From the NCBI GenBank assembly GCA_903933715.1, contig CAIZLD010000022.1, positions 1 through 64,000 of the forward strand: a stretch of DNA of 64,000 bases. The letters are read 5' to 3'. The DNA is from an uncultured Spartobacteria bacterium (lineage in GTDB: Bacteria > Verrucomicrobiota > Verrucomicrobiia > Chthoniobacterales > Chthoniobacteraceae). Shown here piece by piece: positions 1 to 64,000 of this stretch. The notes under the pieces were generated by a model. That model did not search any database and was not told the origin of the DNA. It saw only the letters and a list, made by a program, of their open reading frames with translations. Position 1 is the stretch's first letter, and each line of letters starts with the position of its first letter. The position numbers were made by a program, and so were the translations under genes.

Positions 1-44
1 GAAACATTTTTTGGAACGCTGGCAGCGAGCCAGGAAAGAGTTCT

Positions 45-539
45 TCAACTCGCTTCCCCTGCAAAGCCTTGAAATGCGGGCTGCCTGCCATGGCGGGCCA
101 CCCTACATATTGTGGTTGTGTTCGTCAAGCGGATAAGCACGGTTCTTTCTCCTTTGTAATCATAAAACGATGTAACCTGCGTATTTGAGTGCACTCCGCC
201 TTCTACTTGCATCAAATAACCTCGATCAAAATAAGCGGTGTGCTCAACTAGCAACCAAAGTGTTGAAAGATATCCATTCACTACATCTAGCAAGTGAGAT
301 ATTTGCTTCTGCGGGTTCGAAACTGTAAATTCTTGAAATTCTGTATAGACTAACAGTTTGGCATTTTGCAGGGAATTAAGCTCAAGCCCGCCGACAGCTT
401 CTTGAAAAACTGGATTTCTAAGGCACGTAATACGTCGGGGTTCATTAATCACCCGCAGTCCTGGTATGATTTCGATTCCATTGGCTAGGCGACCAAGGGA
501 TTCGAGACATTCGATTGCTAAAACGAACTGAGCCTTCAT
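45..539 (-). CDS. hypothetical protein, 164 aa
   Basis: The ORF opens with ATG at 539 and has no domain that I recognise, no signal peptide and no obvious membrane segment. It lies 79 bp beyond the terL stop in the same direction, so it could be the last gene of the leftward packaging operon. Its sequence is visibly more A+T-rich than the phage genes, which argues for a host gene or later cargo. Function unknown. Confidence 0.5.
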   Translation of the reverse strand: MKAQFVLAIECLESLGRLANGIEIIPGLRVINEPRRITCLRNPVFQEAVGGLELNSLQNAKLLVYTEFQEFTVSNPQKQISHLLDVVNGYLSTLWLLVEHTAYFDRGYLMQVEGGVHSNTQVTSFYDYKGERTVLIRLTNTTTICRVARHGRQPAFQGFAGEAS

Positions 540-618
540 TTTTTTTGGATGATAATATTCCGATTCTTAGACTTTAGCGACGATAATCGGCGCATCGTAG
601 AAATGCCATTACACCATT

Positions 619-2433
619 TCACTCCTGGTCGGGCATATCGCCAACATCCATCTGCACCGCCTCCCTCCCGATCAGCTTGAGCATCGTAGCGGCGGCGGTC
701 TGCATCGCCTCGCAGTCGAAGAAGTGATTGGGGCGGTTGCCAATTTGCAGCCACGCCCATTTGCCCTTCTCTTTGACCCGGTGCTCGGATTCCATCTGCT
801 TTAAGTAATCCTCGGGCACATCGTCGGGCACTTCCCACGTCACCCCATTGGCCGGGTCCTGATTCCTACGCAACCGGGCCAGTGAGTCCTTGATGTTGAG
901 GTTGCTCCAGTAGTGGACGTGACAGAAGCGGCTTGAGCCGAACACCACCTTGCGCCGGGGGGAATAGAACCGCTGCACCGGCTTTCCGCTCTTGGTTTTG
1001 TGCGGGAACGTCGTGCGGCGGTCGCCCATGAGCGCCACCCAGCCGCGCTCGGAGCACTGCTTGTAAACCTCATAGGTCGCGTTACCTGCATCGATGAACA
1101 CCAGATTCGAGTGGATTGCGAACCGCTTCTGCAATGCATCCACATCCTCAAACGTGAGGATGCGCTCGCACCAGAGCAGCCGGGAGGAACCCTCGGCGCT
1201 CCAGGACCGCACGACGGCGTAGAGATGATCCATCTGGCAATCCACCGTGAGCACCCGAAGCGGGATCGTCCGCGTCCCATCGTCGAACGGCGGCGGCGTG
1301 ATCTTTCCAAAGCGGTCGATCCCGGCTTCATCACACCACGGCTCGCCCATCTTGTAACCCGAGGTGGTGATCTCCAGTTTGAAATCTTCCAAGTATTCAC
1401 GCCACGGGAAGCCGAGCCGCTTCTGGTAAAACTGCTGGATCAGCGATGTGTCTCCTTTTCGGGCAGCTTGCTTGGCTCGCAGGTAGAGTTCCGCGAGTTT
1501 TCCCCAGGACATGGTCGCGAGTGCGTTCCAGTGAAAGCCGACATTCTCCTTGGCCGCTCTCACATTCTGCGGAACGAACTGGCCCGAGGCATTGAGCCGA
1601 CGCCGATTTTCGTCCGTGTCCTCAAAGTAACGGTTGCATGCGGCGCACCGCATGGACGTGGTGGCGTGAACCCGGACGAAGTCGTATTGCTCGCTCTCGT
1701 CCTTGCAATCCTTGCTCCACTCCACGTTTTCCCACAGGTAGGGCTGGCGATGACCGCACTCGGGACACGCGAAAGTCCATTCCCTCATGTCAGTGGTTTC
1801 AAATTTCCGGTGGGTATCGTCATCCTCCTCCCCGCCCTGGCTCATGAAGATGCACTTCCCCAGCCAGCCGAACGCGGTGACGCGAGCCTCGGCTTCCGCC
1901 ATGTGCCCAGGAGGCCAGCGCCAGGTTTCGTCTCCGATCATCCAACGAATGGAACGCCGCTGGAGATTGGTCTTGTTGTGCGCCCCAAGTATCCAGAGCG
2001 TCATGCCGTTGGCAAAATGGATCGTCTGGTTGCGGCGCTTGTGGCGGTCGGCATGGAAGAGCGCCTTCACTGGCTCACATTCATCAAAGAGCTTCTGGAG
2101 CCGGGACTCGCTTTGGTCTTTGGCGTCCTCATCGGTCTGGTCGAGCCAGAGCGCGGGGCCTGGAAGATTGGCGATGATGTAACAGAGACCGACCTCCGGC
2201 GCGGTGGTTTTGCTCGACTGCACCGCCGCGATGATCGAGACCAGCCGCACCTTGGGATCGATGATGGCGTCCAGCACTTCGCGGATCTGCGGAGAGTTCT
2301 CGATGCGAAAACGCCCGGGCATTGGGGAATACGGAATGGAGCGGATATGCTCTTCCGCCCACGCCCATGCGGGTTGGCGATCCGGGGGACGCCAGGCTTC
2401 GCGCCAGAGGGAGATCAGTTTTTCGTGCGCCAT
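619..2433 (-). CDS. terL: phage terminase large subunit, GpA family
   Basis: This is the DNA-packaging motor and nuclease that translocates the genome into the procapsid. In 604 residues it shows a deviant Walker A (AVQSSKT, about residues 70-76), a Walker B (IRWMIGDE, about 162-169), a pair of Cys-x2-Cys clusters near the middle (CPECGH and CAAC), and a C-terminal nuclease region starting around VLTVDCQMDH. The layout is that of lambda GpA. An upstream in-frame Met at 2589 would lengthen the protein by 52 Arg-rich residues that lie entirely over the preceding nuclease gene. I chose ATG 2433, which gives a 19 bp overlap with that gene and an N-terminus (MAHEKLISLW) like other family members. 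Confidence 0.92.
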   Translation of the reverse strand: MAHEKLISLWREAWRPPDRQPAWAWAEEHIRSIPYSPMPGRFRIENSPQIREVLDAIIDPKVRLVSIIAAVQSSKTTAPEVGLCYIIANLPGPALWLDQTDEDAKDQSESRLQKLFDECEPVKALFHADRHKRRNQTIHFANGMTLWILGAHNKTNLQRRSIRWMIGDETWRWPPGHMAEAEARVTAFGWLGKCIFMSQGGEEDDDTHRKFETTDMREWTFACPECGHRQPYLWENVEWSKDCKDESEQYDFVRVHATTSMRCAACNRYFEDTDENRRRLNASGQFVPQNVRAAKENVGFHWNALATMSWGKLAELYLRAKQAARKGDTSLIQQFYQKRLGFPWREYLEDFKLEITTSGYKMGEPWCDEAGIDRFGKITPPPFDDGTRTIPLRVLTVDCQMDHLYAVVRSWSAEGSSRLLWCERILTFEDVDALQKRFAIHSNLVFIDAGNATYEVYKQCSERGWVALMGDRRTTFPHKTKSGKPVQRFYSPRRKVVFGSSRFCHVHYWSNLNIKDSLARLRRNQDPANGVTWEVPDDVPEDYLKQMESEHRVKEKGKWAWLQIGNRPNHFFDCEAMQTAAATMLKLIGREAVQMDVGDMPDQE

Positions 2434-2750
2434 TGGTTCTGGATCGCCGCGACAAGGCAGGTGAGATTGGGAAGCGTGAGTTGAGAGCCGACCAGCCGCA
2501 CCACGCGCCAGCCGCCCAAGGCCGCTTCGAAGTATTTCTCGGAATCCGCGACGAACCCTGCGGCGCGGTTGTGGCGTCCGCCCACCCATACGCCGCCTTC
2601 CAGTTCAATCAACGTGCGGGATTCAAGGTGAGCGAAGTCGGCACGCCACCGCCGTGTAGGGTGAAACCGGAACTCTGTTTCCAGCTTGGGGCCATTGAGC
2701 GTTCGCCAGAGCAATTCAAACCGGCGTTCCAGTCGGGAAGGCTTGTTCAC
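2415..2750 (-). CDS. small PD-(D/E)XK-like endonuclease between terS and terL
   Basis: This 111 aa protein has an Asp in RADFA followed about ten residues later by the Glu of LIELEGG, in a short Arg/Trp-rich protein. That pattern matches DUF559/VSR-like single-domain nucleases. It starts at ATG 2750, inside an ATGA overlap with the terS-like stop, and overlaps terL by 19 bp, so the three genes look translationally coupled. A nuclease inside the packaging operon could nick or process DNA during packaging or act on host DNA; this role is inferred from position only. Confidence 0.6.
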   Translation of the reverse strand: MNKPSRLERRFELLWRTLNGPKLETEFRFHPTRRWRADFAHLESRTLIELEGGVWVGGRHNRAAGFVADSEKYFEAALGGWRVVRLVGSQLTLPNLTCLVAAIQNQWRTKN

Positions 2751-3367
2751 GGCGTGTTCCCCCCTCCGGTGTGGAGCACCTTGCAGACTTCATCGATAGC
2801 CCGGGCGCATTCCTCGCGGATTCCCTGAGCATCCTGGCCGCTCAGAATCGGCGGCAGTTCGTTTTCAAACTTGGCCCGCAGCAATGCAATGGCTTTGCCG
2901 ACCTGCGTGAGCCAGTCGCGCCGGACATCAGCCAACAGAGCAAACTCACCCTTTTTGATGCCGACCTTGAGTTCCCGTTCCTCCACTTCGGCCAGCAGCT
3001 TGCGCGCTTTGAGCGCCTCCTCGTTGGTGGTCGTGGGTTGGTTGGTCTTCAACCCGCGCACCCGGACGAACTCTCGCCATTCCGAAACCGGAAAATCGCC
3101 GTTGGGAAGGGTCTTGGGTGCGCCGTCGAGTTTCTGCCAGGTGCCGATTGTGCGGCGAGTGACACCCAGCAGGCTCGCAAGTTCCACCACGGTTTTGGCG
3201 TAGGCGGTGGCATCGGTGCAACCCGAGGCGCGAGCCTGGACCCGGGCGCGTTCCGCCACTGTGAGGGTTTTCCCTCCGGCGACTTTTTTGACGATGTTCT
3301 TGAACTCGGCGTCGAGAATTCGCTCCGCCATGTCGGCAGTGACGCCCTCTTGTGCTGTGCTGCTCAT
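2747..3367 (-). CDS. terS: terminase small subunit-like DNA-binding protein
   Basis: The 206 aa protein has a helix-turn-helix near residues 65-80 (ELASLLGVTRRTIGTWQK) resembling Nu1/MerR-type recognition domains. A long charged helical region (ALKARKLLAEVEERELKVGI) follows, as expected for oligomerising terminase small subunits. It is the first gene of the leftward operon with the nuclease and terL, overlapping the nuclease by four bases. ATG 3367 was chosen because it fits the domain and lies exactly 12 bases after a TTGACAC motif on the minus strand. The assignment rests on the HTH, the length and the position next to terL. Confidence 0.72.
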   Translation of the reverse strand: MSSTAQEGVTADMAERILDAEFKNIVKKVAGGKTLTVAERARVQARASGCTDATAYAKTVVELASLLGVTRRTIGTWQKLDGAPKTLPNGDFPVSEWREFVRVRGLKTNQPTTTNEEALKARKLLAEVEERELKVGIKKGEFALLADVRRDWLTQVGKAIALLRAKFENELPPILSGQDAQGIREECARAIDEVCKVLHTGGGNTP

Positions 3368-3379
3368 GCAGGGTGCCGG

Positions 3380-3386
3380 GTGTCAA
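3380..3386 (-). promoter_or_regulatory. start-associated TTGACAC motif of terS
   Basis: On the plus strand this reads GTGTCAA; on the minus strand it is TTGACAC followed by 12 bases and the terS ATG at 3367. It is the only minus-strand member of the set, and its spacing is identical to six plus-strand members. With the methyltransferase copy at 3394-3400 it forms a perfect inverted repeat with a 7 bp spacer. Confidence 0.6.
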
Positions 3387-3393
3387 TGCGGCG

Positions 3394-3400
3394 TTGACAC
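3394..3400 (+). promoter_or_regulatory. start-associated TTGACAC motif of the methyltransferase
   Basis: The spacer to ATG 3414 is 13 bases and contains GGAGGG, so this member has a Shine-Dalgarno sequence in addition to the motif. Confidence 0.55.
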
Positions 3401-3413
3401 CTGTGCGGAGGGC

Positions 3414-4727
3414 ATGAGCGACATTCCCGTTTTCTGTGCGCACACCGAGATGGTGGACATAGACAAGCTGATCCCCAACCCGCGCAACCCCAACCGTCAC
3501 CCGGAAGGCCAGATCAAACTGCTGGCGAAAATCATCAATGGCCAAGGATTCCGAAATGCAATCGTGGTTTCCAAGCGTTCCGGGTTTGTGATCAAAGGGC
3601 ACGGGAGACTGGATGCCGCGAAGCTGCTGGGGATGCCGCAGGTTCCAGTGGATTTCCAGGATTACGAGAGCGAGGCGGCGGAATGGGCCGACATGGTCGC
3701 TGACAACCGCATTGCGGAAATAGCCGAAACCGATGAGGACAGCCTCAAGGCACTGCTCAAGGAACTGGACGGCAAGATCGATCTCGACCTCACAGGTTTT
3801 GACGAGGACTCACTCGACGATCTTCTCGACCGCCTGGAAACCAATGAACCGGAAAGCAATACCGTCACGCCCCCGCCCGCGAACCCCATCACAAAACCGG
3901 GCGACCTTTACGAACTCGGGAATCACCGGCTGTTGTGCGGCGACTCCACTAATGTTGACGATGTCAGGCGCGTGATGAATGGCGAACGTGCGATCCTCTT
4001 TGCCACGGATCCGCCCTATCTCGTGGGGTATGATGGGACGAACCACCCCGGCACCCGGCCTAAAACCAACACTGATTGGTCGGAAACCTACGGCCCGTCG
4101 TGGGACGAGGCCGACGCAGAGCAGAACAACGACCTTTATGACCGCTTTATTAAAGCGGCGATTGCAGAAGCCATCGATCCCCATGCCGCATGGTATTGTT
4201 GGCACGCCAGCCGCCGACAGCGGATGGTGGAGGATGCATGGGAGAAGAATGGGGCTTTCGTTCACCAGCAGATCATCTGGGCGAAACCGAACCGTCCAAT
4301 TCTCACCCGGTCGTGGTTCCTGTGGGCGCACGAGCCCTGTTTTATGGGGTGGATCAAAGGAAACAAGCCACCGCGCGAGTCATCCGATTACGAGCGGAGC
4401 GTTTGGGAAATCGAGGGCTTGAACAACGACGAGCGTCCCGACCACCCCACGCCCAAGCCTCTGGAATGCTTCGCTGTCCCCATGCGCCAGCATACGAAAA
4501 AGGGTGAGCTGTGTTTCGAGCCGTTCTCCGGTAGCGGCAGCCAATTAATCGCTGGGGAACAACTCGGTCGCCGGGTTTACGGTCTCGAAATCTCGCCCGC
4601 CTACTGCGACGTTATCGCACGCCGGTGGCTGGCGCTCGGGGATGGTCGCCGGGTGATCTGCAATGGGGAGGACGCGACAGCCCAATTTGAAAAAGCTGTG
4701 GAAATTGACACGGAGCCAACGGCATGA
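3414..4727 (+). CDS. ParB-like domain fused to N4/N6-type DNA methyltransferase
   Basis: This 437 aa protein should transfer methyl groups to adenine or cytosine amino nitrogens in phage DNA. Residues 10-110 form a ParB/sulfiredoxin-like domain (KGHGRLDAAKLLG at 71-83), and residues 165-437 form a beta-class methyltransferase in which the catalytic motif DPPY (199-202) precedes the AdoMet motif FSGSG near the C-terminus. ParB-methylase fusions are common in phages and probably protect DNA or modify packaged genomes. The frame is open upstream to 3207, but that part overlaps terS on the other strand. ATG 3414 has an SD and the shared motif, so I use it. It overlaps the next gene by ATGA. Confidence 0.9.
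   Translation: MSDIPVFCAHTEMVDIDKLIPNPRNPNRHPEGQIKLLAKIINGQGFRNAIVVSKRSGFVIKGHGRLDAAKLLGMPQVPVDFQDYESEAAEWADMVADNRIAEIAETDEDSLKALLKELDGKIDLDLTGFDEDSLDDLLDRLETNEPESNTVTPPPANPITKPGDLYELGNHRLLCGDSTNVDDVRRVMNGERAILFATDPPYLVGYDGTNHPGTRPKTNTDWSETYGPSWDEADAEQNNDLYDRFIKAAIAEAIDPHAAWYCWHASRRQRMVEDAWEKNGAFVHQQIIWAKPNRPILTRSWFLWAHEPCFMGWIKGNKPPRESSDYERSVWEIEGLNNDERPDHPTPKPLECFAVPMRQHTKKGELCFEPFSGSGSQLIAGEQLGRRVYGLEISPAYCDVIARRWLALGDGRRVICNGEDATAQFEKAVEIDTEPTA
4705..4711 (+). promoter_or_regulatory. start-associated TTGACAC motif of the lysis lipoprotein gene
   Basis: The motif lies inside the last codons of the methyltransferase (encoding Ile-Asp-Thr). A 12-base spacer beginning GGAG leads to ATG 4724. 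Confidence 0.55.
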
Positions 4728-5416
4728 ACACCATCCTTGGCGCTAACTGGCGCACTACCCTGAGCGGCTGGATCGCGGTCATCGCATCTGCCATTGCCAT
4801 CAACCCCGCACTCGTTGCGTTCCTCCCCGAAGCAGCGCGTAATTACGTGACCGGCGTCGCGGGAATCCTTGCCGTCATCTCCGGCGGCACGTTTGCCAGT
4901 CAGGCAAAGGACCGGCAGGTTACCGGCGGCACGGTCCAGAACGATCCGCCCGCTCCCATAAAAGGGAACGGCATCACCCCGCTGATTGCCCTGGCGCTCC
5001 TGCCACTGTTTGCCCTGAGTGGTTGCGCTTGGGTGGAGAGACACCACCCGCAGATTGACGCCACACTGGGCGTCGTGGGCGCACGGGCGTTGGCCGTGGC
5101 GGAAAAGGTTCTCATTTCCGTCGCCGTGGATGAGGCGGACAAAAACTTCAAAGCGGACTTTCTGGATTCTGTTGCCGCCGGTCTTCGGGCGAATGAAACG
5201 ACTATCGTCAATTCGGACGACGTCTCAAGGATTGTGCGCATCTGGAGCCCGAATGACGGGTCCGCCTGGCAGGCACTCGCAGGGAACCTCAGCACTGTTG
5301 CGGGCAATGCGCTGGCATCGGCGGGACAAACCAAATCCGCAGTCATCGTAGAGAACATCGCCGCCGGGTTGAACGATGCCGCCTCGAAAGCCCGCGCAAC
5401 CACTCCTGCGCAATAA
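4724..5416 (+). CDS. holin-like membrane protein fused to a lipoprotein
   Basis: The 230 aa protein has two N-terminal hydrophobic segments (about residues 13-32 and 42-60), a Pro/Lys linker, then a third hydrophobic stretch ending in the lipobox-like LSGC (Cys near residue 101) and a soluble alpha-helical tail. The first part resembles small phage holins. The second resembles a secreted outer-membrane lipoprotein such as an o-spanin. It sits directly before the endolysin, so it probably belongs to the lysis cassette. A lipobox inside one continuous ORF is odd: either an internal non-ATG start makes the lipoprotein separately, or the fusion is processed. No Met lies between the halves. Confidence 0.55.
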   Translation: MNTILGANWRTTLSGWIAVIASAIAINPALVAFLPEAARNYVTGVAGILAVISGGTFASQAKDRQVTGGTVQNDPPAPIKGNGITPLIALALLPLFALSGCAWVERHHPQIDATLGVVGARALAVAEKVLISVAVDEADKNFKADFLDSVAAGLRANETTIVNSDDVSRIVRIWSPNDGSAWQALAGNLSTVAGNALASAGQTKSAVIVENIAAGLNDAASKARATTPAQ

Positions 5417-5420
5417 TCCC

Positions 5421-5915
5421 ATGTTTGCTTGGTTTCTTCGACTTTTCGGCTTCATTGACACCCCCACTTCCACCGCCATGACCTTCGACGCCCGCACAGA
5501 ATCAAACATAAACACGCTCCTTCCCGCCGCACAGGCCAAGGCTCGCGAGTTCATGGAGGCGTGTCTTGCTGCGGGGATTCCGCTCAAGATCATTTGCGGC
5601 ACCCGGACCTACGAGGAGCAGGACGACCTTTATGCCCACGGGCGCACCAAGCCCGGCCCAATCGTGACCAGGGCACGGGGCGGGTATTCCTGGCATAACT
5701 TCGGGATCGCTTGGGATGTCGGGATTTTCGACGGAATACGATATATCGGGGAGTCGCCCCTATACGCAAAGGCCGGGGAAATTGGTAAGTCGTTAGGGTT
5801 GGAGTGGGGCGGCGACTGGCCGGGAATCGAGGATCAGCCTCATTTTCAGCTCAAACTCGGCCTCACCCTGGCTAACTGCCGGGAGCGTGTCGCCAAGGGC
5901 GAAGCCATCGCCTGA
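5421..5915 (+). CDS. endolysin, peptidase M15-like (L-Ala-D-Glu / D-Ala-D-Ala peptidase)
   Basis: This enzyme cleaves peptidoglycan stem peptides at lysis. The zinc-site pattern of M15C peptidases is visible: SWHNFGIAWD (S-x-H-x6-D type) and the later HFQLK histidine. The ORF can start at ATG 5421, four bases after the previous stop, giving 164 aa with a hydrophobic leader (MFAWFLRLFGF), or at ATG 5478, giving 145 aa beginning MTFDARTESN. The second resembles the usual N-terminus of this endolysin family and has the TTGACAC motif 16 bases upstream. Both products may be made. I list the longer form. Confidence 0.82.
   Translation: MFAWFLRLFGFIDTPTSTAMTFDARTESNINTLLPAAQAKAREFMEACLAAGIPLKIICGTRTYEEQDDLYAHGRTKPGPIVTRARGGYSWHNFGIAWDVGIFDGIRYIGESPLYAKAGEIGKSLGLEWGGDWPGIEDQPHFQLKLGLTLANCRERVAKGEAIA
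5455..5461 (+). promoter_or_regulatory. TTGACAC motif before the internal endolysin start
   Basis: It lies inside the longer endolysin reading frame, 16 bases before ATG 5478. This is the longest spacer of the set and marks 5478 as a probable start. Confidence 0.4.
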
Positions 5916-5916
5916 T

Positions 5917-5923
5917 TTGACAC
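5917..5923 (+). promoter_or_regulatory. start-associated TTGACAC motif of the gpW-like gene
   Basis: It begins two bases after the endolysin stop. The 12-base spacer is almost pure C/G without any purine-rich Shine-Dalgarno, so the motif is the only visible start signal for ATG 5936. Confidence 0.6.
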
Positions 5924-5935
5924 CGCGCCCCCCGC

Positions 5936-6196
5936 ATGGCGCAAGGTCTCTTCACCACCGGATTCTCCGTAGCCGAAGTTCTCCAAATCCAATCCAAAGC
6001 CAAGGAACTGCTCATTGAGGGCAAGACCGCCATGGCATGGGGCGACAGCGGCTCGACGGTTTCCAAACAGTTCCCCATGACGGTCAAAGAAGTCTTGGAC
6101 GAGTGCAAATACGCGCTTCGCGTCCTTGATCCTGTCACCTACGGCCCGCGCCGGAACGTCGCCCAATCGGGCGTCACCGGCTATCTCCCGCTATGA
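5936..6196 (+). CDS. gpW-like head completion / head-tail joining protein
   Basis: At 86 aa it is the size of the lambda gpW family and has the expected order immediately before the GpB-type portal, with a four-base ATGA overlap. Small helical proteins of this family bind the portal after packaging and prepare it for tail attachment. The central run TVKEVLDECKYALRVLD and the Gly/Ser-rich middle look like gpW relatives. The assignment is by length, order and general similarity. Confidence 0.62.
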   Translation: MAQGLFTTGFSVAEVLQIQSKAKELLIEGKTAMAWGDSGSTVSKQFPMTVKEVLDECKYALRVLDPVTYGPRRNVAQSGVTGYLPL

Positions 6197-7662
6197 ATCC
6201 CCTCGCTCGATTTGTTACCCGCCTGATCCCACCCATCCTTATCCCCAAGGCGTGGTGGTCGGCGTATGAGGGGGCGAACTTCACCACCCGCCGCGCACGG
6301 GTGCCCGGTGTGCCGCCGGGGGACGCCAAGCGTGATCTTTCGCCGTCCGTCCGCACGGAACTGGTGCGGCGATCCCGTTACCTTCACAAGAATTCTGGGT
6401 TCGTTCGTGAATTGGTGGGAAACATGGTGATTTATTCCACGGGCGACGGCATCCGGCCCCAGGCGCAATCCGCCAATCCCGAGTGGAACCGTCTCGCCGA
6501 GGAGTATTTCGCACTGTGGGCCGCCCGCTGCGAGACCACCCGGCGATTCTCCTTTGAAGAGTGCCAGTCGATCATCTGCCGGGCGGTCGATGTGGATGGC
6601 GAATATTTCGTCCACAAGACGCGGGATCGTGATGGACGCCCGCAAATTCAATTGATCGAAGCCCACCGCGTGGGCGACAGCGCGGGATCGAAAGATACCG
6701 TGGATGGCATTGGCGTCGATGCGTTCGGCGCTCCGCTCTTTTACCGCACGATCGAGGACGGCGGCGGCACCCGCGATTTGCCTGCCGAGGCCGTGCTTCA
6801 TATTTTCGAGCCGGAATCCGCGACGGCGATCCGCAATCCGCCAATCCTCCAGCACTCGATCAACCACATCCTGGACGAGATGGAATTGCTCGCCTTGGAG
6901 AAACACGCGGTAAAGGACAACGCCGACATCGCCCGCGTGCTCAAGACCGAGCGTGGCGAGATCAGCGAGGATGGTGATTTTTCCCTCCCGTCCACAGCGG
7001 GCACAGCGGAACCGAGCGATCCTGTGTCACTCCAGCGGATCGTTGGAGGCAAGCTGGTGGCGCTCAAACCGAATGAATCCATCGACTCATTCGAGTCCAA
7101 GCGCCCGTCGCCCACCTTTACTGGTTTTTTGGAACACATCCGCCGAGACGCAGCCCTTGGCGTGTTGCCGTTTGAGTTCGCGGCAGACTCTTCAAAGATC
7201 GGCGGTGCGGGGGTTCGCCTCATTGTGGCGAAAGCCGACCGTCGGTTCTCCTACCGGCAATTGATCCTGATCCAGCGTTTCCTGCTGCCCGTTTGGGCCT
7301 ACGTCATTGCGGACGGTATCACGCGAGGCGAGCTTCCCGTGCAGCCGGGCTGGCATAAGGTGCGCTGGCAAAAGCCGAAAAAGGTCACCGTGGATGCGGG
7401 CCGAGAAGCCCAGCAGAACCGGGCGGACGTGGAGACCGGTCTCAAAACACTCTCGGAATCTTACGCGGAACTCGGGCTCGATTTTGATGAACAGGCGGAA
7501 ATTCGCGCCCAAGACGCCCGCCTGATGATCGATCTGGCGGCGAAATATCAAATTCCGCTCGAAATGCTCTACCGCCCGAGCACCGGTGCCGTGGTTCTAG
7601 CTGAACCCTCCAACGAAGTCGCTCCCCCATCACCTGTCGTTGACACGCCCCCATCAGCGTGA
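6193..7662 (+). CDS. phage portal protein, lambda GpB family
   Basis: This 489 aa protein forms the dodecameric DNA entry channel at one capsid vertex. Typical features are an N-terminal Arg-rich region, the segment LVRRSRYLHKNSGFVRELVG, the IQLIEAHRVGD stretch, an ETG-to-DADPLSFPF-type region replaced here by FLEHIRRDAALGVLPFEF, and a C-terminal tail rich in Pro. It overlaps its neighbours by ATGA (6193) and GTGA (7659). Its C-terminal residues VDTPPSA are fixed at the DNA level by the TTGACAC motif and start of the next gene. Confidence 0.93.
   Translation: MNPLARFVTRLIPPILIPKAWWSAYEGANFTTRRARVPGVPPGDAKRDLSPSVRTELVRRSRYLHKNSGFVRELVGNMVIYSTGDGIRPQAQSANPEWNRLAEEYFALWAARCETTRRFSFEECQSIICRAVDVDGEYFVHKTRDRDGRPQIQLIEAHRVGDSAGSKDTVDGIGVDAFGAPLFYRTIEDGGGTRDLPAEAVLHIFEPESATAIRNPPILQHSINHILDEMELLALEKHAVKDNADIARVLKTERGEISEDGDFSLPSTAGTAEPSDPVSLQRIVGGKLVALKPNESIDSFESKRPSPTFTGFLEHIRRDAALGVLPFEFAADSSKIGGAGVRLIVAKADRRFSYRQLILIQRFLLPVWAYVIADGITRGELPVQPGWHKVRWQKPKKVTVDAGREAQQNRADVETGLKTLSESYAELGLDFDEQAEIRAQDARLMIDLAAKYQIPLEMLYRPSTGAVVLAEPSNEVAPPSPVVDTPPSA
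7640..7646 (+). promoter_or_regulatory. start-associated TTGACAC motif of the S49 protease gene
   Basis: It lies within the last portal codons (Val-Asp-Thr). Twelve bases, with no Shine-Dalgarno, separate it from GTG 7659. It supports the GTG as the true start. Confidence 0.6.
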
Positions 7663-8966
7663 CTCTCGCTGAAACTCTCCTCCTCAAACAACCGTGGTTA
7701 ATTTCGCCCGACTCCCTTCGGGCCATGACTGCCGCCGCTCAGGCGTTCTTTGCCAACCCGCAGGAACTTCCCGCGCCCGCACAATCTACTGCCCTCTCTA
7801 TTGAAGATGGCGTGGGCGTAGTTGCAATCGGTGGGCCGATGATTCGGAAGGCCGACATCCTCTCGCAGATCCTATTCAACGCGGTCGATACCGAGGAAAT
7901 CACCGCCGCTGTGCGCGAAGCCGCGTCCCGACCCGACATTGAAGCCGTTTTCCTGGACATTGATTCCCCCGGCGGCACCGTCACCGGCACACCGGAATTG
8001 GCGCAGGCCGTGGCCGATGCGGGCAAGCAAAAGCCGGTCTATGCATTTTCCTCCGGGCTCATGTGCTCGGCAGCGTATTGGGTGGCGAGCCAGGCACAGG
8101 CGGTTTACGTCACACCGAGCGCACGGGTCGGTTCCATCGGCGTCATCCAGCCGATTTTCGATGAATCCGAGGCGTTCAAGAATGCCGGGATCAAGGTGGA
8201 AGTGTTCGCTGCTGGGAAATTCAAGAGCATCGGCGTGCCCGGCGTGCCGCTCACCGATTCGCAGAGGGAGTGCATCCAGAGCAACATCGCGGAGACGGCA
8301 GCGGAATTCCATACCGCCGTCTTGTCCCGTGGCCGGAAGATTCCTGCGGAAGCAATGGAAGGCCAGGATTTCTCCGGCAAACAGGCGCAACGGATGAACC
8401 TCGCGGGCCTGGTGCGTGACCGGGCGGACGCCATCCAGCGACTCCGTTCCTATCATGTCTCGTTCAAAGCGCAGGCGCGGCGGGTTGACACCGATCCCCT
8501 TGCAATGAAACCCATCGAGGACCAATTGCAGGAAGCCCTGGCGCGCATCCAGACGCTTGAAACCGACGCGCAAGCCAGCGCCAACCTTCTCTCAGAGGCG
8601 TCGGCAAACGCCGCGTCTCTGGAAAGACAGATGGCGCTCTGGGGCGAGGAACGCACCTGCCTCACTGCCGATCTCGCCACCGCCCGGCAGTCCATCGAAT
8701 CGCTCACGATCCGCAACAAGGAACTGGAGGCGAAGGAGCAGGACCTCGAAGCACGTGTGGCGCTCCGTTCCGCGCAGGTCGTTTCCTTCACCGGCACGCA
8801 GGTTCCCGCCAAGATTTCCCCGGCTGGGGACACCGAGTTGGCGAACGTCGCCAGCGCCACCGCCGAGGAGCGCATCGCCCATTACAACAACCTAGTCAAA
8901 GCCAAGCAGCCCAAGGCGGCGGCTGAGTTCTACCAGAAGCACATCCAACCCCTCTTCAACCACTAA
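7659..8966 (+). CDS. S49 family head maturation protease with C-terminal scaffold domain
   Basis: This 435 aa protein is comparable to lambda gpC. Residues 50-260 are a ClpP/SppA-like fold: IDSPGG (102-106 region), nucleophile Ser137 in MCSAAYW, and Lys near 187-189 in AAGKFKSIG. Residues 283-435 are helical and rich in Gln, Glu and Ala, matching a scaffold. The protease cleaves the scaffold and itself during prohead maturation. The GTG start gives GTGA overlap with the portal stop and is preceded by the shared motif. The gene is directly before the major capsid gene. Confidence 0.9.
   Translation: MTLAETLLLKQPWLISPDSLRAMTAAAQAFFANPQELPAPAQSTALSIEDGVGVVAIGGPMIRKADILSQILFNAVDTEEITAAVREAASRPDIEAVFLDIDSPGGTVTGTPELAQAVADAGKQKPVYAFSSGLMCSAAYWVASQAQAVYVTPSARVGSIGVIQPIFDESEAFKNAGIKVEVFAAGKFKSIGVPGVPLTDSQRECIQSNIAETAAEFHTAVLSRGRKIPAEAMEGQDFSGKQAQRMNLAGLVRDRADAIQRLRSYHVSFKAQARRVDTDPLAMKPIEDQLQEALARIQTLETDAQASANLLSEASANAASLERQMALWGEERTCLTADLATARQSIESLTIRNKELEAKEQDLEARVALRSAQVVSFTGTQVPAKISPAGDTELANVASATAEERIAHYNNLVKAKQPKAAAEFYQKHIQPLFNH
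8485..8491 (+). promoter_or_regulatory. TTGACAC motif inside the protease gene, before the nested scaffold start
   Basis: It is located in the middle of an open reading frame where no gene junction would otherwise be suspected, 13 bases before an in-frame ATG at 8505. The linker is C-rich like the others. Confidence 0.55.
8505..8966 (+). CDS. nested in-frame capsid scaffold protein (Nu3-like)
   Basis: Translation from ATG 8505 gives 153 aa in the same frame as the protease, starting MKPIEDQLQEALARIQTLET. The first 100 residues are a continuous heptad-like helix rich in Ala, Glu, Gln and Leu; the C-terminus ends with a basic/aromatic tail (EFYQKHIQPLFNH), as in capsid scaffolds that bind coat protein. 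Lambda uses the same plan, with Nu3 nested in gene C. The separate start is inferred from the TTGACAC motif 13 bases upstream. No Shine-Dalgarno is visible. Confidence 0.6.
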   Translation: MKPIEDQLQEALARIQTLETDAQASANLLSEASANAASLERQMALWGEERTCLTADLATARQSIESLTIRNKELEAKEQDLEARVALRSAQVVSFTGTQVPAKISPAGDTELANVASATAEERIAHYNNLVKAKQPKAAAEFYQKHIQPLFNH

Positions 8967-8970
8967 GGAG
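8965..8970 (+). promoter_or_regulatory. strong ribosome binding site of the capsid gene
   Basis: AAGGAG lies eight bases before GTG 8979. This is a canonical Shine-Dalgarno for the most abundant phage protein, and the TTGACAC motif is absent here, so the two start signals seem to be alternatives. Confidence 0.75.
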
Positions 8971-8978
8971 TTTTCCCT

Positions 8979-9881
8979 GTGCCCAACGTAAACGCCACAG
9001 TAAATGCCCCGCTGATTGCCCAGCAGGCGCTCACCACGCTGCTCGCCAAATTCCCTGTCCTGACGCAGATCGCCACGGATTTCAGCGATCAGTCGGTAAA
9101 GTTCAACCAGGACATCGTCTCTCATATCGTCACGCCCACCGTTGCGCAGGACTTCGATCCCGCCACGGGTTACGTCCCGAGCGATCAAGCGCAGGTGGAC
9201 GTGAAAGTGAAAATCGACCGGCACGCCTACGCGGGCTACGCCATCACGGACGTGGAGCGTTCCAGCAGCGTGATCGACCTGAACCAGCGTTACGCCGATA
9301 AGGTGGCCTACGCGCTTGGGCGGAAGGTCAGCGACGATCTCTTCGGACTCATCGTGGCCGCGAACTTCACGAACAAAACGGAGGTGGACGCTGCCACGTT
9401 CGGGCGCGACATCATCGTGGACGTCGCCACAAAGATGAATAAGCGGTTCATCCCAGATATGGGCCGGTTCATGTTCGTCAATTCCGACTACTACAACTCG
9501 CTCCAGAAGGACGAAGCACTTTATAAAGCCTACATCGCTCCGCAGGTGGGTGACGTTGTCGTGACCGGCGTGCTGCCCAACGTGAATGGGTTCACCGTGG
9601 CGGAGTATTCCGCGCTCCCCGAAAACGGCGAGCGGCTCATGGGGTTTGCGGGCATCCGCGAGGCGCTCATTATGGCGGCGCGCGTGCCGGACGTTCCCGA
9701 ACACACGGGTGACACGTCCATCAGCATCGTGACCGACGCCCGCACCGGGCTTTCCGTCCAGGTGCGCGACCGCTACGACGGGCGACTTGGTAGGCAGGAA
9801 GTCAGCTACACGCTGATGTATGGCTTCACGGCGGCGAACAAGCCGATGCTGGAGCGGATCGTCGCCCCGGCTCCGAAGTAA
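8979..9881 (+). CDS. major capsid protein
   Basis: This 300 aa coat protein follows the protease/scaffold gene as in lambda-like and HK97-like heads. It has an N-terminal Asn/Ala-rich arm, an early helix (QQALTTLLAKFPVLTQIA), the beta-rich KVKIDRHAYAGYAITD strand pair, a helical spine region (NQRYADKVAYALGRKVSDDLF), and a C-terminal SYTLMYGF strand. These features fit HK97-fold coat proteins. The GTG start is supported by AAGGAG. An intrinsic terminator follows 30 bp after the stop. Confidence 0.88.
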   Translation: MPNVNATVNAPLIAQQALTTLLAKFPVLTQIATDFSDQSVKFNQDIVSHIVTPTVAQDFDPATGYVPSDQAQVDVKVKIDRHAYAGYAITDVERSSSVIDLNQRYADKVAYALGRKVSDDLFGLIVAANFTNKTEVDAATFGRDIIVDVATKMNKRFIPDMGRFMFVNSDYYNSLQKDEALYKAYIAPQVGDVVVTGVLPNVNGFTVAEYSALPENGERLMGFAGIREALIMAARVPDVPEHTGDTSISIVTDARTGLSVQVRDRYDGRLGRQEVSYTLMYGFTAANKPMLERIVAPAPK

Positions 9882-9911
9882 GATTTAAGGTTGGTTCGGG
9901 TGTGTGCATGG

Positions 9912-9941
9912 CCCCCGCGTCAGAAATGGCGCGGGGGTTTT
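9912..9941 (+). terminator. rho-independent terminator after the capsid gene
   Basis: A perfect eight-base G/C stem (CCCCCGCG at 9912-9919 with CGCGGGGG at 9930-9937) and a 10-base loop are followed by TTTT. Its position right after the coat gene would reduce transcription into the tail genes. Confidence 0.85.
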
Positions 9942-9955
9942 GCTTTGGGGTGAAA

Positions 9956-9962
9956 TTGACAC
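9956..9962 (+). promoter_or_regulatory. start-associated TTGACAC motif after the terminator
   Basis: It is one of the few copies in non-coding DNA, 15 bp past the terminator, with a 12-base spacer to GTG 9975. Confidence 0.58.
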
Positions 9963-9974
9963 CCCACCACCGGG

Positions 9975-10283
9975 GTGAACATCAAACGCGAAAAAGCCGC
10001 CGATCTGGTGGGGATATTGGATGAAGTCGGGGAAGCGGTGACGTGGAACGGGCGCACATTGCGGGCGCTCGTGTCCGATCCGGCCATTGGGGAAAATCTG
10101 GAGCTAGGCGGATTCACCGGCACCGGGGATTTCACTATCAAGATTCCCCGCACGGCATTCGGGATTCAGTTGCCCAAGCTGGGCGAGATCGTCGGGTTTG
10201 AAGGGAATCGGTTCCGCATCGTGCGGATTACGAACCACCCGCAGTATCCCATGATCGTGTTGGTCGTAGGCCCACTGGAGTAA
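9975..10283 (+). CDS. putative head-tail connector protein, 102 aa
   Basis: Small beta-rich protein (GTGDFTIKIPRTAFG, then GNRFRIVRITNHPQYPMIVLVVG) in the place where lambda carries gpFII and siphophages carry head-tail connectors, between coat and tail-terminator genes. The GTG start is chosen because the TTGACAC motif lies 12 bases before it; no SD is visible. Function is inferred from position and size. Confidence 0.6.
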   Translation: MNIKREKAADLVGILDEVGEAVTWNGRTLRALVSDPAIGENLELGGFTGTGDFTIKIPRTAFGIQLPKLGEIVGFEGNRFRIVRITNHPQYPMIVLVVGPLE

Positions 10284-10289
10284 CGCGCC

Positions 10290-10694
10290 ATGCTCGACCA
10301 GGCCCTTGAATCCGCCTTCGTCGCCTTCCTGGGGGCTGATCCCGCGTTTGTCGATGTCCACTTCTTCACCGGGCACGATGAAGAGGAACACCTGCTTCCT
10401 GCGGTTACAGTCTCCAGCAAATCCGAGCCGCTGGCAGGCTCAGCGGCGGTGTTCCGCGCGGATGTCACGCTCCTCATTGAAAGCGAGGCGCATGACAGTA
10501 AACCGGACGAGCACGCCGCCCTTGTGGAAAAAGTCCGCACCCGGTTTTCCAGCAAAGCCGCCGTTGTTGCCGCGATTAATGCCGGGAACCGTGTCCATCT
10601 TTACGGCTACGCCTTTGCCGGGAGCAGCCAGGACGTAGACGGGTTGCGGTTCCGCACAACGCTCACGTTCAAAGCCGGGTATGGCGTCCCGTAA
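10290..10694 (+). CDS. putative tail terminator (gpU-like), 134 aa
   Basis: The length and alpha/beta pattern (LDQALESAFVAFLG at the start, repeated strands ending RFRTTLTFKAGYGV) match tail-terminator or minor tail U-like proteins that cap the tail tube. It is preceded by a GGAG Shine-Dalgarno seven bases from the ATG, not by the shared motif. It lies 6 bp after the connector gene. Confidence 0.5.
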   Translation: MLDQALESAFVAFLGADPAFVDVHFFTGHDEEEHLLPAVTVSSKSEPLAGSAAVFRADVTLLIESEAHDSKPDEHAALVEKVRTRFSSKAAVVAAINAGNRVHLYGYAFAGSSQDVDGLRFRTTLTFKAGYGVP

Positions 10695-10697
10695 AAA

Positions 10698-10704
10698 TTG
10701 ACAC
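10698..10704 (+). promoter_or_regulatory. start-associated TTGACAC motif of the small tail gene
   Basis: It starts three bases after the previous stop. The spacer to ATG 10719 is 14 bases. A naive reading would begin the protein with the TTG of the motif itself, which I reject. Confidence 0.5.
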
Positions 10705-10718
10705 GGTGCTACAGGTGT

Positions 10719-11048
10719 ATGCCTGCCACTGATGTAAAATTTGGAATCACAAAACACGAGGGCGCGCTCATCGACTCCGTGGAAGTGGAGAAGAAGATCG
10801 AGCAAAAAGCGCTCAAGGGCTCCGACGGCAACGTTGCCCGCGTCCATGTCTACAACCCCACCAACTCCGGTTCCGTGAAGGGACACGGTGCATTGACCGT
10901 TGTGCCGGGCGTGGGCGATGCGGGCGTTTCCGGCATCACTGGCGGCGTTACCGTGATCACCAGCGTGAAGGAATCGGAGAACAACGAGGATTTCGACGGC
11001 TGGGAATACCAGTTTGAGCACTACCCGAATGCAGAGGAGGTTTCGTAA
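10719..11048 (+). CDS. small tail protein, possibly tail tube related, 109 aa
   Basis: It begins MPATDVKFGITKHEG and is predicted mostly beta (RVHVYNPTNSGSVKGHGALTVV). It sits between the tail-terminator-like gene and the chaperone genes, where the tube protein is expected, but it is shorter than usual tube proteins (about 140-250 aa). ATG 10719 is preferred to the in-frame TTG at 10698. It overlaps the next gene by one base. Confidence 0.5.
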   Translation: MPATDVKFGITKHEGALIDSVEVEKKIEQKALKGSDGNVARVHVYNPTNSGSVKGHGALTVVPGVGDAGVSGITGGVTVITSVKESENNEDFDGWEYQFEHYPNAEEVS

Positions 11049-11488
11049 TGCAGGAAGGCGACAAAATTTGTATCGTGCGGGAAACCGGCACCGACCCGGT
11101 GACCTCCGATAATACGGAGATGGTTGCCGCGCTGGTAACGCTGGGCGTTCCGTTTTACGAGGCCCAGCCGTTTCTGGAAACCCGCGAAATTGTCGATGGG
11201 CAAGAGAAGCGCACGGTGACCTGGTGCTTGGCAACCAAGACCGCTGATGGCCGATTCAAGACCCGCGAATTGATCCAGTGGTGGCGGGATGCGACCTGGC
11301 TTCAGGCCAACCCGGAGCACCCACTGGCTTACGCCAAAGCTGCCGTGGCGAATCATCAGCGGCTTGTGGCCGGTGTGAAAACCTCCGCGCCGCTCGCGCT
11401 CGTGCACAAAGGCCGGAAATTCGCACTTATTCCGTTCGATGCACCCCCGGAGCGCCGCCAGCAACTTCTTGATTCTCTCAACCCATGA
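11048..11488 (+). CDS. phage tail-region protein of unknown function, 146 aa
   Basis: A good SD (GAGGAGG) precedes the ATG. The sequence contains Trp-rich segments (LIQWWRDATWLQ) and ends overlapping the next gene by ATGA. I recognise no family. Its place before the tail chaperone suggests a minor tail or assembly role. Confidence 0.6.
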   Translation: MQEGDKICIVRETGTDPVTSDNTEMVAALVTLGVPFYEAQPFLETREIVDGQEKRTVTWCLATKTADGRFKTRELIQWWRDATWLQANPEHPLAYAKAAVANHQRLVAGVKTSAPLALVHKGRKFALIPFDAPPERRQQLLDSLNP

Positions 11489-11910
11489 ACGATCCCCGCC
11501 AATCCACCCTTTCGGAAATCTTCATTACCGGCTCCGCCAAGATCGCCGGACTGGAATGCCGTCCCTTTTCACTCGGCACACTCACGGCGGCGCGGCTGCT
11601 CGGGCTTTCCCGCGTGATCGGCGAGTGCGATGGCCCGTGCAAAGACTGGCGCATGGAACGCCAGATGGCGGCATTGCTGTTCCTTCAAAGTCAGCCACTC
11701 CCGGATGTCCAGGCACTGGTGCGATTTGCCAAAACCGACGTCAATGCAATCGATGAGCGGTTACTTGCGTTCGAGTTGAGCATCCCGCTCAACGCCTTGA
11801 CCGAGTTGGCAGCCCAAATTGAAGCCGATTCCGGTGCGGTGGCAGAAGCGCAGTTTGAGATCGAATCGAAGCCGGGCGACCGGAGCGAGGCCGACCCCCC
11901 AAACTCCTAG
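11485..11910 (+). CDS. tail assembly chaperone, short form (gpG-like)
   Basis: This 141 aa helical protein stands directly upstream of the tape measure region, where siphophages encode the G/GT chaperone pair. The body (LTAARLLGLSRVIGECDG and MERQMAALLFLQS) is of the acidic helical type. The frame ends in PPNS at a C6-A3 run. The C6A slippery heptamer is placed in the zero frame two codons before the end region, which allows a -1 shift into the downstream frame. Confidence 0.72.
   Translation: MNDPRQSTLSEIFITGSAKIAGLECRPFSLGTLTAARLLGLSRVIGECDGPCKDWRMERQMAALLFLQSQPLPDVQALVRFAKTDVNAIDERLLAFELSIPLNALTELAAQIEADSGAVAEAQFEIESKPGDRSEADPPNS
11895..11901 (+). promoter_or_regulatory. predicted -1 ribosomal frameshift site CCCCCCA
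   Basis: Zero-frame codons are GAC CCC CCA AAC TCC TAG. The heptamer C-CCC-CCA has the X-XXY-YYZ form and allows both tRNAs to re-pair after slipping one base back. The -1 frame is open from here through 12119, matching the downstream ORF, which has only a weak GTG or ATG start of its own. Confidence 0.65.
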
Positions 11911-12119
11911 AGCCGGGGTGGCTGGCCGTGATGGTCTACACCCTGGCGCGTGAAACTAAGTGGCCGCGGGATTTCATCCTGTGGCATCTGCACATCTCCG
12001 AGGTGTTCCAATACCGCCATTGCGCACTTCGCGCGGCGGGCAAATGGACCGTCACTCCTGCACCGGCACCGCAGGATCAATTTGCTCAGTTGTTTGGAAA
12101 TTGGAATCCCATTCCATGA
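11901..12119 (+). CDS. T extension of the frameshifted tail chaperone (gpGT-like)
   Basis: Reading on after a -1 slip adds about 72 residues beginning KLLEPGWLAVMVYTLARE and including FILWHLHISEVFQYRHC, a Trp/His-rich helical segment like the T domains that recruit the tape measure protein. A separate start at GTG 11928 or ATG 11931 would give only 62-63 aa and has no SD or motif. The extension ends in an ATGA overlap with the following gene. Lambda G/GT is the model. Confidence 0.62.
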   Translation, partial: KLLEPGWLAVMVYTLARETKWPRDFILWHLHISEVFQYRHCALRAAGKWTVTPAPAPQDQFAQLFGNWNPIP

Positions 12120-12778
12120 ATGTCCACATGAAATTCGACATGCGGCGGCTGCAACAGGCGATCAAGAGCTTGGAACCGAACGTCAAGAAGTCGCGCAAGG
12201 AACTCGTGGAGCAGGCAGCCAAAGGTTTCGTCAAAACGGTGGCCACAGTCACCCCTCCGGGCTCCAAAGGAGCAACAGGCAGCACGGCCAAGAAACAGGG
12301 CGAAGCGGCGATCAAAAGCGATCTGGCAAAAGTGATGAAAGCAGTTCGGGCGAGAAAGGGAGCCCAGCTTCAATCGGCGCAGGACATCTACAAGCGATTC
12401 CGGGACAAAAACACCGGGCGCATCAATCCGCGCAACCTCCAGAATCCGTATCCGGTTTCCAGTGCAGAATACAACGCTCTCAGGAAAACCTTGCTCGCCC
12501 GGGTCGGCTGGCTCGCTTCCGGCTGGAACGCCGCTGCACAGAAGCTCGGCGTCAAGCTGCCTGCCTGGATCACCCGGCACGGCACCGGGGCGGGCGTCAT
12601 CCTTGTGACCAATGATGGGCGGCGCTTCCGCATCGAGATTTCCAACGCCGTGAAATTCGTGGGGAACGTCAAAGATCTGGACCGGCGCATCCAGAAGGCG
12701 ATCACCTACCAGGCCAACGCCATGCAGCGGCAGGCGGATTTCCTTCTGAAGAAGGCGATCAAGAAGGCTGGGTTTTGA
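12116..12778 (+). CDS. basic phage tail-region protein, 220 aa
   Basis: ATG 12116 overlaps the stop of the chaperone extension. The protein is Lys/Arg-rich with helices (MRRLQQAIKSLEPNVKKSRKEL; ITYQANAMQRQADFLLKKAIKKAGF). It resembles the HK97-gp10-like tail-completion type in size and charge, but I cannot confirm that. The last codon plus stop (TTTTGA) form part of the next TTGACAC motif. Confidence 0.6.
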   Translation: MNVHMKFDMRRLQQAIKSLEPNVKKSRKELVEQAAKGFVKTVATVTPPGSKGATGSTAKKQGEAAIKSDLAKVMKAVRARKGAQLQSAQDIYKRFRDKNTGRINPRNLQNPYPVSSAEYNALRKTLLARVGWLASGWNAAAQKLGVKLPAWITRHGTGAGVILVTNDGRRFRIEISNAVKFVGNVKDLDRRIQKAITYQANAMQRQADFLLKKAIKKAGF

Positions 12779-12781
12779 CAC
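12775..12781 (+). promoter_or_regulatory. start-associated TTGACAC motif of the tape measure gene
   Basis: The TGA inside the motif is the stop codon of the preceding gene. The spacer to ATG 12794 is 12 bases and C-rich, without SD. Confidence 0.6.
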
Positions 12782-12793
12782 CGCCCCCTTGGC

Positions 12794-14365
12794 ATGTCCG
12801 CCAAGGCCACAGCCATCTTTGAAGCCGATGACAAGCAGCTCAGCAATGCGCTCTTGAACATCAACCGCAAGCTGCTCGCCTTCCAGCACACCATTGCTAA
12901 ACTCGCCGTCGGATGGGAGGCGCTCAAAAAGGGCGGCGAGATGGTGGCCCAGGGAGTGGAACATTTCACGGCGGCGCTGGAAAAAGGCGGTCAGTTGCTG
13001 GACCTTTCCAACAACATCGGTATCGCGGTAAAAGACCTGGCTGTTCTGCAACAGCAGTTCAAACTTTCCGGCAAAGCCGCCGAGGATGTGGGGCCGGTCA
13101 TGGCCAAGATGATGAAGAACATCGAAACCGGCTCGGCGGCGGGAACCATCAAGCGGCTTGGGCTGGACATGGACGATCTCCGCAAAAAGACGCCGTCCGA
13201 GCAATTTCAGGCGATTGGTGAAGCAATCAATAAACTTCCCGACCCAGCGGAACGTGCCACGGCGGCAATGGACGTTTTTGGCAAGAGCGGCGCGACCCTC
13301 CTGGCGGTATTCGCCGACAAGAGCTTTGGACAGGCGGCAGAACAGGTAGGCAATCAGGCCGAACTGTTGAACCGGGATGCCGCGCTGTTCGATGACATCA
13401 GTGACAAACTCGCAACGGCGGGTCTGAAAGTTCAGGGTTTCTTTGTCGGCGTAGCAGATCGTGTGGCCCCAGTGATTAAACCGTTGCTGGACAAGTTTGC
13501 TTTACTCGACCTTTCCTCACTGGGGCAGCAGGTAGGCGACTTTGTTGCGCTGTTTGTCCAGGCGTTCCAGGACGGGAAACTCGGTGAGGTGGTGCTGACA
13601 TCGATGGAACTCTCTTTCGCCACCGCCGCAAATTTCCTCATGGGACTTCTGACCGGCCTTGGTAGCGCACTGGCTGAGATGCTCATGCAGGGGCCAAAGA
13701 ACGCCCTGACCATGCTGCAACTGGCCACCACCGCTGATTTCTGGAAAGGACTGGGAGCATCGTTGCTGAGCATGGCCGCCAACTTCACCGCCGCGTTGCT
13801 GGATGGTGTTGCCATGTTGATCGACAAGCTGAGTGGCATTCCAGGGATCGGAAACAAGATTCATGGTGGTGCAGAGGCGATCCGTTCCAAGGCGACAGAA
13901 TTGAGGGAAGGCGCTGCCGTCCTTGGGGATTACGGAGCCGACAAGCTCACCCCGGCATTGGCAGCCATCAAAGCGCGTGCGGCCGAAGAATTGAAAGCCA
14001 TTGCTGAAGCAGCCGGGAAAGGGTTTGACCAGGGTAACTCTATCATCGACACCAGCGGCATCTCCAAGCGGCTCGACAAAGTGGTGGGCGAAGTGATGAA
14101 CCATGCCCAGCACGCCCAAGATGAAGCACTTAAAGAGTTGCCGACAAAAACACCCAACGCTCCCACGGGTGAAGATTTCATAGCCAAGCCAGCGTTCTCG
14201 CATCTCCAGAAAATCGGCGGTGGCGGCTACACCAGCGGCGGCGATCCGCTCCTGACCGAGTCGCGCCAGCAGACCCGTGAACTGCGGGAACTTAACCGGG
14301 GCGTGAAAGTGCTCATTGAAAAGCAGCCGAAAACGACTGGTGGTTTCACCCCGGTATTTACGTAA
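12794..14365 (+). CDS. tail tape measure protein
   Basis: This 523 aa protein follows the G/GT chaperone as expected. It combines an N-terminal Ala/Lys helix region, a conserved stretch typical of tape measures (GSAAGTIKRLGLDMDDLRK and FQAIGEAINKLPDPAERATAAMDVFGKSGATL), central hydrophobic segments (ANFLMGLLTGLGSALAEML) that can insert into host membranes, and a C-terminal charged region. Its length sets tail length and suggests a shorter tail than lambda, whose tape measure is 853 aa. It overlaps the next gene by one base. Confidence 0.88.
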   Translation: MSAKATAIFEADDKQLSNALLNINRKLLAFQHTIAKLAVGWEALKKGGEMVAQGVEHFTAALEKGGQLLDLSNNIGIAVKDLAVLQQQFKLSGKAAEDVGPVMAKMMKNIETGSAAGTIKRLGLDMDDLRKKTPSEQFQAIGEAINKLPDPAERATAAMDVFGKSGATLLAVFADKSFGQAAEQVGNQAELLNRDAALFDDISDKLATAGLKVQGFFVGVADRVAPVIKPLLDKFALLDLSSLGQQVGDFVALFVQAFQDGKLGEVVLTSMELSFATAANFLMGLLTGLGSALAEMLMQGPKNALTMLQLATTADFWKGLGASLLSMAANFTAALLDGVAMLIDKLSGIPGIGNKIHGGAEAIRSKATELREGAAVLGDYGADKLTPALAAIKARAAEELKAIAEAAGKGFDQGNSIIDTSGISKRLDKVVGEVMNHAQHAQDEALKELPTKTPNAPTGEDFIAKPAFSHLQKIGGGGYTSGGDPLLTESRQQTRELRELNRGVKVLIEKQPKTTGGFTPVFT

Positions 14366-15093
14366 TGGCCACACCCCTCCAGCTTCTCGGGATCAGCGGT
14401 GGTGTCGATAAAGTCGGCATTTGCAGCATCACCGTGCCGTTCCATGTCGCCACGCTTGGGGAAGCCATTTCCTACACGCCTTCCATAGATGGGGTCACCC
14501 TTCCGGTCGTGTCCCGCAGTTTCCGGCAGAGCGAGGAAGGCGGTTACGAGGTCACGCTGACCTGCGAGGGAGCCGACGAACCGAAGGAAGACCAGAAGAC
14601 GTTCGAGATCGACGCTTCCATGGCAGAGGAAGCGATCAAGACGCACCCGAATTTCGAGGCATTGAAAAAGACCTTCGGCTGGGATGAATCGCTCGGCAGC
14701 TTTTCGGAATACCTTCCGGGGGACACCTCCTCGGGCGGATTGGCAAGTGGCTCCCAGAGCGGTTCCACGCGCAAGAAAAGCAAGATGTATGGGGTGGAAT
14801 CTTGGCTCGTGGCTGGTGCCATGTATCGCGTCAGCTACGCATCCAAAACGGTTCCGTCGTCAATTTTCCAAGGGATCGGCACCGTGCAAACTCCGCCCCA
14901 GATCGGGAAATTCAACCTCCCGAACCTTGGCAAACGCAACTGGCTCAAACTCGCGCCGAAGGTGCGGATGCGCGGCAACAGCATTGAGATTACCTTGGAA
15001 TACATGCTTTCCGGGCCACTCGGGTGGTTCACAGAAGTTTACAGCGTTGCGCAGCTTGGGGAATCTAATAACGGAAACAGCGGAGGGCTTTGA
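14365..15093 (+). CDS. tail tip protein of unknown type, 242 aa
   Basis: It starts within TAATG of the tape measure stop and ends overlapping the following ATG. Mostly beta strands, with a Ser/Gly/Lys linker in the middle (SGSTRKKSK). Position right after the tape measure is that of distal tail or baseplate hub proteins. I recognise no specific domain. Confidence 0.6.
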   Translation: MATPLQLLGISGGVDKVGICSITVPFHVATLGEAISYTPSIDGVTLPVVSRSFRQSEEGGYEVTLTCEGADEPKEDQKTFEIDASMAEEAIKTHPNFEALKKTFGWDESLGSFSEYLPGDTSSGGLASGSQSGSTRKKSKMYGVESWLVAGAMYRVSYASKTVPSSIFQGIGTVQTPPQIGKFNLPNLGKRNWLKLAPKVRMRGNSIEITLEYMLSGPLGWFTEVYSVAQLGESNNGNSGGL

Positions 15094-15731
15094 GCATGTT
15101 TGAAGATGTCCATCCCGGTGATCCGATTCCCAAGCTGGCCGCGTTCTGGAATAACCTCAAGGCGGCGGTGGCCGCGCGGCGTTTGCTGCCGGGCGTGGGC
15201 GTGAGGCTCCGCGAGATGCCCTTTGGCACGATCATCAACTTCGACGCGGATGCCGCCGCGTGGGATCATCCCTGGCGGATCGCGCTGAACGGGAAGGAAG
15301 CCACTTTGCGACGCGGCTTGGTGGATGGGATTGAGCCGAAAATTGGCGACCGGCTGATGTCCGGCGACAAGAAGAATCCTGACCCGCCCAAGCTGACCAT
15401 CGCGCCCAGTCGGTTCACCAAGGACGGGCAAAGTTTGATTTGCGTGGAGATCGAGTGTGACGAGCATTGGAATATCAAGAGCGCAAAGCTCGTGCAGGTG
15501 GCACGGCTCAATGATGCCAATCCCGATAATCCAGGTGACGGAACGACGCCGTTGCTTACACCCGCGCTCTCTGGCCGCAAAACTCGCTGCCCATTGGTGC
15601 AACTCCGGCAAAAAGAGAGCGGCGATATTTTGGCATTCCAGATTGCCTATTTCAACCTACGCCATGTCGCGTTGTTTCCCTTGGGCACCACGGAGGAAAA
15701 GCGCGTGCGCCACTTCTTTTTCCCGTCCTGA
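15090..15731 (+). CDS. tail-region protein of unknown function, 213 aa
   Basis: It overlaps the previous gene by ATGA and is preceded by GGAGG. The N-terminal half (AFWNNLKAAVAARRLLPGVGVRLRE) resembles that of the next gene (NDVMAAIRRAKPLPGLRSRIRE); both share the pattern of a short helix followed by PG-x2-R and DHPWR/NHPWK. The two may be diverged duplicates. No known family recognised. Confidence 0.6.
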   Translation: MSMFEDVHPGDPIPKLAAFWNNLKAAVAARRLLPGVGVRLREMPFGTIINFDADAAAWDHPWRIALNGKEATLRRGLVDGIEPKIGDRLMSGDKKNPDPPKLTIAPSRFTKDGQSLICVEIECDEHWNIKSAKLVQVARLNDANPDNPGDGTTPLLTPALSGRKTRCPLVQLRQKESGDILAFQIAYFNLRHVALFPLGTTEEKRVRHFFFPS

Positions 15732-16717
15732 TGTTCAATTTCCCGGCCAGAGCCTATAACGATGTCATGGCGGCAATCCGGCGCGCGAAGCCATTGCCGG
15801 GGCTGCGCTCGCGCATCCGTGAGACGACCGCCGGGGTGTTGGTTTCATCCGGTGCGCCGTCGCCCGACTGGAATCACCCGTGGAAACTGCATCCCCGGTG
15901 GGTTGAAGATGACAACGGGGACGGGCATTGGAACGTCACGATCACACCGGGGTTCGTGAATGGCGCGAATGCGGTGATTGGGAAATCCGATAAGCCATTG
16001 ACCGCTGATCCCTCGCCATCACTTGCGATTACGAATTTCCGAGACGCCACCGGCATGAACGGCCATTACCCGGCGCTTTTCAAAAAGCTCGGGGCACGCA
16101 AGCCGCTGGAACCAGACCCCATTCTTTCCAGCACGCTGGAGGAAAACGCGCAGGTGGAGGTGGCGCTCTTTCCCGAGCAATACGGCTCCCGGCGTTTGAT
16201 GGCGGCGGATGTGTTGTTGCATATCGACCACATGGGCATCCGCACGGACACGTTCTTCGCCGATCCCACTACGGGGAATCTGGTCATTCACTCCCCGGCG
16301 TTCACGCCTCCGGTCAATCGCTATCCCTACCGCGTGCAAACCGTTCCCGAATACATAGCCGTGCAATACCCCACGATGCTGGAGCGGATGATGGGAACGA
16401 TGGATGAACCCAATTTTGATCAGCTTTTGCTCGGCACGCTCTGGCTACTCTCCCAGCCAGATGAAGGGGAGGACACCCAGCCCGGCCCGACTTGGCAGCC
16501 GTACACGCAGCATTTCGTGTTCTGGAATCTCGGCTATGCGAATGTGAACAAGTTCAATTTTACGAACCCGCAGTCCATCACGATCCATACCGGTCTGGCG
16601 TTCGGGTTACTTGATTCCATTGGTAACAGCATGCTCGCGCCAATCAACGATGCTTATGCAGACGTAATGAACGGCCTCAATGAAACCAGCATGCGTGGCT
16701 ATTTTTGGACATTATGA
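15731..16717 (+). CDS. tail-region protein of unknown function, 328 aa, paralogous to the preceding gene
   Basis: It begins in a TGATG overlap. The first 70 residues align by eye with the preceding product, including the Trp-x-His-Pro-Trp motif, and the rest is longer and rich in aromatic residues (FVFWNLGYANVNKFNF). It could be a component of the tail tip. Function unknown. Confidence 0.6.
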   Translation: MFNFPARAYNDVMAAIRRAKPLPGLRSRIRETTAGVLVSSGAPSPDWNHPWKLHPRWVEDDNGDGHWNVTITPGFVNGANAVIGKSDKPLTADPSPSLAITNFRDATGMNGHYPALFKKLGARKPLEPDPILSSTLEENAQVEVALFPEQYGSRRLMAADVLLHIDHMGIRTDTFFADPTTGNLVIHSPAFTPPVNRYPYRVQTVPEYIAVQYPTMLERMMGTMDEPNFDQLLLGTLWLLSQPDEGEDTQPGPTWQPYTQHFVFWNLGYANVNKFNFTNPQSITIHTGLAFGLLDSIGNSMLAPINDAYADVMNGLNETSMRGYFWTL

Positions 16718-16890
16718 GTACCGCACTTGATCCCGCAACCACCGCCGCCAAGCAGTCAGACGTTCGCCGGGGAAAAGCCGGGAAGCCGGAGGAAGATCAA
16801 CCGCTGGATCCCGCGTTTCCTTACCGGGTGATCCAGTTTGACCCTACGGTGTTCGGAAGGGTTGCGGAGAGTGCTGAAGCCACGGTCTGA
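16714..16890 (+). CDS. small protein of unknown function, 58 aa
   Basis: ATG 16714 overlaps the previous stop by ATGA. Lys/Gly-rich N-terminal half and FPYRVIQFDPTVFGRV at the end. It is the last gene before the AbiE insertion. Confidence 0.5.
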   Translation: MSTALDPATTAAKQSDVRRGKAGKPEEDQPLDPAFPYRVIQFDPTVFGRVAESAEATV

Positions 16891-16896
16891 TTTCGC

Positions 16897-16940
16897 TTGA
16901 AAGTTCCAGTACGTCGAGTATCTTTCGACATACTGGAACT
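16897..16940 (+). promoter_or_regulatory. promoter and operator of the AbiE pair
   Basis: A 16 bp inverted repeat (16902-16917 and 16925-16940, one mismatch) sits two bases before the antitoxin ATG. It overlaps a candidate promoter: TTGAAA at 16897-16902, 16-base spacer, TATCTT at 16919-16924. AbiEi antitoxins are known to bind inverted repeats in their own promoter and repress it; this site fits that. The transcript would be almost leaderless. Confidence 0.7.
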
Positions 16941-16942
16941 AA

Positions 16943-17560
16943 ATGAGATCTCTTTTACCCCGAGATATTCCCTTCGATTACCAGCTTGCCATGCAGCGCC
17001 TGGCGGATTACGCCGCGCCTCGTGACAAGCTCCGGCAGCTTTGTGCGCAGGGTGAAATCGCCCGCGTGAAGAAGGGGCTTTACACCCCGTTGGAAGATGG
17101 CCGTCCTGTCATTGATCCTCTGGTGCTTTCCGGATTGGTTTACGGGCCGTCGTATGTGAGTCGTGAAACCGCCCTGGCCATTCATGGGCTGATCCCGGAG
17201 CGTGTGGAGGAAATCACCTGCATGACCCCGCTCAAGGAGAAGCGGTTCCAGACCCCGGCGGGGCGTTTCAATTACCGGGTCATGCCGAAAGCGGCTTATG
17301 CCTTGGGAGTGGGCCTTGCTGAGGCGCGCGGCGGCACCTATTTTCTTGCCTGCCCGGAAAAGGCGCTGTGCGACCGGGTGGGCATGGTGCGCGGTTTGAC
17401 TGAAACCGCCGAAGTGGAAGCCTTGCTCGATGAAGATTTGCGGATCGACTCCAGCGCGCTTACCGGGATGGATGTGGCGTTGGTGCGTCAAATTGCCGAC
17501 GCCTACGGAAGGCGCAATGTGCGGGTTCTGGCCGACTGGCTGGAGGAGGTGGCACGATGA
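16943..17560 (+). CDS. abiEi: AbiEi family type IV antitoxin and repressor
   Basis: The 205 aa protein has the N-terminal winged-helix of AbiEi antitoxins (LRQLCAQGEIARVKKGLYT) and the family body with SYVSRETALAIHGLIPERV. It neutralises the partner nucleotidyltransferase without direct contact in characterised systems and represses its own promoter. It overlaps the toxin gene by ATGA. The pair interrupts the tail gene series, has its own promoter and no TTGACAC motif, so it is prophage cargo that can protect the host from other phages. Confidence 0.88.
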   Translation: MRSLLPRDIPFDYQLAMQRLADYAAPRDKLRQLCAQGEIARVKKGLYTPLEDGRPVIDPLVLSGLVYGPSYVSRETALAIHGLIPERVEEITCMTPLKEKRFQTPAGRFNYRVMPKAAYALGVGLAEARGGTYFLACPEKALCDRVGMVRGLTETAEVEALLDEDLRIDSSALTGMDVALVRQIADAYGRRNVRVLADWLEEVAR

Positions 17561-18423
17561 ATTCCGCCCTCCAGGAACTCATGGGGCGGTATGCCCCGAA
17601 AACCCGTGCGGAATATGAATCGGCCCTGCGGGAAATCGTCCAGGAACTGGCCCTGCTCGGCCTCTGGCGCGCAAAGTTTTACGAACATGCCGCGTTTTAT
17701 GGCGGAACGGCGTTGCGGATTTTCCACGGCCTGCGCCGTTTCTCGGAAGACCTCGATTTTTCGCTTCTAAAGCCCGATTCAACATTCGATCCCCATCCCT
17801 ACCTGCGGGCGGTGGAGGAAGAGTTGACCGCGTTTGGTTTTTCCGTGGAGGTGGAAAGACGGCAGAAGAACGTGGAGACCGCCATCGAGTCGGCCTTCAT
17901 CAAGGGGGAAACCACCGTCAATCTTTTGCGGATCGGGGCGCCTCCAGCACTGGCGGGCGGGTTGCCGCGTTCACAACTCGTCCGGGTCAAAATGGAAATC
18001 GACACCGATCCGCCACCAGGCGCTGCATTCGAGGTGCGCACGCTGCTCGTTCCCATTCCCTTTCAAGTCAAGCTCTACGCGCCGCCGGACCTCTTTGCGG
18101 GGAAGGTTCATGCTGTGCTCTGCCGCAAGTGGAAAAACCGTGTGAAGGGGCGCGATTATTATGACTTCGTCTGGCATGTGGGACGGGGAACCCCGTGCCA
18201 CCTTGCCCATCTTGAATCCCGGATGCGGCAGACGGGTCACTGGAATGAAAAGCGTGCTCTTGCTGAGGCCGATGTTCGCACATTTCTTGCGGAGCGCTTT
18301 GGGCAGGTAGATTTTGATACCGCAAAAAGCGACGTGCTTCCATTCCTGCGAGACTCGGCGGAAGTGGCCCTCTGGTCTCCTTCCTTTTTCCGGCAGGTCG
18401 CGGAAGGAATAGAAATACAATAA
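17557..18423 (+). CDS. abiEii: AbiEii/AbiGii nucleotidyltransferase toxin
   Basis: Residues 45-75 carry the DNA polymerase beta-like nucleotidyltransferase signature: FYGGTALRIFHG followed by RFSEDLDFSLL. Further down are VKMEIDTDPP and KLYAPPDLFAGKVHAVLCRKWKNRVKGRDYYDF, all typical of AbiEii toxins, which in studied members modify tRNA 3' ends using NTP. Length 288 aa is normal for the family. Toxicity causes growth arrest or abortive infection. Confidence 0.9.
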   Translation: MNSALQELMGRYAPKTRAEYESALREIVQELALLGLWRAKFYEHAAFYGGTALRIFHGLRRFSEDLDFSLLKPDSTFDPHPYLRAVEEELTAFGFSVEVERRQKNVETAIESAFIKGETTVNLLRIGAPPALAGGLPRSQLVRVKMEIDTDPPPGAAFEVRTLLVPIPFQVKLYAPPDLFAGKVHAVLCRKWKNRVKGRDYYDFVWHVGRGTPCHLAHLESRMRQTGHWNEKRALAEADVRTFLAERFGQVDFDTAKSDVLPFLRDSAEVALWSPSFFRQVAEGIEIQ

Positions 18424-18588
18424 TACCCATCCCGTCCCAAAATCAGCGTAAACCAGATACAAAATGCATCCACGCGCCAACAGTCGCGCAAAATAATAAT
18501 TTATTGAATAAAACCTCCAAATGGAGTGTTATTCAATCTGGCATAATTACTGTTAGGGCGCACTCTGCACATCCACCTTTCATCCACG

Positions 18589-19227
18589 ATGAACTATTAC
18601 TACTCAATTGACGGCACTGAGGTTGTGGGACCGCATTCACTCGATGACCTTAAAAGCGAATTTTTTAGCGGCTCGCTCCTCCCAACAACACAAGTCTGTG
18701 CTGAGGGGACGGAGACATGGCAGACTCTCGCTACACTCGTGAATCCATCGCCGAAGCAGGTCGCCCAATCTCACCCCATTCCCCAGCAAGTTCATCGCCA
18801 CCAAACCACCCACCCATCAACCGTACAAGCACGCAAAAATCAGTACGGAGTCAAAGTCCTCACAACCAAAGACCGTGCATTCGGTGGCAAGTTCGACCCA
18901 GAAAAACTGGAGTCCGCGCTCAACTCATACGCTTCGGAAGGTTGGACTGTAGCAGGCTGCGACTCAGCAGAGTTTCCAGGATTCCTTGGAGCGCGTTCAG
19001 AACTGATAACCGTAATGCACCGAACTGGAGGATGTATGAAAAAATATAAAATTCTAACTCAGAAAGACCGCTTCTTCGGCGGTAAGTTCGACCCAGAAAA
19101 GCTCGAAAGCGCAATAAATTCCTATGTCCCGGAAGGCTGGCAGGTGCGCGCAGTCACGACCGCATCGTTCCCCGGCTTCGGTTCCAGCCGCGAGGAAATG
19201 ATTGTCGTTTTGGAGAAGGAGGTCTGA
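18589..19227 (+). CDS. GYF_2-like domain followed by two DUF4177 domains
   Basis: Residues 1-50 (YYYSIDGTEVVGPHSLDDLK) match the GYF_2 type domain of bacterial proteins. Two copies of DUF4177 follow: YGVKVLTTKDRAFGGKFDPEKLE and YKILTQKDRFFGGKFDPEKLE. The second starts at its own Met (19036), leaving the possibility that the repeat is also made alone. The 165 bp upstream is A/T-rich and unlike the phage genes. This looks like cargo. Function unknown. Confidence 0.72.
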   Translation: MNYYYSIDGTEVVGPHSLDDLKSEFFSGSLLPTTQVCAEGTETWQTLATLVNPSPKQVAQSHPIPQQVHRHQTTHPSTVQARKNQYGVKVLTTKDRAFGGKFDPEKLESALNSYASEGWTVAGCDSAEFPGFLGARSELITVMHRTGGCMKKYKILTQKDRFFGGKFDPEKLESAINSYVPEGWQVRAVTTASFPGFGSSREEMIVVLEKEV

Positions 19228-19228
19228 G

Positions 19229-19525
19229 ATGGAAGAGTTAGCAGGAGCACGCGGCAACTGGCATCAAAACGTCTTCTTTACTGAGGACATCGTGCAGGCA
19301 CCCGCGCAACCACGTGGGCGAATCCAAGTCGAGATTAGCCGCCAGAACTCCAATCTTACCGAGATCAAGAACGAAATGGCGCGTCAAGCCACCGCCCAAG
19401 GTGCCAACGTGATTCAAAACTTTCAATACGGCCAGAAGGCACACAAGTGGTGGGAACTGGTCTTTACGCTCAAGTGGGACACAGAGAGTTGGCACGGAAC
19501 AGGAGATGCCATAACGGTCAAATGA
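19229..19525 (+). CDS. small protein of unknown function, 98 aa
   Basis: ATG 19229 is preceded by AAGGAGG and lies one base after the DUF4177 gene stop, so they are an operon. The sequence includes LTEIKNEMARQATAQGANVIQNFQYGQKAHKWW cut here to its general type: a helix then a Trp-rich strand, as in small lipid- or heavy-metal-binding YbjQ/DUF4156-like folds. The family is uncertain. Confidence 0.55.
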   Translation: MEELAGARGNWHQNVFFTEDIVQAPAQPRGRIQVEISRQNSNLTEIKNEMARQATAQGANVIQNFQYGQKAHKWWELVFTLKWDTESWHGTGDAITVK

Positions 19526-19550
19526 AGTCGCCTAGAGGTATCACTGCGAT

Positions 19551-19557
19551 TTGACAT
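19551..19557 (+). promoter_or_regulatory. variant start motif TTGACAT of the large tail gene
   Basis: The one base change (T for the last C) and the 15-base spacer to ATG 19573 make this a weaker member. It marks the resumption of tail genes after the cargo. Confidence 0.45.
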
Positions 19558-19572
19558 CCCGCCTTCGGCGAG

Positions 19573-21957
19573 ATGCAAAAGTTCCTGATCTACGGCGACC
19601 TGACCACCCGGCGTTTGACTGATTCGGCGGGTGCACCTGCGACCTTACCTTCACTGGTGCAGGGGGATTTGGTCACGTTCTCGCTTCGGCTGCTCGACCG
19701 TGCGGAAACCGGCTCGCCCCAAGTGGTTCAGCGTAACGTGCGTTCGCTGCGCGGCTCCGTCGGCAACGTCAGCACGGCCCCGCAATCCGGGCAGTTCTCG
19801 CTTCGGATTGGCGCGAACGGAACGCCCACACCGCTCATTGATTTCAATTCCAACCACGCCGTCCTGAAGCCGCTACTGGCCGCTCTGCCGGAGGCAGCCA
19901 CCTATGACGGGCTGGAGCATGTATTTGAAACATCTCCCGGTTGTTGGTTGATCCGGTTTGGGAGCAACACATCGGTTCCCCTCCAAGCCGCCGACAATCT
20001 TCTCTCTCCTGTTTCCTTCATCCGAGTTCGTCCTTTCCAGCAGAACGGACGGTGGTGGCATGAACTGCGGCTCCTGCAAGCACCCATCGCCTACACGGGC
20101 TTGAGCGAACGAGTGCTGGCCGATCCGCCCAGCGTGCGCCGGATTCGTGCGGGATGCACCTATTCCGAAGCCGGGGTGGATTACATCGTCAACGAAGTCC
20201 AGGCGGTCAAAGTTCCTGCGGGGTTCAGTGGCACCTACTATCTGAAGTTTGAGGGCCGCGCCACGATCATGCTTTCGCAGGACGACGACGCCACGGCGAT
20301 TGAAACGGCGCTCAACAACCTCTTCTCCGACGGCCAGACCCGATTCGCCGTCACGAATCCCGAGTCCTACAACGCCTACGTCGAGTTCAAAGGGCCGCTT
20401 GCGGGTCAGCCCCAGGATTTGCTCGTGGCAGAGGTGGGTAGTGTGGAGCCGGGCGATTTGACGTTCTCGCTGGATTTGAACACCGCAGAGGTGTTCGCCG
20501 CATTGCGCGATGTGGCGAGCGTTACTGCGCAATTTGAAGTGGAGCTTGAGATCGCCAACGATGACGACCCGTTGGGGACGCCCGGAAAGATTATTACGCT
20601 GTTCCGCGAGAGTGTGACGATCCTGCGTGAATTGCAATGGCAGGAAATGGCAGCAGCGGCAGGCATTGATTGGTTGCGCCCGCCGCAGCCGCGCGACTAC
20701 ATCCCGTTCACCCGCGACCAGATCATCAACGGTAGCCAGCATTACGTCGGCGTGATTGGCAACGGAATCTCCCGTGGGTTCACCCTCGATCACAACCTCG
20801 GCACCGACGCGCTCCATATCACCCTGCGGGAAAACACCAGCAACGGCAAACGCCTAGCCGATAACGAATACGCGGTGGCGTTTGCCGACACCAACTCGCT
20901 CACGATCACGTTTCCAGATCAGGTCGATCCACCGGCAGCAAATGCGCTGGCCGTCACGATCACCAGCGCCGGGCCGATCAGCGCGTTCCAAGCGCACACC
21001 CACACGGTTGCTCAAATTTTGGGGTTGCAGGCGATGATTGACAACCTGAGCAACCGGGTCACGGCCATCGAAGCGATTGTGCCGAATCTCGGGGCGGTAT
21101 CCTCGGTTTCCTCATCCAACGGCTTCACGATCCCCATCACGCCCATCTCCGAAGTGCTGTTGCGGTCCACTTCATCCAGCAGCGTTTTTGGGAATTCCGG
21201 GCTGGATACAAGCAAACTGGCATCCCGAGCACCCTACATGCTCCCCGCCGTTCACACGGCCAACGTGGGCGCAGTGTGGGCGCTTCCGTTGCCAAGCCCT
21301 GCAGCCGGGCAGGTCTGGCAGAATAACACGGGCGCTGATTTGCAAATTTCTGGTGGCGGGATGATCCGAGGCGGCACGGTTCCAGCCGGGGGATTCATCG
21401 CAAGCGACGGGCGCATCCTCTACCGGGCAAACCAGGCAGACAACACCATCAGCTATTTCCCCGCAACATTCGAGCGGACGCTTTGGAACCTCTACATCAA
21501 CGAAAAGATGCTCGGGGTGGGCAAAACACTGTCGGTGCAATTCGGTATCAGCACGCAGCTCGTCAAATCCACCTCGCAGGCCCAGTGGATGCTGGTAATT
21601 GAAAAAGGCGAAGCACCGTCGGAAACGGCGGGGGCCCCGGAAACCAATCTCCTCAACGTGGTCTGGGACACGGCAAATCCGATCCTCAAGCAGCGGCTCA
21701 TTTTAACGCCCACGGCAACGCTCTGCTATGCTGGGTGCAACGTCTATCGCAGCAAGCTGGGAGCGATCACCTGCGACCGCTCCCTTTACGGCGGCTTGGA
21801 AAACGCCAATACCGCTGCGCCAGCTTCCGCAAACTTCGCGCTCCGTGCCCGGTTGATCGAGTTCGACACGGAAAACAGCATCCCCACCGCGCGGGGCTGG
21901 GTGGCGTATCAACTCGTCAAACCGGCTTCGGGCGAACTCCAAGCCTCCATCTCCTGA
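19573..21957 (+). CDS. large tail-associated protein, 794 aa
   Basis: Beta-rich N-terminal half (DLVTFSLRLLDRAE; GTYYLKFEGRATIML), a central His-rich HTHTVAQILG followed by a short coiled coil (LQAMIDNLSNRVTAIEAIV, about residues 485-505), and a C-terminal domain with LYINEKMLGVGKTLSVQF. The coiled coil suggests a trimer. It likely belongs to the tail tip or a fibre shaft. No catalytic motif recognised. Confidence 0.6.
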   Translation: MQKFLIYGDLTTRRLTDSAGAPATLPSLVQGDLVTFSLRLLDRAETGSPQVVQRNVRSLRGSVGNVSTAPQSGQFSLRIGANGTPTPLIDFNSNHAVLKPLLAALPEAATYDGLEHVFETSPGCWLIRFGSNTSVPLQAADNLLSPVSFIRVRPFQQNGRWWHELRLLQAPIAYTGLSERVLADPPSVRRIRAGCTYSEAGVDYIVNEVQAVKVPAGFSGTYYLKFEGRATIMLSQDDDATAIETALNNLFSDGQTRFAVTNPESYNAYVEFKGPLAGQPQDLLVAEVGSVEPGDLTFSLDLNTAEVFAALRDVASVTAQFEVELEIANDDDPLGTPGKIITLFRESVTILRELQWQEMAAAAGIDWLRPPQPRDYIPFTRDQIINGSQHYVGVIGNGISRGFTLDHNLGTDALHITLRENTSNGKRLADNEYAVAFADTNSLTITFPDQVDPPAANALAVTITSAGPISAFQAHTHTVAQILGLQAMIDNLSNRVTAIEAIVPNLGAVSSVSSSNGFTIPITPISEVLLRSTSSSSVFGNSGLDTSKLASRAPYMLPAVHTANVGAVWALPLPSPAAGQVWQNNTGADLQISGGGMIRGGTVPAGGFIASDGRILYRANQADNTISYFPATFERTLWNLYINEKMLGVGKTLSVQFGISTQLVKSTSQAQWMLVIEKGEAPSETAGAPETNLLNVVWDTANPILKQRLILTPTATLCYAGCNVYRSKLGAITCDRSLYGGLENANTAAPASANFALRARLIEFDTENSIPTARGWVAYQLVKPASGELQASIS

Positions 21958-21960
21958 TTT

Positions 21961-22734
21961 ATGTCCGCTCCCGTCATCAATCCCAACACCAGTGTGCTCG
22001 GTTTCACATCGGGGCAATACGTCGCCTATCAGTGCAGCACGGTGGACGGCCAGACCGGCACCTGGTCGTGCGTGAATCTCCCTGCCGGGTTGAGCATCAA
22101 CGCCACGACAGGGTTGATTACCGGCATGCCCACCACGCCGGGCATCTATAACACCACGATCAAATGCACCAACGCGAACGGCACGGCCACGTTGCCCGTC
22201 ACCTTCGGGATCGACGATGCGGGCTATGTAACGGATGTCGGGATCGAAGTTGATATCGACTTGATTTCCGGTGCGGTAAACTTCCCAACGTCGCCCGACG
22301 GCAAACTCCACGGCAAAAACGGCGATTATCTGCCGCTCCTGGTCGGCCTGAAAAAGAACGGCACCCTGCTCGATCTCCCGGTGACAGCGATCACCTTTGG
22401 CCTCAAGGAGTTTGAGGCGGAATCGTTGATCATTCTGAGCCAGCCCTGGGCGTTCTCGAAAGTGGGGAGTTACGAGCAAACCCGGTGGCGGACGCTGGTT
22501 CATCTCGATTCTTCGGTGCTTGCTGGCCCGCTGGCGGATTACGAAGCCTCCACAGCCGTTGGCGGCACCGTGCCGGACGATAAGATTGATGCCTCCCAGC
22601 TTGTGACCCGACTGGCTGCCCCCTGCGAAATCCAGATTGAATTGCAGCAAACCGACAACAATCTGACGCCCTCCACGATCACCCGCAGCTCGCAGATCTT
22701 TTCGCTGCTGCTCGAACGCCAACTGGTCGAATAA
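21961..22734 (+). CDS. tail-associated protein with putative Ig domain, 257 aa
   Basis: Residues 10-85 read as a He_PIG/cadherin-like Ig domain (LPAGLSINATTGLITGMP, PGIYNTTIKCTNANGTATL). Such domains decorate virions and bind cell-surface carbohydrates weakly. The rest, residues 95-257, is unassigned beta protein. It starts four bases after the previous stop and its stop is one base before the next ATG. Confidence 0.6.
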   Translation: MSAPVINPNTSVLGFTSGQYVAYQCSTVDGQTGTWSCVNLPAGLSINATTGLITGMPTTPGIYNTTIKCTNANGTATLPVTFGIDDAGYVTDVGIEVDIDLISGAVNFPTSPDGKLHGKNGDYLPLLVGLKKNGTLLDLPVTAITFGLKEFEAESLIILSQPWAFSKVGSYEQTRWRTLVHLDSSVLAGPLADYEASTAVGGTVPDDKIDASQLVTRLAAPCEIQIELQQTDNNLTPSTITRSSQIFSLLLERQLVE

Positions 22735-22735
22735 T

Positions 22736-23938
22736 ATGAGCGCCTCCCAACTCTTTGATTGGCCGACCGCCCGCAAGGCACTCAATGCTGGATGGCAGGT
22801 GCGTCGCTCCGGTTGGACGGATCGCTGGCTGGAACGGTGGACCGGGGGATTGATCTGGCTGATCCTCAATGACGGCACCAAGCGGGTGGTGCGCAACACC
22901 GATTTCGGAGCCGATGAATTCCTGGCGCTGGATTGGACAAACCTCCCCGCCACCTGTGTCACGGACGGAACCACGCCCGGGACAGGAACGAACGGCTGCC
23001 CGCTGCCGTATAATCCCGCTACGGGTGATGGCGGCACCACCTCCAATTCATCTGTAGGTGGAGGCTCGGTCTCGGGGGGAGGATCAACTTTAGGCGGTTC
23101 CTCCGCCCCGATTGCCGCCGATCAACCGCCTTCCGGCTCCACTGGTGGGGGGCAGACCGGCTCGAGCGGAGGAGGAGGTAGCGGCGGGAATGGGAGCAAT
23201 ACGCCACGGCGCGATCCACAAAACATCACTTGGCCAACACTGAGCCTCTCGATTCAGGATAGCCAGGATACGTGCTATAATCGCGGCAATTACTCCACGG
23301 ATTTTGTAAATCCGATCTTCACCGGGACAGTATCGTTGTCGCAGCCGGCCAATTACAACGGCCCCACGGTTTTCTTTGTTTCCGTCAAAAATGGCCCAAG
23401 CACTTTTGCAACTTGCAGCCTTGGACCGGGCGGTTCTTACGGCTTTGAATGGACTGATCCGCTTCCAGCGCGTCCGGGCAGCACACTTAATTTCACCGCC
23501 CGGGCTTGGGCCAGCGGAGCGCCTGATCTTCAGACCACGGCAAGCGCCAATATTGCCGCATGGTGCCAATACGCACTCGCGTTCGACTGCGCCGCTGACG
23601 GCGGCTACTGCCATACCGGCGTCGGCTGGGTGACAATTCGGGACGCCACCGGAACGCTCATTTACGACGGGTGCCCGAATCAGGGTTCTCTCGGGCTTGG
23701 GGCTGGCGTGGTCATTACAGCCGGATGCACCGTTACAGTGCAATACAGCAACTCCGACGGCCAGTGCCCAGGCGGGCATTGCTGCAATAGCGCCGTCTTC
23801 AACATCACTCTTTGGCATAGCGGGCATTCAATTGCCGTGGGGACTGCGAACCTGAACAACGGCAGTGATTGCGGGAATCGCGGCCCGTTCACTTTTCCGA
23901 TCACCCAAGCAATGATGGACGCACTCGAAACCCCATGA
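22736..23938 (+). CDS. phage protein with Tad2/DUF2829-like N-terminus and Gly-rich linker
   Basis: The first 70 residues (FDWPTARKALNAGWQVRRSG, then W-L-x2-W, ending DEFLALDWTNL) have the layout of the DUF2829/Tad2 fold: F-x3-A-x3-L-x-G-x2-V-R-x-GW and a closing D-x2-A-x-DW. Tad2 proteins sequester Thoeris signal nucleotides. Residues 110-170 are Gly/Ser-rich linker, and 170-400 are a Cys-rich beta domain with ARAWASGAPD. Being in the tail operon and fused to a long exposed region, the domain may instead serve as a structural unit. A related copy lies at 62828-64000. Confidence 0.5.
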   Translation: MSASQLFDWPTARKALNAGWQVRRSGWTDRWLERWTGGLIWLILNDGTKRVVRNTDFGADEFLALDWTNLPATCVTDGTTPGTGTNGCPLPYNPATGDGGTTSNSSVGGGSVSGGGSTLGGSSAPIAADQPPSGSTGGGQTGSSGGGGSGGNGSNTPRRDPQNITWPTLSLSIQDSQDTCYNRGNYSTDFVNPIFTGTVSLSQPANYNGPTVFFVSVKNGPSTFATCSLGPGGSYGFEWTDPLPARPGSTLNFTARAWASGAPDLQTTASANIAAWCQYALAFDCAADGGYCHTGVGWVTIRDATGTLIYDGCPNQGSLGLGAGVVITAGCTVTVQYSNSDGQCPGGHCCNSAVFNITLWHSGHSIAVGTANLNNGSDCGNRGPFTFPITQAMMDALETP

Positions 23939-24342
23939 TCACCATACCTCTCTCCAAGCTCCAATCCGCCGCCACCCTGAAAGCCCCCGGCTATTATGAT
24001 GCCTGTATCGCGGCGGGAACTGTGGTGGGGGATAATCTCGAACTTTCCGAGAGCGCGTTTGCCCAATTGCGCGCCCAGTTCTCGCCACCGCCGATCACAC
24101 AGCAGATTCAATCTGCCGCCGGTGCCGTTGTGGCGGAATGCGGGGCATTTCTTTCGGGCGAACCCTCTGTCGATGATGTGACGAAAGCCGCTCGTCTCGC
24201 TGTTTGCGAGGGGTGCGAGTTCTTCATTATTGCCGACCGGCGCTGCCAGAAATGCGGTTGCTGGATGGAGGTCAAGGCGGGGTTTCGCACGGCGACTTGC
24301 CCCGAAGGCAAGTGGCCGGTTGACACGACACCTTCCGCGTGA
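23935..24342 (+). CDS. zinc-ribbon phage protein (DUF6171-like)
   Basis: The 135 aa protein ends in a four-Cys zinc ribbon: CEGCEFF then RRCQKCGCWM, then CPEGKW, a pattern found in small phage proteins. The N-terminus begins MITIPLSKLQ. It overlaps the previous gene by ATGA and the next by GTGA, and its final codons (VDTTPSA) hold the next TTGACAC motif. A diverged copy is at 62424-62831. Confidence 0.65.
   Translation: MITIPLSKLQSAATLKAPGYYDACIAAGTVVGDNLELSESAFAQLRAQFSPPPITQQIQSAAGAVVAECGAFLSGEPSVDDVTKAARLAVCEGCEFFIIADRRCQKCGCWMEVKAGFRTATCPEGKWPVDTTPSA
24320..24326 (+). promoter_or_regulatory. start-associated TTGACAC motif of the tail fibre gene
   Basis: Twelve bases to GTG 24339, no SD. 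The matching place in the second prophage has TTGAAAC (minus strand, plus-strand bases 62440-62446) with the same 12-base spacer, but the fibre frame there stops after four codons. Confidence 0.58.
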
Positions 24343-27300
24343 AGATCACTGTTAATCTCGACACCCAGGCCATCATCACCCAGCCATCGCCTTTACGCTT
24401 CAAGGCGGGCTGTTATAACCCGGTGGAGGTGGTTTTCACCCGCGGCTCCCAGTCCGTCCCCCTGCCTCACGGCACGGTGATCGAGTTCGCGCTTAAGCCA
24501 CGCAATCAGTGGACGGGTGGGTTGCTGGCATATCTGAACACGTTCACTCCCGGAGCTGGCAGCATTTACACGGGCTCGCTCAATTGCGCTTCCGCCGCGA
24601 TGCTGGCCGCGCTCGGTCTTTCCGACGAGGTTCCTGCCAATGACGTCGCCAATCTCGATGCAAGCGCCGAGGTTTCGTGGAGTTTTGGGGGGCAGAAGTT
24701 CCGCTCGGCCACGTTCTCCGTGACCGTGGAGGCTCCATTGACGGACGAAAGCCCCATCGCAACGCCCGATCCTGAACGCTACCCGCAGCCCGAAGCTATT
24801 GCGTTGAAAACGGATATTCCCGAAGTCGGGACCGCTGCCGCGCTCAATGCCGGGGAACCCAATGGCGCAGCCACACTCGACGGAAACGGCAAGCTCAAGG
24901 GGACGCAGGTGCCCGGCGCAGTTGCGCTCAAGAGCGATCTCATGCCAATGGGTTCCAGCCGGATTGTGATTGCGGATAGGTTTTCCCTGGCAAATCTCCC
25001 CACGGTTGACGTGAACGGTAATCCGATTGCCGAAGTGTATGTGGGGGATGTGGTGCATCAGACAGGAACGCCAGCAACGCCCCGAACGGCTGTGGTGCAG
25101 TTTGTGGATCACACCATCACGGATGATGACGTGAACTACGGCTATGGCAGCCGGTTTTTTGACGAGAATGGCTGGGAGGCGATGCTCGCATTTTCGTGGT
25201 TCGGCGGCAGCAGCGCAACGGTGAGCGCCTTCGATCTGGCAAACACGTTCGCCAACCAAGTCAACAGTTCTGGCCTCAATGCATATGCCACTGTAACGGG
25301 CAACGGATCACAGGTGACGATCATGAGCTACACCCAGGGGCCGCTCCCTGGCGGTTGGGGTTTCATGGATGATTCCGGCACGGCTTCCTATTCGGAAACC
25401 GAAGGTGCAGCCTCCCTTCCTCCCGGCGATTTCATCGTGGTTGATCTTGCCAATCTTGGCAATGCCACGGGTTATCAGGGAATCGGCGACACGGTCGATT
25501 TCCTAAGCGGCTACGGAGCACCGACGCTAGACATCGGCGAGGAAGGCAACGGCTACGTCGATCAAAATAACGGCGATTTTTACCACCGGGACGCCTCGGG
25601 GTGGCAGTTCGTGCTTAACATCAAAGGGCCGCAGGGAAACCAGGGAGCGCAAGGTCCGCAGGGGAATCAAGGACCCCAAGGGATTCCGGGCCTTGTGGTA
25701 GCTGAATGGAACGGAACCAATGTAAATAACTACTCGTGGTTCTCGGAGGGCACCATATCCAATTACAACGGGACAACTTACGTCTGTAAACAGTCGTACA
25801 TGTCCAACAAGATGAACCAGTCCGAGATCCTCATCAATCCTCAGTTCTGGGGCGTGTGGGTCGGCCCGGGGTTGGTGTGGAAAGGAGCTTGGAATTCGTC
25901 AACGGCTTATATTGTGAATGACGCGGTGTCTTCGGGAGGCAGCAGCTATCGCTGCATCCTGGCACACACCAACCAAGCCGTCACCAACACGACTTACTGG
26001 GCGGTAGTCGCGCAAGCCGGTGCAACCGGACCCGCAGGTCCAACCGGTGCCACCGGAAGAACAGGCGGAATCCCGGCACCCTTTTACGCAGCCCGGTTGA
26101 TCAAGAGTTCGTGGGCATCTACCACATGCCCCTCGCAACCCAGCATCGGCCGCATGGCATGGTCGCCCGAGCTTGGACTATTCGTAGCCGTCGGGGGGAG
26201 CGCCGCAACGACCTCTATCTTTACATCACCAGACGGGGTTACGTGGACTGCCCGAAATAATCCAGCCAGCGCCAGTAACATTTTCACCGGAGTGGTATGG
26301 TGTCCCGAACTTGGGCTGTTTGTGGTTCAATCGAATTACAGCACACCCCTGTCATCTCCCGACGGGATTACATGGACAGCCCGCACCGGATCATCCGCCG
26401 GAACGTGGATTTCCATGGCATACTCCCCACAACTGAAATTGATCATTTCATGGGGGACATCTTGGTCTGCAGGTGTTTTAACTTCTTCGGATGGCGTTAC
26501 GTGGACAAGGAATACCGGGATAGCCGCTTTCAACGGCGGGCCCGGCCAGGGTTCAACGGCGTGGGCTCCAGAGCTGGGGCTCTTTTGCACAATCATCGGC
26601 AATGGCCCGAATAGCACCGCGATGACATCGCCCGACGGGGTGACATGGAGCAGCTATAATCTGCCTTCCACGATGAACCTCAGCTATGGATATCCTGGTC
26701 ATCTGTGCTGGTCACCGGACCTTAAAACCTTCATTACCGGAGCAGGCACGAACCAAGTGGCCATTTCAAAAGACGGAGCTAACTGGACCGTGTATCCGTG
26801 TCCAACGACGATTGGAAACCTGGATGTCATTCACTGGGCAGCCGAGTTCGGGCTTTTTGTGGTTATCGGGGGCGGGACGAATGCAATCTATACCTCACCG
26901 GATGGCATCAACTGGACAACGACCTCGGGCGTATTACCCACTACCGGAAACTGGAATGCCTGTGCATATTCCCCGGAGCTGGGGATCATTGCTGCGATTA
27001 ACAAAAACAGCACAGCGGCGACGACGTCGTGCTATCCCAGACAGTGGACTGCGAATGGATGCTTCTATACGCCCGCCGCCACGATGGTTGCCAACATCGC
27101 GGCTGTTGTGCCGTCCAGGTGCCGCTGGAGCCGCCAAGGGCGCGTGGTTTATGCTGAAGGCAGCATCCAGATTGATCCGACAACCACGGCCACGCTCACA
27201 CAGTTGCGCCTTTCATTGCCAGTCCCAAGCACGTTCATCGCGACCACGGATTTGTCTGGGACATTCTCAGGCGCTCCAGCAAACCACGCCGGGAGCATTG

Positions 27301-27404
27301 CGGCAGATACCGCCACGGGAACTGCTCTCCTGAGCTACACCCCCACAGATGTAACGAACCAGACGGTGGCATTTTCGTTCAGCTACGCAGTCATGCCTTT
27401 CTAA
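24339..27404 (+). CDS. tail fibre with collagen-like repeats and a seven-bladed beta-propeller
   Basis: This 1021 aa protein is the probable receptor-binding fibre. The N-terminal 150 residues resemble a virion anchor (BppU-like, by eye). Residues 428-452 are collagen-like Gly-x-y repeats (GPQGNQGAQGPQ), and another short Gly-x-y run precedes residue 580. Between them is a chitin-binding-like module (VWKGAWNSSTAYIVNDAVS). Residues about 590-900 repeat WSPELGLFV-type segments seven times, alternating with SPDGVTWT-type turns, which suggests a seven-bladed propeller for sugar binding. The GTG start is set by the overlap and motif. Confidence 0.8.
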   Translation: MKITVNLDTQAIITQPSPLRFKAGCYNPVEVVFTRGSQSVPLPHGTVIEFALKPRNQWTGGLLAYLNTFTPGAGSIYTGSLNCASAAMLAALGLSDEVPANDVANLDASAEVSWSFGGQKFRSATFSVTVEAPLTDESPIATPDPERYPQPEAIALKTDIPEVGTAAALNAGEPNGAATLDGNGKLKGTQVPGAVALKSDLMPMGSSRIVIADRFSLANLPTVDVNGNPIAEVYVGDVVHQTGTPATPRTAVVQFVDHTITDDDVNYGYGSRFFDENGWEAMLAFSWFGGSSATVSAFDLANTFANQVNSSGLNAYATVTGNGSQVTIMSYTQGPLPGGWGFMDDSGTASYSETEGAASLPPGDFIVVDLANLGNATGYQGIGDTVDFLSGYGAPTLDIGEEGNGYVDQNNGDFYHRDASGWQFVLNIKGPQGNQGAQGPQGNQGPQGIPGLVVAEWNGTNVNNYSWFSEGTISNYNGTTYVCKQSYMSNKMNQSEILINPQFWGVWVGPGLVWKGAWNSSTAYIVNDAVSSGGSSYRCILAHTNQAVTNTTYWAVVAQAGATGPAGPTGATGRTGGIPAPFYAARLIKSSWASTTCPSQPSIGRMAWSPELGLFVAVGGSAATTSIFTSPDGVTWTARNNPASASNIFTGVVWCPELGLFVVQSNYSTPLSSPDGITWTARTGSSAGTWISMAYSPQLKLIISWGTSWSAGVLTSSDGVTWTRNTGIAAFNGGPGQGSTAWAPELGLFCTIIGNGPNSTAMTSPDGVTWSSYNLPSTMNLSYGYPGHLCWSPDLKTFITGAGTNQVAISKDGANWTVYPCPTTIGNLDVIHWAAEFGLFVVIGGGTNAIYTSPDGINWTTTSGVLPTTGNWNACAYSPELGIIAAINKNSTAATTSCYPRQWTANGCFYTPAATMVANIAAVVPSRCRWSRQGRVVYAEGSIQIDPTTTATLTQLRLSLPVPSTFIATTDLSGTFSGAPANHAGSIAADTATGTALLSYTPTDVTNQTVAFSFSYAVMPF

Positions 27405-27408
27405 TTTT

Positions 27409-27864
27409 ATGAAATTCCTCATCACCTCGAATCCAAAAGGAGCCTACATCACCGAAGCTGGCAATCCCGTGGACATCACGCCTGCCGAGCATGGCAAGGA
27501 TTACGCCGATGAAGCTGCATTCGCATCCGCCTTCAAACTCTTGCCACGGGAGGTGTATGCCGCCCGGCAATCGGCGCTGGCGGAGCTTCAACGGAAGTTT
27601 GAGGGCGCACTCGCCAAGGGTTATCACGATGTTGAACTTGGCGTCACGATTGCGATTGGGGACGTGGATCGGCGGCAGTTCAATGATTTGGATACGCACC
27701 TTGCCCGCAAAGGAGTCCCCGACGATGCCCCGATCACGATCAAGCTGCTGGATGGCTCGCTCCATCTCCTGACTCGGGGTGAGTTTCACTCCTTGTTGAT
27801 CCATGCCGGGGACTACTACCTCGCGCTCTGGACCGATCTCCAACAGAAGAAAGCCGCCCCATGA
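27409..27864 (+). CDS. tail fibre accessory protein, 151 aa
   Basis: It follows the fibre by four bases. Length and pattern (AARQSALAELQRKFEGALAKG) resemble DUF4376-like fibre assembly proteins. The function as chaperone is inferred from position. Confidence 0.5.
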   Translation: MKFLITSNPKGAYITEAGNPVDITPAEHGKDYADEAAFASAFKLLPREVYAARQSALAELQRKFEGALAKGYHDVELGVTIAIGDVDRRQFNDLDTHLARKGVPDDAPITIKLLDGSLHLLTRGEFHSLLIHAGDYYLALWTDLQQKKAAP

Positions 27865-28145
27865 CCGCTCCATCCGAGCAATTACATGAATTGGCCGAGA
27901 AATGCACCATCTGCCGGGAAGACGTGCGTGACCGTCTTGCGGCATTCGACCGCCGCCTTTTGGCGCTGGAGATCGTGGTGCGCGGCGAAGATGGCACCAA
28001 CGGCATGAAAAGCCAGCTTCGGGGACTCTGTGAACGTTTCGATCAATTCGAGAAGAAAGCCATTCGCGTCATTGCAATTGGCACCAGTCTGCCAGGGGTG
28101 GTCGTGGCGGTGCTCGGCGTGCTCAAGTTTTTGGGAAAGTTGTGA
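27861..28145 (+). CDS. small membrane-anchored protein, XhlA/holin-like
   Basis: 94 aa with a coiled-coil N-terminus containing a Cys-x2-Cys (CTICRED) and a single C-terminal membrane span (IAIGTSLPGVVVAVLGVLKFLG). This is the arrangement of XhlA-type haemolysins that work with holins. It is the last rightward gene of the prophage, overlapping the previous gene by ATGA. Confidence 0.55.
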   Translation: MTAPSEQLHELAEKCTICREDVRDRLAAFDRRLLALEIVVRGEDGTNGMKSQLRGLCERFDQFEKKAIRVIAIGTSLPGVVVAVLGVLKFLGKL

Positions 28146-28197
28146 ATTCCAAATATCTTCGGCGAAACAACAACGATCCCACTATACAGGCTCGGGC

Positions 28198-29067
28198 CTA
28201 CATCGATTCGATTCGGGACACGCTTTCAAATTCGGTGAACACGTCTGGATGTCTGGAGGCTAAGAAACGAGTGACTTTCGCATTTCCGAGCAGTTTTTTG
28301 ATATACCCCCTTACGAAAGTGAGGTTGAGCATGTTCTTTCCGTAGTCATCCTCCGATGCTTTAAAATCGCGTTCGAGCATCGCCATTTCATGTTCCATTC
28401 GGGCCTGTTCTTGGAGGGTGAGCTTCGTATTTACCTTGGGTTTATCGGGTCGAATCATCTGATCCTGAGGCGTCCCCATAATTAGAGCTTGGATATATGC
28501 TGCGGAAAAATTGTTTGCGCTGGTCATGAGTTCCGCCATTTCGATTTGGCGACTCCCTTTCACTCGTTTAAGCAACGCCACCGCTTTGTGGGTGATTGGT
28601 TTTTCCTTAAGGATTTCGACCGCATCTCGGTGGATACCCTGTAGAAGATTTATGACCGAATGGACATAGGCGAGTTGGAGGTTCAGCGATGCCGCAATGC
28701 GCTCGGGCGATACGCCGGATTTCACGGCCTTTGCAATCATCACATGTTCCTGGATCGACGTGATGCGGCTGACGCGGGCGTTGTATGTGAAGCTTTCGTC
28801 GTCTGTGGAGAGGATGCAGTCCGCCTCTGTTTCACCGAGCTCCAACAACGCGGCATGTCTCAGATGTCCGTCCATTAGGAGAAACAGTCGATTTTTCTTA
28901 AAAACAACCAGCGGTTCAATCAGTCCAGCATCTTTAATGGAAGTGACGATAGCTCGGTAGCGAGTGATTTTCTTTTCCGGATCAATAATCTGTCGTATGG
29001 GAAGAATCTCGGACAATGGAATCCGAATTTTCTGCATTTTAAACCCAAGTTTTGCATCTTTACTCAT
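28198..29067 (-). CDS. RepB/ParB-like protein, second copy of the recombinase module
   Basis: 289 aa with an N-terminal ParB-like domain (DAGLIEPLVVFKKNRLFLLMDGHLRHAAL), a KorB-like helix-turn-helix (SGVSPERIAASLNLQLAYVHSVINLL) and a C-terminal RepB region (MEHEMAMLERDFKASEDDYGKN). It overlaps the upstream paralogue by ATGA-type coupling and is the last gene of the leftward operon recombinase-ParB-ParB. Base composition is clearly more A/T-rich than the prophage next to it. It is likely to bind element DNA and regulate or direct recombination rather than segregate a plasmid. Confidence 0.78.
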   Translation of the reverse strand: MSKDAKLGFKMQKIRIPLSEILPIRQIIDPEKKITRYRAIVTSIKDAGLIEPLVVFKKNRLFLLMDGHLRHAALLELGETEADCILSTDDESFTYNARVSRITSIQEHVMIAKAVKSGVSPERIAASLNLQLAYVHSVINLLQGIHRDAVEILKEKPITHKAVALLKRVKGSRQIEMAELMTSANNFSAAYIQALIMGTPQDQMIRPDKPKVNTKLTLQEQARMEHEMAMLERDFKASEDDYGKNMLNLTFVRGYIKKLLGNAKVTRFLASRHPDVFTEFESVSRIESM

Positions 29068-29945
29068 GAGGTGTGGCTGTTGGATATTTTTTCGGCGAGA
29101 AATGAGGGCATCTTGGGTAATCCCTCGGCTCGCAGAAGATTGACGAAGTCCTCATCCCCAAGAAGCCCTTTAAATGCGGCAACGAGAACAACGAGCCTCG
29201 ATTCGCAAAGACGTGCTTTTTTGATGAGAAGCTTTTGGCGCGTGCATTCGCGGCGGTAAGCAGAAACCAAGGTTTCAGCACTCGTTCGTACCCCTTTCTT
29301 GGCCCGGCCGTGTGTCAGCGTTTTTCCTAAAATCTTCCGCTGGGTAATCAGCCGTTTAATCTTGCGGATTGAGGTTTGGTTAACTTCTTTTTTCTCGTAG
29401 GCTTTCAGTAATTCCCGCTGCGCCTCAATGCTTTCCGCCTGGGAGATTTCAACGGCCACCCACAGTGGGATGTTGCCACGCATGGCTTCATCTAATAAAC
29501 GCTCTTCGCCTGACTGTTTCAGCGCGAGCAAACTGCTGACGGAGCAATCCGCTATGCCCAGTTTCTTACCAATTGCGACATTGCTATATTTCTGGCCTTT
29601 CAGCCGCTCGATTTCTCGGAGCAACGCAAGCGACACCGGAGGGCGGCGGGCCATATTTTCAATGAGGCTGCGCAAAAGCCGGTCCTCTTTTGAAATCTCG
29701 ACGACTTCGGCGGGAATCTCCGCGTAACCGAGAGCTTGAAATGCTTCGATGCGGCCTTGCCCGCAGACAAGATCGTATCCCGGCTCCTCCCCGTTCTGGA
29801 CCGAGCGCCTACTGACTTGAATTGGCTTTTTCAAGCCAAGCGTTTTGATGCTTTCAACGATTACCTCGAATTTTTTCTTATCGCGGTGGCGGGGGTTTAA
29901 AATGCGAATCTGATCAATTCGAATCATTTTGATTTCTATATTCAT
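29064..29945 (-). CDS. RepB/ParB-like protein, first copy of the recombinase module
   Basis: 293 aa. ParB domain at residues 10-95 (YDLVCGQGRIEAFQALGYAE with the G-x-R-R-like box, then LLRSLIENMARR), HTH at 115-140 (YSNVAIGKKLGIADCSVSSLL), and a basic C-terminal tail. It overlaps both neighbours by four bases, so the three genes are co-translated. Confidence 0.8.
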   Translation of the reverse strand: MNIEIKMIRIDQIRILNPRHRDKKKFEVIVESIKTLGLKKPIQVSRRSVQNGEEPGYDLVCGQGRIEAFQALGYAEIPAEVVEISKEDRLLRSLIENMARRPPVSLALLREIERLKGQKYSNVAIGKKLGIADCSVSSLLALKQSGEERLLDEAMRGNIPLWVAVEISQAESIEAQRELLKAYEKKEVNQTSIRKIKRLITQRKILGKTLTHGRAKKGVRTSAETLVSAYRRECTRQKLLIKKARLCESRLVVLVAAFKGLLGDEDFVNLLRAEGLPKMPSFLAEKISNSHTS

Positions 29946-31495
29946 GCGGCTTGGGGGATAGAGGTCTGTCTTGTCATGTTCAAAAAACCATCAAGGGTAT
30001 CGGCGCGGTACGCATCCAGATAGATGCCGTTTTCCTCCGCGATGCGGAGCTTTTCCCATGTCATATCGATGCCCGGCAGGATATAATAGTCCCGGATTCC
30101 TTCATTGGTTGCCGTCATCCGAACTGCGATGGTGATGTCGGGTTTGAGGCCTTCGTCAAGTCGGATGACCCAGCGCGAGGAACCACTCGAAGTTTCCTGA
30201 TGACGACAGAGAACGATGGAAACATTCAGTTCGCCGTTTACACGAAGAACTCCGAGCTTACCGGCTTCGGATACATGAGCCCCTATCCGCCGCAAGTTCT
30301 CAACGGTTTGCGCGACGATTTCCGGATGTTGTTTGCGCAGGCGTCGGTTAATCTCCATGAATCCGTAGTCAATCTCAGGGTCATACCCGATTAGCTGGTA
30401 GGCCGTGACGAGACTGCCGAATCGACTGCGGAAAGCCGAACTGGAGGGGGTATCCTCCTCTTCATCAATCAAAATGCCGGAGATGCGTCCATGTTTTTGC
30501 AACACATCGCGCAATCTGCCCAGCATCTCGTCGTCGGAGAGTTTTCGGCTCCGAGCGAGGATAATTTCTTGCGCGGTGGAAAATAGGTCTTGCGGGACGA
30601 TTCCAACAAACGCGCCCTCGGCTCGTACCCATTTGTCACTCGGGTTTTGAACGTGCTTTTTTTTCAGCTTGAATGAGGTGCGGTGGTAAACATTGTTGCC
30701 GATATATTTTTCGTTCGTCAGCACCTCATGCACGGTGCCTCGTGTCCACGGGCGACCAAAGTCGGTGAATATTCCCTTTTCGTTGGCCGCTGCGGCTATC
30801 TTCGACTCGCATTCTCCTTCCTCGACGAACTGCTTATACATCCAGCGCACGATTGCAACCTCCTCAGCAGGGCCGGGAACCAAAATGACACGGTCGGTCT
30901 GGATGCTCTTCTGCTCGCCAATTTGAAGCACACCTTTGTGGCCCCCGGATGAATCGACCAACATTCGGCGCAAGCCATACCCAGCCGCGCCACCTTGTTT
31001 GTAGCCCAAGTGAATTAAGCGGCACGCGCCCTGAAACACCTTCGATGAGAGCTCCCTGCTGTATTCGCCAGCCATTGTTCGCTTAACGCTCTTTACAATC
31101 GCGGAGATCGGACTGCCATCATTGTCAAACTGTTCAGCACAGTAGTGGACAGAATTTCCAGCGCGGCGGCAGATGTACTCATAGTAAGCGCTCTCGTCGG
31201 CATCTTGGAAACGGCCCCAGCGGCTCACGTCATAAACCAGGATTGCGGTAAAATCGGCTTCCCCTGATTCAACATCGTGAATCATCCTGCCCAAGGCATC
31301 GCGCCCTTTGATATTGAGACCGCTTTTTCCCTCGTCGGAGTAAATCTTGCCAATGTCCATGCCTTTCCGAACAGCATACTCCTTGATGACGTCCATCTGG
31401 TTGCTGGTGGAATACCGCTGGTGCTCAGTGGACATACGGACATATGCCGCGGCACGGATTGTGGGAGTCGGACCGGGGGATTCTGGCTCGATCAT
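29942..31495 (-). CDS. large serine recombinase
   Basis: The N-terminal catalytic domain carries AAYVRMSTEHQRYSTSNQ with the nucleophile Ser of R-x-S-T, followed by IYSDEGKSGL and VYDVSRWGRFQD. A recombinase domain (YGLRRMLVD, GTVHEVLTNEKYIGNNVYH) follows. Large serine recombinases integrate or excise DNA at short att sites. The frame is open to ATG 31579, but I chose the inner start at 31495 (MIEPESPGPT), which lies just before the catalytic domain. Together with two ParB-like genes it forms a module known from several bacterial phyla, usually unlinked to a plasmid. It could be the integrase of the adjacent prophage or an independent element. Confidence 0.85.
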   Translation of the reverse strand: MIEPESPGPTPTIRAAAYVRMSTEHQRYSTSNQMDVIKEYAVRKGMDIGKIYSDEGKSGLNIKGRDALGRMIHDVESGEADFTAILVYDVSRWGRFQDADESAYYEYICRRAGNSVHYCAEQFDNDGSPISAIVKSVKRTMAGEYSRELSSKVFQGACRLIHLGYKQGGAAGYGLRRMLVDSSGGHKGVLQIGEQKSIQTDRVILVPGPAEEVAIVRWMYKQFVEEGECESKIAAAANEKGIFTDFGRPWTRGTVHEVLTNEKYIGNNVYHRTSFKLKKKHVQNPSDKWVRAEGAFVGIVPQDLFSTAQEIILARSRKLSDDEMLGRLRDVLQKHGRISGILIDEEEDTPSSSAFRSRFGSLVTAYQLIGYDPEIDYGFMEINRRLRKQHPEIVAQTVENLRRIGAHVSEAGKLGVLRVNGELNVSIVLCRHQETSSGSSRWVIRLDEGLKPDITIAVRMTATNEGIRDYYILPGIDMTWEKLRIAEENGIYLDAYRADTLDGFLNMTRQTSIPQAA

Positions 31496-31847
31496 AAAAA
31501 AGGCAGCAGGGGGAGGTCGCCAACCTTCGGTACGAGTTTTGGAGCAATAGAATAACACTCGTCCGAAGGAGCGCGCCATTTGCGCGTTACGGCGCCGTCA
31601 AACAAAGAACTAATCCATTGCCAAGCTGCCGAGTAATCATTCCGGCAAAATCGCACCCGCTGGTATTCACGGCGGTTGTTTCGGTGTTTACGGGCACACC
31701 TCCCTCGAGGCCCTTGCTGCTCCAAATGCATAAAGGGGTTTAAGCGGGTGCTGCTTTCGTATGGATTCCGGTTTTAACACTAAGCCATTCGCTCCGCATT
31801 TACCGACCGGCCTTATGAATCGCATTTTTTTTCATGCGCGTGAATTT
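31496..31847. other. non-coding gap upstream of the recombinase
   Basis: Contains only the probably untranslated N-terminal extension of the recombinase frame and short ORFs with no recognisable product. No clear promoter or terminator could be picked out. Confidence 0.35.
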
Positions 31848-32051
31848 TTAGGCATAGAGAGACGGGAATGAACAAGTTCTGTGGAGGTATATCCCACTTT
31901 CACTCTCGCGATCCAAGAATCGTTTTGCCCGTAAATTTCGGAGTTTCTCGAAATTGGTGCTCTTGTTTTCGCGGGCGAGATAGAGCGTCTCGTCACGGTC
32001 TTTAAGAATTGCCCCGTCGGGGTGCATTGCCCATTGGTCGCGCGAACACAA
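31848..32051 (-). pseudogene. fragment resembling a type III restriction enzyme (Res) C-terminal part
   Basis: The 67 codon frame includes MHPDGAILKDRDETLYLARE and NKSTNFEKLR, which recall the N-P-D-W-A-I and L-V-R-E-T-K segments of the type III Res nuclease domain. Everything else of the roughly 900 aa protein is missing, so this is a relic. The match is by eye. Confidence 0.35.
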
Positions 32052-32271
32052 CCATGGCTTCCGGGCAGAGAGGCTTCATTCCAGATATTTTTTCAAATTT
32101 TCCCAAAACATTGCCGACGGCCTTGCATTCACTTGCATCGGCAGCAGTTGTTAAGTATTGCTTAACAACTGAAGACGCGCTTCCAGTGGAAGGCATTTGA
32201 ACGTGGTAGGCGGTTGAAAAGGAACTACCGAATAAACAGAGAAGATCAGCCTCGACCCTAAAACAAAGCTA

Positions 32272-33561
32272 TCACAGCCGGTGAGATTTTTGGATTTTGT
32301 CGCACCATTTCTCTGCAATCCGGGCTTCTGCTGCAAACTCCGGCCATTTCAAAACGGCGCATCGCACTTCTTCGTAAATCGCTGCGACTCGACCGCGCTT
32401 CATCAGCGCCGATTTCGCGCACGCCTCAAAGTCCTCCCGCGTGAATTTATCCCGTTTTCCATTCAGCGTCATCTGGTGGGTGGCGGTCCAGGAACCTGAC
32501 GGATTATAGCTGTAGGTCAGGTCAAACGCCGGAGAAAGCGACCATTTTCCCTGCTTATCCATTAGAAATGCGATGTTCTTTACGTGGTCATCCTGATTCC
32601 GCGCGATGATGTTAAAGACCATTCTCCGGAACTGTTCCTCCACCGCTACCATTGGCAGCTTAAGTTGCCGGATCGTCAACAATGCCTGCTCGTAAGAATA
32701 GGCGCCCGCTTGGTTGAAATCGAAATGCGCCAAAGCACAGAGCGACTGCATATGCAGTTTCTCACCGCCTGCCATACGATCAAAACGGCGCGTCATGAAA
32801 TGCCGCCGCCCATTTTCTTCCAGCAACCGGCATTCGCTCATCGTAATCCCCGCTGCCCTCGCCATGAGATGATAGGCAAATTCGATTGCCCCATAGCCTT
32901 TCGGGTCTTCCAATTCCTTGTCCTTGTTGCCCGAAACGCCGTCGAATTTAAGGAGCCAGTAATCAAATCCATCGCCAGCTGCGACCTGTCCAGAGCGCAC
33001 CTCGTTCGTCGCGCGATTCCAAGCAATCACCGCCTTAGCACGTGCGCCACCCGCAGACGTGCCGACGAGCAAAATATCCCTCAATGCCTTCTCTTTTTCT
33101 CCGTCATGAAAATACCCCTGCAGATTATTACGATGCGTCAGGATTTCCGATGCCAGCCGCACCAAGGCATCGACATGAATCGTGGTTGCTTTGCGCGGTT
33201 TCGGTCCGAGTCCTGGCACAAATTCCAGTGCGCCCATGCCGCGTGTGCCAATATAACAAAGGCGCTCCACGGAATTGAAACTCTCCGGTTTGCGACCCTG
33301 CGTGGCCAGCCAGGCATCAATCAAAGCATTGCCAAATTTATCTGGCAGCGAATCGGCCAGAAGCCCGGGCAATCCGTGAAAGGTGTTTCCCGGCAGTGAC
33401 GGAAATTCATAGACCCGGTCGCTCAAAGGCATCACCAACGGAGCAATTTCGATCCCGCTTTGCGCAAACTCCGGGTCGAATTGGAATGCTGCAACGTCAT
33501 GTCCTTGTTCCAGCGCCACTGCGCCGATCGTCCTTCCCCATAATTGAATTTTTGCGATCAT
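32272..33561 (-). CDS. hipA: HipA-type serine/threonine kinase toxin
   Basis: 429 aa with the complete HipA plan: N-terminal subdomain (FHGLPGLLADSLPDKFGNAL), Gly-rich loop (LLVGTSAGGARAK), catalytic loop RNQDDHVKN, and metal-binding LSPAFDLTYSY. Known HipA enzymes phosphorylate aminoacyl-tRNA synthetases such as GltX and induce dormancy. It overlaps the HTH gene by four bases, in the usual hipB-hipA order. Confidence 0.93.
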   Translation of the reverse strand: MIAKIQLWGRTIGAVALEQGHDVAAFQFDPEFAQSGIEIAPLVMPLSDRVYEFPSLPGNTFHGLPGLLADSLPDKFGNALIDAWLATQGRKPESFNSVERLCYIGTRGMGALEFVPGLGPKPRKATTIHVDALVRLASEILTHRNNLQGYFHDGEKEKALRDILLVGTSAGGARAKAVIAWNRATNEVRSGQVAAGDGFDYWLLKFDGVSGNKDKELEDPKGYGAIEFAYHLMARAAGITMSECRLLEENGRRHFMTRRFDRMAGGEKLHMQSLCALAHFDFNQAGAYSYEQALLTIRQLKLPMVAVEEQFRRMVFNIIARNQDDHVKNIAFLMDKQGKWSLSPAFDLTYSYNPSGSWTATHQMTLNGKRDKFTREDFEACAKSALMKRGRVAAIYEEVRCAVLKWPEFAAEARIAEKWCDKIQKSHRL

Positions 33562-33911
33562 GACTGTTCACCCCATGTCCATTGTTTTGATTCTCTGGAG
33601 ATTGTCCTTTTACCCGTCGCGCGCTGGCGTTTCCGACCCTGGAGTTTCAGTTGGGTCATTGGTCCCGGCTTCGGCTCCGGTAAAAGGGCGTCGAAACGTT
33701 CCAATAGATCGAGCGCCCGGCAAACCCGGAGGAACCCCGAGAGATGTGTCGCCACCTCGCCTGATTCCAGCCGCTCGACAGTCCGTTTGCCCACACCGGC
33801 CTGCTCGGCCAGCGCGGCCTGCGTGAGATTCCGCTCAAGCCGGGCATTCGCCAAGCGATTCCCCAATTCCAGCAGAATGCTTTCATCGGTTTGCTGCGGG
33901 TCTATTTTCAT
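33558..33911 (-). CDS. hipB: HipB-like XRE antitoxin
   Basis: 117 aa with an XRE helix-turn-helix at residues 18-60 (LTQAALAEQAGVGKRTVERL). It should bind HipA and the operator upstream to repress the operon. The C-terminal tail is long and basic (GRKRQRATGKR). Confidence 0.88.
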   Translation of the reverse strand: MKIDPQQTDESILLELGNRLANARLERNLTQAALAEQAGVGKRTVERLESGEVATHLSGFLRVCRALDLLERFDALLPEPKPGPMTQLKLQGRKRQRATGKRTISRESKQWTWGEQS

Positions 33912-33954
33912 AACGCGTCTAATCTGGCGAAAAGCGCAACTATTGCAAGCGTAT

Positions 33955-33970
33955 TCGCCTCATCTGGCGA
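33955..33970 (-). promoter_or_regulatory. putative HipB operator
   Basis: Perfect inverted repeat TCGCC-N6-GGCGA, 44 bp upstream of the hipB start. A second half site, TCTGGCGA, is repeated at 33923-33930. Spaced half sites like these are usual for HipB. Confidence 0.6.
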
Positions 33971-34539
33971 TATTGCAGCATCAGAGTTCCATCGGCGGCA
34001 GTTATTCGAAATATTCGAACAACTGGGATTTGAAACAAGCCGCTTTGTTTCAAACCAGGCGCGAACCGAATCGCAGAGTTATGCGGAGAGCTAAGCCTAC
34101 TTTCCTTACCTCGATCCAATAATCATTTTTCATGGCGCTTGTAACTTTGTAAGCGTTTTTCATGGATCATAAACGATTTTCAGGTTCCCCTCTAGCTGCC
34201 GGAGAGGCGGCGGGATGATTCATGGGGGCAATGGCTTCCGAGCTCAGCTCCGACATGGGAAATTCATCAAATGTCTGGCCGAGAGCGGATCAGTGAATCT
34301 CGCATCATCACGCATGACGCTGGAAATCATGCAAAAATCATAATTATTGGCCGTAATCCCTGCAAAACCTTGCCTTTTTTGGGGTCTCCGGCATCGTTGT
34401 AAGTGCCATGAGCACGCAGACTTACGAAAGTATTACTGAATACGGTTGCCATTCGAGCCCCGTAGACTCCGCCACTTATCACTCGTATAAGTGGCTTATT
34501 TTCAGAGACTTACGCAAGTTTTTGATAAAATTGAAAAAG
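33971..34539. other. 570 bp without a convincing gene
   Basis: Short ORFs only. A hairpin with a nine-base stem (GCCACTTAT at 34471-34479 and ATAAGTGGC at 34487-34495) followed by TTATTTTC could terminate transcription. Two similar ACTTACG-x-AAGT segments occur at about 34425 and 34510, and a third is next to tRNA-Thr at about 42485. Confidence 0.4.
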
Positions 34540-34628
34540 GTGACAAATGAGCAAAGGTGACAACTTTACCCTGAAAGGGTGACAACATCCCCCGTAAAAG
34601 TGACAATTCCCCTCTGAAAAGGTGACAA
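34540..34628 (+). repeat. five direct GTGACAA repeats at 17-22 bp intervals
   Basis: GTGACAA starts at 34540, 34557, 34579, 34600 and 34622; the last four spacings (22, 21, 22) equal two helical turns. Most copies are preceded by AAAG or AAAGG. Such phasing is typical of iterons bound by initiator proteins or of multiple transposase sites at IS21-like ends. No replication gene or transposase is next to it. Confidence 0.65.
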
Positions 34629-34729
34629 CTGCGAATTCCATCGACCCTATTTTGCATGGATGCCTCAGAAAAACCAGAAGGGCATCCAAAGGCAAACACC
34701 AACCTACGGGCACTGAACCTAGACTTTCG

Positions 34730-35017
34730 TTAATAGCTTGCCGCGGACTTGGGGCGTTGAATCGGGGCTCTGAGGCGTTGAAATGTCCGTGCCGGGGGTG
34801 CATTTTTTGGCAACGTAGATCCCCCGATGCCAAAGCTGCCACCTGTCCCGCTGGCAATGCCGCAATCCCCGTTCCCTCCCCTGTCCGGTCGATCTTCAAG
34901 TGTCACCAAGCCCACACCATCACTGAGATGACGGCGTTCACCGGGTTCATGGGCCGGTGCTACGTTCGGAAGCACCACCATTGCAAGGAGTGCCAGAATA
35001 AACAGGATTTTTTTCAT
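34730..35017 (-). CDS. small exported protein, 95 aa
   Basis: Starts MKKILFILALLAMVVLPNVA, a clear signal peptide with cleavage near APA-HEP. The mature part is Gly/Arg-rich and has no known domain. I prefer ATG 35017 over the upstream Met at 35050 because the signal peptide begins there. The C-terminal half may be read-through into unrelated DNA. Confidence 0.45.
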   Translation of the reverse strand: MKKILFILALLAMVVLPNVAPAHEPGERRHLSDGVGLVTLEDRPDRGGNGDCGIASGTGGSFGIGGSTLPKNAPPARTFQRLRAPIQRPKSAASY

Positions 35018-35416
35018 ACGGTTGGGTTGGTTCAGGTTCGTTAGCATCACTCTTCAATAGGTAAATACCGGGTTTGAGGCGCTCCGCTTGGTAAAAATTT
35101 CCATCAAGCTGCTTTTCGGCTTGCCCACCCGTTGCAAAGCAGGAGCGAAGGACGGTTCCTCGAAGAAATATGGTTCGCTTTGTTCATACCAAGAGATACA
35201 GGCGACTTTTGAACTTTCGCTCGTCTGCTTCTTTCCAGCCCTACCGTCCTTGCCCGGATGGGCACAGATTGCCAACACTCGCCAGCAAAGCCTGAAACTG
35301 AGGTTGGGAGTTTTGTCATAAGGGTCTACCTATAAATAGGCGATGAGCATGCTCTGATTGTGATCTATTTTCAGGTTTTTTGCGCATGGCTCTCCCGCTC
35401 ATGGCGTGCCAGGGGT
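35018..35416. other. 399 bp without a recognisable gene
   Basis: Overlapping short ORFs on both strands, none with a familiar product. It adjoins the truncated end of the glgP relic and probably is a breakpoint region. Confidence 0.35.
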
Positions 35417-36093
35417 TCACTCAAGATAATGGGTGAGGTATTGTTCGATGAGAGCCGGAGCGAAACGGACAAACCCGGCGGCTACTGCGGTGTGGATAGT
35501 GAAGAGGTTTCCTGCTCGCGTGGCGGCCAGGGCGACATCGAAGGGTTGCCCGGTCTCTTTCATGAAACTGCGGGCGCGTTCCAATACGGCGAAGGCTGCA
35601 TGCCCTTCGTTCAGGTGACAGACTTCCGGCTTGAGGCCCAGTGCATCAAGCAATCTCCATCCACCGATCCCGAGCAGCAGTTCCTGTTTGAGACGCAACT
35701 CCGGCCCGCCCCCATAAAGTTCGCTGGTGGTCCCGCGATACGCGGGAAAGTTCGCCGCGTCATTGCTGTCCAGCAGGTAAAGCTTCACTCTGCCTACTTG
35801 GACTTGCAACGCGCGCAGCCAGATCGAGTAGCCGGGCAAGGCGACATCCAATCGCAGCCACTCGCCGTTCGGGTGACGCAACGGCGTGATGGCAACTGGC
35901 CCGAATCGTTAGGATCGGCCAGCATGCGCTCAAGTTGATCCCGCGGTACCGTCTGGAGAACAACCCAAGGGTTCTGCGTCAGTTCCCACAGCGTCGGATC
36001 AAGCAGCCGCCACACTTCGTCGGCGCGATGATTCCATGACCAGCTCAAATCCAGCGCAAGCTCAGCCAGGGATTCGAATCCCTCGATGTCCAT
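35417..36093 (-). pseudogene. glgP: alpha-glucan (glycogen) phosphorylase, N-terminal remnant
   Basis: Two frames cover one gene. The first, from 36093, gives LAELALDLSWSWNHRADEVW and TQNPWVVLQTV, the N-terminus of the alpha-glucan phosphorylase family. The second gives HPNGEWLRLDVALPGY, AYRGTTSELYGGGPELR and CHLNEGHAAFAVLERARS, a later part. Between them, near 35900, a segment of perhaps a hundred codons is missing and the frame changes. The gene is then cut off at 35417, well before the catalytic C-terminal half of a protein of about 850 aa. It cannot be active. Confidence 0.85.
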
Positions 36094-36151
36094 GGGTAAA
36101 AGGCTGTAGATCGGGTGACCGGCACGTTTTGTTTGCTCATGGCTTTCCTCG

Positions 36152-37126
36152 TTATGGCGTCTCCGTGATTGTGTGAATATTGATGCCTGAGCCGCTACGG
36201 GTACTGACGCTCACCGGTGCATCGGTCAGGATAAGAGTGGAGCCAAGCGTAATCAGGGTGCGAACGCCGGCGAGGAACTGTTGATCTACGCTGGCCTGCT
36301 TTACCAGGTCACGGATTTTCGGCGCGGAACCGCCACCACCCACCGTGGAGAGCCATTCGTGCTGCCCAGCGGCATCGATATCGGCCAGAGCCGAATAGAC
36401 GTACCACCCGGTAAAGCCCCCCAGCCTGCCAACCGGCGCGCGACCGATTTCGACGCCATTCCGATAGACGTAGACCGCACCGTCTGCGCTGCTAACGATG
36501 ATGGACACTGGACCCGTGGGTGCTTTCTCTGGTGCCCAAACTATGCCTCCGGGTGGGGCGACATTGCCCGGAGTGGCGGCGAAAAGCAAGCTGGGCGCAG
36601 CGGTGTTGTCGGGGGTGGATTTGCGGTCCGTCACGATGACGGTTCCGCCATCACTTGTGACGGTGTAAAGCATCTGTGCGAAATCGAGCGGCAATCGGAC
36701 GCAGCCATGCGAGGCGGGGTAGCCCGGCAGGTTGCCCGCGTGCATCGCAACGCCACCCCACGTCAGACGCTCCATGTAGGGCATCGACGCCCCTTTGAAG
36801 ATACTTGAGGTGTGCTTCACATTTTTCTGTAGAATAGTGAAGACGCCAGTCGGCGTATGGTGCCTCGCTTTGCCAGAGCTGATTGTCGAGCGTCCGATTC
36901 GGACGCCGTTGCGGTACACATATAGAACCTGCTCGGGCAGGCTTACGACGATTATTACGGGCCCCGCCGGCGAAATCTCCGGATTCCACACGTAATCCCC
37001 CGAATTGAACTCCTGCGTGAATGGCGCAACGGCGTGGCCTTTTGTCATGTCAGCGGCGGAGACCATTGGGGCGGCGAACAGCGAACTCAGCGCGATGCTC
37101 GTGGCGAGGAAGTGGTGATTTCGCAT
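36152..37126 (-). CDS. L,D-transpeptidase (YkuD family), exported
   Basis: 324 aa with a signal peptide (cleavage after PMVSA, about residue 24), a YkuD domain with the catalytic MHAGNLPGYPASHGCVRLP motif (Cys in SHGC), and a second incomplete half repeating VSIIVSSADGAVYVYRNGVEIGRA, which mirrors VIIVVSLPEQVLYVYRNGVRIGRS of the first half. It forms 3-3 crosslinks or anchors lipoproteins in the periplasm. It is the only intact gene in a stretch of truncated ones. Confidence 0.88.
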   Translation of the reverse strand: MRNHHFLATSIALSSLFAAPMVSAADMTKGHAVAPFTQEFNSGDYVWNPEISPAGPVIIVVSLPEQVLYVYRNGVRIGRSTISSGKARHHTPTGVFTILQKNVKHTSSIFKGASMPYMERLTWGGVAMHAGNLPGYPASHGCVRLPLDFAQMLYTVTSDGGTVIVTDRKSTPDNTAAPSLLFAATPGNVAPPGGIVWAPEKAPTGPVSIIVSSADGAVYVYRNGVEIGRAPVGRLGGFTGWYVYSALADIDAAGQHEWLSTVGGGGSAPKIRDLVKQASVDQQFLAGVRTLITLGSTLILTDAPVSVSTRSGSGINIHTITETP

Positions 37127-37241
37127 AGGTGGGGCGGTTCAAGACGCAAGACGGGGATACAATCGGGCACCAATGAAGACCAAGACGGTTGGTCGGATTG
37201 TTGCTCATGGCAAATGAACATGCACCGAAACTCAACGGATA

Positions 37242-37319
37242 CTATGGGGTATAACCCTACCAGTCCGGTGCCAAGGTGAATCAGTTTCCAAAAACGAGAG
37301 GTAGGGTTAGACCCCATAG
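37242..37319. repeat. 20 bp inverted repeat with 38 bp loop
   Basis: CTATGGGGTATAACCCTACC at 37242-37261 pairs with 37300-37319, with one mismatch. It lies between divergent genes. The form (GGGGT...ACCCC hairpin tips) resembles REP-type or small non-autonomous elements. A shorter ATGGGGTG palindrome occurs at 39082-39105. Confidence 0.7.
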
Positions 37320-37415
37320 CGGTACACCCGTTTGCAGCCCATCATGTTGTGGTCAAGGTGGTAAACGAAATGACCGGCAATGTTTCCTCAACATCCAATT
37401 CCTAAAACAGAATAT

Positions 37416-37600
37416 ATGAACAGACAAACACGAGCGATTAGTAATGATATGATTCAACTGGCCCAAGACGCTAACGCGTTGCTGGCGGCCACTGCCGACG
37501 CGGCTGGAGAACAAGCCGTGGAAGCCCGCAAGCGTCTCGCCGACGCCCTGGAGCGTGGGAAAAAACTTTATGGCCGAGTTCGAGATAAGGAGGTCGAAGG
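37416..37600 (+). pseudogene. DUF883/ElaB-like protein, C-terminally truncated
   Basis: Residues 1-60 (ISNDMIQLAQDANALLAATA, ARKRLADALERGKKLYGRVRD) are the helical N-terminal part of the YqjD/ElaB family, which tethers ribosomes to the inner membrane through a C-terminal membrane helix. That helix is missing; the frame continues antisense into the NlpC gene until 37763. The junction near 37600 is also where the NlpC gene ends prematurely, so one deletion probably damaged both. Confidence 0.72.
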
Positions 37601-37602
37601 GG

Positions 37603-38061
37603 TTACGTGCCAGTCCAGAACAGCAGATCGCCGGGGCGCAGATCATCCAGTTCGAAAGTGTCCGAGTTTTGACTCAGAACCGCGCGGAAAGCGTCGGATT
37701 TCCTCAGCCAGATGTATTGGCTACTGGCATCTCGCGGCACATTGCAGAAGCCATTCTTCTTGAGCACGTAGGAAATAAAGCCTGAGCAATCCATTCCACC
37801 GTTCGCAGGATCGTCCGAACCATAAGTGTAAGTCAAATCTTGTGTCGTCAAGACCAGCGCGGACTCAATTAGTTTCCTTACACGTGGCAACTCACCATTG
37901 TGCTCGATAAGTTCACTAGGTAGAATGGTTGCATTTGGGGCCGCCGATCCTTTGCGGGAGCCCTCGTCTCGCTTCGGTAGAGGAGAGGCCAACGGTTCGG
38001 CTTTCGGCAAGGGAGTTGAGCGCCTGTTGGCTGGCACGTTCCTCATGCCAGCCAGCAGCAC
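37603..38061 (-). pseudogene. NlpC/P60 peptidase, C-terminally truncated
   Basis: The frame contains the NlpC/P60 start: YTYGSDDPANGGMDCSGFIS with the catalytic Cys, and LRPGDLLFWTGT. It stops right there, so the catalytic His and third residue of the family are missing. A signal peptide is not obvious (MLLAGMRNVPANRR). It and the BON gene read in the same direction with an 8 bp gap. Confidence 0.75.
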
Positions 38062-38069
38062 GCCGCTGG

Positions 38070-38460
38070 TTAGTAGTTGGATGCAGGGGCAACCTCGACG
38101 GTCATATTATTGACTACTTTGATCACACCGTTGATGTCGGAAACTAACTTGGTAACCATGCTTTTTTCAGCGGCGTTTTTAACGATACCACTTACCGTAA
38201 CAACGCCTTCCGTCGTCTGGATCAGGGTCTTGAGTGCGCTAGTTGAACGATGAACCAGCAAAGACGCTTTGATCTGTGCTGTGATCGAAGCATCATCGAT
38301 TTTGTCGATCATCGTCTCGACCGGCTTGGCCGGAGTCTCTTTGATCGTCATTTCATTGTTCACCGATTTGATGCCTTCAACATCTTTGGCGTATTCGGTA
38401 GTCAGGTCTTTCTGCGCAAGGCTGGACGCCTCACCCCGCAAGCTGACGGTTCCTTTTAGC
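38070..38460 (-). pseudogene. BON-domain (OsmY-like) protein, N-terminally truncated
   Basis: The frame begins inside a BON domain (GTVSLRGEASS, then DVEGIKSVNNEMTI), continues with a complete one (TAQIKASLLVHRS, GVVTVSGIVKN, INGVIKVVNNMTV), and stops. No start codon or signal peptide fits the upstream end, near 38460, where unrelated sequence begins. BON proteins bind membranes and respond to osmotic stress. Confidence 0.75.
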
Positions 38461-38596
38461 CCGACGCAGAGCTATCGACCGGCTACGCAGACGGCAGACC
38501 TATTGCCGAGCAAAAGACCGCTTTGAGGTCACGACCGTTCACCAGCAGGAATCGTGGGTTCACAATCGAATCGAGGTCGACATCCGCCTCGCGGAT

Positions 38597-38797
38597 ATGA
38601 GAAACTTTCTCAAATTCAAGCTCGAAACATTGCCCCCATTTCAGCGGCAAGCCATTGAGATGGCGTTCTTCGGAGGAATGAGCCAGCGCGAGATCGCCCT
38701 GGCGATGGGAACCCCACTCGGCACCATCAAGACACGACTAGAGTTGGGTCTGAAAAAACTCTCCGAGTCGATTCGCGGGGTCAAACACATGATTTAG
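38597..38797 (+). pseudogene. ECF-type sigma factor fragment, region 4
   Basis: Sixty-six codons containing LPPFQRQAIEMAFFGGMSQREI and GTPLGTIKTRLELGLKKL, the helix-turn-helix of sigma region 4 that reads -35 elements. Region 2 is absent: the sequence upstream (38461-38596) is not a sigma factor in this frame. Confidence 0.72.
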
Positions 38798-39073
38798 TCC
38801 AAAAAAAGTGGCGATTTGCTCGCAACCTTCATTTGTTAATCCATCTCTGGCGAGCAGACTGGAGATGATGAAGGGAATCAAACGGTGGGGTAAGTTGGCT
38901 GTGGCGTGGCGAAGATTTTGCGCAAGGACAGATGGGTGAAGAGAGGGGTTCCCACCCTCAGCACGCCGAGCTAGGATGTAGGCAATGGGGGCGTCATACA
39001 GCAAGCTGAGGTGGCCCCATTTTCTCCCATCATTGCTCTCTTTCAGCACGAACTTTTCGGGTGACCCAAACAT
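38738..39073 (-). CDS. hypothetical protein, 111 aa, with its own palindrome
   Basis: ATG 39073 (MFGSPEKFVLKES) lies nine bases from a perfect palindrome, so I prefer it to the upstream Met at 39127. The middle (LLYDAPIAYILARRAEGG) has no familiar domain. The last 20 codons overlap the sigma fragment on the other strand, which suggests that the end is not original. Confidence 0.35.
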   Translation of the reverse strand: MFGSPEKFVLKESNDGRKWGHLSLLYDAPIAYILARRAEGGNPSLHPSVLAQNLRHATANLPHRLIPFIISSLLARDGLTNEGCEQIATFFGLNHVFDPANRLGEFFQTQL

Positions 39074-39081
39074 CGAACAGT

Positions 39082-39105
39082 TATATGGGGTGAACACCCC
39101 ATATA
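39082..39105. promoter_or_regulatory. perfect 11 bp palindrome
   Basis: TATATGGGGTG, two bases, then its exact reverse complement. It stands just upstream of the ORF at 39073 on the minus strand and could be an operator or a small hairpin terminator. Confidence 0.55.
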
Positions 39106-39172
39106 CTAACGTCATCCCACCGCTCATTTTGTCACCTGGAATAAGACCCTAACGCTAAATGAGAGAACAAAT

Positions 39173-39520
39173 ATGACGACCACGAATAATGTAGTATCCC
39201 GCGTCGAAGCCTCCGACAAGAAAGTAAAAACTCCAATGCGAGCCCAAAATGCGACAAATCAAACTCGTCCAACTGGCGTTACTGCAAAACCAAATATATG
39301 CATCGCCTCGGCGATAGCGGTTTTGGGCTTACTGGCAGTTTCCATCGGCGCAAATGGCCAAAATGTTTCCCTGGGAGCGGCGGAGAATTTTACAATCGTC
39401 AGTTCACAGGGGGTTACCAATTCCGGACCCACCGTCATCACGGGAAACATTGCCCTCAGTCCGCTCACCTCGATCACGGGCTTCACCTTCTCAACCTCTG
39501 TCGGCGCAGGGGTCCGGTCA
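39173..39520 (+). pseudogene. ice-binding-like (DUF3494) adhesin, N-terminal remnant
   Basis: After a membrane segment (IASAIAVLGLLAVSIGANG) comes VSLGAAENFTIVSSQGVTNS and GPTVITGNIALSPLTSITGF, the start of a DUF3494 beta-solenoid. At about 39520 the frame runs into DNA that codes on the opposite strand, so the rest of the domain (over 150 residues) is lost. Confidence 0.7.
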
Positions 39521-39523
39521 GGC

Positions 39524-39754
39524 TCACGCCGCCCTCCCTTCCGCTTCAATCTCCTCAACGGCCAGGGCGAGGACAAACCGGGCTTCCAGCGCATGGCATT
39601 CTTCATGGGCCATCTTTGCCACCTTGAGAGCCGTCTCAAGAATGGCCGATCCGTCCTTTTTCATGAAGGCCTGGAGGATGCCCAGCCAAGGCTTGCGGAT
39701 TTTCAGCCACCGTTCGCCATAGAAAGCGACGATCTCATCCCGGTTTTTGAGCAA
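39524..39754 (-). CDS. C-terminal fragment of a helical protein of unknown function
   Basis: The minus frame is open from well upstream (about 39840) and contains VAFYGERWLKIRKPWLGIL and VAKMAHEECHALEARFVLAL, reading like a natural helical protein. Its start is uncertain, and its end abuts the broken DUF3494 gene. It may be complete or a relic. Confidence 0.35.
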   Translation of the reverse strand: MLKNRDEIVAFYGERWLKIRKPWLGILQAFMKKDGSAILETALKVAKMAHEECHALEARFVLALAVEEIEAEGRAA

Positions 39755-39874
39755 ATCCGCCGAAATCGAATTGGCTTCAAGCAGTTTGGAAACGCCTGAA
39801 AGATCGGAAGCTTTGCCCTGCTTTTCACAGAGGCTTGTGACATTCCTGTGACACTCAGCCCGGTTTACAGAGAG

Positions 39875-39946
<72 letters not shown>

Positions 39947-40103
39947 GCTTGTTTCTTTTTAGAGGAGCGCCAAAATGCCCGAGACCTCCCAAAGTTGCAA
40001 CGTTTTATTGAATTTTCTGCTCTCTCCTCGCACCCACGCAATTCAAACGGGCTTGCGCACGGTCCAAATGTGAAGGAGATTTGTGCGTCCAAAGGAGATT
40101 GTA

Positions 40104-42320
40104 ATGAATGAGGTAATCCAAAAGCTCAATTCCTGCCCGGGGAAACCCCATTCAGAAGCCAAGAATATGCCTGAAACTACTGCTGATGAGTTGGCTGCGG
40201 CATTGCGCGAAAGCCGCCAAAAACTTGAATTTGCCATTCAGGGCGGCGGATTGGGGTTATGGGAATGGAACCCGCAAACCGGATCGGTTAATTACGACAA
40301 AAGCTGGGTTGAAATGATCGATTTTGAACCGGATGCGGTGCCGCCTTATTTCGAATTCTTCAAAACCCGGCTGCACCCTGAAGACGCAGCCAAAGTTCTC
40401 AATCGCTTTGTTGATCTGCTCGAAGGTCGCTCGGCGACTTACGAATCAGAACACCGGATGCGCACTCGATCCGATCAATGGAGATGGTTTCTTAATCGGG
40501 GTAAAATCACCGAATGGGATACGGCAGGTCACCCGGTGCGCGTTACAGGGGTTGTTTTTGACATTACAAAACGCAAATTGGCCGACGATATCCAAAAACA
40601 ACGGCTCAACGTGCTCACGAGTCCTCTAAAGAGCCCTCCAGAGCTTCGGTTGGAAGACCTCTTCGATTTACAGGAAATCCAAAAAATCCAGGATGCGTTC
40701 GCGGACGCAACCGGCGTTGCCTCCATCATTACCGATCCGCAAGGCACCCCGATCACTCGCCCCAGCAACTTCTGCAACTTGTGCCAGAATATCATCCGCA
40801 AAGCGCCAAAAGGAAAACTCAACTGCCAACATTCTGACGCGGTTCTCGGTCGGCTAAATCCTTCAGGACCGGTGATTCAGCGCTGTTTGAGCGGCGGTCT
40901 GCTGGACGGGGGATCGAGCATCCGGGCCGGAGATCAGCATATCGCGAACTGGTTGATCGGCCAAGTCCTAGATCAAAGTTACGATGAAGAAAAAATGATC
41001 GCCTACGCCAAAGAAATCGGCGCGGACGAATCCGAATTTCGAAATGCCCTCAAACAAGTCGTGCGGATGCCCAAAGAGAAATTCGAGAAAGTCGGGAATG
41101 CGCTATTTCTTATAGCGGGGCACTTATCGCGCATGGCCTTGCAAAACATTCAGCAAGCCCGCTATATCACCGAAAAAGAAAACGCCGAAGCCGCCCTCCA
41201 ACAAGCCAAAGAGGCCGCGGAAGCAGCGACCCGAGCCAAAGACCAATTCCTGGCCGTGCTCAGCCACGAACTGCGCACTCCCCTCACCCCGGTCCTCGCC
41301 ACCGTGAGCATCCTCAAAACCCATTCAAATCTCCCGGATGCGGTCCGCATGGATATGGAACTAATCCAGCGCAACGTGGAAATGGAAGCCACGCTCATTG
41401 ATGACCTGCTCGACATCACGCGCATCAGCCGTGGCAAGATCGATTTACGCCCCGAAACCGTAGACATTCACGTTTGCCTAAAGAGCGCCCTGGAAATATG
41501 CGGCAGCGAAATCGCGGCAAAAGGCCAGAAAATTGAATGCGATTTCCAAGCCGCCCCGCACCATGTCTGGGCCGACCCGGCGCGCTTGCGGCAGGTTTTC
41601 TGGAACCTGCTCAGCAACGCAATCAAATTCACGCCCGAGAGAGGCCATATCAGCCTGAGAACCTTTAACCGTGGAGCGGTGATTCAAATCGAGTTCGCCG
41701 ATTCCGGCATCGGGATCAACGCCGACGCTATGCCCCGGATTTTCAACCCCTTTGAGCAAGGCGAACAAAGCAAGAGCCGCAAATTTGGAGGCTTGGGCCT
41801 GGGTCTCAACATTGCCAAAACCGTCGTGGAACTGCATCAGGGGCGGATCATCGCTTTTAGCGAGGGATCGGGAAAAGGAGCCGTTTTTACTGTGGAACTG
41901 GCAGCCATCGCCCCGAGAGGGAAAGCCGAAGCGCCCCCTTGTGCAAGCGATGGGAAAGAACGATCGCTAAAAATCCTTCTCGTGGAAGATCATCCCGACA
42001 CAATGCAAGTGATGACCAAACTCCTGGAGAAATCGGGTCATCAAGTAATCCAGGCGGAGAGCGTCATGAAAGCCAAAGAATTGGAATCTATAGAGACATT
42101 TGATTTACTGATCAGCGATCTGGGGCTCCCGGATGGATCAGGGCTGGACATTATGCGACAGGCAAAAGGGCATCGGGGCATTCCCGGCATAGCGTTGAGC
42201 GGATTTGGGACTGAAGAGGACATTCGCCAAAGCCGGGAAGCTGGATTTGAGGAACACCTGGTGAAGCCGATCAATTTTAAAGCGTTGCTTCAGACGATTC
42301 GAAAGGTCGCTTTCATTTAA
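40104..42320 (+). CDS. hybrid sensor histidine kinase: PAS, PocR, HisKA, HATPase, receiver
   Basis: 738 aa. A PAS_3 domain (about residues 30-155; WRWFLNRGKITEWD) is followed by a PocR ligand-binding domain (about 165-345) with clustered cysteines CNLCQNI and LNCQHSD. Then come HisKA with the phospho-His (FLAVLSHELRTPL), a HATPase (N box RQVFWNLLSNAIKF, G boxes GIGI and GGLGLGL) and a receiver domain (phospho-Asp in LLISDLGLPDGSG). PocR-type domains sense small hydrocarbon derivatives. AAAGGAG lies seven bases before ATG 40104; an upstream GTG at 40083 with its own SD is an alternative. No partner regulator is adjacent. Confidence 0.92.
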   Translation: MNEVIQKLNSCPGKPHSEAKNMPETTADELAAALRESRQKLEFAIQGGGLGLWEWNPQTGSVNYDKSWVEMIDFEPDAVPPYFEFFKTRLHPEDAAKVLNRFVDLLEGRSATYESEHRMRTRSDQWRWFLNRGKITEWDTAGHPVRVTGVVFDITKRKLADDIQKQRLNVLTSPLKSPPELRLEDLFDLQEIQKIQDAFADATGVASIITDPQGTPITRPSNFCNLCQNIIRKAPKGKLNCQHSDAVLGRLNPSGPVIQRCLSGGLLDGGSSIRAGDQHIANWLIGQVLDQSYDEEKMIAYAKEIGADESEFRNALKQVVRMPKEKFEKVGNALFLIAGHLSRMALQNIQQARYITEKENAEAALQQAKEAAEAATRAKDQFLAVLSHELRTPLTPVLATVSILKTHSNLPDAVRMDMELIQRNVEMEATLIDDLLDITRISRGKIDLRPETVDIHVCLKSALEICGSEIAAKGQKIECDFQAAPHHVWADPARLRQVFWNLLSNAIKFTPERGHISLRTFNRGAVIQIEFADSGIGINADAMPRIFNPFEQGEQSKSRKFGGLGLGLNIAKTVVELHQGRIIAFSEGSGKGAVFTVELAAIAPRGKAEAPPCASDGKERSLKILLVEDHPDTMQVMTKLLEKSGHQVIQAESVMKAKELESIETFDLLISDLGLPDGSGLDIMRQAKGHRGIPGIALSGFGTEEDIRQSREAGFEEHLVKPINFKALLQTIRKVAFI

Positions 42321-42396
42321 CTTGTCAGAGTCGGGCAAGGGAGGTTACAAGGACACGCGCAGCGCGGAGGGGAAACATCCCGGCCGCGAAAACGAC

Positions 42397-42469
<73 letters not shown>

Positions 42470-42519
42470 CTCTGTAAATCAGGGACTTACGTAAGTTTGA
42501 GGGGTTTAGATGTTTCGCT

Positions 42520-42556
42520 GCTTGGACGCTTCTTGGACACTTTTCTGGTTCCAAAG
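42520..42556 (+). repeat. 37 bp repeat at the left end of the island
   Basis: Matches 48018-48054 with two differences, in the same orientation. It contains two TTGGAC(A/G)CTTC-like units in tandem. It may be an arm-type recombinase site or the remnant of an integrase 3' end. Confidence 0.65.
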
Positions 42557-42787
42557 AGCAAATTTGCAAGTAATTGAATGGGAGGAACATACAAGCGCGA
42601 TGGCGCAGCATGCAAACGCAATCCGTCTGTCTGTCGAAAAAATTCTCGATTCTTTTTCTCTGGGGATCGGGATAAATAACCTCAAATCGGCATCTGTTGG
42701 TGGCCGACGGATTCACCTGCTCGCGGAAATGAAAAATGTTTGAAGAGCAAATTGTCCTTCATTCCAAAATCAGATGGTCGATGGAAG

Positions 42788-43810
42788 CTATGCCACCGGG
42801 TTGTTGATTCGATTCTCGAGTTCTTCCAAGGTTTTGATGACTTCCTCCCACAGCGGCGGCTCATGGAAAAACATATCGCGCATGGCCGCATAGTCCCGGG
42901 CCAACTCCTCCCGGCGGGCCTCCGGTGGCACGAGCCGAAAGGAACCAGGCACCGCCGTGTCATAGGCCGCCCATGTGGCTGCGAAGAATATCTTTTTGTG
43001 CGCCACAACGCGTTCGCGGAGATCATGTCGGCACAGCGCCAACTTGCCGCCATCATGGTTGGCCAACGCCGCGAGATCGGCGTAATGCCGGGAATACCGC
43101 TCAGGGGTCGGCTGTTCCGTCCGCCGATGGGCCTCGGCGTGTAGAATCGTCGCTTTCTCCCAAAAGGTGCGTTCAATCCCAAGCACAGGCACTTCTATCG
43201 GTTCGCCTTTCAATGCCTCAGGGAATGCATCCGCAACGTACGGTGTGAGCCGCCCCATCTGCACCGGCCAGCGATCCGACCGCGCACCACATTCGATTTT
43301 AACCACGGGACGAATATAGGATGGGGCGTCCGTCAACGCCGTAGGATAAGCAAAGAGCAGCGTCTGAGGGTCGGCTATATCGACTTCAAGAGACCAATCG
43401 CTGGCCCCCAAGCTTTCCATCATCACGGCACGCAAGGCCGGAAGCACATCGTCACGCAAACGGACTGCGCACGCTTTGGAAAGGTCATCCAAGAGTTGCC
43501 TGCGTTTGTTTCCGCTGGCTGCCCCTTCTGGATCCCGTTCACCCGAAAATCCGAGCCATTCCCGGCTCAACGAGATGTCAATGTCTTCAGAAAAACGGTG
43601 AATCGCCCCCCAAACCTTAGAGAGCGATGTGCCTCCCTTAAAAATAAAGTGCTCGCGCGCATCAGGCAGGGAGAAAAGCCGCCCCAGCGTCCAGCAAACC
43701 CAGAAGTCTTTCTCAATCATTGCGGCACGGAGGGTGATCACGCGTTCCGCCGCTTCAAAAAGCTCCCGGCGTTGAGAGGGGGTTAACCCGAGAATGGCGT
43801 GATCAGTCAT
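42788..43810 (-). CDS. AbiEii-like nucleotidyltransferase toxin of the island
   Basis: 340 aa; the signature is FIFKGGTSLSKVWG followed by RFSEDIDISLSREW, then VVKIECGARSD and ERTFWEKATILHAEAHR. It belongs to the large AbiEii/AbiGii class, distinct from the prophage copy (different length, little similarity outside the motif). It overlaps its antitoxin gene by eight bases. Expected to act as abortive-infection or stress toxin. Confidence 0.87.
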   Translation of the reverse strand: MTDHAILGLTPSQRRELFEAAERVITLRAAMIEKDFWVCWTLGRLFSLPDAREHFIFKGGTSLSKVWGAIHRFSEDIDISLSREWLGFSGERDPEGAASGNKRRQLLDDLSKACAVRLRDDVLPALRAVMMESLGASDWSLEVDIADPQTLLFAYPTALTDAPSYIRPVVKIECGARSDRWPVQMGRLTPYVADAFPEALKGEPIEVPVLGIERTFWEKATILHAEAHRRTEQPTPERYSRHYADLAALANHDGGKLALCRHDLRERVVAHKKIFFAATWAAYDTAVPGSFRLVPPEARREELARDYAAMRDMFFHEPPLWEEVIKTLEELENRINNPVA

Positions 43811-44429
43811 TTTTTGCTACCTCCTTGAAAATCGGTCGCATCCAGGCTGGCACGTAGCGCAAATCATCCATCAGCTGCTTCCGCGCTTCACGAGGAACCT
43901 GGCGTTTCAATTTTTGCAAATCCACCGCACTGACCTTCCCTCGTCCAAAACTCCGCAATGCCTCTGCCAGCCAACCGCTAAACCTTCCCGCCAATGCCAC
44001 GGACTTCGGAGAACGGCGTTTGAGCTTCACGGAAGATTTTCCGCCCACCGAAATGGTGCGCGAGCGCCCCGTTACGCCGTAGGTGGTGACCGCGGGCACT
44101 TGCGTGCTCAAATGCAGGACGTTTGCGGCTGCCGCCTTCGATGGCAGAAGTTTCAGAGCATCCCGTCGCGCAATGGCAGCCATTACGGCATCCGCTCCCG
44201 CTCCCACGGTGCCAATCAGCGGATGCTCGTGCGTTACTTCATAGACGCCACGCTGCACACGACGGATTTTTTCGTGTTTCACCAAGCGCGACAGCACCAT
44301 CCCCACGGATCTCGGATCCCCCGCATCGGCAAAATCAGACGGAGTAAAAGCCCAGCCGCGGCCCTTCCCCCGGATGCGCCGTAGGATCAGGCCCGAGGTT
44401 GCACCATAGGTGGAATCCCGATTCATCAT
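43803..44429 (-). CDS. AbiEi-like antitoxin (DUF6088 type)
   Basis: 208 aa, with a winged-helix start (ILRRIRGKGRGWAFTPSDF, VLSRLVKHEKIRRVQRGVYEV) and a body typical of DUF6088 partner proteins. An upstream in-frame ATG at 44459 lies inside the promoter spacer, so the start must be 44429 or 44426. The gene would then be nearly leaderless, like the prophage abiEi. Confidence 0.82.
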   Translation of the reverse strand: MMNRDSTYGATSGLILRRIRGKGRGWAFTPSDFADAGDPRSVGMVLSRLVKHEKIRRVQRGVYEVTHEHPLIGTVGAGADAVMAAIARRDALKLLPSKAAAANVLHLSTQVPAVTTYGVTGRSRTISVGGKSSVKLKRRSPKSVALAGRFSGWLAEALRSFGRGKVSAVDLQKLKRQVPREARKQLMDDLRYVPAWMRPIFKEVAKND

Positions 44430-44464
44430 GTTGAAAATATGGGCTCTTTCTTTCAACATGTCAA
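44427..44464 (-). promoter_or_regulatory. promoter and operator of the island AbiE-like pair
   Basis: On the minus strand: TTGACA (44464-44459), 17-base spacer, CATATT (44441-44436). A perfect 10 bp inverted repeat (44427-44436 and 44451-44460; CATGTTGAAA and its complement) covers the spacer and start codon. This fits autorepression by the antitoxin. Confidence 0.75.
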
Positions 44465-44490
44465 GGTGGGTTAATGTGCCTAATTTGAGG

Positions 44491-46092
44491 TTATTTGACA
44501 GCTAAAAGGCAAGCGATGATCGATTCGAGAAAATTGCCATTTACGAAAGGCACCTGGCCGAAGATGATTTCGGGTTCGCCTTCCAGCTTTGCAGCGAGAT
44601 GTCCCTTACCAAGCAGACGCTCTGCGCCCTTCTCTCCTAATGCGATTTCCGAGGTGCCCTCTCCATCGACACGAAGGACTAGGCGATTTCCAAGATTCGC
44701 CCGCAACTGCATCGGCATAACGTTGGCGTCGGGCCGCTGGGCGGCAAATACCAAAGAAATGCCAGCAGCTCTTGCTTTTACCCCGAGGCGACCAACGATA
44801 TCTGACACGGCATCTGCATAATCCGGCGTCATCATCCATTCTGCGAATTCATCATGGATAATCCACAGAAAAGGCAGGTGTTCCGTTGCCTCGGATTTCT
44901 TGTTGAGGTCAAAGATGTTCGACACCTTGTTTGCCTTCAGGACGGTGTAGCGCCGGTTCATCTCTTCAACCAAGCCATTCAAGGTTGCAATTGCCTTCTG
45001 TTGGTCGTCAATGATGCCGCCTTCGATGTGCGGAAGTCCCTCGAACGCGAAGTAGTCCACCCCGAGTTTTGGGTCGATGAGGAATATCTTGGCCTGTTCT
45101 GGAGTGTTGGTGCAGGCGATTCCTAAGATGATATTCTGCATCAGCACCGATTTTCCGCTACCGGTGGAACCAGCGATAAGCGTATGGGGTGCGTTTGATT
45201 TTGGCGACAGGAACAGCGGGGTGCTGTCTTCTTCCTTTACGCCAATGAGCAAATCATGATTCCCATTCGAACAATCCGGTGTCCAGTTCTTCCAAACCTC
45301 TGGAAGATGCAGGATGCGACGATTCGGGCGTGCGATTGCAATAACTACTGCCCCAGGTTCCGCCCGAACCGAAATCACGTTGAGGCGATGTGTCGTCAGG
45401 AATTCCAAGCGTCGTCTCAGCACCTGATCGATCGTGAGGTTCGCGCTGCCTTGAAATTTTAAGAGCGCAGCATTTGGCGTCAACGCACTGCTCAACAACT
45501 TGGATTGAAGTTGAAACTGTTGGAGAGCCCCCTTACACAGGCTTTCTGCCTGTTTCAACCAAACCGCATCAGCCTCACTGTCTTGAGTGGCACCCGTATA
45601 TTCGCTCAAAAGTTGGGCAATGCCTGGATAGGCCCAGGTGGAGGAGGCCGTGCCACCCTTAGGGGCCTGCTCCGGTGAAACCGTCGAGTTCGGTGTAGCG
45701 GTGGCACTTGGGGTAGGCTGACCGATGGGCGAGGGATATGACTTTTGAGCCCCTGAACTATCTCCGGCTCCTGTTGGAATCGGGATTGCCTCTGATGGTT
45801 CATCATCTGACCGCCGGGGTTGAATAATTTGAATTCGAGACGACGGGGTGCGGTAAGCCTGTTCCTTCCAGATATCCTCGTCGGCGACCATTTTCCGAAT
45901 CGGCAGCGGGTCGGTGTCGTTCCAATAGCTGAGGACCAATTCCCTCAGCCGCGCTCGTGAATAGACCTCTTGGTAAGAGTGCTCGGCCTCAGCTACCTCG
46001 GCGAAATCCGAGCATTCTGGTGCGTCAGAAGGACCAGAAACGAAGATGTGCGAATAGCCGCGAAGGTGGATGCCGCATTCCCCATCCCTTAC
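44491..46092 (-). pseudogene. FtsK/HerA-like ATPase (DptH-like), N-terminally truncated
   Basis: The open frame runs from 46092 with no usable ATG or GTG; the first start codon is TTG 45939. The upstream part (GYSHIFVSGPSDAPECSDFA, HSYQEVYSRARLRELVLSYW) reads as genuine protein, so the 5' end has been lost. Walker A is GSTGSGKS, Walker B LWIIHDEFAEW, with an RPDANVMPMQLRANLGNR sensor region. LIDPKLGVDYFAFEGLPHIE resembles the translocase DptH of phosphorothioation-dependent restriction systems, though ordinary FtsK-like defence ATPases are possible. No Dnd or Dpt partner genes are present. Confidence 0.6.
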
Positions 46093-46726
46093 CTATGCGG
46101 AGAGCCGCTATTTCGCATTGGCTTTGATCGAGATAGCCCATCGCTTCCGCGACGGCGAGCATGACCGGGTTGTTGGCCCACACGCCACCGTCGACGAGTT
46201 GAAGACCAGATTCGGTTTCGTCAGGTTGGAAGTAGGTTGGCGCGGCGCTGGTTGCGAGCGCGACGTGGACTGCGGTTTGTTTGTAGTCGGTTTGCAGGCG
46301 TCGATGGTGCGCCGTTTTGAAAATATGGATTGGGCCTGGGATTCTCGGCAGAGCAAATCAAGAACCTCTACCTCGAAAAGGCGGAGCAAATATTCCCCCC
46401 AAGCCTGCTCGGAAACGCAAAGCACTGGATCAGCGTCAAGTACTCCGCTCAGGGGCTAAAGGGAGCCTTAGAAGAACTCTTCCAGGACAAAAAACTCGGA
46501 GAGAGCACCAAGCGTCTGATTATCCCCGCATACGATCCTGCATTTCAGGGAAGCCCAACGCGATGATCCCTCCGGTGCTGGTTCCGGCGATCAGGTCGAA
46601 ATGATCGACAACCTTGGTATTATTTTCTTTCTCCCAGTTAGCCAGAAAGGCTGCCGTGAAGAGGCCTTTGAGTCCTCCCCCGTCAAGAGAGAGGATTTGA
46701 AAACGCCTAATGGATTTCTTTAGCAT
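46025..46726 (-). pseudogene. patatin-like phospholipase interrupted by an internal inversion
   Basis: The N-terminal part (46726 to 46559, minus strand) has FQILSLDGGGLKGLFTAAF, the oxyanion hole, and the nucleophile elbow GTSTGG. The middle (FSAEQIKNLYLEKAEQIFPP, KRLIIPAYDP) is encoded on the plus strand at 46330-46558. The C-terminal part (minus, 46329 to 46025) has HVALATSAAPTYF and the catalytic Asp in DGGVWANNP. Turning the middle back gives one continuous 233 codon frame. Its 3' end is joined to the truncated FtsK-like gene near 46092, so the natural C-terminus is lost as well. Patatins of this kind serve as effectors in CBASS and related defences. Confidence 0.82.
46330..46558. other. 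229 bp inverted segment within the patatin gene
   Basis: Ends are TTGGGC (46330-46335) and GCCCAA (46553-46558), a 6 bp inverted repeat. Both junctions become in-frame on re-inversion (Ala-Leu-Gly-Leu-Gly-Phe at one side, Gly-Ser-Pro-Ile-His at the other). No stop or frameshift has accumulated in any of the three parts. Confidence 0.8.
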
Positions 46727-46734
46727 GCCGTCAG

Positions 46735-46755
46735 TGTAAGCTGTGACAGCTTACA
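46735..46755. promoter_or_regulatory. palindromic operator in front of the patatin gene
   Basis: TGTAAGCTGT, one base, then its exact reverse complement, nine bases upstream of the patatin ATG at 46726. The half site TGTAAGCT is shared with the site before the XRE gene at 47823-47832. Confidence 0.7.
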
Positions 46756-46767
46756 GTCAACGGAATT

Positions 46768-47475
46768 TTATTGGAGCCAATTTTTTTCTGGGGGGAAGAT
46801 TTCTTGGAGACGAATTCTGGCCACTACGGGATTTACCTCGAAGGTCTCCGCGACCTCCGCTTCAGCTTTGGTTCGGAGTGTCTCCTTCAGTAATGACCCA
46901 AACTCGGTTTTTTCCGTGAACTGGTCGACGAGTCTTCGAACCAAGGGTTTTGGAAGCAGCAATCCTCCGATTGCGCGGTTTGCCTGCCATTCCCACCATT
47001 GGCCGTCATACTTTGGTATTGCGACTGCCGTGGGGGAAATATCTGAGTTTCGGCAGAGGAAGTTCCGAGGGGTGTTTGGGGCTGGATTATGACGGGTGAA
47101 GAGATCCCCTGTTTGCTCGGCGATGAAGAGTTTTGAATGAAGAAGCCCATGACCACCTTCGTGAGCAAGCGTAGAGCGAACTCGGCGTTCAGCCGTTGGT
47201 GTTCCCTCCTCCTCAATCCAAGGGGCGATCAAGATTCCGGTCACGGCCCCCTTGGCGTTAAATACTGTGGAGCCCATAATCCCTGGTCCCAACTCTTCGT
47301 AAGCGACCACAACTTGGAAATATTTCTCCAGAAAGAGATCGATTTTGATTGGAGAGGGTTCGGATGGCAGGCATTTCGAACTACGCAGGGCGTCGAGGCA
47401 GATGTCGTCAATTTCCTTCGCTTCGTAGAAGAGGCGAAGCGGAAAGGGCCCCTCCTTGGTTCGGGATTCTCTCAT
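46768..47475 (-). CDS. ImmA/IrrE-family metallopeptidase
   Basis: 235 aa with the zinc site HEGGH (HExxH) in RSTLAHEGGHGLLHSK. ImmA-type peptidases cleave the partner XRE repressor after DNA damage or a similar signal. It overlaps the XRE gene by four bases, so the two are made together. Confidence 0.88.
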   Translation of the reverse strand: MRESRTKEGPFPLRLFYEAKEIDDICLDALRSSKCLPSEPSPIKIDLFLEKYFQVVVAYEELGPGIMGSTVFNAKGAVTGILIAPWIEEEGTPTAERRVRSTLAHEGGHGLLHSKLFIAEQTGDLFTRHNPAPNTPRNFLCRNSDISPTAVAIPKYDGQWWEWQANRAIGGLLLPKPLVRRLVDQFTEKTEFGSLLKETLRTKAEAEVAETFEVNPVVARIRLQEIFPPEKNWLQ

Positions 47476-47819
47476 TTTTTGTCTTTGGTGAGTTTTTTGA
47501 CGATTTCTTGGGGATTGGAGCCGCTTGTCAACTTGTCCTTCAGTGTGCGGAAGGCCATGCCAGCCTGTGGATCAGCGAACATCATTTTCCTGATGGCCTC
47601 CGCCTCGTCACGAAAATCATACTGCCGGAGGTCATCTACGGGAACCCCGATTTCCTTGGCGAGGAGTTCAATCTTATCCGGAGATGGGAAGCGCCGACCG
47701 AGTTCGATGTCCGAGAGGAAGGCACCGGAAACGTTGATTTTTTTTGCGAGTTCCCGCAGGGAGATGTTTTTCTGCTCGCGCAGTTCGCGGAGTCGTGAGC
47801 CGAATGCGGTAGTGTTCAT
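47472..47819 (-). CDS. XRE-family repressor
   Basis: 115 aa; the HTH is at residues 6-60 (LRELREQKNISLRELAKKIN, FLSDIELGRRFPSPDKIELLAKEIG). Its own promoter region carries GTAAGCTTAC three bases upstream of the ATG. Together with the ImmA protein it forms a derepression switch of the kind used by integrative elements and defence islands. Confidence 0.88.
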   Translation of the reverse strand: MNTTAFGSRLRELREQKNISLRELAKKINVSGAFLSDIELGRRFPSPDKIELLAKEIGVPVDDLRQYDFRDEAEAIRKMMFADPQAGMAFRTLKDKLTSGSNPQEIVKKLTKDKK

Positions 47820-47822
47820 GCT

Positions 47823-47832
47823 GTAAGCTTAC
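47823..47832. promoter_or_regulatory. operator before the XRE gene
   Basis: GTAAGCTTAC, a perfect 10 bp palindrome adjacent to the XRE start at 47819; the preceding base also extends the match to the patatin site (TGTAAGCT). Confidence 0.62.
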
Positions 47833-48017
47833 GCATTCATTCTGAAAACTCCACTGATTTTTGATGGCTCTGCGCAAGAGAAATGAGCGAACCTTTTTCC
47901 ACCTCGGAAACATTACGCCCATCCGTTAGGCGCGTTCGTGGTTGTATTCCCACAAGGTTCTGGTTGAAAAACCGATGGCATGCTCGGATGTGTGGATGTG
48001 CTATGCTGGGGAATCCT

Positions 48018-48054
48018 GCTTGGACACTTCTTGGACACTTTTCTGGTTCCGAAG
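48018..48054 (+). repeat. 37 bp repeat at the right end of the island
   Basis: Partner of 42520-42556 (35 of 37 identical). It is 116 bp from the tRNA fragment, whereas the left copy is 50 bp from the tRNA, so flanking sequence differs. Confidence 0.65.
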
Positions 48055-48169
48055 TGTGTTTTTGTGTTCCGACATGCGATTGAGAACTACCGCGATTTAC
48101 TCTGGGTTTTTCTCTGTAAAACGGCCCAAATCGGAACATTTTCAAACTGTTCGGAACAGGTGCAGTAAG

Positions 48170-48214
48170 TGATTTGTAATCAGACGGTCGTCGGTTCGAA
48201 TCCGACTGCTGGCT
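48170..48214 (+). repeat. attachment site copy: 3' part of tRNA-Thr
   Basis: Exact duplicate of the tRNA 3' 45 bp without the 5' half, so it is not a tRNA gene. The following bases (CCTGTAAAT) also resemble those behind the intact gene (CTCTGTAAAT). It marks the right boundary of the 5.7 kb island. Confidence 0.85.
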
Positions 48215-48445
48215 GTCCTGTAAATTCCTCAAATACAGAGACTTGCATTCCCAAGCTCTCTACGTTCAGACCTGAAAGATTTTTTGGTTTGGTAGTTGCT
48301 TGGGGATTTTGGGGCGCAAGTGGCCATTTTCACCCTCCTTGGCCTCCATAACGGCTCTGCCCCCCAGGCCGAAACGCCCCCCCCAGCGTCTCGCGGTATG
48401 CTCCGCGACTGACGAGGCCAGCCGCCCGACAAGCAGAAATACCCC

Positions 48446-48682
48446 ATGACCGAACAACCCACCTACGAAGATACCACCACCCTGCGCAACCAATTCGCAG
48501 CCGCCGCTATCACTGGCATCCTAGCCAACAAGCACTGCAATGAAATGAGCACCCGTCAACTTGTCGATAACGCATTCGACATTGCCGAGATTATGGAACG
48601 CGAAGCCATTAAGCGCGAGGAAGCCAATCAGGAGGACGCCGACCAGGAAGAAGCCATCCAGGAAGCCAATCAGGAAGATTAG
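48446..48682 (+). CDS. small acidic phage-type protein, 78 aa
   Basis: Begins MTEQPTYEDTTTLRNQFAAA and ends in a Glu/Gln/Asp tail with repeated EEAxQE units. The first part matches a small protein type common in phages and mobile DNA (ALQG/ITGILAN region). The sequence ahead of it is G/C-rich with no promoter that I recognise. Function unknown. Confidence 0.55.
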   Translation: MTEQPTYEDTTTLRNQFAAAAITGILANKHCNEMSTRQLVDNAFDIAEIMEREAIKREEANQEDADQEEAIQEANQED

Positions 48683-48708
48683 GCCAGCCGTAGGCAGCGG
48701 GGTGTGCC

Positions 48709-49209
48709 ATGCGCTCTCCCGCTGCCGTTCCCGTTGGCGGGACGGCGGATAGCGGAGGGTCTCACACCCATATTTCTGGACAACTTACCGGGACCACAAA
48801 CACAACTGGCAACCATTCGCACGGGCTTTCAAAGTCGATTCAAACTCTTCCGTTTGTTGGGGATAACGTCGGGGCCGTGTGGCACAACGGCGGGACAACC
48901 TCTACCGATCTTGCGGGAGATCACGGCCACACCGTAACGATCCCATCTTTCAGTCTTGCGGGCGGAAACCATTCTCACAGCGTCACGATTCCGGCGCAAA
49001 ACACAAACACGACGGGGCTTGGGCAGGCCCACAACAATATGGGGCCGTTCATTGTGGTTAATATGTGGACAAGGGTTCTAAGTGACACCCCGGAGAACTT
49101 TGGGCCGCTTCCATTCCCGGCTGATCCCACGCTTTTGGTGGATGGCGTAACCGGGGAGGTTCGACGCCTGGTTGTAAACGACGGAATTTTAGGGCTTACA
49201 CCGGTTTAA
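48709..49209 (+). CDS. tail collar/fibre C-terminal domain, probable remnant
   Basis: 166 aa rich in Gly, Thr, Asn and His: GDHGHTVTIPSFSLAGGNHS, HSVTIPAQNTN and MGPFIVVNMWTRV, the pattern of tail-collar and microcystin-dependent protein C-termini. A normal protein would have an N-terminal shaft, missing here, so it is a fragment of a fibre gene or a small independent tip protein. Confidence 0.6.
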   Translation: MRSPAAVPVGGTADSGGSHTHISGQLTGTTNTTGNHSHGLSKSIQTLPFVGDNVGAVWHNGGTTSTDLAGDHGHTVTIPSFSLAGGNHSHSVTIPAQNTNTTGLGQAHNNMGPFIVVNMWTRVLSDTPENFGPLPFPADPTLLVDGVTGEVRRLVVNDGILGLTPV

Positions 49210-49212
49210 ATT

Positions 49213-49344
49213 ATGAAAAGCATCTTGTTTTTTTTCTTTCTCGCCGCTCGATGCCTTGCGGTTTCGCCGACCAATGAAGCCGTCATGACCGGCACGAACA
49301 CGCAGACGATTCTTGTGCGGATCGAGCAAGTCGGCTCTCAATAG
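49213..49344 (+). CDS. small exported peptide, 43 aa
   Basis: Starts MKSILFFFFLAARCLAVSPT, a signal-peptide-like leader, and follows the collar gene by three bases. The mature part (NEAVMTGTNTQTILVRIEQ) would be about 25 residues. Such short secreted products often follow tail genes in this kind of remnant. No homologue recognised. Confidence 0.4.
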   Translation: MKSILFFFFLAARCLAVSPTNEAVMTGTNTQTILVRIEQVGSQ

Positions 49345-49578
49345 CCCCAAGAGATTGCTGAGGGTTCCCCCCAGATCGAGCACCTACTTGAACGGTAGAG
49401 CCTTGGAGACGATTCCAGAATCCTGCTGAAACCCCTGAAGGCTTGACCGGCAATGCCGATCTGGACTTTCAGACTGTTGAACTGGGCGCAGATGTTTTTA
49501 ACGGTCTGCATAGACTTTGCCCGTCAGCGGAAAATGCTGTTTTTATGTCGCCCATGGCGTAGATTGAGCCGTGTCAAT

Positions 49579-49716
49579 ATGAACCGTCTGGCTCTCTGGT
49601 ATCTCGGACTTTTAAATACTTTTTGGGGCGCGATTCTCTTCTTCGCGCTCATGCCGGTTATTGGCATCGCCCTGTGGACGCTTCTTGCGGCCCTTGGTGC
49701 GATTTTCTCGCATTAG
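49579..49716 (+). CDS. small hydrophobic protein, 45 aa
   Basis: MNRLALWYLGLLNTFWGAIL followed by a second hydrophobic stretch, so it would span the membrane twice. No ribosome binding site. A GTGTCAA just upstream is the inverse of the phage motif and probably chance. Low confidence. The rest of 49345-49944 holds only weak ORFs on both strands. Confidence 0.3.
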   Translation: MNRLALWYLGLLNTFWGAILFFALMPVIGIALWTLLAALGAIFSH

Positions 49717-49944
49717 CCCCTCCATTGTTTTTCCTTTCGGCAAGCCCCTCGACGATCACCGCCAGATGTCTTGGAATGTTTTTCTCCGCTTTTTGCCGCG
49801 GCATCAAGCTTCGTCATGAAATTGCGGATGTTCTCTGCCCACGGGATTTTTGTCCCGACTGTGACTCCGATAAAAGCAGCGACAGCCCAGGGATTGACGA
49901 CGCCCCTTTTGCCTCGAAAAAACCGAATATCTCCCTTGCGGTTT

Positions 49945-49961
49945 AGTATCATACTGATACT
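49945..49961. promoter_or_regulatory. operator of the HicAB pair
   Basis: Perfect inverted repeat AGTATCA-TAC-TGATACT, eight bases before the hicA ATG. HicB proteins with a ribbon-helix-helix bind sites like this. Confidence 0.7.
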
Positions 49962-49969
49962 GTCTTCTC

Positions 49970-50164
49970 ATGCCCCGAAAGATTCGCCAGTTACTCAAAG
50001 ACCTCGAAAAGGCCGGATTCGAGTTTGAGCCCGGCAAGGGCAGTCATCGCAAGATGGTACACCCCTTAGGGCTGGTCGTAGTGGTCTCTGGTCAACTCGG
50101 GGAGGATGCGCGGCACTACCAAGAGAAAGACGTGAAACAAGCAATCAAGAGGGTCAAAAAATGA
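49970..50164 (+). CDS. hicA: HicA mRNA interferase toxin
   Basis: 64 aa: the double-stranded-RNA-binding-like fold with catalytic His in GKGSHRKMVHP. It cuts mRNA when not bound by HicB. It overlaps hicB by four bases. Confidence 0.9.
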   Translation: MPRKIRQLLKDLEKAGFEFEPGKGSHRKMVHPLGLVVVVSGQLGEDARHYQEKDVKQAIKRVKK

Positions 50165-50541
50165 AAGCCAAAGATTTTATGAAGGTGGTCGAATGGAGTG
50201 AAGAGGACGGCTGCTTTATCGGGAGCGCCCCGCCTCTTGTCGGTCAATGCTGCCACGGGGACACTGAAGAGGACGTGTACCGACAACTCGCCGTGATCGT
50301 TCCCGACGTGATCGAAACCTACGAGCGCCGTGGATTCGCCTTGCCGGAAGCTGCCGCAAATAAAAATTACAGCGGGAAGTTTGTTGTTCGCGTGAATCCA
50401 GAGGTTCACAAAGCCGCCGCGATCCGCGCCATGCTGGAGCGCCGGAGCCTCAATTCCTACATTGAAGCCGCCCTGGAGCGGTCGTGCATCGCGGCATCCG
50501 CACCAGCGCGGAAAACCCGGCGCAAAAGGCCAGCGGCGTAA
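50161..50541 (+). CDS. hicB: HicB antitoxin with C-terminal ribbon-helix-helix
   Basis: 126 aa. Residues 1-60 form the partial RNase H fold (EWSEEDGCFIGSAPPLVG, YRQLAVIVPDVIETYERRG); residues 75-110 form the DNA-binding ribbon-helix-helix (GKFVVRVNPEVHKAAAIRAM). The C-terminal tail is basic. Confidence 0.9.
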   Translation: MKAKDFMKVVEWSEEDGCFIGSAPPLVGQCCHGDTEEDVYRQLAVIVPDVIETYERRGFALPEAAANKNYSGKFVVRVNPEVHKAAAIRAMLERRSLNSYIEAALERSCIAASAPARKTRRKRPAA

Positions 50542-50586
50542 TTTGACGCGCCGGGATGCTGACAACCTTGCGGAATCGAAAAAAAG

Positions 50587-50622
50587 ATGCGCGAAATGAT
50601 CTCAGCGCATGGCGTTTTTTTT
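50587..50622. terminator. bidirectional intrinsic terminator between hicB and tRNA-Gln
   Basis: ATGCGC (50587-50592) pairs with GCGCAT (50605-50610). Eight T follow after GGCG, and seven A precede the stem, so it can serve hicB on the plus strand and the tRNA on the minus strand. Confidence 0.55.
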
Positions 50623-50712
50623 GAAAATGCTTCGGGCCGGGATTCTTTTTATTTTTGGAACTTTTCCAGAACTTTTTCCTGCCGAATGGCCGGGAACCGT
50701 GATGAATACAAG

Positions 50713-50783
50713 TTGCCTTACTAGGACTCGAACCTAGACAAAGAGATTCAGAATCTCTCGTGCTACCATTACACCATAAGGCA
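50713..50783 (-). tRNA. tRNA-Gln (CTG)
   Basis: On the minus strand the acceptor is TGCCTTA with TAAGGCA (T1-A72, typical for Gln), the anticodon loop TTCTGAA has CTG, and the T arm is CTAGGTTCGAGTCCTAG. Confidence 0.92.
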
Positions 50784-50888
50784 ATTTGGATTGCCGCTCG
50801 CTTTCGACTCGCGGGGTTCGGAGTTGTAGCCGCAAACCGGGTCCGCTGCAATAGAAATTTCCTCGCGAATCCGCTCGCTCGCAATCCC

Positions 50889-51563
50889 TTATTTTCCGAG
50901 CGGACGACTGATGTTCGCTCCCGCAGGCGGAACAAATTCAAAGGTGCTCGCCGAAATCCCTTCCCGCTTGGGCTCGGTGTAGGTGGTGATGACCTGGTCT
51001 CCCTTCGGCAAGGTCAACTCCGTCCGCCGCACTTCCAGTTCCTGGTCGAGAGTGACGGCCAGTTGCGCCACGATCCGTTTCAAATTGCTCCGCTTGGGGG
51101 TCAGGATGATCTGATAGCCGCCCCCGGCCTCAGCGGTGATTTGGAGTTCGTAAAATTCTTCGACTCGCGCGAAATTAAGCCCTGCCGTGAGGGCGGCCAG
51201 CGCGTCGTCGAAGAGAGCCCGCTTGCCCAGGGTGTAATGTTCGGCTTCTTTGAAATTGGGGTAATAAAGCCATAGTTCCTGGCCGTTGCTGACGGTTAGG
51301 CTCGGGTTGGAACCGGTGACTTCACGCCGGAATTTGTTTGGAATCTGGAACGCGATATGGCCGGTGCTTAGAAGCGGTTTTTTGAGCAAACGCGAGGTGC
51401 GCTGTTCGGCAAAAGCGGCCGCAAATGACGGGTATTTCACGTGCAATGCCTGGAGCTTCGCCAGGAGTTCCGCGCGCTGGGACGGGGCAAGCGGTTCCGC
51501 AGCGGGAGCCGGTTGGGAGAGGAGGACAATGGCGGTGAAGACAAAAAGGATCAGGCGTTTCAT
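50889..51563 (-). CDS. LolA-like outer-membrane lipoprotein carrier, exported
   Basis: 224 aa with a signal peptide (MKRLILFVFTAIVLLSQPAP, cleaved at about residue 21) and the LolA body: AAFAEQRTSRLLKKPLLSTG, FQIPNKFRREVTG, LTVSNGQELWLYYP. Homologues next to MMPL exporters shuttle lipids or polyene acyl chains across the periplasm. It starts 12 bp downstream of the exporter gene stop, in one operon. I use the Met right before the signal peptide (51563), not the one three residues upstream. Confidence 0.85.
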   Translation of the reverse strand: MKRLILFVFTAIVLLSQPAPAAEPLAPSQRAELLAKLQALHVKYPSFAAAFAEQRTSRLLKKPLLSTGHIAFQIPNKFRREVTGSNPSLTVSNGQELWLYYPNFKEAEHYTLGKRALFDDALAALTAGLNFARVEEFYELQITAEAGGGYQIILTPKRSNLKRIVAQLAVTLDQELEVRRTELTLPKGDQVITTYTEPKREGISASTFEFVPPAGANISRPLGK

Positions 51564-51575
51564 GGATTCCAAAAT

Positions 51576-54053
51576 CTATCGGTAGCCCTTCCACAAATAG
51601 GCGGGAAGAATAAAGAGAAGTGTGGAAAATAGACAACAGGCGACCCCAAGGGCGCAGACGAGCCCCAGGCTGGAGAGCGCGGGGTGATGAGCCCACCCGA
51701 GCGAGCCGAAGCCGGCAATGGTGGTCAATCCGCTGAGCATCACCGGTTTCATGATCGAGGAAAGGGCGTGCCTCGAACGGTCTTTCTGACGCACCGCCAA
51801 AACAACGTAAATGCCGTAGTCAACCCCCACCCCAAGCACGAGGGGGAAGGCTAGGACGTTGAAAAGATTCAGGGAAAGTCCCGTGATTTTGAGCCCGGCC
51901 ACCATCGCCCCGATGCTCAGGCCGAGACTCAGCATCAGGATGGCCAGGGGGGCCACGGCGCGATACATGAAAATCAATAGGAGGAGATTGAAGACGATCA
52001 TGACGACACTCAATTCCACGAGCTTGGATTGCGCCCACGGAACGAGGTCGGCCATGACGTAGCTCCAACCGGTCAACCAGGGGGCCGCGCCCGGGGTGTC
52101 GAGCACGAGCCGGAGCGCTTTCTGTTCCGCCGGGGCACCTATGGTTTGGTTGGGAGTAATGTAGGCCGCGCCAATGTTGGGGGTGTTGGACAGGAAGCGG
52201 TCGATCACAAAACGCCAGCTTGATTGCTGCGGCAAACTGCGCCGCCAGTCGAGCGACGCACGATCGCCGCGACCGAGGGCCGCAAGGGCGTCGAGCAGCC
52301 CGAACGCGCTCTGGAACGAGACCGCATCAAACCCGCTTTCCTCCAGCGCACGGCTGAGGGCGTTGCGGCTGGCCGAGATATCGAACCCTGCAAGACAGCT
52401 CAGATTGGCTTCCACGCGCGGCGGGGAAAAGGCAAACGTGGCAGGCGATGAAAAACCGGCAATCTCGCCGCGCTCTTTAGCGGATTGCCAACGGGTTTGC
52501 GCGGCATTCCATTGGGCATGGAAATCGGCGGCATCCCGGCCTTGAACGATGGCCAGCACCGGCTCGGCTTTACCCGCCGCAAGCTTCTCTTTGATTTTCC
52601 GCAACGCAAACCCGGCCTGCGTATTGGGCGGTTCGAGCGATTGCGGGTTGGCCTCGAAACGGACTTTCCCCACCGGCGCAACAGCAAACACGGTCAGCGC
52701 AATCAAGAACGCCAGCGCGGCGCAGGTGATCGGCTTGGGCGCAAGGCGGTCGAGACAACTTTGCGTGGCGGTCAGCATCCGATCGTTCCCGCCCGGCTTG
52801 TAACTGGAGCCGATCGATACGAAAAAGACGGTCATCATCAACACCGCCGCGATGATGATCCCGATTGAAATGAGTACCCCGAGTTGCGCAAACCCGGCCG
52901 ATTCGCTCAAGAGCAGCGAGGCAAAAGCGGCCGCTGTCGTCGAGGCACCAAAGAGGATGCCCCGGCCCAGTTGCCCCACCGAATCGGCTGTGGCTTGTGC
53001 GTGGTCGAGCCCGCAGTTACGCCCTGTCTGATACGTGCCGTAGAAGAGCATCCCGAAATCGACACCGAGCCCGACGAGAATTGAGCAAAGCCCCATCGTG
53101 ACGAGATTAAGCTGCGGGAAAATGAGCGCCCCGGCGGCAACCGCCCCGAGGCAACAAAGCGCGAGCACCATCAAAATGGAGAGCAGCGGACGGACCCGCA
53201 GGAAACCGGCATAAAAGACCCCGGAAACCAGCACAACCGAGCCTAGAATGGTGGTCCAGACATCCCTCTTGATTCCTTGGGAAAGCTCGCTCACGTAGGC
53301 CGTGCGCCCGGTCACGAGGATTTGGGGAGCCGCGCCCCCGGTCCACCGGGCCGCGATGCGCCCTTTGAACGCCTCGACTTGCGCCATGGTTTTCCGGCAA
53401 CTCTCGGCGTCCAGGCTGGCTTGATTGCAAACAGCCACGACGACCCGCAGCGTCCCATCGGCCGACGTGAGGGGGCGCGTGTTTTCAGTCGAAAACGAGG
53501 CCGAGAACGGTTTCAAAGCCGGGGCAACGATTCCGAGCGGGTCCAGGTTGAGCTCCATCTCGGCCTTGGGCGACCCGGCTTCCATCTCGGTCCGCTTGAG
53601 GGCGAAACGTTTGGCGATCGCCTCGGGAGCAAGCGCCTTCAACGTCGCGGCAAACGCGCCCGCGTCCTGATCCAGCAACAACGGCACGGCAAGTTTTTGA
53701 ATTTCCCGCGCCCCTTCGGGCAAATCCATCGGCGAGCGGTCCAATACCCGGACCACCCACGGCTCCTGCCGCAGCGCATCGCCGAAATATTCGGCATACC
53801 CGTTTAAATCGGCTTCAGCGGACTCGTCCCAAAGCGCGAAAGTAATTTCGCGGGCCTGGTTGAACTCGCGGTCGTAAATTTTCAGCGCCCGCACCGATTC
53901 AAACCGCTGCGGCAAAAGATTAAGCACATCGGTATCGATGCGCCCCCGGGTGACGATCACCGCCAGGCAGACCACGACAAAAAGTGCCACCGCGAGCAGT
54001 GTCAGGCGGGGATGGCGAACTGAATAATGGGCGAAACGGGTCTCCAGGGTCAT
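51576..54053 (-). CDS. MMPL/RND-family exporter (COG4258 type)
   Basis: 825 aa with two repeats, each a large periplasmic loop followed by membrane spans. It starts LTLLAVALFVVVCLAVIV and includes GLGVDFGMLFYGTYQTGRNCGLD (first half) and FPLVLGVGVDYGIYVVLAVRQ (second half), the two GVDFG/GVDYG motifs of proton-relay helices. Such predicted exporters move acyl lipids or pigments. Its partner is the LolA-like gene. Confidence 0.9.
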   Translation of the reverse strand: MTLETRFAHYSVRHPRLTLLAVALFVVVCLAVIVTRGRIDTDVLNLLPQRFESVRALKIYDREFNQAREITFALWDESAEADLNGYAEYFGDALRQEPWVVRVLDRSPMDLPEGAREIQKLAVPLLLDQDAGAFAATLKALAPEAIAKRFALKRTEMEAGSPKAEMELNLDPLGIVAPALKPFSASFSTENTRPLTSADGTLRVVVAVCNQASLDAESCRKTMAQVEAFKGRIAARWTGGAAPQILVTGRTAYVSELSQGIKRDVWTTILGSVVLVSGVFYAGFLRVRPLLSILMVLALCCLGAVAAGALIFPQLNLVTMGLCSILVGLGVDFGMLFYGTYQTGRNCGLDHAQATADSVGQLGRGILFGASTTAAAFASLLLSESAGFAQLGVLISIGIIIAAVLMMTVFFVSIGSSYKPGGNDRMLTATQSCLDRLAPKPITCAALAFLIALTVFAVAPVGKVRFEANPQSLEPPNTQAGFALRKIKEKLAAGKAEPVLAIVQGRDAADFHAQWNAAQTRWQSAKERGEIAGFSSPATFAFSPPRVEANLSCLAGFDISASRNALSRALEESGFDAVSFQSAFGLLDALAALGRGDRASLDWRRSLPQQSSWRFVIDRFLSNTPNIGAAYITPNQTIGAPAEQKALRLVLDTPGAAPWLTGWSYVMADLVPWAQSKLVELSVVMIVFNLLLLIFMYRAVAPLAILMLSLGLSIGAMVAGLKITGLSLNLFNVLAFPLVLGVGVDYGIYVVLAVRQKDRSRHALSSIMKPVMLSGLTTIAGFGSLGWAHHPALSSLGLVCALGVACCLFSTLLFILPAYLWKGYR

Positions 54054-54187
54054 CGAAAGAGCCCTCTATTGAGCATGAAAAAACGCCATGTGTCACGGGA
54101 GAAGGGAAAAATCACTTCAAGGAACAGCGAAAATTGCAAACAGGAACGAATCTTGCCTCGGCTCAACGGCTTGTGTACGGTATCGGC

Positions 54188-54718
54188 ATGACGAGCAGGC
54201 AATTCTACGATTGGCAAACCGCCGGGGGCGGTGGCGACGTGGTGTTGCTTGTCGAGACTTTGGAGCGACAGGACATCCCGTGGTGCATGATCGGCGGATT
54301 GGCCGTCAACCACTGGGCCCATGAGCCAATGGCCACGGCCGATGTCGATCTGGTCATCGCCGCGGAGGTTGATCTGGCCGTTCGGGCGCTTGAAGAGGCC
54401 GGTTTCCGCTCCGAACGGTTTGATTGGTCCGTCAATCTCACGGGGCATTCCAAAGTCAGCGTTCAGATTAGCACCGAGCCGGTTTACCGCGATTTCCCGA
54501 GCCGGTCGGTTCCGGCTGACGTGCATGGAATCCTGATGCGAGTCGCCAGCCTGGAAGACACGTTGCGCGGCAAGATCCTCGCGTGGAGCGATTCCCGGCG
54601 GCGGCCCAGCAAACGTCAAAAAGACCTCTTAGATATTATGAGGCTGGTGGAAGCCCATCCGCAACTCGCCTCATCCCTCCCTGACGATCTTTCCCGACGT
54701 CTTGAAGCCTTGCAGTAA
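54188..54718 (+). CDS. nucleotidyltransferase-like protein (DUF6036/MNT type)
   Basis: 176 aa. Residues 30-70 hold the site WCMIGGLAVNHWAHEPMATADVDLVI: G-G-x-A and a D-x-D (cut here to the elements). The frame is open upstream to 53984, but ATG 54188 (MTSRQFYDWQ) is the first Met next to the domain; no SD is seen. It is convergent with the lipoprotein gene, two bases apart. It has no antitoxin partner, so it may be an ordinary nucleotidyltransferase or an orphan toxin. Confidence 0.7.
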   Translation: MTSRQFYDWQTAGGGGDVVLLVETLERQDIPWCMIGGLAVNHWAHEPMATADVDLVIAAEVDLAVRALEEAGFRSERFDWSVNLTGHSKVSVQISTEPVYRDFPSRSVPADVHGILMRVASLEDTLRGKILAWSDSRRRPSKRQKDLLDIMRLVEAHPQLASSLPDDLSRRLEALQ

Positions 54719-54720
54719 AT

Positions 54721-55257
54721 TTACCGCATCAGCACAAACGTAAACCGCTCGCTCGTCCTGGGGAACTCGACCCGGATGCGCTGGGGCTCTCCGGGCGATT
54801 GCGTGAGCTGCGCCGTCCACGGGTAGACCGCTCCGGGCTTGGATTGAACCGTCGCGCTCGGGGCGTTGATGTGGGTTTCAAGCGCGGCAAAAACTTCCCG
54901 CAACGCCACCCAGCTTGCCAGCCGTCCGTGGGCATGGGCCGCCGCTCCTTGCCAGTTTCCCCCCACCCCGGCAAAAATTCCCTCGGCCCGGGCGGTATCC
55001 CCCGATTCCCGCAACCGCATGAGCGGCACGCCCGGACCAGCCAGGTAATCGAGCTGGAAATCTTGCAACCCGTTGCCGCTCAACGCGATCTCCCCAATCA
55101 CGGAACGCTTGGGCGTGCTGTATTGAAGCTGCCCCTGTGCGTTTTTCCAATGGGAGCCGGGCGCAGGGAACTCGCGGGCCGTCTGGCAGGCGGAAAGCAA
55201 TCCCAGCAACAGCACCGCGCTTATCGGGCGAAAATTGAAAATCCAGGACATGCCCAA
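54721..55257 (-). CDS. outer-membrane lipoprotein, 178 aa
   Basis: A lipobox LLSAC ends the leader at about residue 24 (AVLLLGLLSACQT). The mature part has a LolB-like or DUF3261-like feel (SVIGEIALSGNGLQDFQLDY) but no firm match. With LolA-like and MMPL genes nearby it may act in the same lipid-export system; it is separated from them by the oppositely oriented nucleotidyltransferase gene. Confidence 0.65.
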   Translation of the reverse strand: MGMSWIFNFRPISAVLLLGLLSACQTAREFPAPGSHWKNAQGQLQYSTPKRSVIGEIALSGNGLQDFQLDYLAGPGVPLMRLRESGDTARAEGIFAGVGGNWQGAAAHAHGRLASWVALREVFAALETHINAPSATVQSKPGAVYPWTAQLTQSPGEPQRIRVEFPRTSERFTFVLMR

Positions 55258-55334
55258 CCGATATCATTTTCCCCCGGAAAAAACAAAAGAAGACTCTTTC
55301 GGATTGTGAAGCCGATGTTTATGATGAAGCCCGT

Positions 55335-56729
<1,395 letters not shown>

Positions 56730-56765
56730 TTGTGCTTAAAAATGGCGCAAGCGAGCGGCTGCACA

Positions 56766-56961
56766 TTCAGCGCCAACGGCGCGGCCCCATACCAGCCTAG
56801 CCCAACGGGCTAGGACTTTGAGAGGAACAGGCCCAGGGCTGAAAGCCCGCACCATCCCGGAAAGGCGCAGAATGGTGCGGGCCTTCAGCCCTCCTCCCTT
56901 GCTTTCTGGAGGTCGTGGGGCGCTGCCCCACGCTAGTATGGAGCCGCGCCCTTGGCGCTGA
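56766..56961. repeat. composite REP-like palindrome between fumC and fabF
   Basis: Three nested or consecutive hairpins occur: outer arms near 56767-56792 and 56935-56961 (CAGCGCCAA and TTGGCGCTG), CCTAGCCC/GGGCTAGG at 56796-56814, and a 21 bp stem with one mismatch at 56835-56855 and 56872-56892. This layout is that of a BIME or a non-autonomous REP element, mobilised by TnpA-REP transposases. It fills the whole intergenic gap, so no separate promoter is seen. Confidence 0.72.
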
Positions 56962-57054
56962 AGATACGCCCACTTATAATCACACCCCGGACTTCCTGGC
57001 AGGCTCATTTTCCGGTTGCATCTTCCGCAAGACCCGTGGAGGATACGGCACTTT

Positions 57055-58308
57055 ATGTCCATAGATCGCAAAGTCGTCATTACAGGAATCGGGGTCATGA
57101 CCCCGGTTGGAAAAGATCTCGTCACCTTCTGGGACTCCTTGACCAATGGTCGCAGCGGCATTGACACCATCTCTTCGTTCGATCCCACCTGCTTTGACTG
57201 CAAAATCGCAGGCGAAGTCAAAGACTTCAATGCCACCCCGTTTTTCAACAACCCCAAAGACGTCCGCCGCACCGACCGCTTCACCCAGTTCGGCATGGCG
57301 GCCGCCAAATTGGCAATGGCCGACTCCGGGATCGACCTGGAGAAAGTCAACCTGGAGCGCTTCGGCTGCGTCATCGGCAGCGGCATCGGCGGCTTGAACA
57401 CCCTTTGCGACCAGCACACCATCCTCATGAACAAGGGGCCGAACCGGGTCTCCCCTTTCATGATCCCGATGATGATCAGCAACATGGCCAGCGGTCTGGT
57501 CTCCATGGAATTTGGAGTCGCCGGCCCAAACTTCTCCACCACCTCCGCGTGCGCCACCGCCTGCCACGCCGTCGGGGAAGCCTGGCGCATGATCCGGCAC
57601 GGCGATGCGGATATTTTCCTTTGCGGCGGCGCGGAAGCGACCGTCGTCCCGATCGGCGTCGCCGGGTTCGCGGCCATGAAGGCGTTGAGCACCCGTAACG
57701 ACGAGCCCCAACGCGCTTCCCGTCCGTTTGACAAGGACCGCGACGGCTTCGTCATGGGCGAAGGCGCGGGCGTGCTCGTCATTGAAGAACTCGAACACGC
57801 CAAAGCGCGCGGAGCCCGGATTTACTGCGAACTGGCCGGTTACGGCTTGAGCTCCGACGCTTACCACATGACCTCGCCGCTTCCGGAAGGCCAGGGCGCC
57901 GCCCGGTGCATGAACATGGCGCTCGAAAAGAGCGGCATCAACCGCGAGGAAGTCGATTACGTCAACGCCCACGGCACCTCCACGGGAATGGGCGATATTT
58001 GCGAAACCAAGGCGATCAAAGCGGTTTTCGGCGACCACGCCAAGAACGGCCTCCTGGTCTCCTCGACCAAGTCGATGACCGGGCATCTCCTCGGAGCCGC
58101 CGGGTCGGTGGAACTCGCCGCCTGCGTGCTGGCGATCCGCGATAGCGTCATCCCGCCGACGATCAACCTCGACGACCCGGACCCCGAGTGCGATCTCGAC
58201 TACGTCCCCAAAGTCGCCCGCGAGCATAAAGTCCGCGTGGCCCTCAACAACTCCTTCGGGTTCGGCGGTCACAACGCCACGCTGGTTGTGAAATCGTACG
58301 AGGGATAA
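57055..58308 (+). CDS. fabF: beta-ketoacyl-ACP synthase II
   Basis: 417 aa. Catalytic Cys166 in [15 protein letters not shown], His in [11 protein letters not shown], and His in [15 protein letters not shown] complete the Cys-His-His triad of condensing enzymes; the rest is typical FabF. It elongates acyl-ACP with malonyl-ACP. The open frame extends upstream to 57016, but ATG 57055 ([11 protein letters not shown]) matches the family start. The gene stands alone, without fabD, fabG or acpP beside it. Confidence 0.94.
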
Positions 58309-58327
58309 ATCGAACGTCTCTTATTCC

Positions 58328-58367
58328 GGCGCGGCCTCATCCCAGGATGATGCCGCGCCTTTTTTTT
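58328..58367 (+). terminator. intrinsic terminator of fabF
   Basis: GGCGCGGC pairs with GCCGCGCC, extended by a few bases of TCATC/GATGA inside, followed by eight T. It separates fabF from the convergent metallophosphoesterase gene. Confidence 0.85.
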
Positions 58368-58370
58368 AGT

Positions 58371-59564
58371 CTATCCCCGACGCAACGTGAGGTGAATAAT
58401 TTCCGCCGGAGCGCCGGTGCGGATCGGGAACCAGTTGCCGACCCCGTTGGAAACCACCAACGCCTGAGAACCGGAGTTCCGGGTATAAAGCCCCGACCAA
58501 TACCGGAACATCCAAGGGCCAAATCCGTGATCCTGGTTAAGCATCAACTGCCCGCCGTGCGTATGTCCGCTCAAGGTAAGCGGAACATCCTCGCAGTAAT
58601 CCCAGGCGTGAGGATGGTGCGCGAGCAGGATATGAAATGCCCGGGGATCACGCAACCGGAGCACCGCCTCCACCGATTCGGCAAGGTTGCGTTCATACCC
58701 ACGGTTTTCCCAATTTCGCGGACCGTCCCAGACAACTCCCAGAATCTGCACAGGGATGCCGCGCACGCGCACCGTGGCCGAGTCATTCAGCAACAATTTA
58801 AGCCCAAACGCCTTCACCTTGCGCTCAAACCCGCCGCGATCGAGGCCCACATCATGGTTGCCTTCGCACACCACCAGGGGGGAGCGAATCGCTTTCAAGG
58901 TTGCGATCCCCTGCGGTAAGGTTTCCAAAGAGCTGTTGATAAGATCCCCGGCAAAAACGGTCAGGTCGGGGTGAAGCCGGTTGGTCTCCTCCACCATTTG
59001 CCGGAGCACGCTCTCGGGCGTGAATTGGCCAATATGGGTATCCGCCAAATGCACGATCGTCATTCCGTCCAACTCCGGAGGGAGCGTCGGGAGTTTCACG
59101 GTGAAACGGCGCAGCCGGAAATGGGAAAGCTGCCGCAGGGCCAGTGCGCTCAGCGAAAACGTCAACAAAGGGGGCGCAAGGACGGCGAGCGTCCCCAAAA
59201 ACTCCCGGCGGGAGAGCCGATCCGAACCCGGTTCCAGAGCCTCAGGTTTCGGGCGAAAGCAATGCATCACAGCCCGAATCCCCTCCCCGGCAAGTCCAAG
59301 CAGCCCGAATACGAACGCGATCGGCGCAACAAGCAGATGCCAGACGTAAAAGACAACGAAAACGGGACCGGGAATCCAGGCAGATAAATTTCTTGAACGC
59401 CCCCAAAACATGATCCCCATAAAAAGGATCTGGACTACAAAAAAACCGTGCATCGCCCAACGCCATCCCCGGTGAACCTTGCAAGGCAAAGCGCGTGCAT
59501 ACAGCCACCAGACCACGCAGTCAATGATCCACAAAATCAATAAAATCGTTTCGAAAAAACCCAT
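58371..59564 (-). CDS. membrane-anchored metallophosphoesterase
   Basis: 397 aa: four hydrophobic segments at the N-terminus (residues 5-125), a twin-Arg-like SRREFLGTLAVLAPPLL, then the phosphoesterase core with VHLADTHIGQ, DLTVFAGDLINSS, CEGNHDVG, LAHHPHAW and LSGHTHGGQL. These are the five metal-binding blocks. YkuE-like and LpxG-like enzymes of this sort hydrolyse UDP-diacylglucosamine or similar; the substrate here is not evident. Confidence 0.85.
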   Translation of the reverse strand: MGFFETILLILWIIDCVVWWLYARALPCKVHRGWRWAMHGFFVVQILFMGIMFWGRSRNLSAWIPGPVFVVFYVWHLLVAPIAFVFGLLGLAGEGIRAVMHCFRPKPEALEPGSDRLSRREFLGTLAVLAPPLLTFSLSALALRQLSHFRLRRFTVKLPTLPPELDGMTIVHLADTHIGQFTPESVLRQMVEETNRLHPDLTVFAGDLINSSLETLPQGIATLKAIRSPLVVCEGNHDVGLDRGGFERKVKAFGLKLLLNDSATVRVRGIPVQILGVVWDGPRNWENRGYERNLAESVEAVLRLRDPRAFHILLAHHPHAWDYCEDVPLTLSGHTHGGQLMLNQDHGFGPWMFRYWSGLYTRNSGSQALVVSNGVGNWFPIRTGAPAEIIHLTLRRG

Positions 59565-59580
59565 ATTTTAAAGACAGGCT

Positions 59581-60354
59581 TCAGGCTGCCGGCTTGGGCA
59601 GATGTTCCATGCAATAATCGTTGCCGTCACGGCTCACCCGGAATTCCAGTTCGGGATGCGAGCGGTCCGTGCGTTGGCAGACAATACAACGGTGAAGCGG
59701 TTCCTCCTCGGGAAGCGAAGCTTGGGGGTAAGCCTTGCGGCGAACGGCGGCCGTGCCGCGTTGCCGGAACAAACCGATCATTTCAGATCCGAAGAAGATC
59801 AGGAAATTAGCCAATGAAGCGAGCACGGCCATTTTGAAAGCCAAACTCCCCAACGCAAACTGAAACACCAGCCACCCGGCCATCCCCATCGCCAGCCATT
59901 TGATGCGAACCGGCAAAATTGCCATGAAATAGACCTCCATGTTCGGGTAAAACCACGAGAAGGCAAAATAGAGGGAGAGGTTGAGCATCGTGTTGGAGTC
60001 GCCCGCTCCAAAAAAGAAGGCGGCCACCGTGGTTCCGATCATCCCGACCAGGTAAAACAAATTGAGCCGGAACGCTCCCCACGCGACCTCCAGGCCGTCG
60101 CCGATCATCCACAAAAACGCGAGCGCAAATAAAATCCAGAAATAGCTGTCGGTGCCGGGAATCAGGATGTAGGTGAGCAGGCGCCAGATTTCCCCGTGGC
60201 GAACCGCAGCGGGGTTCAGGTTGAGATAATAAATCACCGCCGGGTTGAGTTTGGCGCAGACAAACACGAGGGCGTTGAGCGCGACGATGATCCGCACCAG
60301 GCCGGGAATGGCAAAGCGGCCAAAGTGGCGTTCCAAAAAAGCGATCACGTTCAT
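59581..60354 (-). CDS. rhomboid-like membrane protein with C-terminal zinc-binding tail
   Basis: 257 aa with about six hydrophobic segments in the arrangement of rhomboid-family proteins (WRLLTYILIPGTDSYFWILF). The G-x-S-G nucleophile motif is missing, so it is a pseudo-rhomboid. Residues 215-257 contain CIVCQRT, HPELEFRVSRDGNDYC and EHLP, probably a small zinc site. It follows the phosphoesterase gene in the same direction by 16 bp. Confidence 0.75.
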   Translation of the reverse strand: MNVIAFLERHFGRFAIPGLVRIIVALNALVFVCAKLNPAVIYYLNLNPAAVRHGEIWRLLTYILIPGTDSYFWILFALAFLWMIGDGLEVAWGAFRLNLFYLVGMIGTTVAAFFFGAGDSNTMLNLSLYFAFSWFYPNMEVYFMAILPVRIKWLAMGMAGWLVFQFALGSLAFKMAVLASLANFLIFFGSEMIGLFRQRGTAAVRRKAYPQASLPEEEPLHRCIVCQRTDRSHPELEFRVSRDGNDYCMEHLPKPAA

Positions 60355-60454
60355 GAAGAACCCCCTTCATAGCCGCTAACGGCCTTCAAAGCAAGGGACC
60401 AAAGTTCGATAAAACAAGGCATACTCAGCTAAATTAAAGCCGGACTTAAAGAAA

Positions 60455-60625
60455 ATCTCACGCAAAGACGCCAAGACGCAAAGAGACGAAAAAAACGGCG
60501 CTTTTTGTTTTTCCAACGCTTTTTATTTAGTTCGGAAGTCGGATTTCAGGGGAAATCCCGCCGCACTACGATCGGTTTTACCTACTCCGAACCTTTGCCC
60601 CTTGGCGTCTTGGCGAGAAAACATT
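60455..60625. repeat. inverted pair of AAGACGCCAAGACGC-type repeats
   Basis: The left copy (around 60458-60487) has CGCAAAGACGCCAAGACGCA; the right copy (around 60596-60622) has the reverse complement CTTGGCGTCTTGGCG. The repeat is frequently seen in environmental bacterial genomes as a small dispersed element. The gap 60355-60693 holds nothing else; a gcvT promoter must lie in or near it. Confidence 0.6.
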
Positions 60626-60693
60626 TAGATGAATGAGCCTCGGTTCAATAGCCCACGCATTGACTTTGACGTCCACCCTCTTACAATGCGCCT

Positions 60694-61812
60694 GTGTCCG
60701 ATTCCAATCCATCTCCCGGTGATCCCAAGAAAACGCCGCTCTTTGATGCCCATCTGGCGGCCGGAGGCAAAATGGTCGATTTCGGCGGCTGGCATATGCC
60801 GGTTCAATACGGGGGGATTCTCGAAGAACACCATGCGGTTCGCAATACGCTGGGAGTATTTGACATTTCCCACATGGGCGAGGTGTTCGTGAGCGGACCG
60901 GAGGCGAAGATTTGGCTCAATGAAATGTTGACCAATAACGTCGAGCGTCTTGCGCCCGGGGAATGCCAATACACGTTCCTGCTTAATGAGCAGGGCGGCG
61001 TTATCGACGATCTGCTTGTCTATCTGCTCGAAGACGCCCGTTACCTGCTGGTCGTCAACGCCAGCCATATCGACGAGGATGTCGCCTGGCTGGAGGCCCA
61101 CCGCGTCCCGGGGGTAACGATTGAAAACCATAGCGACGAGTTTGCCGGGGTGGCCGTCCAGGGGCCGCGCGCGGTCCAGCTTTTCGATCATTTTTTCGAA
61201 GGCAAAATCTCCCGGCCCGCCCGGAATGAAATCAAACGCTACGATGCCGATTGCGGAACCGTCTGGATCGCCCGGACCGGCTACACCGGCGAAGACGGCT
61301 TCGAGCTGTTCTTCCACGCACCTTGCGCGGTGAATATCTGGAACACGATCCTGGAACTGGGCGAGCCGTTCGGGATCAAGCCTTGCGGACTGGGAGCGCG
61401 CGACACCTTGCGGCTGGAGATGTGTTATCCGCTCAACGGCTCCGATCTCTCGCCCGAGCACACCCCGCTCGAAGCGGGCATGTCTTTCTTCGTCGATTTG
61501 GGAAAACCCAAATTCATCGGGCGCGCGGCCCTTGCCGAGCAACGCCAAAACGGGGTTCCCAGACGGCTCGTCCCGTTCAAGATGAAGGGCAAGACCCCGC
61601 CGCCACGCTCACATTATGGCGTGTTCAAAAATGGGGCTTTGATCGCGCAGACCACGAGCGGCACGGTGTCGCCCACGTTGGGGATCGGCATCGGCATGGC
61701 TTACGTGCCCACCGAGTTTGCCCGCATTGACGAAGAAATCGAAATCGAAATTCGCGGACGCCGATTCCCGGCGACCATCCAAAAAAAACCGCTCCATAAT
61801 AAAACCGCATAA
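60694..61812 (+). CDS. gcvT: glycine cleavage system T protein (aminomethyltransferase)
   Basis: 372 aa: LFDAHLAAGGKMVDFGGWHMP (start region, cut), NTLGVFDISHMGEV, the folate-binding RTGYTGEDGFELFF and GLGARDTLRLEMCYPL, all typical. It takes the aminomethyl group from GcvH and makes methylene-tetrahydrofolate. GTG start at 60694, without SD. It is followed directly by gcvH (TAAATG). Confidence 0.95.
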   Translation: MSDSNPSPGDPKKTPLFDAHLAAGGKMVDFGGWHMPVQYGGILEEHHAVRNTLGVFDISHMGEVFVSGPEAKIWLNEMLTNNVERLAPGECQYTFLLNEQGGVIDDLLVYLLEDARYLLVVNASHIDEDVAWLEAHRVPGVTIENHSDEFAGVAVQGPRAVQLFDHFFEGKISRPARNEIKRYDADCGTVWIARTGYTGEDGFELFFHAPCAVNIWNTILELGEPFGIKPCGLGARDTLRLEMCYPLNGSDLSPEHTPLEAGMSFFVDLGKPKFIGRAALAEQRQNGVPRRLVPFKMKGKTPPPRSHYGVFKNGALIAQTTSGTVSPTLGIGIGMAYVPTEFARIDEEIEIEIRGRRFPATIQKKPLHNKTA

Positions 61813-62193
61813 ATGAACGTTCCCGAAGATCTCAAATACACCGAAACGCACGAATGGGTCCGCGTCCAGGACGGGCAGGCACGCGTCGGCGTCACCGACC
61901 ACGCCCAAGCCGAATTGACCGACGTGGTTTATGTGGAACTGCCCAAGATGGGCGCCAAGGTGGAGGCCAAAGCCGCCGCCGCGATTGTGGAATCGGTCAA
62001 AGCCGCCGGAGACATCTATGCGCCCGTCACCGGGACGGTCGTTGCCATCAACGAAGCGCTGGAAAACAACCCGGCCCTGGTCAACACCGATCCGCACGGC
62101 GAAGGCTGGCTCTTTGCCGTCACGCTCGACAAGCCCGAAGAGCTGGATCAGCTCAAAAGCGCCGCCGAATACGCGGCAATGATCGGCGAATAG
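61813..62193 (+). CDS. gcvH: glycine cleavage system H protein (lipoyl carrier)
   Basis: 126 aa, standard length. Lipoyl-lysine is Lys63 in VESVKAAGDIYAP; THEWVRVQDGQARVGVTDHA and EGWLF are conserved parts. It carries the aminomethyl group between GcvP and GcvT. In many genomes gcvP follows; here DNA of a second prophage follows instead, so gcvP must be elsewhere or has been separated. Confidence 0.95.
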   Translation: MNVPEDLKYTETHEWVRVQDGQARVGVTDHAQAELTDVVYVELPKMGAKVEAKAAAAIVESVKAAGDIYAPVTGTVVAINEALENNPALVNTDPHGEGWLFAVTLDKPEELDQLKSAAEYAAMIGE

Positions 62194-62423
62194 CCCGACG
62201 CAGCTAAAGAGAGCGCAACAGGTGGATCGCGATCTCCGAGCGCGATGGGAGTGCGCTTGCCATTTTTCTGTATCACGCCGCGCGATTTGAGAAAAAATAG
62301 CAAAGGTTTGAGAACTTTCCCCGAATCGGCAGCCGGTATGCACCGGGTCTGCATAGCCCATGCAGCCCACCTGCACAGCCTCAATATGACGCCACGTCGC
62401 GTTAATAGGATGTCACGGCGAGG

Positions 62424-62831
62424 TCACGCGGTGGGAGTCGTTTCAACCTGCCACTTGCCTTCCGGGCAGGTCGCCGCGCGAAACCCGGCCTTTACTTCCA
62501 TCCAGCAACCGCATTTCTGGCAGCGACGATCGGCAGCTATGAAAAACTCGCACCCCTCGCAGGTAGTGAGACGTGCTGCTTTTGTGTTAGCATCTATTTG
62601 TGGCACGCCTGTCATCGCCGCCCCGCACTCGGCCACGACGGCCCCGGCAGCGGATTTGATTTGTGAGGTGAGCGGCGGCGGCGAGAACTGGGCTCGGAGA
62701 GCGGCAAACGCGCTCTCGGTAAGTTCGAGGTTTTCACCCACCACGGTTCCCGCCGCGATGCACGCGTCGAAATAGCCGGGAGGCTTGCGGGGGGCTACGG
62801 ATTGTAGCTTGGATAGAGGGATCGTGATCAT
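62424..62831 (-). CDS. zinc-ribbon phage protein, second copy
   Basis: 135 aa, about 75 percent identical by eye to the product of 23935-24342, with the same four-Cys ribbon (CEGCEFF, RRCQKCGCWM). The last residues are VETTPTA instead of VDTTPSA, since the DNA motif has become TTGAAAC. The overlapping fibre start GTG is followed by a stop after three further codons, so the fibre gene is missing. It overlaps the next upstream gene by ATGA. Confidence 0.65.
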   Translation of the reverse strand: MITIPLSKLQSVAPRKPPGYFDACIAAGTVVGENLELTESAFAALRAQFSPPPLTSQIKSAAGAVVAECGAAMTGVPQIDANTKAARLTTCEGCEFFIAADRRCQKCGCWMEVKAGFRAATCPEGKWQVETTPTA

Positions 62832-64000
62832 GGCGTGTAGAACCAGTCAAGCATCGCTTGTGTGATCGAGATGGTGAAGGAGCCTTGGGTTTCATCATTC
62901 AAATTAATGAGGGCAATGTGGTCAATCCGCCCATTAAGTAATAGACTGATGTCGAGCTGGCCACCGTAGCCCTCAGTGTGAGGCAGGCCGGGGCACGGAC
63001 CGTCGGATTCGCTGTAGGTGACAGTGATGGTGTATCCGGCTGCAATGGCTCCAAGACCGACTTCCCAGGCCGGGCAGCCGTCGTAAACGAGCGTCCCGCC
63101 GGCGTCCCGAATTGTTACCCAGCCGTTGCCATTTTGACAGCCGGAGGGGGACCCGGAAAGACATGCGATAAATAGACGAATGTCGCACCATTCGGCCACA
63201 TCTACGCTCGCCGAGGCTTGACGGTCGGGCGCACCGGGGGACCATGCGCGGGCAGTGAAAGCCAGCGTGCTTCCGGGACTCACCGGAAGGGGGTCAATCC
63301 ATTCAAAGCCGTAAGAGCCCCCCGGCCCAAGGCTGCCAGCGGCAAACGTGCTCGGGCCGTTTTTGACGGAGACCAAGAAGACACTTGGCCCGGTGTAATT
63401 AGGAGGCTGCGTCAACGAAACCGTCCCCATGAAGCGAGGGTGCACAAAATCAGACGTGAAATCGTTGCGATCGTAGCACCCGGAGTGGGTGTCCTGAACC
63501 GAGAGACTTAGCGTCGGCCATGTAATGTTTTGCGGGGGTCGCCGGGGTGGTTTGCTTCCACCACCTCCACCTCCGCCGCCACCTCCACCTCCACCTCCAC
63601 CTCCGCCGCCACCGCTGGCCGATCCGGTCTGCCCTGCACCGGGCGAGCCGGTGGGCGGTTGATCCGGGGAGATCGGCGTGTAGCTTTCACCCCCCGAGCT
63701 TGTGCCCCCCGAGCTTGTGCCCCCCGAGCTGGGCGGAGAATAGGGCAGCGGGCAACCATTCGTCCCGGTGCCTTGAGTTGTGCCAGCGGTCACGCAGCTA
63801 GCGGGTAAGTTTGTCCAATCGAGAGCTGTAAATTCGTCTGCTCCGAAGTCGGTGTTAAGAACCACCCGTTTGGTGCCGTCGTCGAGAATCAGCCAGATCA
63901 ATCCCCCCGTCCATCGCTCCAGCCAGCGATCCGTCCAGCCGGAACGGCGAACCCGCCATCCGGAATTTAGAGCCTTGCGGGCGGTTGCCCAATCAAACAG
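62828..64000 (-). CDS. Tad2/DUF2829-like N-terminal protein, second copy, runs off the window
   Basis: The frame is open to the window edge at 64000. The visible N-terminal part (LFDWATARKALNSGWRVRRS, DEFTALDWTNL) equals the Tad2-like part of 22736-23938 with few changes, followed by a linker with SSGGT units repeated three times and a run of 17 Gly (63560-63617 area), then a Cys-rich domain about two-thirds identical to the first copy. The true start is beyond the window. Confidence 0.6.
   Translation of the reverse strand: MFDWATARKALNSGWRVRRSGWTDRWLERWTGGLIWLILDDGTKRVVLNTDFGADEFTALDWTNLPASCVTAGTTQGTGTNGCPLPYSPPSSGGTSSGGTSSGGESYTPISPDQPPTGSPGAGQTGSASGGGGGGGGGGGGGGGGGGGSKPPRRPPQNITWPTLSLSVQDTHSGCYDRNDFTSDFVHPRFMGTVSLTQPPNYTGPSVFLVSVKNGPSTFAAGSLGPGGSYGFEWIDPLPVSPGSTLAFTARAWSPGAPDRQASASVDVAEWCDIRLFIACLSGSPSGCQNGNGWVTIRDAGGTLVYDGCPAWEVGLGAIAAGYTITVTYSESDGPCPGLPHTEGYGGQLDISLLLNGRIDHIALINLNDETQGSFTISITQAMLDWFYTP

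What the first reader, a model, noticed from the sequence alone, without database searches (positions are those of the whole stretch)
8485..8966. Nested in-frame scaffold gene revealed by the start motif inside the protease gene
The motif lies mid-gene, 13 bases before an in-frame ATG, at the exact border between the S49 protease domain and a helical scaffold-like tail. Lambda makes Nu3 from inside gene C in the same way. The motif therefore predicts a start that gene finders would miss.
Basis: partly seen in the sequence, partly recalled or inferred. Interest (0 to 1): 0.62.

Follow-up and report, generated by a model that had tools for sequence, protein, structure and literature searches.

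The report
Nested phage scaffold gene, motif-marked start
A bacterial virus of Verrucomicrobiota hides a second gene inside its head-protease gene: a short DNA tag (TTGACAC) marks an internal start that makes the head-building scaffold on its own, and relatives that carry the scaffold as a fully separate gene show that the start is real.

Summary
TTGACAC lies at 8485-8491, 13 bases before the in-frame ATG at 8505 (residue 283 of the 435-aa S49 head protease), in a disordered linker between the protease domain and a long helix. It is not chance. In 132 of the 135 loci compared (window included), a motif copy (at most one mismatch) precedes the scaffold reading frame; the other three end before the site or are broken. 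In 109 it is fused, with an in-frame ATG exactly 20 nt from the motif. Of 131 conserved amino-acid columns, only V276 (GTT 86/86) and D277 (GAC 88/88) use one codon; together they spell GTTGAC. In 15 loci the scaffold is a separate ORF, five in another frame and two 0.3-1 kb away, always behind the motif. That is strong genetic evidence for independent synthesis. The motif is a phage-wide start signal in Verrucomicrobiota phages (starts 19, 20 or 22 nt downstream), was not found at host starts, and replaces Shine-Dalgarno. Lambda C/Nu3 works alike, but the scaffolds are not detectably related. Still inferred: scaffold function, expression, and whether the motif acts in mRNA (favoured) or as a promoter for near-leaderless transcripts. 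New variant of a known kind.

The parts
7640..7646 (+). Start motif TTGACAC of the full-length protease gene (19 nt before GTG 7659)
   Evidence: same spacing before the protease start in nearly all relatives
7659..8966 (+). Head maturation protease-scaffold fusion, 435 aa, 46.6 kDa (S49 domain + tail)
   Evidence: Pfam PF01343 4.9e-28; phrog_53 head maturation protease 3.6e-55
8485..8491 (+). Internal start motif TTGACAC (GTTGACAC from 8484), in the codons V276-D277-T278
   Evidence: GTT 86/86 and GAC 88/88 in relatives
8505..8966 (+). Nested in-frame scaffold gene, 153 aa, 16.7 kDa, pI 5.3, mostly one long helix plus a C-terminal three-helix segment
   Evidence: separate ORF in 15 relatives
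6193..7662 (+). Portal protein gene, directly upstream
   Evidence: PF05136 5e-39
8979..9881 (+). Major head protein gene, directly downstream; has a Shine-Dalgarno (AAGGAG 8965-8970) and no motif
   Evidence: phrog_283 2.1e-26; sequence
3380..3386 (-). Start motif of the terminase small subunit gene (2747-3367, -)
3394..3400 (+). Start motif of the ParB/DNA methyltransferase gene (3414-4727); back to back with the previous one
4705..4711 (+). Start motif of gene 4724-5416
5455..5461 (+). Start motif of the endolysin (5478-5915, +23)
5917..5923 (+). Start motif of gene 5936-6196, directly upstream of the portal gene
9956..9962 (+). Start motif of gene 9975-10283
10698..10704 (+). Start motif, ATG at 10719 (+21)
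12775..12781 (+). Start motif of the tape measure gene 12794-14365
24320..24326 (+). Start motif of the tail fibre gene 24339-27404

Best explanation
The 3' third of the S49 head-protease gene is also a gene of its own. Initiation at ATG 8505, marked by the start-associated element TTGACAC 20 nt upstream and not by a Shine-Dalgarno, gives a 153-aa, 16.7-kDa coiled-coil scaffold that shares frame and stop with the 435-aa protease-scaffold fusion. Most likely initiation takes place on the late polycistronic mRNA. The free scaffold would drive assembly of the major head protein, the same segment on the fusion would bring the protease into the procapsid, and the protease would then destroy the scaffold. 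SHOWN by sequence and comparison: the motif, the conserved internal ATG, selection on nucleotides rather than amino acids, the phage-wide link of motif to starts, and independent scaffold ORFs in relatives. INFERRED: the scaffold role, the excess of free scaffold, targeting of the protease, and that the motif acts at the RNA level.
For: (1) Motif plus in-frame ATG at exactly +20 in 109 fused loci, protein identity down to about 45%, and +23 in 3 more. (2) In 88 distinct fused genes, 131 columns are conserved in amino acid; the only two with a single codon in 98% or more are V276 = GTT (86/86; GTT is 13.6% of other Val codons) and D277 = GAC (88/88; 57.6%). (3) Natural separation: stop at or just before the motif with the scaffold in the same frame (L026, L027, L057, L062, L066, L139, L142) or directly after the protease stop (L140); scaffold in a different frame (L133, L134, L136, L144 and Chthoniobacter flavus L138); scaffold about 0.3 kb (L145) and 1 kb (L146) downstream; always behind the motif. 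(4) TTGACAC is start-associated throughout: 222 sense against 6 antisense, starts at 19/20/22 nt; only 7 of 279 motif starts of the two main classes have a Shine-Dalgarno of 4 or more bases. (5) Position between portal and major head protein, with head maturation protease family hits. (6) Scaffold model: one helix 4-96 and three short C-terminal helices, pLDDT 88.
Against: No expression or peptide data. No scaffold family recognises the tail with confidence; the hits are generic coiled coils. Five fused loci have the motif but no ATG at +19 to +23: L108 and L127 at +29; L125, L130 and L131 at +35 with ATT at +20. No reader of the motif is known: no full complement in the host 16S, no bS21 and no sigma factor above cut-off in ten phage records. 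Back-to-back motif pairs with only 7-10 bp between them fit a DNA element at least as well as an mRNA element.
Confidence: 0.87

Rival explanations
1. The motif is a phage-specific promoter element, not a ribosome-binding element. Transcription starts at about the conserved G 17 nt after the motif start and gives near-leaderless mRNAs, so the scaffold comes from its own transcript.
For: The G at motif+17 stays fixed to the motif while the start codon moves from +19 to +23. Back-to-back motifs 7-10 bp apart at the terminase-small/methyltransferase gene pair in several lineages leave about 45-50 bp between start codons, with no room for a sigma70 promoter plus leader. Motif starts lack SD, and Akkermansia is classed as SD-scarce in PMC10783764.
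Against: The spacer is 65-80% G+C, poor for promoter melting. TTGACA cannot be an ordinary -35 box, because its -10 box would fall inside the gene. No phage-type RNA polymerase (control silent, so weak) and no sigma factor above cut-off was found. The motif sits inside packed operons and coding sequence.
Confidence: 0.33
2. The motif is an operator or stoperator-like silencing site that merely lies near starts, and the internal copy has nothing to do with scaffold synthesis.
For: One orientation and many copies in prophage late genes.
Against: Tight 12-13-nt spacing to start codons; the internal copy keeps the same spacing to an ATG that starts a free-standing gene in relatives.
Confidence: 0.05
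3. VDT-x-M is conserved only as protein sequence, for example as a self-cleavage site that releases the scaffold from the fusion.
For: V276, D277 and T278 are invariant in the first 21 proteins aligned; some phage proteases do process themselves (general knowledge).
Against: A single codon is used at V276 and D277 while other conserved Val sites vary freely. Relatives keep the nucleotide motif in another frame or across a stop codon where VDT is not encoded. Variants TTGACAT/A/G that change T278 keep motif and ATG.
Confidence: 0.04
4. Only the full-length fusion is made in this prophage; the motif is a relic of an earlier separate-gene state.
For: Separate-gene loci lie outside the main fused clade on the midpoint-rooted protease tree, so fusion may be the derived state.
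Against: Codon-level purifying selection on the motif in 88 distinct fused genes speaks against a relic in general.
Confidence: 0.04

Closest known systems
Phage lambda gene C / Nu3 (protease with nested scaffold)
   Same: S49 protease in the head operon just after the portal gene; an internal in-frame start makes a scaffold that shares the stop codon (lambda annotation; the overlap of C and Nu3 is cited in PMC8508860).
   Different: Only the S49 domains align (hhalign 99.3%, residues 43-264); the scaffold tails do not. Lambda Nu3 starts at gpC residue 239 of 439, inside the aligned S49 region; here the start is after the domain, at 283 of 435. The start is marked by TTGACAC here.
Start-associated sequences (SAS) of Cluster K mycobacteriophages (PMC3203893)
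   Same: Phage-specific, one orientation, many copies per genome, at start codons, rare in the host; function unproven.
   Different: SAS is the 13-mer GGGATAGGAGCCC with a Shine-Dalgarno core, 3-7 bp from the start, in non-structural genes. Here a 7-mer without SD, 12-13 nt from the start, in structural genes.
SppA / S49 signal peptide peptidases
   Same: Family of the protease domain: PDB 3rst and 4kwb at about 4e-24 over residues 47-260.
   Different: Phage head version with a scaffold tail; not a membrane peptidase.

Membership tests
Nested protease/scaffold gene pair of the lambda C/Nu3 kind (architecture) | S49 head protease encoded between portal and major capsid genes | tested here: met
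Nested protease/scaffold gene pair of the lambda C/Nu3 kind (architecture) | Internal in-frame start with shared stop | tested here: met
   sequence and conservation with independent ORFs in relatives; initiation itself not measured
Nested protease/scaffold gene pair of the lambda C/Nu3 kind (architecture) | Tail is a helical, scaffold-like protein | tested here: met
   AlphaFold2 pLDDT 88, helix 4-96 plus three C-terminal helices; helical shape is not specific to scaffolds
Nested protease/scaffold gene pair of the lambda C/Nu3 kind (architecture) | Short product present and needed for procapsid assembly | not testable with these tools
   needs wet-lab work
Lambda Nu3 scaffold family (sequence) | Detectable homology of the scaffold with Nu3 | tested here: not met
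   profile alignment covers only residues 43-264, none of the tail; one lambda sequence against a 21-row profile, so weak homology could be missed
Cluster K mycobacteriophage SAS | 13-bp GGGATAGGAGCCC with SD core, 3-7 bp from the start | tested here: not met
   motif is TTGACAC at 12-13 nt; almost no SD (definition)
Cluster K mycobacteriophage SAS | Start-associated, one orientation, phage-specific | tested here: met
Sigma70 -35 promoter box (TTGACA) | -10 box about 17 bp downstream of it, upstream of the gene | tested here: not met
   17 bp after TTGACA lies inside the first codons of the gene; logos show no TATAAT there
Shine-Dalgarno site | Complementary to the 3' end of 16S | tested here: not met
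   host 16S end is the usual CCTCC; no 16S stretch pairs over the whole motif

The most novel reading that the evidence does not exclude
Verrucomicrobiota tailed phages use a phage-specific, Shine-Dalgarno-independent initiation element (G-TTGACAC-N9-GG, 12-13 nt 5' of the start codon), read by an unknown phage or host factor, and have built a nested scaffold gene on it; fused, split and displaced versions of the scaffold gene record how a nested gene can arise by fusion of two neighbours that keep the second start signal.
Probability: 0.55. Interest if true: 0.8.

Novelty: new variant of a known kind. Interest (0 to 1): 0.64.

Why it matters
Gene finders report one protease where these phages appear to make two proteins, so the scaffold, essential for head assembly in lambda, is missed. 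The motif gives a rule for calling starts in a large group of mostly uncultured phages, and it raises a testable question: how do phages of SD-scarce Verrucomicrobiota start their late genes, and what reads TTGACAC? The fused and separate versions also show a plausible path to nested genes.

Tried and rejected
(a) Chance placement: rejected by relatives. (b) Host-wide start signal: 0 of 158 host genes (about 212 kb) have TTGACA at 19-23 nt; in the own genome 7 of 12 TTGACAC-N12-DTG sites lie in this window and 4 of the other 5 (C18 twice, C19, C39) look like other prophage pieces. (c) Ordinary sigma70 promoter: no -10 box where needed. (d) Sigma54-type -24/-12 promoter: the GC lies about 3 nt too far from the motif (my reading of the logos). 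(e) Pairing with 16S rRNA: no stretch pairs with the whole motif. (f) Hairpin between motif and start: only small excesses over shuffled pairing, no consistent stem. (g) Phage RNA polymerase, sigma factor or bS21 as reader: none above cut-off in ten phage records, but the RNA-polymerase control rang nowhere. (h) Depletion of the antisense motif as a test for DNA-level action: inconclusive, since an unrelated word of like composition is also depleted. (i) Naming the scaffold by profile or fold: only coiled-coil or weak matches. (j) Literature: no paper found on a TTGACAC start motif in phages or on start motifs of Verrucomicrobiota prophages in the held open-access library.

Full report
WHAT IS THERE. 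The window is the start of contig C22 of a 2.8-Mb genome and opens with a prophage: terminase large (619-2589, -) and small (2747-3367, -), a ParB/DNA methyltransferase (3414-4727), an endolysin, portal (6193-7662), the S49 head protease (7659-8966), the major head protein (8979-9881), tape measure, tail fibre and a large serine integrase (29942-31579, -). The finding concerns the protease gene. TTGACAC is at 8485-8491, and 13 nt later, in frame, is ATG 8505, residue 283 of 435. The nested frame encodes 153 aa, 16.7 kDa.

DOMAIN BORDER. Pfam S49 ends at residue 263. The predicted structure ends its last protease helix at 266, is of very low confidence from 267 to 284 and then forms one helix 286-378 followed by three short helices (mean pLDDT only 65). 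Modelled alone, with 31 relatives, the tail is confident (pLDDT 88): helix 4-96 and three C-terminal helices.

THE MOTIF IS A START SIGNAL OF THIS PHAGE GROUP. In the window TTGACAC occurs 13 times (6.7 expected), and most copies are followed 19-23 nt later by the start of a long ORF. In 80 related viral loci (725 kb) it occurs 222 times on the gene strand and 6 times on the other; the starts lie at +19 (100), +20 (64) and +22 (38). Logos read G-TTGACAC-[CG]-N8-GG(C)-start; the G at motif+17 seems tied to the motif, not to the start codon. A Shine-Dalgarno of 4 or more bases is present in only 7 of 279 motif starts of the two main classes. The motif is tied to phages of Verrucomicrobiota: loci from Verrucomicrobiaceae, Akkermansiaceae, Chthoniobacter, Prosthecobacter and others have it; S49 relatives in Desulfoluna, Hymenobacter, Flavobacterium and Alphaproteobacteria show almost none at starts. 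Host genes of this genome do not use it: 0 of 158.

THE INTERNAL START IS REAL: THREE ARGUMENTS. First, conservation of arrangement: 109 fused loci (window included) have the motif (at most one mismatch) and an in-frame ATG at exactly +20, and three more at +23. Second, conservation of nucleotides: in 88 distinct fused genes, among 131 columns whose amino acid is at least 90% conserved, only two use a single codon in 98% or more: V276 = GTT (86 of 86) and D277 = GAC (88 of 88), that is, GTTGAC of the motif. Elsewhere in the same genes GTT is 13.6% of Val codons and GAC 57.6% of Asp codons. Relatedness of the sequences makes a simple binomial P-value too small, but the other conserved Val columns, on the same tree, do vary. 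Third, natural separation: in L026, L027, L057, L062, L066, L139 and L142 a stop codon at or before the motif ends the protease frame and the scaffold is a separate ORF in the same frame (L140 has it directly after the stop); in L133, L134, L136, L144 and Chthoniobacter flavus L138 the scaffold is in another frame; in L145 and L146 it lies about 0.3 and 1 kb further on. All have the motif before it. In those loci the motif does not encode V-D-T, so the nucleotides and not the peptide are what is kept. Altogether 132 of 135 loci show motif plus scaffold frame; L141 and L147 end before a site is seen and L143 is broken or unresolved there.

EXCEPTIONS. L108 and L127 (Prosthecobacter) have the first ATG at +29, and L125, L130 and L131 at +35 with an ATT at +20. 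Either spacing is looser there or a non-AUG start is used; untested.

EVOLUTION. A maximum-likelihood tree of 104 protease domains puts 95 fused proteins in one supported clade (99/88); separate-gene phages lie outside it, and one fused phage (L068) groups with separate L057 (96/91), so at least two changes are needed. With midpoint rooting this suggests that separate genes fused and kept the second start signal. Rooting is not secure, and some separate-gene branches are long.

HOW IT WORKS. Shown: a conserved, selected internal start; a protein that exists as its own gene in relatives. Inferred: it is the scaffold (position between portal and major head protein, helical form, nested with the protease as in lambda); the free form outnumbers the fusion; the fusion delivers the protease into the procapsid. 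Open: whether the motif is read on RNA or DNA. For RNA: tight spacing to the start codon, loss of SD, G+C-rich spacer, position in packed operons. For DNA (near-leaderless transcripts): the second G tied to the motif, and back-to-back motif pairs 7-10 bp apart at the terminase-small/methyltransferase pair of several phages, leaving about 45-50 bp between start codons. I favour RNA at roughly 60 to 35. Both make a separate scaffold, so the main conclusion does not depend on it.

COMPARISON. Lambda C/Nu3 is the closest precedent for architecture (annotation; both needed for growth in PMC10695390). Only the S49 domains align. Start-associated sequences of Cluster K mycobacteriophages (PMC3203893) are the closest precedent for a phage-specific start tag, but differ in sequence, spacing, SD content and gene class. 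PMC10783764 lists Akkermansia among SD-scarce bacteria, which fits a need for another signal. I found no report of this motif; most subscription papers are not held.

VERDICT. Observation confirmed, interpretation supported. New variant of a known kind: nested scaffold genes are known; the non-SD start tag and the fused/separate series were not found described.

Noticed in passing
window 3367-3414; also L019, L021, L025, L029, L055, L133: Back-to-back start motifs, 7-10 bp apart, at the terminase-small/ParB-methyltransferase gene pair, with about 45-50 bp between start codons; both arms have a long ORF in window, L019, L029, L055 and L133. Hints that the motif may act at the DNA level.
   Followed up: partly
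window 3207-4727, 5376-5915, 10698-11048: The motif moves other starts: methyltransferase to 3414, endolysin to 5478 (+23), and 10719 instead of 10698.
   Followed up: no
L125, L130, L131 (protease/scaffold border): ATT at exactly +20 from the motif where others have ATG: possible non-AUG initiation.
   Followed up: no
G000 contigs C18 (25907, 37258), C19 (75247), C39 (22476): Further motif-bearing phage-like stretches elsewhere in the same genome, probably other prophages.
   Followed up: partly
L145, L146 (Akkermansia MAGs from ruminants): Roughly 0.3 and 1 kb of other sequence lies between protease and scaffold genes.
   Followed up: no
window 31579-31601 (-): Integrase gene start has a near-motif TTGACGG at +22.
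   Followed up: no
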